The notes under the pieces: generated by a model
Told to the model about the DNA's origin: nothing
The model's database searches: none
Seen by the model: only the letters and a program-made list of their open reading frames with translations
Shown here: piece by piece, positions 1 through 31,756 of the stretch
Numbering within the stretch: the stretch's first letter is position 1
Layout of the letters: every line of letters begins with the position of its first letter
Virus record (IMG/VR): IMGVR_UViG_3300047319_000837
Coordinates: 1 to 31,756 of that record
DNA: 31,756 bases
Origin: a virus
Strand: one strand, 5' to 3'
Made by a program: the position numbers and the translations under genes

Positions 1-353
1 CAGCATGAGAGCGCCTCGCGGTTGCAGGTGCGGCACACGATCCCGCCCTCGGGCGTGACGACGCGGGTGAGCAGCAGCTCGTGACCGCGCGGGCACAGCT
101 TGCGGCGCGCGCGGTACGCCCAGCTCTTGCGGAGCTCGTTCTCGCTGCGCGTGATCGGCTCGAGGTGGTGGAGCGCGCGGCAGTGACGTCGCCGGCACAG
201 GTGGTCGAGCTCGAGCCCGGGTGCGATCGGGCCGTGCTTGTCGGTCCACGCGGCGATGTGCGCGCGCGTCCGGCCGTGGAACGCGTAGCCGTCGCGGTCG
301 AGTCGCCCGGTCGCGAGCTCGCAGCCGAAGATCGGATCGCGCTCGGCGCTCAC
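1..353 (-). CDS. HNH endonuclease, C-terminus cut by window edge
   Basis: The frame opens with GTG at 353, overlapping the TGA of the preceding gene (GTGA), and runs off the left edge, so at least 117 residues are encoded. Visible residues include LELDHLCRRRHC at about 47-58, then HHLEPITRSEN, which is the DH/C-C/H-N core of phage HNH_3-type nucleases. A second Cys/His group (KLCPRGH and IVCRTCNR) probably binds structural zinc. HNH proteins of this kind often lie close to terminase and packaging genes, and as a class they nick or cleave DNA. It is the last complete start of the left-arm operon seen here. A further ATG at 6-4 might begin another frame. Family assignment is firm; the role in packaging is inference. 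Confidence 0.85.
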   Translation of the reverse strand, partial: MSAERDPIFGCELATGRLDRDGYAFHGRTRAHIAAWTDKHGPIAPGLELDHLCRRRHCRALHHLEPITRSENELRKSWAYRARRKLCPRGHELLLTRVVTPEGGIVCRTCNREALSC

Positions 354-601
354 GGCTCGACGCGCTCCCATCGCCAGCGTCGCCATGACCAGCGCTGGCG
401 CTCGAGCGTGATGGTGCCCGCGCGCTCGTCGATGGCCGTCACGACTGATCGAGGCCTGAACCACTGCGTGCAGCGCAGCGCGAACGCTCGCAGGCGCCAG
501 AAGCGACCGAGGCCGCTGGACGAGTAGCTGCGCGTAACGGACATGCCGGCGCGAAAGTTCGCCGCATCGTTCGGATCGCCTAGAGTGATGAGGTCGCTCA
601 T
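350..601 (-). CDS. Hypothetical small basic protein
   Basis: This 83-aa frame begins at ATG 601, which overlaps the stop of the RusA gene as ATGA; an ATG three codons upstream (610) is also possible but would deepen the overlap. The N-terminal half (SDLITLGDPNDAANFRAG) looks soluble. The C-terminal half is rich in Trp and Arg (RQRWSWRRWRWERVEP), which would suit nucleic-acid or membrane contact. No family was recognised. It sits between the resolvase and HNH genes in the same translationally coupled operon, so it is probably expressed early with the replication and recombination functions. Confidence 0.6.
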   Translation of the reverse strand: MSDLITLGDPNDAANFRAGMSVTRSYSSSGLGRFWRLRAFALRCTQWFRPRSVVTAIDERAGTITLERQRWSWRRWRWERVEP

Positions 602-1053
602 GGTCGCCATTCCTCGACGAGGATCGACGCGCCAACCTCGTCAGCGTTGCGCGCGTACCACTTCTTGACGATCAGCTCGACGACGCGGCTATCGTCGTCG
701 AACGCGAGGCCGGTGAGCGAGTCGAGCGTCGAACGCGCGATCTTGTCCGCGTCGGGCTTGCTGGTCGGGCGCAGCGGCGCGCTGGGCTTGAGCCGATCCG
801 CGTTGCGCCCGGTGCCGTAGTGGCCACGCGGACGCGGGAACCGGAAGGTCAGCGAGACCGCGAGCGGCGTGTCGCTGATCGGCGCGTCGGGCCCGTTCGC
901 GCGACACGCGGCCTTGATCGCGTTGTCCCACGCTCGGAGCGCGCGCTGGTTCGCGCTCGAGCCGCTGGGCACGTGGCGCGCACGACCGGCGATCAGGATC
1001 GCGCGACCCGAGCCCTTCGATGCCGGCACGCCGCGGACTTCGAGCGCGATCAC
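598..1053 (-). CDS. rusA: RusA-family Holliday junction resolvase
   Basis: RusA dimers resolve four-way DNA junctions formed during phage replication and recombination. The 151-aa length is typical of the family. The signature is clear: KPDADKIARSTLDSLTGL at about 99-116 followed by FDDDSRVVELIVKKWYA. D101, D103 and one of D119-D121 correspond to the family's metal-binding aspartates, and K104 lies at the usual basic position. The start is GTG 1053, overlapping the TGA of the small upstream gene (GTGA), and the stop overlaps the next start. It is part of the left-arm operon, where it would act on intermediates produced by the replisome and the plus-strand exonuclease. Confidence 0.9.
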   Translation of the reverse strand: MIALEVRGVPASKGSGRAILIAGRARHVPSGSSANQRALRAWDNAIKAACRANGPDAPISDTPLAVSLTFRFPRPRGHYGTGRNADRLKPSAPLRPTSKPDADKIARSTLDSLTGLAFDDDSRVVELIVKKWYARNADEVGASILVEEWRP

Positions 1054-1211
1054 TCGAACGTCCTCGGCTCGGGCGGCGCGGCGGTGACATCGAGCACCAT
1101 CGCGATCTCACGGATCAGCTCAGCGAACGCGACGAGGTGCTCGCCCTTGAGCAGCTGCGCGGCCCCGTAGAGCTGGATGCGCAGCAGCGCGAGCTTCTCC
1201 TCGTCGCTCAC
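1050..1211 (-). CDS. Small hypothetical protein, 53 aa
   Basis: The frame runs from GTG 1211, which overlaps the stop of the upstream gene as GTGA, to TGA 1052-1050, which overlaps the rusA start as GTGA. The product begins MSDEEKLALLRIQLYG and is mostly predicted amphipathic helix. No family was recognised. Support comes from perfect coupling on both sides and the absence of any other frame filling the gap. It would otherwise leave an unexplained 150-bp hole in an operon with almost none. Confidence 0.6.
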   Translation of the reverse strand: MSDEEKLALLRIQLYGAAQLLKGEHLVAFAELIREIAMVLDVTAAPPEPRTFE

Positions 1212-1516
1212 TCGTCGGCTCCGTCGTCGTCACCCTTCGTGGCCTTCTTGATCTTTGCCGTCTTGACGCCCTCCGAGATGAACGCTTTCTTCTCGACGCC
1301 GGTCGACGTCTCGTAGACGTACTCCGTGATCCCGTGCTCGCGCAGCAGCTTGTCGACGACGCTCTTGGCCTCGACGACGCCTTGCCCGGCCTTCGTGGCC
1401 TTGCCGCGCGCCTTCTCGAGCATTTCGCACGCGTCGTCGAGCGCCTTGATCGGCTTGGGCGGCTCGGGCTCGTCGTCGCGCCGCGTGCCGGGGAGTTCTG
1501 CTTGCTTCTTGCCCAT
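1208..1516 (-). CDS. Hypothetical Lys/Glu-rich phage protein
   Basis: A 102-aa, highly charged protein from ATG 1516. It has a basic N-terminus (MGKKQAELPG), a central helical region (ALDDACEMLEKARGKATKAGQGVVEAKSVV shape), and an acidic tail (KGDDDGADE). No catalytic motif was recognised. It is the first gene after the only sizeable gap in the left-arm operon. A run of purines (GAAGAAAGA) about 10 bases upstream is the only possible ribosome-binding site. Because that gap contains a 9-bp inverted repeat, this gene and those downstream may be controlled separately from the methyltransferase. Confidence 0.65.
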   Translation of the reverse strand: MGKKQAELPGTRRDDEPEPPKPIKALDDACEMLEKARGKATKAGQGVVEAKSVVDKLLREHGITEYVYETSTGVEKKAFISEGVKTAKIKKATKGDDDGADE

Positions 1517-1539
1517 GTGGTGGTCTTTCTTCGTCGGAT

Positions 1540-1578
1540 GTGGACTAGTTTTGTGGTGAGCGAGTGGATCTAGTCCAC
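1540..1578. repeat. 9-bp inverted repeat in operon gap
   Basis: GTGGACTAG at 1540-1548 is exactly inverted as CTAGTCCAC at 1570-1578, with a 21-nt loop. A nested GTGGA-TCTAG-TCCAC palindrome lies at 1565-1578. It lies in the 69-bp gap between the adenine methyltransferase and the 102-aa gene. There is no T-tract, so an intrinsic terminator is not supported; an operator or RNA-processing signal is possible. Confidence 0.6.
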
Positions 1579-1585
1579 CCGCTAT

Positions 1586-2500
1586 TCAGGTGATCGGGGT
1601 GGCATCTCGCTCGACGCGCCATGCCCAGCACAGCGCGCGGATCTCGTCAGTGGCATCGGCCGCGTGCGCGTAGAACAGCGCGTGCGGGAACGGCTGGGCG
1701 TTCGCCCGCTCGGGTGGGATGCCGGGCGGCGGCTCGAACGAAACGCGCTCGCCGCGGGGGAGCAGGATCAGCTCCGTGTGCTTGATCAGCTCGGCGAACC
1801 ACTTCGTGCTCGGGTCGAGCTTGAGCAAGAACACGAAGCGGGTGTGCGCGTAGGCGTCGATCCACGGCCGCACGTTCGAGTACGGCGGGTTGACGAATAC
1901 GCGCCAGTCGTGGCCGATCGTCGCCGCGCGTTGCAGGCCGTCCTCCTCGAATCGGAGGCAGAACGTCCGCGACGCCTGCACGTGGGACAGCTCGTTGGCG
2001 CACGGGTCGAGATCGAACTTGCCGATCGCATCGGTGATCCACACCGGCGTGCACCACGTGTCGCGGTCGATCTCCGGCTCGGGCGGCGGGACCAGCGATA
2101 GCCCGGACGCCGCGCGCGGCCGATCGTCGAGCCCGGCTTCGCGCATGGTCGGCAACACGAGATCTCCGGGCGCATCCGTACGTGCGCCCGGGAATCGCTC
2201 CTCGACGAACCCGGCGTAGCGCATCGCATCGAGGGCCACGGTTGGATCCACGCGTTGCTCGCCCAGGTAGACCGACCAGCCCTTGGCCTTCGGGCCGCTC
2301 GAGGGCCAGCGCGCGCGCGCAGCGACCAACGCCCGACCGAGGTCGAGCCGGGCGCGCGCGGCGACCTGGCGCGCGGTCTCGGCCTGCTGCTCGGCGCGCT
2401 CCTCGTGCGCGCGAGCCTCGCGCAGCGCTCGGAGTGCAGCCTGGATCGCAGCGGTATGCTGCGCGAGATCACTCTCGATGATCGCGGGGATGGGCTTCAT
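1586..2500 (-). CDS. DUF3102-like / Dam-type N6-adenine DNA methyltransferase fusion
   Basis: The C-terminal half matches phage N-6-adenine methyltransferases (Dam family): WCTP at 149-152, DLDPCAN at 163-169, the catalytic NPPY at 204-207, STKWF at 231-235 and RGERVSF at 249-255. It would transfer methyl groups from SAM to adenine N6 in DNA, protecting phage DNA from restriction or marking it for control. The N-terminal 125 residues form an Ala/Glu/Arg-rich coiled coil followed by a segment resembling DUF3102 (KGWSVYLGEQRVDP). ATG 2500 is chosen because it overlaps the upstream stop as ATGA; the frame stays open upstream only as a shadow of the next gene. The 304-aa length fits a two-domain protein. 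Confidence 0.85.
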   Translation of the reverse strand: MKPIPAIIESDLAQHTAAIQAALRALREARAHEERAEQQAETARQVAARARLDLGRALVAARARWPSSGPKAKGWSVYLGEQRVDPTVALDAMRYAGFVEERFPGARTDAPGDLVLPTMREAGLDDRPRAASGLSLVPPPEPEIDRDTWCTPVWITDAIGKFDLDPCANELSHVQASRTFCLRFEEDGLQRAATIGHDWRVFVNPPYSNVRPWIDAYAHTRFVFLLKLDPSTKWFAELIKHTELILLPRGERVSFEPPPGIPPERANAQPFPHALFYAHAADATDEIRALCWAWRVERDATPIT

Positions 2501-2850
2501 CGCGCCGCCTTCGGATCGTGCTCGCCGGCGTGGCCGTACTCGAGCTTGCAGCGCCTGGTGTTTCCGCACTCGCAGGCGACGTACTCGGCGCATTGGCCGA
2601 GTACGTCGCCGTACTCGCTGATCGGGACGAGCCGATGCCCGAGGTGCCGGGCGAACCACGCCGCGTCGATGCGCCCGTGGTACTCCACCTCGAGCCGCAC
2701 CGCACCGGCTGCGGCGAGCAGCGGTGCGAGCGCAGCGATCGCCGCGGCATGCTTGCACAGCGAGGCCATCGTGTCGTCCATGTGATTCGCGTCGTCGAAC
2801 CCGTGGGTCTCATTGCAGTCGAGGCAGTGGACGTTCCAGTCGGTGCTCAC
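2497..2850 (-). CDS. Hypothetical Cys-rich protein
   Basis: A 117-aa protein from GTG 2850, overlapping the upstream stop as GTGA. It has a CLDC pair near the N-terminus, a helical centre, and a C-terminal CECGNTRRCKLEYGHAGEHDP segment whose Cys and His spacing suggests a zinc-binding knuckle. The C-terminal GHxGxH pattern is seen in other phage proteins of unknown role. No enzyme family was recognised. It is coupled to the adenine methyltransferase gene downstream. Confidence 0.65.
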   Translation of the reverse strand: MSTDWNVHCLDCNETHGFDDANHMDDTMASLCKHAAAIAALAPLLAAAGAVRLEVEYHGRIDAAWFARHLGHRLVPISEYGDVLGQCAEYVACECGNTRRCKLEYGHAGEHDPKAAR

Positions 2851-3341
2851 AGGCTCTTGCTCCTGGCGCTCGTCGCCTTGCTCTTGGTCTCATTCGCCTG
2901 CGCGGCCTCGCGCAGGATCTGCCCGGCATCAGCGCCGAGCCCCCGCAGCTCGTCCGCGATCGCTTCCTCGCGCCAGGGCAGCACGCCGTGGCGCAGCTCG
3001 CGGGTCAACGCTGCGATCGCCTGGTGACGCGCCTGATCGCGCTCGCGCTCGGCGATGCGCTCGTCGGCCCGGCAGCGATCGCACACGGCGAGCTCGCGCT
3101 TGCTGAGCAGCTTGTCGCCGCGGGCCGCGAGCTTCCGGTTGCAGACCCGCGCGGCGTCGATCGCCTCGGCCGTCATGCCGACGGGCGTCGAGCAGCCGCG
3201 GCACGGCCAGCTCTCGAGGATCGCGGGCGGGTGCCAGTCGTACACGTCGGCGCCCTTCGTGCGCGTGGCGTCGCGCAGGCTCGCGGCCTGGCGCAGGAGG
3301 TCGGCGGCGATCTCGGGATCGGTGGCGAAGTCGCGGGTCAT
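2847..3341 (-). CDS. Hypothetical protein with CxxC pairs
   Basis: A 164-aa product from ATG 3341, overlapping the stop of the replisome organizer gene as ATGA; the upstream extension of the open frame is a shadow. It contains CRGC and CDRC pairs that could form one zinc site, separated by a basic helical region (KLLSKRELAVCDRC), and a long charged C-terminal helix. No family was recognised. Its position directly downstream of the replication protein makes a replication-accessory role plausible but unproven. Confidence 0.65.
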   Translation of the reverse strand: MTRDFATDPEIAADLLRQAASLRDATRTKGADVYDWHPPAILESWPCRGCSTPVGMTAEAIDAARVCNRKLAARGDKLLSKRELAVCDRCRADERIAERERDQARHQAIAALTRELRHGVLPWREEAIADELRGLGADAGQILREAAQANETKSKATSARSKSL

Positions 3342-4165
3342 CGGGCGTTGCCTCCGTCGAGTGACAGGATGGGTTGCTCGGCGTGCCGAGCGATCAGGTC
3401 GCGGTATCGGGTGCGCGCCGGGTCGAGGTATTTCGCGATCGTCGTCGGGCCGAACAGCGTCTCGGGGCGCAGGTAGCGGCGCATTTTGTCGTCGGCCTTC
3501 CACTCGTCGCTGCAGTACGCGACGACGGCGCGAAGGTCCCATTCGGTGAGCCCGTCGCGGAGCCGACCGGTGATCAGCCGAACGTGCTCGGCTGCGCCGC
3601 CGTACGCGACGCCCGAGTGCTCGCCGAGCTTGGCCAGGACCCGGGAGACAGCCGCCAGCTCGGCTGGCGAAGGAGCGTGCTTGCCGGGCCGGCCGCCGCG
3701 CGCGGGGGTTTCGACCACATGATCTCTCTGATCCGGAACCCTATCCGGAACCGGATCCGGAGGAAGATCCGGAACCGGATCCGGAGGGTTCGCGCGTGCT
3801 TCGTTCTGATCGAGCGACTGCTTGGCACGGTTTCTCCGTGATTCACCACTCTTGAGCCCACCGATGCGCGCAGCCTCGCGCTTCGTGTTGAGGTACTCGA
3901 TCCGCTCGCCGGCACCTCTGATCCGCAGCCCGCCGCGGGCCGTGACGGCCAGATCGGCCGCGAAGACGGCATCCGCGAAGCCTGGTCGCTCGGCGGCGCG
4001 GTCGATGTCGCCCGGGCGCAGGACGTCGCGCTCGAAGTCGTAGCAGAGCGCGAACACGGCCAGCAGCCGGCCCATCGCGTCGAAGCGCGAGATGCCGAGC
4101 GCATCGGCCAGGTCAGCCACGCGCGGATCGCGGAGGAACTTGTCGTCGATCGACATGCGGGCCAT
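3338..4165 (-). CDS. Phage replisome organizer / replication initiation protein
   Basis: A 275-aa protein from ATG 4165, which overlaps the upstream stop as TGATG. The N-terminal domain (about 1-105) starts MSIDDKFLRDPRV and resembles the winged-helix origin-binding half of phage replisome organizers. A Pro/Asp linker at 126-146 (PDPVPD units) separates it from a C-terminal domain at about 195-250 with KADDKMRRYLRPETLFG, the hallmark of the conserved phage Phg_2220_C domain. Proteins of this architecture bind the phage origin and recruit the host helicase. The linker is encoded by five 12-bp iterons (3731-3790), as expected if the origin lies inside the gene, like lambda O. No helicase or loader was seen in this window. 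Confidence 0.8.
   Translation of the reverse strand: MARMSIDDKFLRDPRVADLADALGISRFDAMGRLLAVFALCYDFERDVLRPGDIDRAAERPGFADAVFAADLAVTARGGLRIRGAGERIEYLNTKREAARIGGLKSGESRRNRAKQSLDQNEARANPPDPVPDLPPDPVPDRVPDQRDHVVETPARGGRPGKHAPSPAELAAVSRVLAKLGEHSGVAYGGAAEHVRLITGRLRDGLTEWDLRAVVAYCSDEWKADDKMRRYLRPETLFGPTTIAKYLDPARTRYRDLIARHAEQPILSLDGGNAR
3731..3790. repeat. Five 12-bp iterons, candidate replication origin
   Basis: Units begin at 3731, 3743, 3755, 3767 and 3779. Each starts with ATCCGGA followed by a variable pentamer (ACCCT, ACCGG, GGAAG, ACCGG, GGGTT), and each contains the palindrome TCCGGA. A comparatively AT-rich stretch (about 3711-3730) lies beside the array. Iterons inside the linker of a replication initiator gene are the arrangement of the lambda origin. 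The coding reading is a PDPVPD repeat, so selection on protein sequence alone could also produce this. Confidence 0.65.
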
Positions 4166-4362
4166 CAGCGCTTGCGCTCCATCGCCGCGACGTGCCGGGC
4201 GCCGCCCTCGCGAGCCTTGCGCGCGCTGTGCTTCCAGTCGCCCGTACGCTCGCAGCTGCAGCGCCAGCGGTGGATCGGTCCGCCTGGCGCGTGCTCGCCG
4301 AGATCGACGGCCAGCCCCACGAATCGCGGGCTGGTCTCGATCGTGATCGCGTGCGCCGTCAC
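4165..4362 (-). CDS. Small hypothetical protein
   Basis: A 65-aa protein starting at GTG 4362, overlapping the upstream stop as GTGA. It contains RWRCSCERTGDWKHSARKAREGG, in which the CSC pair followed by a basic helix ending in HVAAMERKR resembles small phage proteins that carry a short nucleic-acid-binding element. No family name can be given with confidence. It is tightly coupled to the replisome organizer gene. Confidence 0.6.
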   Translation of the reverse strand: MTAHAITIETSPRFVGLAVDLGEHAPGGPIHRWRCSCERTGDWKHSARKAREGGARHVAAMERKR

Positions 4363-4961
4363 CCCTCGCCTCCGAGGTCCACGTCAGCGCGCCCGCACTC
4401 GGCCAGTCCGCAGCCGTAGCCGTGCTCGTCCACGCACCGCTGGCGCCGATCGGCGGATGCGAGGGCCAGATCGACCTCGATTGCCATGTTCTCGATCGCG
4501 GCCTGGTTGGCGGCCTCGAGGTCGGCCAGCAGCCCTCTCGCGACCTCGGGCGTGATCGCGCCGACCTGCGCGCACTCGACGACGTATTGCCTGCTCGGGA
4601 TGCCAGCGAGCGGCACCCCGTCGGGCGGCCCGAGGTCGGCGGTCCCCTGGTAGCCGGGGTGCTCGTAGTGGATGCGCCCACCAACCATCTCCACGCGCGC
4701 AGCCTCGCGCAGCTCCGCCCGCGCCTGGTCCTCGATCGCCAGCTCCTCGCACGCGTCGTAGACCAGCGCGTCCAGGCGCTCCTCGAAGCGCTCGCGTCGC
4801 CAGTCGCGCGGCTTGGCGAGGTCGAGCAGTCCGTAGCGATCGCGCCCGAGCTCGAGCCGGCCGAGCACGCGATCGATCACGCGCAGCTCGTCATGGCTGG
4901 CTGCTGGCAGGCGGCCCGCGAGGGAGGCGAGCAGGCCGCGGCGCTGGAGGTCGGAGGTCAT
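4359..4961 (-). CDS. Hypothetical helical phage protein
   Basis: A 200-aa product from ATG 4961, which overlaps the upstream stop as ATGA. The segment at about 25-75 reads RVIDRVLGRLELGRDRYG followed by KPRDWRRERFEERLDALVY. The ExxxD-like pattern with preceding DW and RYG recalls all-alpha nucleotide pyrophosphohydrolase-like or DUF5664-like phage proteins, but the full metal-binding motif is not evident, so no activity is claimed. A segment around 110-130 (RIHYEHPGYQGTADLG) and four C-terminal cysteines follow. It lies second in the left-arm operon. Confidence 0.6.
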   Translation of the reverse strand: MTSDLQRRGLLASLAGRLPAASHDELRVIDRVLGRLELGRDRYGLLDLAKPRDWRRERFEERLDALVYDACEELAIEDQARAELREAARVEMVGGRIHYEHPGYQGTADLGPPDGVPLAGIPSRQYVVECAQVGAITPEVARGLLADLEAANQAAIENMAIEVDLALASADRRQRCVDEHGYGCGLAECGRADVDLGGEG

Positions 4962-5563
4962 GCGGCCTCCGATGCGAGCGCGAGTGGACTCGTCTGCGCC
5001 ACGAGATCGACGAGCCACCGAGCGAACGCGGGCGGCGTGCGACGTCGCTGTTGCGCCGAGCAAAACTTGATGTGCGCCGGCGCCGTGCCGCCGCGGCCGA
5101 TGCCGGTCCGCCCCTTGCGGGATCCGGCTACCCAGTGGGTCGGCGTGCCGCCGGTGCGAATCGTCGACAGAACAAGCGCCCGATCGACGCCCACGAAGTA
5201 GAGGCGCGTGCGCTTACGGGCAACGTGACCCCATGCGCACTGGTCGACCTCGACCACGAATCCGCCGTGCTCGTCGAGTAGCTCGCCGGGCCCGGGCAGC
5301 CTGGCGTGTGACCAGAGCTTCGATCGCGCAGGGTGCTCAAGCACACCGCCGAATCTCTGCACCGCTGCGACGGCGATCGGCGCGCAGTCATGCTCGTCGC
5401 CCTTGTACAGGTGGCGTAGTTCACCCCATGGGCCGCACGGCGGATGCGCGACGACCGGATGCGGTCCGGCGTACAGCCGCGCGTCACGCTCGCGATCCCA
5501 CGGGTCGACATCGGGCATTCCGAAGTACGGGCCACCGCGCTCGACGTACAGCGCGGCGACCAT
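4958..5563 (-). CDS. Cytosine DNA methyltransferase-like protein
   Basis: First gene of the left-arm operon, 201 aa. It has HPPCGPWG at 40-47, with C43 in the position of the catalytic Cys of C5-cytosine methyltransferases, then LEHPARSKLW at 75-84 and QCAWGH...RKRTRLYFVG at 108-125, resembling motif VIII (Q-R-R). The N-terminal SAM-binding FxGxGG motif is not seen, so it may be a reduced or non-canonical methylase-like family common in phages. ATG 5563 (or GTG 5566) is preferred to ATG 5590 because an AGGGAGGT ribosome-binding site lies 8 nt upstream. A 7-bp hairpin (5576-5596) overlaps that site. Confidence 0.7.
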   Translation of the reverse strand: MVAALYVERGGPYFGMPDVDPWDRERDARLYAGPHPVVAHPPCGPWGELRHLYKGDEHDCAPIAVAAVQRFGGVLEHPARSKLWSHARLPGPGELLDEHGGFVVEVDQCAWGHVARKRTRLYFVGVDRALVLSTIRTGGTPTHWVAGSRKGRTGIGRGGTAPAHIKFCSAQQRRRTPPAFARWLVDLVAQTSPLALASEAA

Positions 5564-5575
5564 CACCGCGACCTC

Positions 5576-5596
5576 CCTGCCGCGAAACACGGCAGG
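5576..5596 (-). promoter_or_regulatory. Hairpin overlapping the operon's first ribosome-binding site
   Basis: CCTGCCG at 5576-5582 and CGGCAGG at 5590-5596 form a perfect 7-bp inverted repeat with a 7-nt loop. On the minus-strand transcript the 3' arm runs directly into AGGGAGGT, so the hairpin could hide the site or serve as a repressor operator in the divergent promoter region. Confidence 0.6.
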
Positions 5597-5625
5597 TTGC
5601 GGGCCGCCGTGTCGCGACTTAGGAT
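5597..5625 (+). promoter_or_regulatory. Candidate sigma70-type promoter, leaderless
   Basis: TTGCGG (5597-5602), 17-bp spacer, TAGGAT (5620-5625), then exactly 6 nt to ATG 5632. Transcription would start at or next to the start codon of the first lipoprotein gene. No Shine-Dalgarno of normal strength precedes this ATG. Confidence 0.55.
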
Positions 5626-5631
5626 CGCGGG

Positions 5632-5958
5632 ATGATCAGATTCGCGCTGGTGATGGTGCTTGTGGGGTGCATGGGGGATCCGGCTGCGATGCCCGACGCG
5701 AGCACCGGCGGCACGATCGAGCCGCCGCCCCAATGCCCGCCGCTGCCGTCGAGCGATGGCTTCGACTTCTACGGCGAGGCGTGCACCAGCGCGCCGAGCC
5801 CGGCGCTGACCTTGTGCCATGACGCCGCCGACAACGCGGCCACCTGGGGTTGGTGTGTCAGTGGCACGTGCCGGCCGCAATCCGGATCGCCGTGCCCGCA
5901 CTGCCCAGCCGGCACGGTGCACGTGACCATGGACGGCGCCGAGTACTGCGCACCGTAG
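5632..5958 (+). CDS. Cys-rich lipoprotein
   Basis: A 108-aa protein with a short signal peptide and lipobox (LVGC, lipidated Cys at 13), then a Pro/Ser/Thr linker and a small domain with eight further cysteines, ending GWCVSGTCRP...CPHCPAGTVHV. It would be exported, lipidated and held in the envelope, with disulfide bonds stabilising the rest. The style is common among Myxococcota surface lipoproteins. On a temperate phage it may be a moron gene expressed from the prophage, for example for superinfection exclusion; this is inference. It has its own promoter, divergent from the left-arm operon. Confidence 0.75.
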   Translation: MIRFALVMVLVGCMGDPAAMPDASTGGTIEPPPQCPPLPSSDGFDFYGEACTSAPSPALTLCHDAADNAATWGWCVSGTCRPQSGSPCPHCPAGTVHVTMDGAEYCAP

Positions 5959-5964
5959 ATGCGG

Positions 5965-5970
5965 TAGCGT
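5965..5970 (+). promoter_or_regulatory. Possible -10 element (TAGCGT)
   Basis: TAGCGT lies exactly 6 nt before ATG 5977, the same offset as at other starts here. No good -35 is visible at 16-18 bp, so support is weak and rests on the shared offset. Confidence 0.3.
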
Positions 5971-5976
5971 CGGGGC

Positions 5977-6276
5977 ATGTGGAGAGCAGCGCTGGTGGTG
6001 ATCGCCGCATGTCGCCCGCCGGCGCCCGCCGGTCCCGAGGTGACAACGATCGGCAACGGGCAGGTGATGATCCGCGCAGAGGCCGACGACGGTGAAGGCG
6101 TCGCCTCCCAGGAGGCCTACCGCCGCGCGAACGAACTCTGCCCGTCCGGCTACCAGGTGGTCGACAGCAGGACTGGCGTGGTGCGGTCGTACGAGCGCGT
6201 CGCCGTGTTCGGCCGGCGCGTCATCGAGACGCCCGAGGTGACGCTGGTCGTACGCTGCACACCTGCGCATCCGTAG
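5977..6276 (+). CDS. Small lipoprotein
   Basis: A 99-aa protein with a very short signal peptide ending in the lipobox VIAAC (Cys12). The mature part contains YRRANELCPSGYQVV followed by a strand-rich region ending EVTLVVRC. This layout (A...C..GY.v then two strands and a terminal Cys) resembles small CC0125-like lipoproteins, whose function is unknown. It follows the first lipoprotein by 18 bp and may share its transcript. It ends 32 bp from the convergent XRE gene, leaving little space for a terminator. Confidence 0.7.
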   Translation: MWRAALVVIAACRPPAPAGPEVTTIGNGQVMIRAEADDGEGVASQEAYRRANELCPSGYQVVDSRTGVVRSYERVAVFGRRVIETPEVTLVVRCTPAHP

Positions 6277-6308
6277 CGCGTTGCGAGAATCGCTGACGAG
6301 ACTTACGG

Positions 6309-6500
6309 TCACGCCAGCAACCTCGCGACCGTGCAGCCGAGCACCTCGGCCACCGCCCCGAGACGATCGATCCTCGGGGACATCTTGCCGGCCTCCCAGT
6401 CACACCAGGTGGATTGCGCCACGCCGGCGCGCTTGGCGCAGTCCCGCTGCAGGAGGCGCTTCCGCTCGCGGAGCGCCCGGATGTTTTGGGCAATGGTCAC
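6309..6500 (-). CDS. XRE-family (Cro/CI-like) repressor, 63 aa
   Basis: The protein is essentially one helix-turn-helix domain: IRALRERKRLLQRDCAKRAG, then VAQSTWCDWEAGKMSPRID (recognition helix and loop) and LGAVAEVLGC. It has no dimerisation or cleavage domain, so it resembles short Cro-like or Cox-like regulators rather than a full CI. The start is GTG 6500, the only start before an in-frame stop, with no separate ribosome-binding site. A 15-bp palindrome, TTCGG-tcatt-CCGAA, lies within its own promoter region at 6511-6525, so autoregulation is likely. It faces away from the plus-strand HTH gene, giving the usual lysis/lysogeny switch layout. Confidence 0.8.
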   Translation of the reverse strand: MTIAQNIRALRERKRLLQRDCAKRAGVAQSTWCDWEAGKMSPRIDRLGAVAEVLGCTVARLLA

Positions 6501-6506
6501 TCCGGA

Positions 6507-6536
6507 TTGATTCGGTCATTCCGAACGCCGCGTCAA
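6507..6536 (-). promoter_or_regulatory. Candidate promoter of the XRE gene
   Basis: On the minus strand, TTGACG (6536-6531), 18 bp, then AATCAA (6512-6507), and 6 nt to GTG 6500. The -10 is poor (3 of 6), but the -35 is good and the 6-nt offset matches the other starts. The palindromic operator lies in the spacer. Confidence 0.4.
6509..6527. promoter_or_regulatory. Operator-like palindrome O1
   Basis: GATTCGG-TCATT-CCGAACG, with a 7-5-7 layout and a perfect inner 5+5 bp inverted repeat (6511-6525). It lies between the candidate -35 and -10 of the XRE gene. Confidence 0.55.
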
Positions 6537-6541
6537 GCCAC

Positions 6542-6560
6542 GAATCGGACCGTACGAATG
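6542..6560. promoter_or_regulatory. Operator-like site O2
   Basis: GAATCGG-ACCGT-ACGAATG shares the left half-site GAATCGG and the 5-bp spacer with the other sites, but its right half is degenerate (4 of 7). It lies in the intergenic region between the XRE gene and the divergent HTH gene. Confidence 0.4.
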
Positions 6561-6623
6561 TTCCGCGGACGAAGATGGGGCGTGCCCCGGAGAGAAGTAA
6601 GACGGCGAGGATCCGCGTATCCG

Positions 6624-6950
6624 GTGAGAACTCAATGGCAAGAGGACGTCCGCGCCCGGCTGGTGGCGCTAGGGATCACCTCGAAAGATCTCGCCCGCAA
6701 AGTCGGCTGCGCGCAATCGACGATGCATGACACCTTGACCAACCCGGCCGCGAGTCACTCGAGCCTCGTGCCGAGGATTCACGCGGCGATCGGCTGGGAC
6801 CCGCCACCGGATCCGCAGTCTCCGCCGCTACCGTCGGCCGACGCTATCGAGATGGGCCACCTATTCGACAAGTTGCCCGAGGATGTCCGGCGCAAGCTGC
6901 GCGACGATGCCGAGTTCTACCTACGATTGGCCACCAGCAAGCCGCGCTGA
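6624..6950 (+). CDS. HTH DNA-binding protein, divergent from the XRE gene
   Basis: A 108-aa product if translated from GTG 6624. The N-terminal domain (WQEDVRARLVALGITSKDLARKVG, then CAQSTMHDTLTN) is a helix-turn-helix of the lambda-repressor-like fold. The tail has a Pro-rich linker and a helical segment (LPEDVRRKLRDDAEFYLRL). GTG 6624 places the HTH at the N-terminus as in relatives. Earlier in-frame starts at 6582 (GTG) and 6558 (ATG) would add an Arg-rich extension and cannot be excluded; none has a strong ribosome-binding site. It is probably the opposing regulator to the XRE protein (Cro- or CII-like). Confidence 0.65.
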   Translation: MRTQWQEDVRARLVALGITSKDLARKVGCAQSTMHDTLTNPAASHSSLVPRIHAAIGWDPPPDPQSPPLPSADAIEMGHLFDKLPEDVRRKLRDDAEFYLRLATSKPR

Positions 6951-7011
6951 TCCGACGATTCGGCACTGCGCTCCATTGCGCTGCACCCCCTGTACGTGTC
7001 TTCCTGGGCGG

Positions 7012-7152
7012 ATGGGGCTGAAGAGGGTCAGCAAGACAGAATTCGTGTGGCTGATGATCTTGCTGGCTGCGGTGGATCGCGAACGGTACCGCGAGCTTCG
7101 GGCGCGCGGCTGGTCCGAGGCTCGTGTGTTCGAATCGGAAAGTCCGAATTGA
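7012..7152 (+). CDS. Small hypothetical protein, 46 aa
   Basis: The frame from ATG 7012 encodes a hydrophobic central helix (EFVWLMILLAAVDRERY) followed by a basic and acidic tail (ARGWSEARVFESESPN). It might be a small helical or membrane-associated peptide. Codon usage is consistent with the neighbours, but there is no strong ribosome-binding site and no family was recognised. Its 3' end overlaps the operator-like site O3 (7132-7150). Confidence 0.4.
   Translation: MGLKRVSKTEFVWLMILLAAVDRERYRELRARGWSEARVFESESPN
7132..7150. promoter_or_regulatory. Operator-like site O3
   Basis: GAATCGG-AAAGT-CCGAATT has the same 7-5-7 layout as the others, with 5 of 7 complementary positions. It lies just upstream of the TTGACG -35 at 7157. 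Confidence 0.5.
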
Positions 7153-7156
7153 GATC

Positions 7157-7185
7157 TTGACGGGTTCGTTGCGAATCGGTATATC
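7157..7185 (+). promoter_or_regulatory. Strong sigma70-type promoter, leaderless
   Basis: TTGACG (7157-7162), exactly 17 bp, TATATC (7180-7185), and then 6 nt to ATG 7192. It is the best-matching promoter in the window. The perfect operator palindrome O4 covers the 3' spacer and the -10, so a bound repressor would block RNA polymerase. Confidence 0.75.
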
Positions 7186-7191
7186 CGATTC
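7173..7191. promoter_or_regulatory. Perfect operator palindrome O4
   Basis: GAATCGG-TATAT-CCGATTC is a perfect 7+7 bp inverted repeat with a 5-bp centre that is also part of the -10. It ends on the base before ATG 7192. Confidence 0.7.
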
Positions 7192-7488
7192 ATGACCAAC
7201 GCACTCGCCTCCCCCGCCATCGCCTCTCTGGCCACTCTCGTCGCCAACGCCCAGCGCGCGCTGCCACCCGGGCCAGCGCGCGTGGCCAAGGGCTCGATCG
7301 TCCGCGTCACCTCCGACGGCACCATCGGTGAGGCGGTGTGGGCCTCCCCGATCACGGTCCTGCTGGTCCACGGCGACCGCTCGATCGGTCGCGGGCCCTG
7401 GATCATGTACCGCGACCAGCTCGAGGTCGCATCCCCCACGGACGCCGCGGCCTACTGCCAGCGCTGCGCCGCCCTCCCCGGCGAGTGA
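7192..7488 (+). CDS. Hypothetical protein, leaderless, first gene of the rightward operon
   Basis: A 98-aa protein. ATG 7192 lies 6 nt after the -10 and has no ribosome-binding site, so its mRNA is predicted to be leaderless. An Ala-rich N-terminal helix precedes a strand-rich part (GSIVRVTSDGTIGEAVW, then ITVLLVHGD and GPWIMYRDQLEV) that could form a small beta-barrel. The C-terminus has a CQRC pair. No family was recognised. Its promoter carries the repressor-like operator, so it is likely an early or lysogeny-controlled gene. Confidence 0.7.
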   Translation: MTNALASPAIASLATLVANAQRALPPGPARVAKGSIVRVTSDGTIGEAVWASPITVLLVHGDRSIGRGPWIMYRDQLEVASPTDAAAYCQRCAALPGE

Positions 7489-7555
7489 CCGCACGAGCAT
7501 CCCCGCAGCGCCTGACGCCCGCGGTCAGACGTTGCCGGGACCGCTCGTGCGGTCA
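7486..7555 (+). promoter_or_regulatory. Long stem-loop leader before AGGAGG
   Basis: A perfect 13-bp inverted repeat pairs 7486-7498 (TGACCGCACGAGC) with 7543-7555. The 44-nt loop contains a nested CTGAC...GTCAG stem. The 3' arm abuts the AGGAGG ribosome-binding site (7555-7560) of the next gene. It could control translation or protect the RNA; no known riboswitch class was recognised. Confidence 0.55.
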
Positions 7556-7565
7556 GGAGGGTTTC

Positions 7566-8207
7566 GTGACCATTTTCAGTTTGCATTCCGATCCGATCGG
7601 CCTGTTCGGCGTCCCCACCGACGCCGCTTCCGGGCTCGAGAGCCTCAACGCGGCCGGCTTCACGGCGCGGGTCACCGACGAGCAGCCGCGCGGGCCCTAC
7701 CGCCGGTACACGACGGGCGCCAGCCCGGAGATCGTCGAGGGCCTCCCGGGGCTGGTCGAGGACTCGATCGACGTCACGCCCGACCCGAGCGCGATCCGCC
7801 CCGGGGCCATGGCGGTGCTCGAGCGGGCCTACCAGATCGCCGAGTTGATCATCGTCTCGGGCGGCGGCTCGGACGTCGACCTCGCGCAGCTCGCCTCGTG
7901 CCTCAGTACGCCTCCCGAGAGGCTGCTCGCCCACGCCCTCGTGATCGCCGGGGAGCGCTTCGAGCGCTTGGAGACGACCTACATGTGCTCGTGGTGCCAG
8001 GCGGCGGCGAAGGGGCACGCCGAGCACCTGGCCCTCCAAGCGTACACGCTCGCGGGGGTGCGCGAGCACGGCCCGCGCTGCGACCACAGCCCGGTCACCA
8101 AGGCGATCAGGGGCTACTTCGCGGCGAAGGACAGCGGGCTCACCGCGGCGCCGGCTGCCGAGCGGACGCTCCGCGAGCTCGCGGGCATCCCCGGAGCCGG
8201 CGCTTGA
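7566..8207 (+). CDS. Hypothetical protein with Cys/His site
   Basis: A 213-aa protein from GTG 7566, with AGGAGG five bases upstream, the strongest ribosome-binding site in the window. The middle region is helical; the C-terminal half contains TYMCSWCQAAAKGH and HGPRCDHSP, whose CxxC plus CxH arrangement suggests a bound zinc. A Gly-rich turn (IIVSGGGSDVD) sits at about residue 95. No family was recognised. It follows a long stem-loop leader that may regulate it. Confidence 0.65.
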   Translation: MTIFSLHSDPIGLFGVPTDAASGLESLNAAGFTARVTDEQPRGPYRRYTTGASPEIVEGLPGLVEDSIDVTPDPSAIRPGAMAVLERAYQIAELIIVSGGGSDVDLAQLASCLSTPPERLLAHALVIAGERFERLETTYMCSWCQAAAKGHAEHLALQAYTLAGVREHGPRCDHSPVTKAIRGYFAAKDSGLTAAPAAERTLRELAGIPGAGA

Positions 8208-8443
8208 GGGCGGATCACGTGCTCGCGGCGATCCGCGTGCTCGAGCTCGCGCGCGCGGTCACGCAGGACGACCCCGCGGCGATCACCGCGATGGTCGGCG
8301 CGATCGCCCTGGCCGCGAGCCAGACCGGTGACGCGCAGGGCATCCTCGAGGTCGCAGCCGAGGGGCTCAGGCTGGCTTCGGCGAAGGCGCGAGCGTCCGG
8401 CGCCGCGACGCCCGGGCCCCGCCGCGAACCGGTGACCTCGTGA
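8204..8443 (+). CDS. Hypothetical Ala-rich helical protein
   Basis: A 79-aa frame that could start at TTG 8204, overlapping the upstream stop as TTGA, or at GTG 8219. The product is nearly all helix (VLAAIRVLELARAVT, then AAITAMVGAIALAASQ and ILEVAAEGLRLASAKA), in a tetratricopeptide-like or helical-hairpin style. It is coupled on both sides (its stop overlaps the next start as GTGA). No family was recognised. Confidence 0.55.
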   Translation: MRADHVLAAIRVLELARAVTQDDPAAITAMVGAIALAASQTGDAQGILEVAAEGLRLASAKARASGAATPGPRREPVTS

Positions 8444-8646
8444 GCCGGCGCCGCTACGTCGACGGCCCGGCCGGGCTCGCGCTGGTTCCCGAGGATCCGC
8501 CGCTGCGGCCCGGCGACCTCGAGATCGATCTCGCCGGGCTCACCGAGGAGCGCATCCCCGAGCTCGCCGCGCCGCGCACCATCACGCCGCGCATCGACGA
8601 GGTGGCACTCGCCGAGCTGGTCGCCAGGTCGCGAGGCTCCCGGTGA
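8440..8646 (+). CDS. Small hypothetical protein, 68 aa
   Basis: From GTG 8440 (GTGA overlap with the preceding stop) to TGA 8646, overlapped by the next GTG. The product is acidic and proline-containing (LVPEDPPLRPGDLEIDLAGL) with a short C-terminal helix. No family was recognised. Support is positional: coupling on both sides and consistent coding bias. Confidence 0.55.
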   Translation: MSRRRYVDGPAGLALVPEDPPLRPGDLEIDLAGLTEERIPELAAPRTITPRIDEVALAELVARSRGSR

Positions 8647-9128
8647 GCCGGCTCGACTACGACCAGGTCGACCTCGACGCAGCAGCAGAGCACCGGCGCG
8701 AGCGCGATCACCACCGTGAGCCCGGGTCGCGGCAGCCGCGGCGGGACGACCGCGACCTCAACCCGCGACGCGCGTTCCAGGCCGGCGTGGTGGCCGGGCA
8801 CCCGAGCGCGACGATCGAGATCCCCTGCCCGATCCCCGACTGCGGCTCGAGCGTCTATGCGCCGGGCGACAGCGATCGCGAGCGGATCGACTGCACCGAC
8901 TGCGGCGCCGCGCTGCTGACCCGGCTCGGCCTCGACGGCACCGTGACGCTCGAGGTGACCGAGGACGCCGTGGTCACCGACGACCCGGATGCGCCGCCCC
9001 CGCCGATCAGCGCTGGACACCACGTCGCCGCGTTCGACGCAAGCGAGCCACCTGACCTGTTTCCGCTCGGCGGCTGGCAGCGCCGGACATTCGAGGCGAT
9101 CAACGCCGGAATGAGCAAGAAGCGATGA
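8643..9128 (+). CDS. Hypothetical zinc-ribbon protein
   Basis: A 161-aa protein from GTG 8643. The N-terminal 50 residues are very charged (Arg/Asp/His) and probably disordered. The centre holds IPCPIPDCGSSVYAPG...ERIDCTDCGAALL at about 61-97, a four-Cys zinc ribbon like those of small transcription- or replication-associated proteins. The C-terminus is acidic. The ribbon suggests DNA, RNA or protein contact, but no specific family was recognised. Confidence 0.65.
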   Translation: MSRLDYDQVDLDAAAEHRRERDHHREPGSRQPRRDDRDLNPRRAFQAGVVAGHPSATIEIPCPIPDCGSSVYAPGDSDRERIDCTDCGAALLTRLGLDGTVTLEVTEDAVVTDDPDAPPPPISAGHHVAAFDASEPPDLFPLGGWQRRTFEAINAGMSKKR

Positions 9129-9154
9129 TCACAACTTCACACGACGGAGAGACG

Positions 9155-9478
9155 ATGACCAAGATCCAGTATCGGCAGGGCGATGTTTTCCTCGAGCGCA
9201 CCGCGATTCCCGCGGGCGCGGTCGAGATCCCCCAGGGCAAGCGCGGCACCGTGCTCGCGGAAGGCGAGGTCACCGGGCACGCGCACCGGATCCCGTCGCG
9301 CCACGCCAAGCTCTACCGCGCCGAGACCGACGCGCGGTACCTGCGCGTGATGGGCCCGGCGCCCGTCGCGCTCCAGCATGAGGAGCACACCGCGGTCACG
9401 ATCCCGCCCGGCGACTACCGGGTGACGATCCACGCGGAGTACCAGCCGGGCGAGCTGCCTCGCCAGGTGGCCGACTGA
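9155..9478 (+). CDS. Cupin-like protein with HxH and HEEH motifs, partner of DUF6745
   Basis: A 107-aa protein. ATG 9155 is preferred over 9125 because CGGAGAG lies 5 nt upstream and relatives begin with a QGDV segment. The sequence is strand-rich: YRQGDVFLERT, LAEGEVTGHAHRI (H42, H44), LQHEEHTAV (H75, H78), then PPGDYRV and PGELPRQVAD. The four histidines suggest a metal site in a cupin-like barrel; this is inference. From family knowledge, proteins of this type are found beside DUF6745 genes in diverse bacteria, as here. The biochemical function is unknown. Its stop overlaps the next start (TGATG). Confidence 0.7.
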   Translation: MTKIQYRQGDVFLERTAIPAGAVEIPQGKRGTVLAEGEVTGHAHRIPSRHAKLYRAETDARYLRVMGPAPVALQHEEHTAVTIPPGDYRVTIHAEYQPGELPRQVAD

Positions 9479-10872
9479 TGGCGAAGATCAACAAGCTGAC
9501 TCCAGATCAGGAGTCCCGGCTCGTGTCGTTCCGCGAGGAGCAACGCCAGATCGGGACTCGCACCGGGCATGATCTGGAGTGCGAGTCGATCGGCCGAGTG
9601 GCCGTGATCGAAGCGTACAAGGAGATCGGCGTCGAGGCACCCGCCCTGGTCTTGTGGGCGCAGTCCCCGCTCCAGGCCCTGCTGATGCATTGGGCGCTCC
9701 GTCACATGATGGCCCCGGCGGCTGCGGGCACCGGGCCGGCGGTCGACCTCTCGAGTTCCGGATCGCTCCGGGACCAGCTCGGGGGCCAGCTCGGGGACCA
9801 GCTCTGGGGCCAGCTCCGGGGCCAGCTCGGGGGCCAGCTCCGGGACCAGCTCGGGGGCCAGCTCCGGGGCCAGCTCGGGGGCCAGCTCCGGGACCAGCTC
9901 GGGGGCCAGCTCGGGGACCAGCTCTGGGGCCAGCTCCGGGGCCAGCTCGGGGGCCAGCTCTGGGGCCAGCTCGGGGGCCAGCTCTGGGGCCAGCTCTGGG
10001 GCCAGCTCTGGGGCCAGCTCTGGGGCCAGCTCGGGGGCCAGCTCGGGGACCAGCTCCGGGGCCAGCTCGGGGACCAGCTCCGGGGCCAGCTCGGGGGCCA
10101 GCTCCGGGGCCAGCTCCGGGGCCAGCTCTGGGGCCAGCTCGGGGAGGCCTATAACCAGACCTGGTGTTGGGGGCAGTGCGAGAGCTACTGGACGGCATGG
10201 GCGAGGTTCGCGATCAGCGTCGGCGTCAAGGTCACTGACGAGCAAGAGCGCCGACTCCGCCTGTGGGAGCAGCTCGCTCGCGCCGCGTTCATGGCGCTGT
10301 CCTGGCGCGGCGTCTCGATCCTCGTGCAGCACCCGAGCGTCGCGCGGTTCGACGCGTCGCATCGGCTGCACTGCGCCGATGGCCCCGCGCTCGCGTGGCC
10401 TGACGGATATTCGGTGTACGCGGTCAGCGGCATCCGCCTGACGCCCGAGCGCGGCGCCGCGATGGTGGCGGGAACGCTCACGGCGACCGAGATTCGCGAC
10501 GAGCCGAACGCCGAGGTACGGCGCGTGCTCGTCGCCCAGTACAACGCCGGCGACAGCGGACGCTACCTGCGCGACGTCGGCGCCAAGGTGATACACGCGG
10601 ACGTTGATGCGCTCGGGCTGTCGCGGCGGCTCCTGCGGATCGATCAGGAGGGCGACGAGCCCTTCGTCGCGGTCGAAGTCACCAACTCGACGCCCGAGCC
10701 CGACGGCCACCGGAAGCTCTACACGTTCCGCTGTCACCCCCAGCTCCGGCCGCTGCCGATCCGCGGCATCCGCTCCGACTACGGAGCCCCGCAGGAGATG
10801 AACTGCCAGAACGCGATCGCGTCGACCTACGGCTACGCCGGCGCCGACTACCGCCCGGTCGTGGAGACCTGA
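9478..10872 (+). CDS. DUF6745-like protein with 31 tandem GQL repeats
   Basis: A 464-aa protein. The N-terminal region (1-97, with [11 protein letters not shown]) and the C-terminal region (about 225-464, with [64 protein letters not shown] and [12 protein letters not shown]) match what is known of DUF6745, which has no defined activity. Between them, residues 98-221 are 31 copies of a tetrapeptide (R/G/W)(G/D)QL, encoded by 12-bp units. Related proteins carry other short repeats at the same place. It forms a coupled pair with the cupin-like gene. The repeat may form a solenoid or amyloid-like rod; this is speculation. Confidence 0.8.
9769..10140 (+). repeat. 31 tandem 12-bp repeats
   Basis: Every unit is [C/G/T]GG-G[G/A]C-CAG-CTC. 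Only base 1 (giving Arg, Gly or Trp) and base 5 (giving Gly or Asp) vary; the other ten bases are invariant. The period is a multiple of three, so copy-number change keeps the frame. All six frames stay open, giving long spurious ORFs. Confidence 0.95.
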
Positions 10873-10875
10873 TCC

Positions 10876-11139
10876 ATGCCCGCGATCACGCTCTCCGACT
10901 GGAAGCGCGGCGCTGGTCTCGCCGGCGACGAGTGGACGCACCGGCGCGAGCGGGACGGCTGCGTCGAGATCTACTGGCCCGGCCAGCTCGACGGGCGCGA
11001 CGGCTGGTGGTGGGCGATAGGGACCGCTGACGAGATGTTCCTCGCGGGTGGCTGGGCGGCGGGGTCGGTGCGCGACCGCAACGTGGACATCGCGCGGGCG
11101 ATCGTCCGATTCGCGCCGGCGCCGGCGAGGGTCTCGTGA
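10876..11139 (+). CDS. Hypothetical Trp-rich protein
   Basis: An 87-aa protein from ATG 10876, with GGAG about 10 bases upstream. It contains WTHRRERDGCVEIYWPGQLD and GWWWAIGTADEMFLAGGW, a compact strand-rich Trp cluster. No family was recognised. It follows the DUF6745-like gene by 3 bp and precedes a small membrane protein by overlap, so the three are probably co-expressed. Confidence 0.6.
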   Translation: MPAITLSDWKRGAGLAGDEWTHRRERDGCVEIYWPGQLDGRDGWWWAIGTADEMFLAGGWAAGSVRDRNVDIARAIVRFAPAPARVS

Positions 11140-11342
11140 GCGTGCTCGCGCTCGCCCTGATCTTCGCCGGCGTGTTCGCGCTCGGCTACTCGTTCCGCTG
11201 GGCGCTCGAGCAGCATCCGCCCCTGCCTGCGCTCCCACCGGCGACCGCCCGGGCCATCCGCCGAGCTCGCCGGGCAAACCGCATCGAGGCGCGCGAGATT
11301 CAGGCGTCGCGCTGGTTTCGCGACGACGAGGAGACCCGGTAG
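11136..11342 (+). CDS. Small single-pass membrane protein
   Basis: A 68-aa protein from GTG 11136 (GTGA overlap). An N-terminal hydrophobic segment (VLALALIFAGVFALGYSF) is followed by a Pro-rich hinge and a basic amphipathic tail (RAIRRARRANRIEAREI). The topology suggests an inner-membrane anchor with a cytoplasmic tail. No family was recognised; a holin-like role is less likely given the distance from the lysis genes. Confidence 0.6.
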   Translation: MSVLALALIFAGVFALGYSFRWALEQHPPLPALPPATARAIRRARRANRIEAREIQASRWFRDDEETR

Positions 11343-11756
11343 ATGGCGGCCGACCCCAAGAAGCCCAGCTGGAGGACCGTGATCAAGCGGATGGACCCCG
11401 AGTACCTCTACGCTGAGGATCTCGGCGGGCCCGGCACGACCGCCGACGTCGAGGTCGTCGACAGCGGCAAGTGCACGATCAAGAACCCGGGCGGCAAGAA
11501 GGAGACTCTCTATCTCGCGTTCAAGGGCAAGAGCAAGAAGCTCGGCCTGAACGCTACGATGGCCAAGACGCTCACGAGCCTGTGCGGCTCGGATCACTGG
11601 GGCGACTGGCGCGGTTGGATCACGCTCGTAGTGATCCACAAGCGGATGCGCGATCCGACGACCGACGACATCGAGGACATGGACGTCATCAGGATCGCGC
11701 CCGAGCGACCGCGCCGAGCTCCATCGGGTGCAGCGCCGTCCGAGGCCAAGCCGTGA
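11343..11756 (+). CDS. Conserved phage protein of recombination neighbourhoods
   Basis: A 137-aa protein starting immediately after the preceding stop. The central part (KKETLYLAFKGKSKKLGLNATMAKTL, then LCGSDHWGDWRGWITLVVI and MDVIRIAPERP) matches a small phage family with the pattern LNxTNAKxL...G.D...W.G..I.L. From family knowledge, members often sit beside RecT/RecE-type genes. Here the exonuclease is the second gene downstream. A role in single-strand or recombination-complex binding is plausible but not shown. The C-terminus is a basic, Pro/Ala tail. Confidence 0.65.
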   Translation: MAADPKKPSWRTVIKRMDPEYLYAEDLGGPGTTADVEVVDSGKCTIKNPGGKKETLYLAFKGKSKKLGLNATMAKTLTSLCGSDHWGDWRGWITLVVIHKRMRDPTTDDIEDMDVIRIAPERPRRAPSGAAPSEAKP

Positions 11757-12103
11757 GCTCCCCGATGAAGCCGAGCGATCCAGCGTACTGGATGCTCGAA
11801 GAGGGGCTCTCGGATCCGAGCAAGAGATCGACGCCGACGGTCCACCGCGACGGCTGCTACATCTGCGACGACCCGGAGTTCTCGCTCATGGGGCTGCCGC
11901 TGTGCTTTGGCTGCCACGTCTGCGGCGAGCATGTCGCGGCCGACGATTGCGTGTGCGAGGAGTGCGGCCACGACCACAGCGAGCCGCCGGACATCACGAT
12001 CGCGCAGGCCACTGCGTGGTCGAGCGACGGAGGCAGGCCGTTCGAGGAAGGGTGGTGGTTCGATAACTGCGACCCATTCGACGAGCTACAGGCGGCGCCA
12101 TGA
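11753..12103 (+). CDS. Hypothetical protein with two Cys clusters
   Basis: A 116-aa protein from GTG 11753 (GTGA overlap; ATG 11765 is an alternative). Cys pairs occur as GCYICDDPEF, LCFGCHVCGEH and CVCEECGHDH at about residues 35-76, enough ligands for two zinc ions in a ribbon- or RING-like arrangement. The acidic C-terminal part is Trp-rich (EEGWWFDNCDPFDEL). No named family was recognised. It lies immediately before the exonuclease gene and overlaps it. Confidence 0.6.
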   Translation: MSSPMKPSDPAYWMLEEGLSDPSKRSTPTVHRDGCYICDDPEFSLMGLPLCFGCHVCGEHVAADDCVCEECGHDHSEPPDITIAQATAWSSDGGRPFEEGWWFDNCDPFDELQAAP

Positions 12104-13080
12104 GCGATCCGTACGCCACCTCCCACGAGGACTGGGATCCGCCGGACGACCCGATGCCCGACGATCTCCGCGTCGAGCTCGCGGCCCCCAACATGCGCAA
12201 GCTCGTCGATCCGCGCACGCTGCCGGCGCGCCTCAGCCACCTGCGCGCCGCCGGGGAGTCAGGCGCGCACTGCCTGCACGCGTTCCAGGACGACGACGAC
12301 GACTCGCTCTCCAAGCGGCTCGGCACGGGTACGCACGCGCTCCTGTTGGGCAAGCCCACGGCGCTGTGGGAGCAGGAGAGCAAGGCGAGCAAGGCCGCCC
12401 GCGACAAGGCGCTCAAGCTCGGCAAGCCGGCCCCCAAGGTGACCATGGCGCCGCGCTCGGGAGATGAATGGGCGAAGTTCCGCGCGCAGAACCCCGGCGC
12501 GACCATCCTGATCCGCAGCGAGATGGACGCGGCTCGGCGCATGGTCGACGCGATCCGCGCCAACGCCCACGCTGACCGGCTGCTCTCCGTGCCCGGCCTG
12601 ATCTGCGAGCGCACCATCCTGTGGTCGCAGCTCGGGCGCGCTCGACGTTCGACGCCCGACGTTCGCGCGCTCGCCGGCGCGCACGGCCCCTCGTTCAACG
12701 CCGAGATCAAGACGGCGCGGTCCGTTGCTCCATTCTGGTTCGCGCTCGACGCCAAGCGGAGGGGCTACCACGCGCAACTCGCCGACCAGTCCGCAGCGAT
12801 CGCGTTCGAGACCGGATCGCCACCGCGCGAGAGTTACATCATCGCGGTCGAGAGCAGCCGGCCGCACGTGGTGCAGGTCTACGAGGTGCCGCAGTCGATC
12901 CTTGAGGCCGGCGCGAAGCTGGTCGCGACCTGGATGGAACGCCTCGCGATGTACGAGGCGACGAACATGTGGGGCGGCTACTCGCCTCGTATCGAGGTCC
13001 TGGAGTTCGTCGAGCGCGGCAGCGACGTCGCTGATCCGAGCTGGATGCGCGACGACGAGGAAGGAGAAGCGCCGACCTGA
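12100..13080 (+). CDS. RecE/YqaJ-like phage exonuclease (PD-(D/E)XK)
   Basis: A 326-aa protein resembling phage 5'-3' dsDNA exonucleases of the PDDEXK superfamily (DUF3799/RecE-C type). Expected elements occur in order: LSHLRAAGESGAHCLHAF at 45-62, RLGTGTHALLLG at 73-84, LICERTILW (E170), STPDVRA with D187, AEIKTAR with E202 and K204, and RGYHAQLADQ with Q226. D187, E202 and K204 form the D...ExK core. It would resect DNA ends for single-strand annealing; no RecT-like annealase is seen adjacent, unless one of the unknowns serves. ATG 12100 overlaps the upstream stop. Confidence 0.8.
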   Translation: MSDPYATSHEDWDPPDDPMPDDLRVELAAPNMRKLVDPRTLPARLSHLRAAGESGAHCLHAFQDDDDDSLSKRLGTGTHALLLGKPTALWEQESKASKAARDKALKLGKPAPKVTMAPRSGDEWAKFRAQNPGATILIRSEMDAARRMVDAIRANAHADRLLSVPGLICERTILWSQLGRARRSTPDVRALAGAHGPSFNAEIKTARSVAPFWFALDAKRRGYHAQLADQSAAIAFETGSPPRESYIIAVESSRPHVVQVYEVPQSILEAGAKLVATWMERLAMYEATNMWGGYSPRIEVLEFVERGSDVADPSWMRDDEEGEAPT

Positions 13081-13134
13081 CAACGCTTTCGGCAGCGCGC
13101 CGTTGGTCATGCAGTAGTGCGCTAGGAGCAGGGT

Positions 13135-13267
13135 GGCGGACCTGGCCGAGAATCCGCCCGCCGGCATTCCGCCGGCGCCTGTCAGCGATGGAAGGAACGA
13201 CGATCGGGTGAGGATTTTCGCATTGCCTCACCCGACCGAACCGCGGGTTCGACGCCCGCCGCTGGCA
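13135..13267 (+). ncRNA. Candidate structured RNA with tRNA-like 3' end
   Basis: The 199-bp gap after the exonuclease holds successive hairpins: GGCGGA/TCCGCC (13135-13158), GCCGGC-ATTCC-GCCGGC (13160-13176), a 10-bp stem 13204-13213/13226-13235 with a 12-nt loop, and a T-arm-like GCGGG-TTCGACG-CCCGC (13243-13259). TGTCAGCG (13180-13187) pairs with CGCTGGCA (13260-13267) in 8 bp with one G-U, enclosing the last two. That is an acceptor plus T-arm topology, but no normal D-arm or 7-nt anticodon loop exists, so it is not called a tRNA. It could be a decayed tRNA, a tRNA mimic or a leader for the next gene. Confidence 0.45.
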
Positions 13268-13279
13268 CGGAGGTATCTA

Positions 13280-13471
13280 ATGGATCAGTTCAACGGAGTG
13301 AAGGTGTTCTCGAGCACGAAGCGCGAGGACAGGGCCGTCATGGGCGAGGCCATCACCGCGTGGCTCGCCGCGCACAGGCGAATCAAGGTCGTCGACAAGG
13401 TCGTCTCGCAGTCGTCGGACAGCGAGTTCCACTGCCTGTCGATCACGCTCTTCTACAGCGAGGGGCCGTGA
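13280..13471 (+). CDS. Small conserved-looking protein, 63 aa
   Basis: From ATG 13280 with GGAGG 6 nt upstream, which sets the start. The product KVFSSTKREDRAVMGEAITAW, followed by IKVVDKVVSQSSDSEFHC and a strand (LSITLFYSE), has a helix plus two strands and recalls a widespread family of short alpha/beta proteins of unknown function. It lies directly downstream of the structured RNA and its stop is overlapped by the next gene (GTGA). Confidence 0.7.
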   Translation: MDQFNGVKVFSSTKREDRAVMGEAITAWLAAHRRIKVVDKVVSQSSDSEFHCLSITLFYSEGP

Positions 13472-13662
13472 GCGCTCGCGTCACCAAGCCCGACACCTCG
13501 TCGAGGTCCTACAAGGCAATGCTGCTCGCGCTGACGGGCGAGGTCAGCGTCCAGGCCGCGGCGGAGCGGTACGGGCTCTCGGCCACCACCGTCTATAACG
13601 CGATAGCCAGGGAGCGCGAACGGCAGCGCGACGCGAACCCCGAGGACGAGCTCACGTGCTGA
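13468..13662 (+). CDS. Small helix-turn-helix protein
   Basis: A 64-aa protein from GTG 13468 (GTGA overlap). YKAMLLALTGEVSVQAAAER, then YGLSATTVYNAIARER is a clear helix-turn-helix of the Hin/homeodomain-like type, with SATTVYNAI as recognition helix. No other domain is present, so it may be a small regulator or recombination accessory factor such as an excisionase candidate, given that the integrase lies 0.5 kb downstream; this is inference. Confidence 0.6.
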   Translation: MSARVTKPDTSSRSYKAMLLALTGEVSVQAAAERYGLSATTVYNAIARERERQRDANPEDELTC

Positions 13663-13841
13663 ACCGCGACGAGCTGGCCGCGCTCGCCCGCGCCGTCGTC
13701 TACGTGCTCGCCGGCGCTGCGATCCTCGTCGCGATCGGGTGGTGGCTCAGCTGGTGGGCGACTGGCGCGATCGTGATCGGCGGTCTCGCGGCTGCGGGGC
13801 TGGACGCGTGGCGTCGCCCGGGCTGGTGGAGGATGTGGTGA
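13656..13841 (+). CDS. Small two-helix membrane protein
   Basis: A 61-aa protein from GTG 13656. The segment AVVYVLAGAAILVAIGWWL and a second segment WWATGAIVIGGLAAAGL are membrane-spanning, with a Trp/Arg-rich tail. No family was recognised. It overlaps both neighbours by a few bases and lies in a run of small membrane proteins; a holin-like or superinfection-exclusion role is possible only by analogy. Confidence 0.55.
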   Translation: MLNRDELAALARAVVYVLAGAAILVAIGWWLSWWATGAIVIGGLAAAGLDAWRRPGWWRMW

Positions 13842-14005
13842 CCCCTCCATCCCGAATCCGCATGACCGCCGCCGCGATGGTCGCGCCCGTGGCCGTGGCC
13901 GTGGCCGTGCTGGCGCTCCCCGTGCCTGACCTGCTTGTCGTGCCGCTGATTCTTGGTGCGGGATGGGTGTCCGGTCGCGTGCTGGACAGGCGGCTACGGC
14001 GGTGA
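13838..14005 (+). CDS. Small hydrophobic protein, 55 aa
   Basis: From GTG 13838 (GTGA overlap). It has a basic N-terminus (TPPSRIRM), two hydrophobic stretches (AAAMVAPVAVAVAVLALPV and DLLVVPLILGAGWVSG) and a basic end (RVLDRRLRR), so an N-in/C-in hairpin in the membrane is likely. No family was recognised. Confidence 0.5.
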   Translation: MTPPSRIRMTAAAMVAPVAVAVAVLALPVPDLLVVPLILGAGWVSGRVLDRRLRR

Positions 14006-14352
14006 CCCGCGCCGACCTCGACGCGATCCGGGCCGTGATCCGCGAGGAGCTCGCGCGCGCGGTCCACTCCGGACGAGCGTCGGAGGTGGAAATCGGCGCG
14101 CTGGTCCAAGGAGAGATCCAGTGCGAGCAACCAAGGAGCGAGTCCATGGACCCTATCAGCACGGCAGGCGCTGGCGCGTCATCCTCGTCCGAGTGGACGG
14201 CGAGCGCAGCGTGGAGACGTTTGCGAGCGAGGCCCTCGCGCGGAAAGCAGCGGCCGACGCCCGCGGCGAGATCGACGGCCGAACCCTCGCCGGCGCCGTC
14301 GCGCTCTACCTCGCGCACCTCACGGCGCGGGGCCGCAAGGAGCGCACGGTGA
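14002..14352 (+). CDS. Possible small protein overlapping the integrase gene
   Basis: From GTG 14002, coupled to the upstream stop (GTGA), this 116-aa frame begins MTRADLDAIRAVIREELARAV, a plausible amphipathic helix of the kind seen in small phage proteins. However, from about residue 40 it overlaps the integrase by 232 bp, and that part (Ser/Arg/Ala-rich, low complexity) looks like an out-of-frame shadow. It may be a genuine small gene with a tolerated tail, or only the first 40 codons may be constrained. Confidence 0.35.
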   Translation: MTRADLDAIRAVIREELARAVHSGRASEVEIGALVQGEIQCEQPRSESMDPISTAGAGASSSSEWTASAAWRRLRARPSRGKQRPTPAARSTAEPSPAPSRSTSRTSRRGAARSAR

Positions 14353-15131
14353 CGACGGTGCGCTACCGGCTGCACGGCCTCTTGCGGCTGGCCGAGCGCG
14401 ACCGGCCGCTGCGCCAGCTGACCGCGCGGCTCGCCGCGGAGCTGCTCGGGCGCCGTGTACTCGAAGTGGTCGCGGACACCCAGGTCGGCGAGCTCGCGGC
14501 CGCGCGCGGGCTCGCCGCGTGGTGCACGGCGCAGGGCTGGCTACCGGGCGACCCGTTCGCGGGGCTCGAGGCGTCCGGCGCGCGGGCCCGCGGCAAGGCC
14601 CAGCTGCGGATCGACGAGGCGCGCCGGTTCGCCGCCCACGCCCTGGCCGAGGGCACCCCGGCCGGGCTCGCCGCGGCGGTCGCGCTGCTGATGGGCGCGC
14701 GGGCCGGGGAGGTGGTCGACCGGGTCTGCCGCGACGTCGACGATGGCGCCCGGGTACTGTGGATCGAGCGGGCCAAGACCAGGCGCGGCGACCGGCAGCT
14801 CGAGGTGCCCGAGGTCCTGCGCCCGCGCCTGGCCGCGTTGGTGGCGGGCCGGGCCGGGGGTGAGCCGCTGTGGGGCGACGTCGACCGCCACTGGCTCGGC
14901 TACCACGTCAGGCGGCTGTGCGAGGCTGCGGGGGTGCCGGTGGTCTGCCCGCATGGCCTGCGCGGCACCTACGCGTCGATCTCGGCGGGCGCGGTGCCGG
15001 TCGAGCACGTCGCCCGCGAGTTGGGGCAGACCGGGCCCGGGGTGACGCGGCGGCACTATCTCGCACCTGGGGCCGAGCAGGCGGGCCAGCAGCGGGCTGC
15101 GCTGCGCGTGCTGACCGGAGGTCGACGATGA
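14121..15131 (+). CDS. int: Tyrosine site-specific integrase
   Basis: A 336-aa recombinase. GTG 14121 is preceded by AAGGAGAG. An N-terminal arm-type DNA-binding segment (HGPYQHGRRWRVILVRVDG) is followed by a SAM-like core-binding domain (about 55-150) and a catalytic domain: R194 in LLMGARAGEVV, K219 in RAKTRRGDR, H278 and R281 in CPHGLRGTYAS, and Y313 in TRRHYLAPG. The His usually found in LGH is Gln here (LGQTGPG, Q303). It would integrate the genome into a tRNA-Leu gene through the adjacent attP (15553-15602). Overlaps the next gene by ATGA. Confidence 0.9.
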   Translation: MRATKERVHGPYQHGRRWRVILVRVDGERSVETFASEALARKAAADARGEIDGRTLAGAVALYLAHLTARGRKERTVTTVRYRLHGLLRLAERDRPLRQLTARLAAELLGRRVLEVVADTQVGELAAARGLAAWCTAQGWLPGDPFAGLEASGARARGKAQLRIDEARRFAAHALAEGTPAGLAAAVALLMGARAGEVVDRVCRDVDDGARVLWIERAKTRRGDRQLEVPEVLRPRLAALVAGRAGGEPLWGDVDRHWLGYHVRRLCEAAGVPVVCPHGLRGTYASISAGAVPVEHVARELGQTGPGVTRRHYLAPGAEQAGQQRAALRVLTGGRR

Positions 15132-15523
15132 GCGAGACCAGAGGACCACTGACCGCGGCCGAGCTTGCGCTTGTGCTCGACCGCAACGGCGACCTCCTGT
15201 CCGAGGTCGTCAGCGAGCGCGAGTACCAGATCGTGGAGGCGATGGCGCGCGAGATCCTGATGCACCGCGACGCGATGGCACCGGCGATGCTGCGTGCGAC
15301 CCGGCTCTACACGGACGAGCTGGGCGCGCTGCGCAAGCGGGTGGCCGAGCTGGAGACTGCGCAGGCGTGGGCGGCGACTGACGAGCGGATCGAGGTGATC
15401 CGGATCGCCATCGAGGTGCTCGACAACGAAGGGGAGACCGAGACGGCGCAGGTACTGCGCTCGATGATGGACGAGGCGAACGCTGGGAACTCGACCCCGG
15501 GTCAGGTTCCCGGCGGGGCATAA
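15128..15523 (+). CDS. Hypothetical coiled-coil protein
   Basis: A 131-aa protein from ATG 15128 (ATGA overlap with int). It is nearly all helical, with a segment LLSEVVSEREYQIVEAMAREI and a leucine-rich heptad region (ELGALRKRVAELETAQAW). The tail is Gly/Pro/Ser-rich. Position between integrase and attP is where excisionase genes often lie, but no HTH or winged-helix is seen. Function unknown. Confidence 0.6.
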   Translation: MSETRGPLTAAELALVLDRNGDLLSEVVSEREYQIVEAMAREILMHRDAMAPAMLRATRLYTDELGALRKRVAELETAQAWAATDERIEVIRIAIEVLDNEGETETAQVLRSMMDEANAGNSTPGQVPGGA

Positions 15524-15552
15524 CGCCCGAGAGGATCCGGGCTAAGTAGCTG

Positions 15553-15602
15553 TGCGCGAAGGGGGACTCGAACCCCCACGGTGTTACCCACTAGCACCTC
15601 AA
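15553..15602 (-). other. attP: attP core: 3' half of tRNA-Leu(GAG)
   Basis: Read on the minus strand this is TTGAGGT (anticodon loop, GAG), GCTAG (3' anticodon stem), a class II variable arm (TGGGTAACACC), GGGGG-TTCGAGT-CCCCC (T-arm) and TTCGCGC+A (3' acceptor and discriminator). The 5' half is absent: the bases before the loop (CTGCC) do not pair with GCTAG. Such 3' tRNA segments let a phage integrate while restoring the tRNA. The identity block starting at the anticodon loop is the usual crossover region for tyrosine integrases. Rest of 15524-15763 holds no gene. Confidence 0.85.
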
Positions 15603-15709
15603 GGCAGACGACCGACGCGATCACGGCAACTTGCGGGCGACCTGGTTTCCAGCGCGCCGATTCCGCCGCAGGTTCGCCGGGTTGCGCTGGGAACCCCGCC
15701 CATAATTCA

Positions 15710-15719
15710 CGTGCGCACG
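15710..15719. promoter_or_regulatory. 10-bp palindrome CGTGCGCACG
   Basis: A perfect palindrome 10 bp upstream of the candidate -35 at 15730. It could be an operator or an integrase or accessory-factor site near attP; nothing else supports it. Confidence 0.3.
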
Positions 15720-15729
15720 AAATTCAGGC

Positions 15730-15757
15730 TTGCGCTCCTGATTGTCGTGCGTATAGT
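15730..15757 (+). promoter_or_regulatory. Candidate promoter, leaderless
   Basis: TTGCGC (15730-15735), 16 bp, TATAGT (15752-15757), and 6 nt to ATG 15764. No ribosome-binding site precedes the ATG, so the transcript would be leaderless. Confidence 0.6.
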
Positions 15758-15763
15758 AATCTC

Positions 15764-16075
15764 ATGACCAACACGAGCGCATCGAATCCCCGCCCGTCCA
15801 CGCACACCGACCTCGCCGGTGCCGTCGATGTCGATGTCGATGTCGAGGTTCGCCTCGCCGATGGGGTTATCCTCACCCAGGGCGAGGTCACCCTGGCCCG
15901 GCGGCCCTTCGACGGTCGGCTCGCAGCGTTCGGTGACGCGCCCGACATGTGGATCAGCGGCGCGCTGCTGGCGACGCTGCGCAAGCTCAGCGCCCCGGGC
16001 TCGGCGACCGAGCTGGACTTCCGCGCCGCCATCGACGAGATCGAGGCCGCCGCGGTTGAGGCCGCAGGCGCATGA
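15764..16075 (+). CDS. Hypothetical protein with Val/Asp repeat
   Basis: A 103-aa protein whose ATG 15764 lies 6 nt after TATAGT. It has an unusual VDVDVDVEVRL strand encoded by GTCGAT repeats, followed by GVILTQGEVTLARRPFDG, which looks like a small beta-domain, and a C-terminal helix (DFRAAIDEIEAAAVEA). It begins MTN like the leaderless gene at 7192, but no wider homology is claimed. Its promoter places it next to attP, so it may be expressed from the prophage. Confidence 0.6.
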   Translation: MTNTSASNPRPSTHTDLAGAVDVDVDVEVRLADGVILTQGEVTLARRPFDGRLAAFGDAPDMWISGALLATLRKLSAPGSATELDFRAAIDEIEAAAVEAAGA

Positions 16076-16311
16076 CCGCTCGCCGGCGCAAGACGGGCAA
16101 GGTCGGTGGTCGCCGCGCCGGCGCTGGCCGGCCGCCGCTCTCCGCCGCCGCGGCCCGCAGCGTCAGGCGCACGGTCCCACTGCTGCCCTCCGAAGCCGCT
16201 GCCCACGACGAGGCTCGCGGCGAGACGCCTTGGGCCGAATGGATCCGCGAGGCCGCCGACCTGGCGATCAGGCGAGCTCGACGATGCCGGTTGAGATCCA
16301 CGTGGTGGTGA
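16072..16311 (+). CDS. Small basic protein, possible ribbon-helix-helix
   Basis: A 79-aa protein from ATG 16072 (ATGA overlap). After a basic Gly/Arg tail (RRRKTGKVGGRRAGAGRPPL) comes RRTVPLLPSEAAAHDEARGE, then TPWAEWIREAADLAIRRAR, which has the strand-helix-helix shape of MetJ/Arc-type DNA-binding proteins. It might regulate its own coupled pair. The final RLRSTWW is odd but no frameshift is evident. Confidence 0.55.
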   Translation: MTARRRKTGKVGGRRAGAGRPPLSAAAARSVRRTVPLLPSEAAAHDEARGETPWAEWIREAADLAIRRARRCRLRSTWW

Positions 16312-16330
16312 GCCCCCTGCCGATCACCTT

Positions 16331-16392
16331 CGTTACGGCGGTAACGGCACACGCTAGCTGTTCGGTCGCCGCCTGAGCGGCGTCCTAGCTGT
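16331..16392. repeat. Inverted and direct repeats in intergenic region
   Basis: In the 163-bp gap at 16312-16474: CGTTAC-ggcg-GTAACG (16331-16346), the hairpin CGCCGC-CTGA-GCGGCG (16367-16382), and direct repeats of CTAGCTGT at 16354-16361 and 16385-16392. TAGCTGT also occurs next to attP (15547-15553). No T-tract is present, so a terminator is not supported. Confidence 0.45.
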
Positions 16393-16474
16393 ACCCCGGC
16401 CTCGGCCGGCCCCGTTGGCGGCATCCGGCCGCACATTTTCAATCGCCGCTCTCCGCGGCGGGAAGGTTACGATC

Positions 16475-17113
16475 ATGAACACGAACATCGCTGACATCAC
16501 GCTCACTCACGCGCAGGCCGCTCACTTGCGCGTGGAAAATGACCGGCAGGCGCTCGACTGCCGAGCCGGCGCGCTCGCCGACATCGCCGAGAGGGCGTCC
16601 GCGTACGCCGAGATCGCGCGCATCGACTCGGATCCCGTGCACGTCGCGGTGATGGATCTCATCGTCGGGATGCAGCATGGCCTTCCGGCGGGCGCCGTGC
16701 TCCGGTGGCCCGACGGATCGCTGGCACGCCGCGCGAGCATCGACCTCAACCCGCGGACCGCCGACCACGGACCGCCGCCGGGCGTCACCGACGACCGGAT
16801 CCGCGAACTCCGCAGCGAGGCGCTCGGCTCCAGCATGATGCCGCAGGACATCGCGCTCGTCGCGCTGTGCGATCGCGCTCTGGGCGATGAGATCTGCCAG
16901 GAGGACTACGTCACCGAGGAGGACTACGTCACCGAGGGCGGCCTGACTGGCTACCAGCGGTCCGAGATCAGCAGGATCGCTCGCCTGACGGTGGACGCAG
17001 CGCGCGCCGAATGCGCCGCCATCATCGCGTCCAGTCGCCCGGCGTCCGGATGGGAGGACCGCGCCGTCGTCGCGGCCCAGGCCGCGGGCGTGCTACGGCA
17101 CGACGCGCAGTAG
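16475..17113 (+). CDS. Hypothetical protein, last plus-strand gene
   Basis: A 212-aa protein from ATG 16475, with GGAAGG 8 nt upstream. The N-terminal third is helical (ITLTHAQAAHLRVENDRQAL), the middle includes LRWPDGSLARRASIDL, and a tandem EDYVTE duplication (DNA at 16901-16936) lies at about residues 143-154. No family was recognised. The last 21 bp overlap the convergent endolysin gene. Confidence 0.6.
   Translation: MNTNIADITLTHAQAAHLRVENDRQALDCRAGALADIAERASAYAEIARIDSDPVHVAVMDLIVGMQHGLPAGAVLRWPDGSLARRASIDLNPRTADHGPPPGVTDDRIRELRSEALGSSMMPQDIALVALCDRALGDEICQEDYVTEEDYVTEGGLTGYQRSEISRIARLTVDAARAECAAIIASSRPASGWEDRAVVAAQAAGVLRHDAQ
16901..16936 (+). repeat. 18-bp tandem duplication
   Basis: GAGGACTACGTCACCGAG occurs twice without mismatch, encoding EDYVTE twice in frame. 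The lack of divergence suggests a recent duplication. Confidence 0.85.
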
Positions 17114-17686
17114 CACGCTGCGATGCTCGGGCTTGGGCCACGTCAGGTCGTGCCCATCCCAGTGCGCCGCGGTGGTGCCCACGATGCCGGGCCGCGCGCC
17201 GTTCGGGCCGCGGCACTGCACGACGTCGAGCCCGGCCCACGTCGGCCGCGTCCAGTCCCACTCGAGCAGGCGCGACACGCCGGTCACGATCGCCACGTGG
17301 CCGATCCAGGTCCGGTGCTCGCCGCCGACCAGCAGCGAGAACGTCGGGTAGGTCAGCAGGTCGCCGAGCTGCGGCGGGCCGCTGGTCACGCGCGTGAACA
17401 GCTCGCGCGCGTGGTCGGCGTCCTCGATCGCGCTGTTGCAGTTGAGGTCGTCGGTGACCGAGGCCCAGGGCCCGACGTTGAAGCCCGGGCGGTGGCGCCT
17501 GAGCCCGTAGCAGCGGCAGATCGCGAACCCGGCGCAGTCGCTGGGGCCGCCGATCGGCGTGTCACAGTCGCCGGTCCCGAGCTCGTAGACGCCGGTGCCG
17601 ACCAGCGAGCGCGCGACCGTGACGGCCGCGATCGGCGACGCCGGTCGGCCGGCGATCGCGACCGGGTGGCCGACGGGCCAGGTCAC
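17093..17686 (-). CDS. NlpC/P60-like endolysin
   Basis: A 197-aa protein from GTG 17686, overlapping the holin-like stop (GTGA). Elements of the NlpC/P60 cysteine peptidase fold occur in order: PSDCAGFAICRCYG with nucleophile C51, QLGDLLTYP at 106-114, and TWIGHVAIVTG with H130. Such enzymes cleave peptide cross-links of peptidoglycan and lyse the host at the end of infection. No signal peptide is seen, so release would need the neighbouring holin-like protein. The third catalytic residue is not certain. Extended upstream reading is a shadow. Confidence 0.75.
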   Translation of the reverse strand: MTWPVGHPVAIAGRPASPIAAVTVARSLVGTGVYELGTGDCDTPIGGPSDCAGFAICRCYGLRRHRPGFNVGPWASVTDDLNCNSAIEDADHARELFTRVTSGPPQLGDLLTYPTFSLLVGGEHRTWIGHVAIVTGVSRLLEWDWTRPTWAGLDVVQCRGPNGARPGIVGTTAAHWDGHDLTWPKPEHRSVLLRVVP

Positions 17687-18387
17687 AGCGGCCCGGCGCT
17701 CGTCTGGTAGGTCGTCACCCCGGCCTTGCCCTTGAGCCGCGCGAACGACGCCCACGCTCGAGCGGCGTCGTTGCTCGGCGGGGCGGTGGCTGCCGCCGCG
17801 TGCGCCGGCGCGGAGCTCGAGCTCGGACCCCGGCTCGCGACCAGCGGCCCGAGCACGCACCCGCCGATCACCAGCCCGGCCGCCTCGGCCTGCGCCTCGA
17901 TCGCATCCCAGTCGATCGGGGTGCCGGCGACCACGTAGGTCGCCACGCTGCGCGCCAGCTGGGTGCCAAGGGTGGCGAGCTGGCCCTCGTCGAGCTTGGC
18001 GCAGTCGACGATCTTGCCGCCGGTGTCGGTGACGAGCTGGCCAGCGCCGCACGCGGTGGTGCACACGGAGCCTCCGATCAGGCATGCGAGTAGGAGCGCA
18101 GCGAGCGGTGCGAGACCCGACGCACGCGCCGCGGCCGCCTGCTCCTTGCCGGCCGCGAGATTCATGGTGACGCTCGCGAGCGTGGTCTGCCCGTTGGCGA
18201 TCGCTGCGCTCTTGCCGACGTCGGCAACCCCCTGCGCGCCGACGTAGACCAGCAGTGCGGCGAAGATGCGATCGAGCGCGGCGGGGTCGAGCGCGAACCC
18301 GAAGCGCCCGGCGAGGTAGATGGCAATGGCCGACAGCGCGGCGAGGAACTTCTTGGACGTGAACAGATCGATCAACGTGGCCTTCAT
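17683..18387 (-). CDS. Holin-like membrane protein with Cys-rich segment
   Basis: A 234-aa protein from ATG 18387 with AGGA 6 nt upstream. The N-terminus has two hydrophobic helices (FLAALSAIAIYLAGRFG and IFAALLVYVGAQG) like class II holins. A third segment, APLAALLLACLIGG at 93-106, is followed by Cys109 and Cys113 and resembles a lipobox inside the protein. The C-terminal 90 residues are Ala/Pro/Ser-rich. It lies just before the endolysin, so holin activity is likely. A fused outer-membrane spanin function is possible but speculative. Confidence 0.6.
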   Translation of the reverse strand: MKATLIDLFTSKKFLAALSAIAIYLAGRFGFALDPAALDRIFAALLVYVGAQGVADVGKSAAIANGQTTLASVTMNLAAGKEQAAAARASGLAPLAALLLACLIGGSVCTTACGAGQLVTDTGGKIVDCAKLDEGQLATLGTQLARSVATYVVAGTPIDWDAIEAQAEAAGLVIGGCVLGPLVASRGPSSSSAPAHAAAATAPPSNDAARAWASFARLKGKAGVTTYQTSAGPL

Positions 18388-18410
18388 CGTGTCCTGCTTT
18401 CGGTGGGTGG

Positions 18411-18845
18411 TCAGTCGTCATGCCCGCCGGGTCGCGGCGGGCGGTAGCCTTGCGGGTAGCCTTGCGGGGCCGTCTTGATCCGATCGCGGCGCTCCGGCGG
18501 ATCGACCGCCTGCATCTCGAGCGGTGTGAACCGCTCGCGCCAGTCGAGCGCCGAGTCGACCTTGGCCTCGACGCGGACGATCGCCTGCTTGACCTCGGCT
18601 TGGGCGGCGAGGTCCCGGGCCGTGTGCTCGTCGACCAGGATCGCGACGCGATCGATCGTGGCGATCTGGCGCTCGACGAGGCGTGCGTCCTGCTCGCGCT
18701 TGAGCGCGGCGCTCTCCTTCGTCGCGGCGATATCCTCGCGCCGGATCGTCGCCCACAGGCCGACCGCCCAGCGCGTGACCACGGCGAGCGAGCCGCCGGC
18801 TGCGGTGAGCAGGGTGGTCGCGAGCCCGATCTCGGCGTCGGTCAC
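18411..18845 (-). CDS. Membrane-anchored coiled-coil protein, spanin-like
   Basis: A 144-aa protein from GTG 18845 (GTGA overlap with the esterase stop). A hydrophobic N-terminal segment (IGLATTLLTAAGGSLAVVT, then AVGLWATI) precedes a long charged coiled coil (KESAALKREQDARLVERQIA...) and a Pro/Tyr/Gly tail (QGYPQGYRPPRPGGHDD). The TM-plus-coiled-coil layout next to holin and endolysin genes is that of inner-membrane spanins or other small lysis accessories. Function is inferred from context only. Confidence 0.6.
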   Translation of the reverse strand: MTDAEIGLATTLLTAAGGSLAVVTRWAVGLWATIRREDIAATKESAALKREQDARLVERQIATIDRVAILVDEHTARDLAAQAEVKQAIVRVEAKVDSALDWRERFTPLEMQAVDPPERRDRIKTAPQGYPQGYRPPRPGGHDD

Positions 18846-20389
18846 GGCTTGATTCCGATCACCGCGCCGCACGCGAGGGTCGCGAGCGCGAAGGCGACGG
18901 TGACGTTGCCGGTCGCGGCGGCCGCCGCGAGCTGCGCCTGCCACGCGGCGTGCGTGATGAAGTCGGGCGACGCCGTCCGGTTCGATCCGACGACGCTCGC
19001 GGCGCCGGTGATCGCACCGAGCGGCGTCATCGTCACCGGGTTGTCGGTCGCGTTGGTGCGGTAGCCGCCCGCGATCAGGAGGATGCCCTCGCCGGCGAAT
19101 CCCGTCGTCTTGCCGGTGAGGGTCAACGCGGTCTGGAACGCGTTGTTCACGCTGGTCTGGATCACGTCCACCGTCGGGCCCGCGTTCGGCCCGCGCACGA
19201 CGACGATCCGGCCGCCGTTGATCGGGTTGCCGCTCGCACCCATGGTGGTCGGCGGCATTGCGCCGTGCCCGGTCACCAGGTCGGCTGACGTGACCGGCCG
19301 CGTGAAGATTGCCATCCGCGTCGTGCTCGTGCCGTCGGTCGAGCTCGCGGTTCCCTGCGACGTCCACGGCTGCGCGCCCGTCGTGGTGGGCGTCGGGATC
19401 GCGCCGTTCGCGCCGCTCGCCGTCTGCGAGAACGCGGTGTAGATCTCGAGGTCCCCGTTGATCGCGCAGCCGGGGCCGACCGGGCTGTACGCGCCCGTGG
19501 AGGTGTACGTCGGGCCCCAGCCGACGATCTGCGGCACCGTCGGCCGAACGCGCGCGACGCCGAGCTTGTCGAGCATCGCGTAGGCGACCCGCTGGCCGAG
19601 CACTACGAGGGAATTGCCGCTGAAGTGGAGGTTGTCGCTGTGGAGCGCGAGGTCGTCCGTCCAGACCTGCACCACGTTCGACGGGAACGTGGTCACCATC
19701 GCGTCCTGTGCCGCCTGGATCGTCGTCAGGAATGTGACCGCGGCCGCCTGGTTCGCCGAGTTGCGGACCTGGATGATCGCGAGCGATGCGCCCCACTTCG
19801 CGATCGCCGCGGTGTAGATCGCCGTCAGGTTCGCGTTGCAGTTTCCCGCGTCGGTCCCGTTCACACCGTCGTTGCCGCCGATCACCGGGATGATGCCGCG
19901 CACGCGGCCGCCGAACTGATCAGCGAGCGAGGTGCTCTGGCTCCACAAGTTCGGCCCGGCCGCGGGCAGCGTCGGGAAGTTGGCGAGCGGCGTCCACTGC
20001 TTGGCGGCGATCCCGGAGATGGCGTGCTCGAGGAGCGAGCACGGGAATCCGGCGCGCACCATCTCCTGCGCAAACGGGACCTGGAACCCGCTGTTCTGGA
20101 CGCCGGCGACGTTGTACGGCCCGACGCCGCCGGTCACGTCGGCCAGGTAGCTGACCGGATCCGACGACGATTGCGAGTAGCGCTTGAGGTAGTTGACCGA
20201 GCCGATCGGCCCCATCACGTTGAACGCCGAGTCGAACTCGCTATCGACGCCCTTGGCCTGCGCGACGCCCTGGCCGACGCCGTTCGAATCGGCGGGGCCG
20301 AGGAAGAACACGTCGCCGTTGCTGCCCGGGCTCAGGCCAGAGAGCAGCCCGGACACGAGCCCCGAGCGGATTCCGGACCGCAGGCTCAC
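18842..20389 (-). CDS. SGNH/GDSL-type carbohydrate esterase, virion-associated
   Basis: A 515-aa protein. The first 265 residues form an SGNH hydrolase-like domain: DVFFLGPADSNGVGQG with Ser35, PVIGGNDG with N173, and HSDNLHFSG with D252 and H255, the catalytic Ser, Asn and Asp-His elements of sialate-O-acetylesterase-like enzymes. The remaining half is Thr/Gly/Ser-rich with repeated strands, as in tail spikes. It probably deacetylates or trims host surface glycans during attachment. GTG 20389 has a GGAGG site 9 nt upstream, held in a hairpin at 20399-20413. The location in the late operon supports a virion or lysis role. Confidence 0.75.
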   Translation of the reverse strand: MSLRSGIRSGLVSGLLSGLSPGSNGDVFFLGPADSNGVGQGVAQAKGVDSEFDSAFNVMGPIGSVNYLKRYSQSSSDPVSYLADVTGGVGPYNVAGVQNSGFQVPFAQEMVRAGFPCSLLEHAISGIAAKQWTPLANFPTLPAAGPNLWSQSTSLADQFGGRVRGIIPVIGGNDGVNGTDAGNCNANLTAIYTAAIAKWGASLAIIQVRNSANQAAAVTFLTTIQAAQDAMVTTFPSNVVQVWTDDLALHSDNLHFSGNSLVVLGQRVAYAMLDKLGVARVRPTVPQIVGWGPTYTSTGAYSPVGPGCAINGDLEIYTAFSQTASGANGAIPTPTTTGAQPWTSQGTASSTDGTSTTRMAIFTRPVTSADLVTGHGAMPPTTMGASGNPINGGRIVVVRGPNAGPTVDVIQTSVNNAFQTALTLTGKTTGFAGEGILLIAGGYRTNATDNPVTMTPLGAITGAASVVGSNRTASPDFITHAAWQAQLAAAAATGNVTVAFALATLACGAVIGIKP

Positions 20390-20727
20390 GCCTCGGGCCC
20401 TCCGTCACGGAGGTCGATCGTCGTCACGGCGGCCGTGACGATCTTCAGGCGGGCGCGCCGCTGCCGGACGTTCTCGATGTTGATCACGAGCGACCCGGCA
20501 GCGCTCGCGGCCGGCCCGGTGAACGTGAGCCCGCTGTCTTTCCAGATCCACGCGTCGCCGGGGATGGTGACCGCGGCGCGCTCGAAGCTGCTCAGCTCGA
20601 CGGTGATCGTGGCCGAGCTCGTCGCGTCCAGCCACGCGAGCTGGGCGCCGATCCAGCCGTCGCGGATCGGAAGCTCGACGTAGAGCGTGGTGGTGGTCGG
20701 GATGGTTCCGTGGAACAAGCTGCTCAT
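20386..20727 (-). CDS. Hypothetical small structural protein
   Basis: A 113-aa protein from ATG 20727 (ATGA overlap with the preceding gene). It is strand-rich (TTTTLYVELPIRDGWIGAQL, ATITVELSSFERAAV, RARLKIVTAAVTTIDL), with an immunoglobulin-like or head-fibre-like pattern. Between an internal-virion protein and an esterase, it is likely a virion component. No family was recognised. Confidence 0.6.
   Translation of the reverse strand: MSSLFHGTIPTTTTLYVELPIRDGWIGAQLAWLDATSSATITVELSSFERAAVTIPGDAWIWKDSGLTFTGPAASAAGSLVINIENVRQRRARLKIVTAAVTTIDLRDGGPEA
20399..20413 (-). promoter_or_regulatory. Hairpin over the esterase ribosome-binding site
   Basis: CCTCCGT-C-ACGGAGG (plus strand) is a near-perfect palindrome. 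In the mRNA, GGAGG is one arm and lies 9 nt before GTG 20389, so its exposure could depend on translation of the upstream gene. Confidence 0.5.
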
Positions 20728-23072
20728 GTGCTGCTGCCTTCCTCGCGTCGCTGGGACGGTGTGCCGACCTCGGTCCGGTTCTTGACGCTTCCGAACTGGG
20801 GCTGTGCCTGCGGTCGCTCGGGCTCGTACGTGTATTGCGCCTGCAGCACCGAGAGGATCGCGGGGTCCATCGCCGGATCGACCGGGAGCCCAGTGAGGAT
20901 CGACAGCGCCAGGCGGCGCGCCGGCGACAGCGTGCGCTGCAGCGTGGGCAGCTCGGCGGCCACCCGGTGAACGAAGTCTGCGAGCTCCTCGGGTGCGATC
21001 GCCCGCAGCGTCGCCGCATCCTCCGGCGTGACCGATCCGCTCGCGGCGCGCTCGAGCACGGCGTGCGGATCCTCGGCTGCCGCGGCAGACCGGGCGAATC
21101 CCCGCATCTCCATGTCCGACGGCTGCCAGCGATCGGGTCCCATCTGGATGCCGGCGAGGTCCGGACGGCGCGGGATCAGGCTCGACAGGTACTCGATGCG
21201 CCGCGCGGCGAGCGTCTCGATCCGATCAGCGAGAATCGGCTGCGTCGCCCGGAGCGGCCCCAGGCGGGCGCCCATCGCTGTGCGGGCCTCGGGGCGGAGC
21301 CGCGGCGTGCCGGTCTCGTCGTAGGCGGTCTGCGACTTGATCTCGTCGGTGCGGCGCTTGTAGAGCGTGGCGAGCGTCGCTTTGCCCTTGGGTTCCGGAT
21401 CTTGCTGGTCGTCGGTCGCCGGCGCATAGCGGAGCCTCCCAAGAATCTCGGTCGCGGCGATCGGGGCGACCGGCGTAGCCTTCGCGGCCCCCTTCGCGGC
21501 GACATCGAGGAACGAGGACACCGCGGCGCCGGCGCGCTGGCTGGCCTTGCCGACCGCAGCGCTCAGCCCGCCGGTGACCCGGCCGGCGACCGATGCGATC
21601 TCGGCCATGCGGCCGGCGAAGGGGATCGCGTGGAACACGGTCTCGCCGAGCGATTTCTCTCGGGGCACGTCCAGCGCCGCGCGCGCGGCCTCGATCTGCG
21701 TGAGGCGCTCCGATGTCGGCTCCGCGCTGAGCCGCTGGATCGAGCGATATAGATCGCCCACGCGCGTCTCGGCATGGTTGATGTTCTGCGCGGCCTCGAG
21801 GCGGGGAGGGAAGTTCGGCGTGGCCCCGGTATCGGTGGTGCCGTAGCGCTTGAGCATGATCCGATCGACCTCCTCGTCGATGACGGGCGACGTCGGGGAC
21901 AGCCCACCCTTGCCGACCACCATCCCCTTGACCTTGTTGTCGAGGATCTCCTGGCGAATCGTCGTCGGCGCATCGCGGAATCCGTCGAGGAACGCCTTCC
22001 GTTCCGTATCGGCCTCGATGCCGATCTTCTTGAGCGCCTGCGCTTGCTCCTCCAGTGCCCGCATCGCGACCTTGGGATCACGCGCGAGCGCGGTCTCATT
22101 TCGGAGCAGGTTACGCACCTTGATGTCGGCCGCGCGCGACTCGACGCCGAGCCCGCGCACGTACTTGCTCGGATGCTTCGACGTGAAGCCCCACGCTTGC
22201 TCGGCCTCGGTGTCGTCCGCGTGATCCCGCAGCGCCTGGACGAACGTGTCGCGCTCGGGCTGGCGCGCGGACTCGATCGCTTCGCGCTCGGTCGACGCCG
22301 CGGCAGCGAGATCCTTCCGGTTCATCGTCGCGAGATCGGGCGCGAGCTGCTCGGCGACCGGCCCGGAGAGCTTCGCGTCGATCGCGCCCTTCGCGCGCAG
22401 CAGCCCGCGCTCGAGCGCGCCCGCGGCAAGCCCCGCGGCACCGCCGGCGACCCCGCCGAACAGGACGTTGCTCGAGAGCGTTCCCGCGGCGCGCTCGAAG
22501 GTGAGCGGATCGTCGGACAGCGCGAGCTCGCTGACGCCCTGGCCGGCGCCGAAGATGGCGCCCTCGGCCGCGCCGCCAAGCAGCGCGCCGCGCAGCCCGC
22601 CGCCCACCGCTGCGGCGACGCCAGCGCCCGCCTCACTGGCGAGTCCCGCGGGCAAGCTGGCGCCACCCGTGAGGACGGCGGGCGCGATCGCGCCCCCGAG
22701 CTCCGAGGCGAACGAGATGCCAGGATTCTCCTCGCGCAGCTGGCGCAGATCGAACGCGGCATCGTCCCCACCGAGCGCGCGCGCGAGCACGTCCGAGGTG
22801 CCGAGCGACGCGCCACGAGCCACCCCGGCGAGCCCGGCCTTGATCCCACCGGCGACTCCGCCGTAGTCGGCCGCGCGCGCGGCCTGCGATGCGGCACCGA
22901 GCACGTCGACGTGGGTCTGGGGGCGCCACCCCCGCGAGAGCAGCGCGCTCGAATACTCGGCCGGAACGTCGCGCGCCACGCCACCCGGATCGATCATCGA
23001 CACCGTGGACGCCGCGGCGGGGGCGGCTTGGTCAGCGGGCGGGGGCGCCGCAGGGTCGAGCGGATCGGCCAT
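20724..23072 (-). CDS. Large internal-virion-like protein (782 aa)
   Basis: From ATG 23072, overlapping the upstream stop as TGATG. The N-terminus is Pro/Ala-rich (DPAAPPPADQAAPAAAS); residues about 60-230 are Gly/Ala-rich and hydrophobic in places (GGIKAGLAGVARGAS, FGGVAGGAAGLAAGALE); the rest is long charged helices. This composition and size match podoviral internal virion or ejection proteins, which are released into the envelope to let DNA enter. No enzymatic motif such as a transglycosylase was recognised. Placement beside the 879-aa protein supports the assignment, but no specific family was matched. Confidence 0.6.
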   Translation of the reverse strand: MADPLDPAAPPPADQAAPAAASTVSMIDPGGVARDVPAEYSSALLSRGWRPQTHVDVLGAASQAARAADYGGVAGGIKAGLAGVARGASLGTSDVLARALGGDDAAFDLRQLREENPGISFASELGGAIAPAVLTGGASLPAGLASEAGAGVAAAVGGGLRGALLGGAAEGAIFGAGQGVSELALSDDPLTFERAAGTLSSNVLFGGVAGGAAGLAAGALERGLLRAKGAIDAKLSGPVAEQLAPDLATMNRKDLAAAASTEREAIESARQPERDTFVQALRDHADDTEAEQAWGFTSKHPSKYVRGLGVESRAADIKVRNLLRNETALARDPKVAMRALEEQAQALKKIGIEADTERKAFLDGFRDAPTTIRQEILDNKVKGMVVGKGGLSPTSPVIDEEVDRIMLKRYGTTDTGATPNFPPRLEAAQNINHAETRVGDLYRSIQRLSAEPTSERLTQIEAARAALDVPREKSLGETVFHAIPFAGRMAEIASVAGRVTGGLSAAVGKASQRAGAAVSSFLDVAAKGAAKATPVAPIAATEILGRLRYAPATDDQQDPEPKGKATLATLYKRRTDEIKSQTAYDETGTPRLRPEARTAMGARLGPLRATQPILADRIETLAARRIEYLSSLIPRRPDLAGIQMGPDRWQPSDMEMRGFARSAAAAEDPHAVLERAASGSVTPEDAATLRAIAPEELADFVHRVAAELPTLQRTLSPARRLALSILTGLPVDPAMDPAILSVLQAQYTYEPERPQAQPQFGSVKNRTEVGTPSQRREEGSST

Positions 23073-25711
23073 CAGCGCTTGCCCTTGGGCGGCGCGGCCG
23101 GCGCGGCCTCGTGTTGCACCTCGGTCGACGGCCCAATCGGGCGGTCAGCGAGCGCCCCGGCCTGGCCGGCTGCCTCAAGCGCCTCGCGCGCGAGCTCACG
23201 CAGCCGTGAGGTGTGGGCGTCGCTCGCGATCTTCGTGAGCGTCTCGCGTGCCGCTGCCGCTGCCGGATCGCCGGCCGCGCCCTGCGCTGCGCCGCCGAGC
23301 TGGGCGATTGCCTGCTGCTGTGCCGGTGACGCCCCCGGGTCGTAGATGCGCCGGGCTTCCGCGAGCCCCTCGCGAACCGTCGCGTCGTAGGCGTCGCGGC
23401 TGGCCTGCTCCTCCGGCGAGATGGGCACGACGGATTCCCGCCCGAACGATCCAGCCCTGAGCTGACGAGGACGGTTCTCGATGCTGCGCTGATCGGGCGA
23501 GAGGCCAATTTGCCGCTTGGCGATCTCGGCGTGGGCGACTTCGTCGAACGTCTCGGTCGGCTTCTGTAGAAGCCCCTGAAGCTGCTCCTGCTCCTGCGTC
23601 GGAGCCTGCTCCGGGATGTTCGAGGTGTCGCGGAGGATGCCCTTCGGCCCGCTCTGGTAGCCGAGCTGCGAAGTGAGGTCGTTGTCGAGGCTCGACTTCG
23701 CGTAGCCGATGATGCTGTCGATCGCAGCCACCGACTTGCCCTTGCTCGTGATCCGCGAGACGAAGCTGTTGAAGTCGTTCCCGAAGATGTCCTCGACGGC
23801 GCCCATCTCACGCGACGACACCTTGGCGTCCATCGACTGAATGAATCCTGTCTTCGACAGGTTCAACTTCGTCTTGAACGCCTGCCACTTCTCTCGATCC
23901 CATGCGCTCGGCCCCGCCTGGAGCTCGTGCTTCAGCTCGCCGAGCTGGTCGACGAAGGTCTGCGTCTGGCCGATCTTCTTCGTGACCTTGGCGGCCTCGG
24001 TCGGCTCGATGTGCGCGGGCTTTCCCTTGACGAGCAGCGGCTCGCCGGTCTGCGGATTGCGCACCACACTCGACGCATCCTTGATGCCCTGCTCCTGCGT
24101 CTTGCCGGACGTATCGAGCGTCCGGTTGTACGTTTCGACGTGCTGATTCAGCTCCTTCGCGGTGACCGGCATCGGCGGGATGGCCTCGACGGGGAGCTGC
24201 GGATACTGCGCGTGGATCTGTGCCGGTGTGAGGAGCGTGTTGTCAGCGGCCTTCGCGCCAGCCTCGCGCCCCTCCTTGGCCCAGCCGAGCGCGACATCCT
24301 GGCGATTCTTCCATCGCTCGTCGGCTTGCTTCTGGTTCACCTGGTTCAGCTGCTCGAGCTTGTAGCTCTCGTCGAACACCGTCTTGCGGATGCCCTCGGC
24401 TGCCGCGGCCGCGCGCCCCTGCATGTCCTTGATCGCGGCGCCGTAGTTCGCAAAGCCGGTGCCGCGCGGGTCGAAGTTCTGTTGCTCGGTGAGCAGCTTG
24501 TTCGTCGCGGCCTGATAGGTCGCGAGCCGCACGGTCTCCGAGGCCTGATACAGGTTCCCGGTGCGCGCGAACTCTTGCGCCACGGCGTTCTGTCGGACCC
24601 CCAGCGCGAACTTGCCGGTCTCGATGTCCTGCTTTTGCGCGTCGATGTCGCGGTCGATGTTCTGCTGGATCAGGTCCATGCCGGCGTTGTGCGACGAACC
24701 CGTGCGGCTCTGCACGAGTCCCCCGACGACTGCGGCGAGCACAGCGGCGACCTTCTGGCCGCCGCTCCGCGTGGACATCCACCGGTTCGGATCGATCTTG
24801 GTTCCAGCGAGCTTCACTGCGTCGGCCACGATCTGGTCCGTCTTGGCCTGCGAGGCCGCGTCGGCCTTCGCGCGCGCCTCCTGGTCGGCGCGGAGCGCGC
24901 GCAGATTCGCATCGTCGATCTGTGCCTGCTGAAGCGCGAGGCTGGTCCGCCGCTGCGTCTCGATCCCACGCTGGAGGTCGAGCAGCTGCTGCGGCGACGC
25001 GCTCTCGACGTAATGCCGCGCCTGATCGTCGGTCATGCCGGCTAGCGGGTCCTGCTGAACGTCTGCGCGCTCCGACGGCAGCACCGAGTCCGGGTTGCCC
25101 GGCGCGACGAACGACGGGATCGGAGGCGGGGCCTGGTCGGGCGAGATCTGGATCCCGGGGAGCTGCGAGATGCCGGTGGCCGGCTGCGGGCCGAACGGAA
25201 CAGGGGGCGGCGGCGCTGCCGCGAGATCAGGCGGCGGCGCGCCGGCGCCATACGGGAGCGGCGGTGGCCCCGGTGGGCCCGGCGGCGGTCTGCCGCCGCC
25301 CACCGGTGGCGCGCCCTCGGGCGGTGGCCCGATCATCGGCGGCGGCGGTGCGTTGATGTCGAGCGCGGCCGCGGGCACGCCCAGCCCGGGCTGCAACCCG
25401 GCGGGCGGCGCCGCGGGATCCGGCGCGGGCGGGGTCACCGGCGGGGCCACTGCCGGCGCCAGCGGCGCGGCGGCGAGCTCGGGGCCTGCCACGGGCGCAC
25501 CGTCGGGCCCGACCTGCTGGCCGCGTGGTATCGGCGGCAGCCCGGCAGCCCGGCGGATCTCGTCTTCCGGCGTCTCGGGCGCGTCGAAAGCCGGCCAGTG
25601 CGCCGGCGGCCATTCCTGGTACTGCGGCGCCGCGTCGGCCAGGCTCGGGGGCGCCTCGCCATAGAGCTCGCGATCGATCGCGGTGTCGCCGCGCTCCTCG
25701 GTCGCCGCCAC
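23072..25711 (-). CDS. Large Pro-rich, coiled-coil internal-virion-like protein (879 aa)
   Basis: GTG 25711 overlaps the previous TAG (TAGTGG) and is chosen because the frame upstream is a shadow of two other genes. Residues about 40-210 are extremely Pro/Gly/Ala-rich (APPVTPPAPDPAAPP, GGGRPPPGPPGPPPLP), followed by long helices rich in Gln, Ala and charged residues (RALRADQEARAKADAASQAK, NIDRDIDAQKQDIETGKF). The design suggests an extended or flexible N-terminus and a coiled-coil body, as in phage ejection proteins. No catalytic domain was recognised. It is coupled to the 782-aa gene. Confidence 0.6.
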   Translation of the reverse strand: MAATEERGDTAIDRELYGEAPPSLADAAPQYQEWPPAHWPAFDAPETPEDEIRRAAGLPPIPRGQQVGPDGAPVAGPELAAAPLAPAVAPPVTPPAPDPAAPPAGLQPGLGVPAAALDINAPPPPMIGPPPEGAPPVGGGRPPPGPPGPPPLPYGAGAPPPDLAAAPPPPVPFGPQPATGISQLPGIQISPDQAPPPIPSFVAPGNPDSVLPSERADVQQDPLAGMTDDQARHYVESASPQQLLDLQRGIETQRRTSLALQQAQIDDANLRALRADQEARAKADAASQAKTDQIVADAVKLAGTKIDPNRWMSTRSGGQKVAAVLAAVVGGLVQSRTGSSHNAGMDLIQQNIDRDIDAQKQDIETGKFALGVRQNAVAQEFARTGNLYQASETVRLATYQAATNKLLTEQQNFDPRGTGFANYGAAIKDMQGRAAAAAEGIRKTVFDESYKLEQLNQVNQKQADERWKNRQDVALGWAKEGREAGAKAADNTLLTPAQIHAQYPQLPVEAIPPMPVTAKELNQHVETYNRTLDTSGKTQEQGIKDASSVVRNPQTGEPLLVKGKPAHIEPTEAAKVTKKIGQTQTFVDQLGELKHELQAGPSAWDREKWQAFKTKLNLSKTGFIQSMDAKVSSREMGAVEDIFGNDFNSFVSRITSKGKSVAAIDSIIGYAKSSLDNDLTSQLGYQSGPKGILRDTSNIPEQAPTQEQEQLQGLLQKPTETFDEVAHAEIAKRQIGLSPDQRSIENRPRQLRAGSFGRESVVPISPEEQASRDAYDATVREGLAEARRIYDPGASPAQQQAIAQLGGAAQGAAGDPAAAAARETLTKIASDAHTSRLRELAREALEAAGQAGALADRPIGPSTEVQHEAAPAAPPKGKR

Positions 25712-26106
25712 TACTCGCCCCCCATGTCGCCGGAGGATCCGCCGCCGGCGTCCCGGTCCGGGTGATAGCCGTACTCGGAAGGCGTCATCGGCGCGCGCGG
25801 CGTGAAGTCGCCTGCGGATTCCGATGCGGCGTCGGCCACGGCTGCGTCGCGGCGCTGCTGCGCGATCCGCGGCTGCTGCCGGATGCTCGAGGGCGTCGGG
25901 ACTGACCCGGCGACCGCGGCGCCCTGCGCACCATATCGCAGCGCGTACCACTGGCCGCGGGCATCGGACCCGGCAGCCGGCCTCGCGACCGACTGCCACA
26001 GCTGGAACTCGCGCTCCTGCTCCGGCGATAACCTCGCCGCCGGCGCTTGCTGCTGCGATGCCTGCGCCTGCACGGCGCCCCACTCCGGCGGTGGCCAGAT
26101 CGGCAC
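25711..26106 (-). CDS. Hypothetical Gln/Ala-rich protein
   Basis: A 131-aa protein from GTG 26106, immediately abutting the TAG of the S74 gene. It contains LSPEQEREFQLWQSVARPA, a helix, followed by a probably disordered Gly/Ser/Asp tail (GYHPDRDAGGGSSGDMGGE). Phage proteins with a short EFQxW helix of this type occur among internal-virion genes, but no family can be named. Its stop overlaps the next gene's start. Confidence 0.55.
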   Translation of the reverse strand: MPIWPPPEWGAVQAQASQQQAPAARLSPEQEREFQLWQSVARPAAGSDARGQWYALRYGAQGAAVAGSVPTPSSIRQQPRIAQQRRDAAVADAASESAGDFTPRAPMTPSEYGYHPDRDAGGGSSGDMGGE

Positions 26107-27033
26107 CTAGACGACCTTGCTTTCGATCAGCTTGAGCCGCTTGTGTAGCGCCGCGATCATGGCGGTGTTCGCCGTCGAGAGATGGCCGCTGTCGACCATC
26201 TTGCCGCCCGGCGTGTCGACCACCGCGTGCGCCATGCCGCCGCGCTCGAGGTCCTGCGCCATGACGCCCGTGCGCTTGCCCGCGCCGAGCTTGTCCTCGT
26301 CCTTGTAGCGGTAGGAATACGATTTCAGCGCGTCGAGCATCTTGTTCGCGTCGTCGTCGCCTTCCTTCACGTCCGTCTTGAGCCGACGGTCGCTGAAGAT
26401 GGCGCCGAGCCCGCCGACGATCGCGTTGCCGTACTTGTCGATGTTCGACTTCTCCGGCGCGCCCGCGTTCTGCGCGCCGTAGCCCTGCAGCGCCTGCCCA
26501 CGCGCGCCCTGACTGGCCTGCAGCGCCTGCGCGCCGTAGCCCTGCAGCGCGCCCGTATACTGCGTCTGCGCCTGGTTTCGCTCGGCGAGTCCGGCGACCG
26601 CCTGCTGCCCGGCGAGCCCCGCGTCCTGCCTGCCCGACTGGATCGCTGCGGTCCGCGCCGCGGAGGCAGCGTTCTGCGGCGCGGCGCCGGCCGCCATCGA
26701 CTGCTGCGTTGCCTGGTTCCGTAGCATCGCCTGGCGCAGCTGCTCGGCGCTGACGGAGTTCTGGCCGTTCGCCTGCTGCTGCAGGGCCAGCATGTTGTTC
26801 TTTTGCTGGCCCTGGTTGTAGTTGAACTCCTGATTCTGCTGATCGGCAGTTCCGCCGGCGGCCGCGGCCTGCTGATAGAGGAGATCCTTCCGCTGCGCTT
26901 CCGCTGCGGCGCCCGGATCCTTCTGGAGGTTGCCGCCGATATCCCACCACGGCGCATTGGAGTTGTCGGCATCGCCGCCCAGCGGCTCGAACAGCCGTTG
27001 AGCGGTGTCACCCCAGGAGTTCCAGAAGGCCAT
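26107..27033 (-). CDS. Peptidase S74 (intramolecular chaperone) domain protein
   Basis: A 308-aa protein. Its last ~95 residues are a clear S74 domain: FSDRRLKTDVKE (S214 to K219), LDALKSYSYRYKDED, GKRTGVMAQDLE, VDSGHLSTANTAMIAALHKRL. S74 domains trimerise tail fibres and cut themselves off next to the Ser of SDxxLK, using a Ser/Lys pair at this spacing. The N-terminal 200 residues are Gln/Ala/Asn-rich helices (QQQANGQNSVSAEQLRQAML) rather than a beta-helical spike, with repeated GYGAQ motifs, which is unusual. ATG 27033 follows the previous stop by 3 bp. Confidence 0.8.
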   Translation of the reverse strand: MAFWNSWGDTAQRLFEPLGGDADNSNAPWWDIGGNLQKDPGAAAEAQRKDLLYQQAAAAGGTADQQNQEFNYNQGQQKNNMLALQQQANGQNSVSAEQLRQAMLRNQATQQSMAAGAAPQNAASAARTAAIQSGRQDAGLAGQQAVAGLAERNQAQTQYTGALQGYGAQALQASQGARGQALQGYGAQNAGAPEKSNIDKYGNAIVGGLGAIFSDRRLKTDVKEGDDDANKMLDALKSYSYRYKDEDKLGAGKRTGVMAQDLERGGMAHAVVDTPGGKMVDSGHLSTANTAMIAALHKRLKLIESKVV

Positions 27034-27036
27034 AAA

Positions 27037-30000
27037 TCACACTCTCTGCGCCGGCGGGAGGCGCATCAGGAGTCCTGGTTCGATGCCGACCTCGAGGCCG
27101 AGGCCGGTCAGCTTGAACGACTCGCCCAGCGGCGCGCCCCACGCCCCGCCCTGGGGCGAGAACACGACGGGGCTGTTCGAGACCATGCCGGCCACGTTGA
27201 CGACCTTCGTCGGCGTCACGTCGGCGTCAAGGAGGCCGAGGAGCGTCGAGCCGGTGTCGATCGCGGTCTCGAGCTGCGCGACGGTCGGCACGCCAGTCAC
27301 GAGCACGCCCACCGTTCCGATCGACGGTGACCACGAGCCAGTGGAGGCGTCGTAGGCGAAGTGATCGCGCACATCGACCGAGCCTGCGCCGACCACGAAG
27401 GCCATGTTGAGGACGATGAGGTTGCCTGCCTCGCCGACCGCCATCGCGCGGAAGATCGCAGTCCAGGTGGTGCCCGACGTGAGCACGCGATGCACGAAGT
27501 GCGTCGTGTCGAGGTCGGCCGTCGACGTCGAGCGCACCGCCGTGAGCCGGACCTTGATCGCCTGGCAGATCGGTCGCTTCGGGCCGTGTTGGACCTGTAG
27601 CGGACCGCCGACGACCGTAGGACTCGGCGTCCACGCTTCGTCGTCGACGTACGTCGGGCCGCCGGCGTCCTGCTGGTAGTTGTAGGCCACACGCACGCGC
27701 AGGAGATGGTCACCGCGGTACTCGCCGAGCACCTGTAGCTTGCGACAGCGCGTGGCCGCCTGCAGATCGGCAAGCTTGATCCATGCCGTCTCGACGTCGG
27801 GCCCGTAGTCGACCCCCGTGTACGTCGTCAGCTGCGTGCGCGTTCCGGTCGCGGTCAGGTAGACCTGCGCGCCGCCGTACATGCAGGAGTGCACACCGTC
27901 GGAGATCGTCCACTCCCCCCACTGCCCACCGGGGAAGTCGGGACGCGGATAGGCCCACATGATCATCCGCGACGCCGTCAAGATGCGGACCTGGTGTTGC
28001 GCTTCGAGGACATCGATCGAGAGCACGTCCTCGTCGTCGAAATCGGACACCGCGCCGCCGACATAGGTCAGGTTGCCGCCGTGATCGAGGAGCTGCCAGC
28101 CCTTGTCGCTCTTGAACAGCGTGCCGAGCGGCGTCAACGCCTGTGCATCATGCGATGTCACACCGACGTCCGCAGAAACGATGCGCGCGAGCGTGTAGTT
28201 CTGGCCCTGTCCGAGGTTGTCGAGCCCGACTCCGGCGAACGCGTAGAGCGCGGTCTCGCGGCCGACGTACACGGTCTCGTCCTGGACGAACACCGTCGTC
28301 ATCCGGCCGCCGTCGCGCGGCACGTCGAACGGCAGCGAATCGTGGAAGGCGGCGACCTCGCCGGCGCCGCGAAGCTTCGACGGCCACACGCGATCCGGGT
28401 CACCGGCAACCCCGCCCAGAAACAGCCGCACATCGGTCGCCGCGATGATCGACGCGCCGGGCGGCGCGAGGTTCTCGAGCACAGCGCCGTTCTCGGGGTT
28501 CTCCTCCTTCGTCCCAAGTACGGCGTCCGCCATCTCATCACGCCATGCGACCGCGGGCTCGAACGCGGCGGTCGAGTCGTTCGGGATGAACTTGTTGGGA
28601 TTCGTCGTGTTGTTCGGGTCCGAGCTCGTCGCGAGGAAGTACCCAGTCTCGTCGGTCGGGTTGACCTCCGTCCTCCACACTTCGGCCGCGATCGCGCCCG
28701 TGGCGGTCGTCTTGTGGGTCGCGTTGAGCGGCGCGAGCGTGCCCATCGCGAAGCCTGCCGGACCGCCCGACATCGTGGCCTTGCCGATCGTCGCCGTCGT
28801 GGAGCGGTCCACATCGCCCTTGCCGTTGGGCCACCGCCACGTGACCTTGTACCCGTAGGTGCCGTTGGCCACGGAGCCGGTCCCGCTCTTGAGCATGTCG
28901 TAGGACCACGGGTAGAAGTGGAACCCGACCTCGACGAGCCGCGTGCCGTCGTACTGCAGGATCTCGCCGGCGGCGATGTAGAGCGTTGCTCCGATGCGCG
29001 CCACCCGGCGAGCCTCGTTCGAGTCGAACGTGAACGAGATGTCACGCGGCGAGCGGGCCGCGTATCCGGTACTGCCGCCGCCGACCGCGATCCTGCGCTT
29101 CGCCGTACCCATCCACGAATACGTGGTCGAGCCGGACGTGAGCGCCACCCCCGGCAGGAGCCCGTTGTTGGGGCGCAGTCCGCCGCCGACCGCATAGGCC
29201 GCCTTCGCGCAAAAGAACGCGTCGTCGCGGTACAGGAGATAGGCATTCTGCGCTTGGGTCACGTTGGCGAGTGCGACGTCGCCCTGGAACTCGGAGTTCT
29301 GCCCGAACTCCATCCACAGATAGACCGACCCGTTGTAGTCGAACGCCCGCGAGGCTGGCGCCAGTCCGTTGGTGAGCGTCGCCTGCGTCCCGAGCGTCCC
29401 CGCGCTGTCAACGAAGTTGAATTTGGTCGCGAACAATGACCCGAACGACGCGGACTGCTGCGCTGACCAAAATACGTAACAGCGAAATGCGCCGCCGTTC
29501 TGCACCGAGCGATGCGCAGCGGCGATCTGGTTCACCGGCGTACCCGCCGCCGTCCCGATCGCCTGGCCCGTGGTCACGTCGGCGAGCGTCGAAGTCGTGA
29601 GGAAGTCGCCTTGAATGTTAGATCCATTCGCGCGCACCACCTGGGTCTTGGTGCCGTCGGGGATCGTCGAGACAGCGAGCGGTCCATCCGCGGTCCGCGC
29701 CTTGGTGACTTGCGTGATCACGAGCGCCGGTGTCACCGTGAACACCTCGTAGCTCGTGGTCGTCACGCGTCGGGCAACACCGACGCACAGATCCTGCGAT
29801 CCGACCTTCACGACATCGTAGAAGGAGTTGAACGTCCCGCCTGCCAGGATCGTCGCAGTCGGCATTGAGCTGAGGTTTATCGCTGCCGGGTTGGCGGCGA
29901 GTACCACCAGCGCGGTCACGGACTGCACGAAGATCAGGATCCTTGTGGCGAGCGCGACGACGCGGGGGCGAGTGACCGTGATGAGTCCGGCGCCGAGCGA

Positions 30001-30477
30001 TACCGGACCCTGGAGTACCGATCCTGTCGTCTTGTCGACGGCCGCAAGGAGAACGTCCGTGCCCTCGGCCCACGCGTAAATGATCACGCCCGAGAGCTCG
30101 GCGCGGTCACCGTCGAGCTGGTCCCCGGCTCGCGAGAACACCGGGGTCTCATCGACCTTCACCGCGAGGTGTGTTCCGCGCAGCACCCAGGCGGACAGCT
30201 GCGCGTTCCAGCTGTAGACGCTGTCCTTCGTGAACAGGACGAGCTCGCTGCCATTCCGCACGATCCGTCGCGCGTTCGCGATCGTGCCGCCGCCGAAGAT
30301 CGCGCCCGCCGGCGTCCCGAACGGGAATCGCGGCTGCAGGCCACCGATCTCATCGAACTGGACATCACGGCAGATGTCGAGGAACGGCTCGGGGCGCGCG
30401 CGGTCGTCGGTGCGCTGCTGCAGCCCGGCCGCGAGCGGCAGGTTCCTGAGGGTCCACTGCAGGCCGTTGTGAGCCAT
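27037..30477 (-). CDS. Very large tail protein (1146 aa), nozzle-like
   Basis: From ATG 30477 (TGATG overlap). The protein is almost all strands, with repeated motifs such as DETVYVGRETALYAFAG, GTLFKSDKGWQLLDHGG and VRILTASRMIMWAYPRP that suggest a beta-propeller-like body, as in podoviral tail nozzle (T7 gp12-like) or stabilisation proteins. The N-terminus FLDICRDVQFDEIGGLQPRF is typical of such phage tail proteins. It follows the adaptor in the operon, the usual order in short-tailed phages. Specific fold is inferred. Confidence 0.65.
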   Translation of the reverse strand: MAHNGLQWTLRNLPLAAGLQQRTDDRARPEPFLDICRDVQFDEIGGLQPRFPFGTPAGAIFGGGTIANARRIVRNGSELVLFTKDSVYSWNAQLSAWVLRGTHLAVKVDETPVFSRAGDQLDGDRAELSGVIIYAWAEGTDVLLAAVDKTTGSVLQGPVSLGAGLITVTRPRVVALATRILIFVQSVTALVVLAANPAAINLSSMPTATILAGGTFNSFYDVVKVGSQDLCVGVARRVTTTSYEVFTVTPALVITQVTKARTADGPLAVSTIPDGTKTQVVRANGSNIQGDFLTTSTLADVTTGQAIGTAAGTPVNQIAAAHRSVQNGGAFRCYVFWSAQQSASFGSLFATKFNFVDSAGTLGTQATLTNGLAPASRAFDYNGSVYLWMEFGQNSEFQGDVALANVTQAQNAYLLYRDDAFFCAKAAYAVGGGLRPNNGLLPGVALTSGSTTYSWMGTAKRRIAVGGGSTGYAARSPRDISFTFDSNEARRVARIGATLYIAAGEILQYDGTRLVEVGFHFYPWSYDMLKSGTGSVANGTYGYKVTWRWPNGKGDVDRSTTATIGKATMSGGPAGFAMGTLAPLNATHKTTATGAIAAEVWRTEVNPTDETGYFLATSSDPNNTTNPNKFIPNDSTAAFEPAVAWRDEMADAVLGTKEENPENGAVLENLAPPGASIIAATDVRLFLGGVAGDPDRVWPSKLRGAGEVAAFHDSLPFDVPRDGGRMTTVFVQDETVYVGRETALYAFAGVGLDNLGQGQNYTLARIVSADVGVTSHDAQALTPLGTLFKSDKGWQLLDHGGNLTYVGGAVSDFDDEDVLSIDVLEAQHQVRILTASRMIMWAYPRPDFPGGQWGEWTISDGVHSCMYGGAQVYLTATGTRTQLTTYTGVDYGPDVETAWIKLADLQAATRCRKLQVLGEYRGDHLLRVRVAYNYQQDAGGPTYVDDEAWTPSPTVVGGPLQVQHGPKRPICQAIKVRLTAVRSTSTADLDTTHFVHRVLTSGTTWTAIFRAMAVGEAGNLIVLNMAFVVGAGSVDVRDHFAYDASTGSWSPSIGTVGVLVTGVPTVAQLETAIDTGSTLLGLLDADVTPTKVVNVAGMVSNSPVVFSPQGGAWGAPLGESFKLTGLGLEVGIEPGLLMRLPPAQRV

Positions 30478-30794
30478 CAGAATACCGTCACGTCGACGGT
30501 GATGTCGGCGCCGAACCCGCTGGCGCTCAGCACGATCACCTGGTCGCTCCGGGACACCTCGCCCAACAGCCCCGCCGATGCGGCGCCGCGCGGCGGCGAG
30601 GCGATCACCATCGAGGGCACGCGGCCGAGGCGGTGCGCCTTGGTCACCGTCCCGTTGTCCGGGATCACGACGTTGCGGATCGCGCGCGCGTCGGCCGCCG
30701 GCGCCGTCTGGAGCTCGCGGATCGCGTCGGCATGCGACTTCCGCACGCGCTCGGCAGCATCGTCCGCGAGCCGAAGGTCCGCGACCTGCCTCAC
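30477..30794 (-). CDS. Hypothetical small structural protein
   Basis: A 105-aa protein from GTG 30794 (GTGA overlap with the adaptor stop). An N-terminal helix (LADDAAERVRKSHADAIREL) is followed by a strand-rich C-terminus (RNVVIPDNGTVTKAHRLGR, GFGADITVDVTVF), a pattern seen in small podoviral tail or adaptor-linked proteins. It is placed between adaptor and nozzle genes. No family was recognised. Confidence 0.6.
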   Translation of the reverse strand: MRQVADLRLADDAAERVRKSHADAIRELQTAPAADARAIRNVVIPDNGTVTKAHRLGRVPSMVIASPPRGAASAGLLGEVSRSDQVIVLSASGFGADITVDVTVF

Positions 30795-31486
30795 CGGTAC
30801 CTCCAGCTCGCCGGATTCCAGATCCCGTTGATGTCCGACCGCCGGCCGAGCCCGCGCACGATCTGCCGCTTGGGCATCGTCAGCGAGCGCTGCACCGCCC
30901 ATTCCTTGAGCCGCTTGAACGCGGCGGTGCTCTCGTCGATCGCTCGCTGCTGCATCGACTCGCTGCGATGGAGGGCGACCGAGGCGACGCCCCAGCCGAT
31001 CGCCTCGAGCCCATCGCTGGTCACGACATCGATCGACGTGGAATCGGCCGACGTGTTGTAGCGCGTCGGCTGGGGGACGTAGACGTGCTTGTATGTCCCG
31101 GTCGTCGGTGTCGGAAAGAGCTGCAGGGTGACCCCGGAGAGACACCACGCGCGCGCCTCGCTCCCGCTGATACCGAGCAGCACGTCGCGCTCCTGGATCA
31201 TCAGCTCAGGGAGCTCGCGGCGTCGTCCCGCGCTGTCGATCACGAAGTCGACGCCGATCGTCGATCGGTGGTCGCTCGGCAGCGAGAGGTCCGCGAGGTT
31301 CACGCTCGCCGTGGTCTCGAAACATCGTGCCCCGGTGTCCGCGACCGTCGTGTGGAGCCGCCCGTAGAACGTCGAGACGTGCGCCTTCCACTCGGTGGGA
31401 TCGATCTGATCGCCACCACCGGCGGTCGTGTTGGCGAGCTGCTGGCTGTACGTCACCAGCTCGCCGAGTGTCACCGGGAAGGGCAT
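30791..31486 (-). CDS. SU10-like head-tail adaptor
   Basis: A 231-aa protein from ATG 31486 with AGGAG 5 nt upstream. The sequence LGELVTYSQQLANTTAGGGD, then SDHRSTIGVDFVIDSAGRR, LFPTPTTGTYKHVYVPQPTR, and a helical C-terminus (QQRAIDESTAAFKRLKEWA) follows the pattern of podoviral adaptor proteins that join portal and tail. The WxPxT-like strand GTYKHVYVP and helix order support it. In tailed phages this gene sits just downstream of head genes, and here just before the tail genes. Confidence 0.65.
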   Translation of the reverse strand: MPFPVTLGELVTYSQQLANTTAGGGDQIDPTEWKAHVSTFYGRLHTTVADTGARCFETTASVNLADLSLPSDHRSTIGVDFVIDSAGRRRELPELMIQERDVLLGISGSEARAWCLSGVTLQLFPTPTTGTYKHVYVPQPTRYNTSADSTSIDVVTSDGLEAIGWGVASVALHRSESMQQRAIDESTAAFKRLKEWAVQRSLTMPKRQIVRGLGRRSDINGIWNPASWRYR

Positions 31487-31498
31487 TACGCTCCTGGC

Positions 31499-31756
31499 TC
31501 AGGGCCCGATCAGCCCGTCGGACAGAAAGACCACGGTGAACGTCAACCACTGCAGCGCCGCGAGGTCGACCAGGTTGTTGCTTGCATCGTAGATCGACAC
31601 GCGCAGCTTCCTCGTCGACACGTTGTAGTCGCCGCACGTGAACGAGTAGCCCTTGACGTTCGCTGGCGTGGTCGCGTGGATCACGCCAGCCTTTGGGCCG
31701 ACGAACGTGCCGGGCACCTCCTGGTTCGTGCTCCACGCGAGCTCGACGATGCCGGT
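31499..31756 (-). CDS. Hypothetical structural protein, N-terminus beyond window
   Basis: The frame is open from the right edge to TGA 31501-31499, at least 85 residues. Visible part: TGIVELAWSTNQEVPGTFVG, then VKGYSFTCGDYNVSTRKLR and FTVVFLSDGLIGP, strand-rich with alternating hydrophobics. An internal GTG at 31717 exists but the reading continues upstream in frame, so truncation at the edge is more likely. Position before the adaptor suggests a capsid or connector protein. Confidence 0.55.
   Translation of the reverse strand, partial: TGIVELAWSTNQEVPGTFVGPKAGVIHATTPANVKGYSFTCGDYNVSTRKLRVSIYDASNNLVDLAALQWLTFTVVFLSDGLIGP

Follow-up and report, generated by a model that had tools for sequence, protein, structure and literature searches.

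The origins of lambdoid phages consist of iterons and an AT-rich region located in the middle of the O gene (PMC7466680). In Bacillus subtilis, DnaD recognizes 5'-TnnT-3' repeats in single-stranded DNA beside the DnaA sites (PMC10201434), and in iteron plasmids Rep binds in a sequence-specific manner to the single-stranded DNA of the unwinding element (PMC4081077). An active origin, oriJ, is present in the Rac prophage (PMC3945230). The origins of most phages have yet to be mapped, and how phage initiators open DNA is a standing question. A signature made of two modules, one with a period that is not that of codons, can be recognised without homology, locates an origin base by base and makes that question testable. 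Here we describe such a signature in a soil phage that appears to carry the start point for DNA copying inside its own replication-protein gene.

Genome context and initiator gene

The window, that is, the whole stretch of DNA analysed, is the entire IMG/VR record (31,756 bp; 70.3% GC). Because an integrase, an exonuclease VIII and a Dam-family methyltransferase are encoded in it, the record is probably a fragment of a temperate phage. A megablast search of positions 1 to 20000 of the window against named phages gave no match. The features discussed below are the following.

3338 to 4165, minus strand: replisome organizer or replication initiator gene, 275 amino acids (MARMSIDDKF...), assigned from Pfam PF09524, PHROG matches and relatives with the same N-terminal domain
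3818 to 4165, minus strand: N-terminal MARMSIDD domain (residues 1 to 116), which defines the family, predicted to be winged-helix-like and proposed to bind the iterons; conserved in 13 proteins
3793 to 3825, minus strand: module A, with an 11-bp register, CCAAGCAGTCG / CTCGATCAGAA (degenerate) / CGAAGCACGCG; first bases of AAGCA at 3823 and 3801
3786 to 3802, minus strand: junction from module A to module B, GAAGCA-N5-GAACCC (AAGCA-N6-AACC), aligned across 11 family members
3728 to 3787, minus strand: module B, made of 6-bp-phased nCKGnT units in which the third codon base is T, supported by counts of third-position T (T3) and of in-phase hexamers; it holds the five ATCCGGA copies
3425 to 3640, minus strand: C-terminal Phg_2220_C domain (HMM match), proposed to load the helicase; the domain is also present in annotated phage replication proteins
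3706 to 3855, no strand assigned: relatively AT-rich stretch of low stability over both modules, 58% GC, in the lowest 0.34% of 150-bp windows

The gene, which has an alternative start at 4156, had been interpreted from its sequence as encoding a replisome organizer, and the searches confirmed this assignment. Thus, the C terminus of the product matched Phg_2220_C (PF09524) with an E value of 1.7e-13 (50.9 bits, against a curated cut-off of 27), and the PHROG matches of the protein included 'replication initiation protein'. By tblastn, the C-terminal domain was found in phages of Klebsiella, Lactobacillus, Aeromonas, Vibrio and others, in several cases in annotated replication proteins, and similarity to phage proteins annotated as O was confined to this domain. 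The predicted structure comprised an N-terminal domain of helices plus a beta-hairpin, a disordered linker (residues ~117 to 166) and a helical C-terminal domain, with AF2 pLDDT values above 90 across most of the N-terminal domain. Fold matches of the latter were weak and limited to the MarR-type winged helix, and sequence and fold searches with the initiator identified no protein of known structure as a confident relative.

A Dam-family adenine methyltransferase gene (PF05869; 1586 to 2758, minus strand) is located near the initiator gene, and positions 3715 to 3795 contain five GATC sites, a density within the top 0.12% of 80-bp windows. Control of the origin by Dam and GATC was considered and discarded, given that about half of the relatives show no GATC enrichment and that a Dam gene was detected in only 2 of 11 records. 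Elsewhere in the window (9765 to 10144, plus strand; ORF 9478 to 10872), a 12-bp repeat (GCTCGGGGGCCA) is present in ~32 copies and encodes a protein repeat that precedes a DUF6745 domain.

The ATCCGGA array and its composition

The sequence-only reading had reported five ATCCGGA copies at 12-bp steps, and these proved to be real and exact. The copies start on the plus strand at 3731, 3743, 3755, 3767 and 3779, with a spacing of exactly 12 bp, and span positions 3731 to 3785. The chance expectation of three consecutive copies with up to two mismatches was 0.00 in 100 dinucleotide shuffles, and TRF scored the array at 63 for period 12 and at 49 for period 6. As had also been stated, the array falls in Pro/Asp linker codons (codons 127 to 146 of the minus-strand gene) between the winged-helix-like N-terminal domain, which presumably binds DNA, and the Phg_2220_C domain. 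Every Pro-Asp in the array is encoded by CCG GAT, and the 6-bp units on the gene strand read CCGGAT CCGGTT CCGGAT CTTCCT CCGGAT CCGGTT CCGGAT AGGGTT CCGGAT. The 12-bp period is a higher-order period of these units, with two units in each repeat.

The accompanying remark on AT richness was fair in relation to a genome of 70% GC. Positions 3709 to 3768 have 53% GC, which places them in the lowest 1% of 60-bp windows. Local stability over 50 bp is at its minimum in the segment starting at 3719 (lowest 0.5%). The tract adjoining the repeats is AT-rich in relative terms only, with 53 to 58% GC compared to 70% for the record, values within the lowest 0.3 to 1% of windows. GC skew across the 31.8-kb record showed no inflection and was uninformative on the origin.

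Constraint on the DNA among relatives

Searches with the initiator protein and with an alignment of its N-terminal domain yielded 12 distinct relatives. Ten of these are encoded on viral contigs and the other two on contigs of bacterial MAGs (labelled Thermoleophilaceae and Chloroflexi). All of them have the MARMSIDD N-terminal domain, while the C-terminal regions differ in many. The linker amino acids vary among them (PDPV, VPDT, SASA, PPPP and SPSP), and the two DNA modules are shared. The sequence-only reading would have been refuted by relatives that conserved the protein repeat and lost the DNA repeat; the opposite was found, since the linker protein changes and the DNA pattern stays, which argues for constraint on the DNA rather than only on the protein. 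For the counts that follow, the protein was kept fixed and codons were redrawn from the contig's own usage (2000 draws in the case of AAGCA pairs).

Third-position T was counted over the 20 codons past the conserved junction motif in the 13 genes, with expectations taken from contig codon usage. In the window, 11 of the 20 codons ended in T (2.8 expected), and in the family as a whole the count was 176 of 260, compared to 46.0 expected (z ~22). Similarly, module B had a lower GC content than the average synonymous recoding in 13 of 13 genes. Units of nCKGnT in phase, a consensus that covers CCGGAT, CCGGTT, TCTGCT, TCTGTT and ACTGTT, numbered 7 in the window (1.4 expected) and 82 in the family (16.5 expected), the latter comparison being descriptive only because the consensus was read off the same sequences; the anchor of module B was also defined on the sequences being counted. 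Two to six copies of TCCGGA were present in most relatives, spaced within the tract by 12, 18, 24 or 36 bp, all multiples of 6. The core was absent in L016, L021 and L008 despite the T3 phasing being kept. Since T3 persists while the linker amino acids change, selection acts on the DNA, and the repeat is constrained at that level and not merely as codons. Thus, the earlier description of 'five iterons' holds for the five exact copies but not for the array as a unit, which represents one of several forms of the 6-bp-phased tract seen among the relatives.

Directly upstream of this array within the gene is module A. The window contains two AAGCA copies 22 bp apart, the sole pair at 11, 22 or 33 bp among its 25 AAGCA words (P = 0.024 for this pair taken alone), and GAACC is found one further 11-bp step beyond. 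As the window has only two clean copies, the case for module A comes mainly from the relatives. At the corresponding place in these, six copies at exactly 11 bp are present in L009 and L022, and fewer in the others. Over the 13 linkers, 34 AAGCA pairs at 11, 22 or 33 bp were observed, whereas 2000 synonymous recodings gave 1.97 on average and never more than 7. Because 11 is not divisible by three, successive repeats fall in different reading frames, and they cannot be a by-product of a short protein repeat; module A is under selection at the DNA level. AAGCA pairs were absent in 3 of the 13 family members (L008/L015, L010/L019 and L021), L016 had no pair in register, and three relatives carry different upstream repeats. 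The junction between the two modules was identical in kind in most of the 11 members aligned, with single-base variants in a few.

Interpretation as a probable intragenic origin

We regard it as probable that this region is the replication origin of the phage, lying within the codons for the linker of its own initiator, with module A as the binding array and module B as the opening tract; the protein contacts, the strand opening and the helicase loading are the proposed parts of this reading. The location of the origin is likely and well supported. The anatomy, the constraint on the DNA, its conservation and the directional order from A to B in many phages are observed features. The best reading would be a lambda-style intragenic origin combining initiator-binding iterons with a strand-opening or single-stranded-DNA-loading tract. 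The previous suggestion of a lambda-type origin was upheld as regards the anatomy (intragenic location and DNA-level constraint) and was not supported as regards ATCCGGA as the binding site, the 11-bp non-codon period belonging to the adjacent AAGCA module instead. The binding iterons are thus probably those of module A, and the reported array would be the opening tract.

On the basis of analogy with lambdoid origins (PMC7466680) and with the reading of 5'-TnnT-3' repeats by DnaD (PMC10201434), the following mechanism is proposed. The winged-helix-like N-terminal domain would bind the AAGCA repeats as duplex DNA, with protomers stacked along one helical face (11 bp being one turn). Initiator bound to module A would then open the adjoining module B, which is relatively AT-rich and in which one strand has a T at every third or sixth position. 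One strand of module B may be held by the initiator in a 3- or 6-base register, after which the C-terminal Phg_2220_C domain would bring the replicative helicase.

The main competing explanation is that of the sequence-only reading, in which the initiator would bind the five 12-bp ATCCGGA units as its iterons and unwinding would take place at the AT-rich positions 3706 to 3730. It would account for the exact 12-bp spacing, the palindromic TCCGGA core with its two to six copies in most relatives, and the low stability that begins at 3719. However, three relatives without TCCGGA keep the T3 phasing, the spacing of the core shifts by 6-bp steps (12, 18, 24 and 36) and not by helical turns, and a separate 11-bp array adjoins, so that we consider this explanation unlikely.

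The two other explanations deny the region a role as an origin. That the array is a regulatory operator, or a protein-binding array controlling an early operon, is highly improbable: operators can take the form of repeats close to a regulatory region, and a putative DNA-binding or repressor gene is present at 6414 to 6950 (weak PHROG matches), but the array is located within the coding sequence of the initiator itself, ~340 to 440 bp from the start, and this placement recurs in diverse replication genes. Least probable of all is a function at the protein level only, with a disordered Pro/Asp or Ser/Ala linker growing by replication slippage. The predicted disorder of the linker and a period of 6 or 12, a codon multiple, would agree with it, but with the protein fixed there is strong constraint on synonymous sites, differing amino-acid repeats keep one DNA pattern, and the 11-bp module cannot come from a protein repeat.

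Occurrence of the same layout in other phages

To return to the proposed two-module origin, its pattern was also found beyond the family of the window. A homology-free scan of viral contigs for four AAGCA copies at an 11-bp period gave at least 120 stretches, and 109 non-redundant arrays among the matches listed were used for context counts. Among these matches, 81 of the 109 arrays were held by a same-strand ORF of 150 to 450 amino acids, the spacers had diverged to a mean identity of 0.63, and 56 arrays had a strong 6-bp period downstream, compared to none with one upstream. The downstream hexamers differed by lineage (AATGTA, AAAGAG, GATAAG, CCCATC and CCTGTA). Most of the array ORFs sampled matched DUF6291, DUF1376 or DnaB_2, or the PHROGs replication initiation protein, replisome organizer or DnaD-like helicase loader. 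At a 12-bp period, 36 of 117 AAGCA arrays among the matches listed were in ORFs of more than 450 amino acids, as ordinary protein repeats would be.

Raw array counts were rejected as evidence. There were 90 arrays for ACGAA at 11 bp, 108 for AAGCA at 10 bp and at least 120 for AAGCA at each of 11 and 12 bp. Because other spacings and the reversed core also match, such counts do not discriminate, whereas context (ORF size, direction and downstream hexamers) does. The reversed core ACGAA at 11 bp (L144 to L233), intended as a negative control, occurred in same-strand ORFs of 200 to 300 amino acids with A-rich tracts downstream, which suggests that many ACGAA arrays may be origins with another core, the same layout in other lineages. 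Four AAGCA 11-bp arrays (L073, L074, L102 and L115) were outside long ORFs and are possibly intergenic origins or minisatellites. Nor was a strict 3-bp period, as in DnaA-trios, retained as a reading for all phages, given that outside the family the period is 6 (lag-6 identity, 0.53; lag-3 identity, 0.32).

Repeats of 11 bp with other cores were present in replication genes of the Staphylococcus phage IME1361_01 (AAATCAACAAC) and the Lactobacillus phage Lc-Nu (AAGTGTCCATC), and likewise in those of the Pseudomonas phage KLEP17-4 (GAACAGCAGGT) and the Aeromonas phage 2_D05 (11/22 bp). The rep gene of Citrobacter phage phiNP (L237:1333-1444), which encodes the same C-terminal domain, has a different intragenic array in its linker, made of 15-bp repeats (CCGTCAAAATCTGA core).

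A broader proposal is that AAGCA-type 11-bp iterons followed by an always-downstream 6-bp tract constitute an unrecognised origin grammar, set in the linkers of many unrelated initiator families (MARMSIDD/Phg_2220_C, DUF1376, DUF6291 and DnaD-like), with the tract acting as a single-strand opening or loading track. We hold this proposal in even balance. The two-module pattern was not found described in the open-access literature, the subscription literature being mostly outside the search. If the shared grammar is true, it would allow origins to be located from the sequences of very many uncultured phages and an origin-binding function to be given to the DUF1376 and DUF6291 domains; the pattern beyond the family of the window is thus worth testing.

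Comparison with known systems

The locus resembles the lambda and Stx lambdoid origins in that direct repeats form an array within the initiator gene, located between the parts encoding the N- and C-terminal domains, and a relatively AT-rich tract adjoins it. It differs from them in the 11-bp period, in the AAGCA core and in its second element, which is an ordered 6-bp-phased tract. The initiator matches Phg_2220_C, and comparison of its N-terminal domain with O is limited to weak winged-helix fold matches, with no sequence match to a solved structure.

With the unwinding region of B. subtilis oriC (DnaA-trios and DnaD Recognition Element) the locus shares a T every three bases on one strand, adjoining a duplex initiator array. 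This likeness holds for the family of the window only, because the general AAGCA set has a 6-bp and not a 3-bp period, and here the elements are inside a coding gene. Iteron plasmid origins follow a similar two-step logic, with duplex iterons and then specific capture of a single strand in the adjacent unwinding element; in the phage, by contrast, the array is inside the coding sequence of the initiator, for which no homology to Rep proteins was found.

The Rac prophage of Escherichia coli K-12 offers a parallel in a different initiator family (DUF1376). Its ydaU gene (NC_000913.3, 1421119 to 1421976; L466:1459-2529) has AAGCA at 1421471, 1421493 and 1421504 (0, 22 and 33 bp), and AAAGAT/ACAGAT hexamers come after these repeats inside the gene. 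The ydaU repeats may possibly be the physical location of oriJ.
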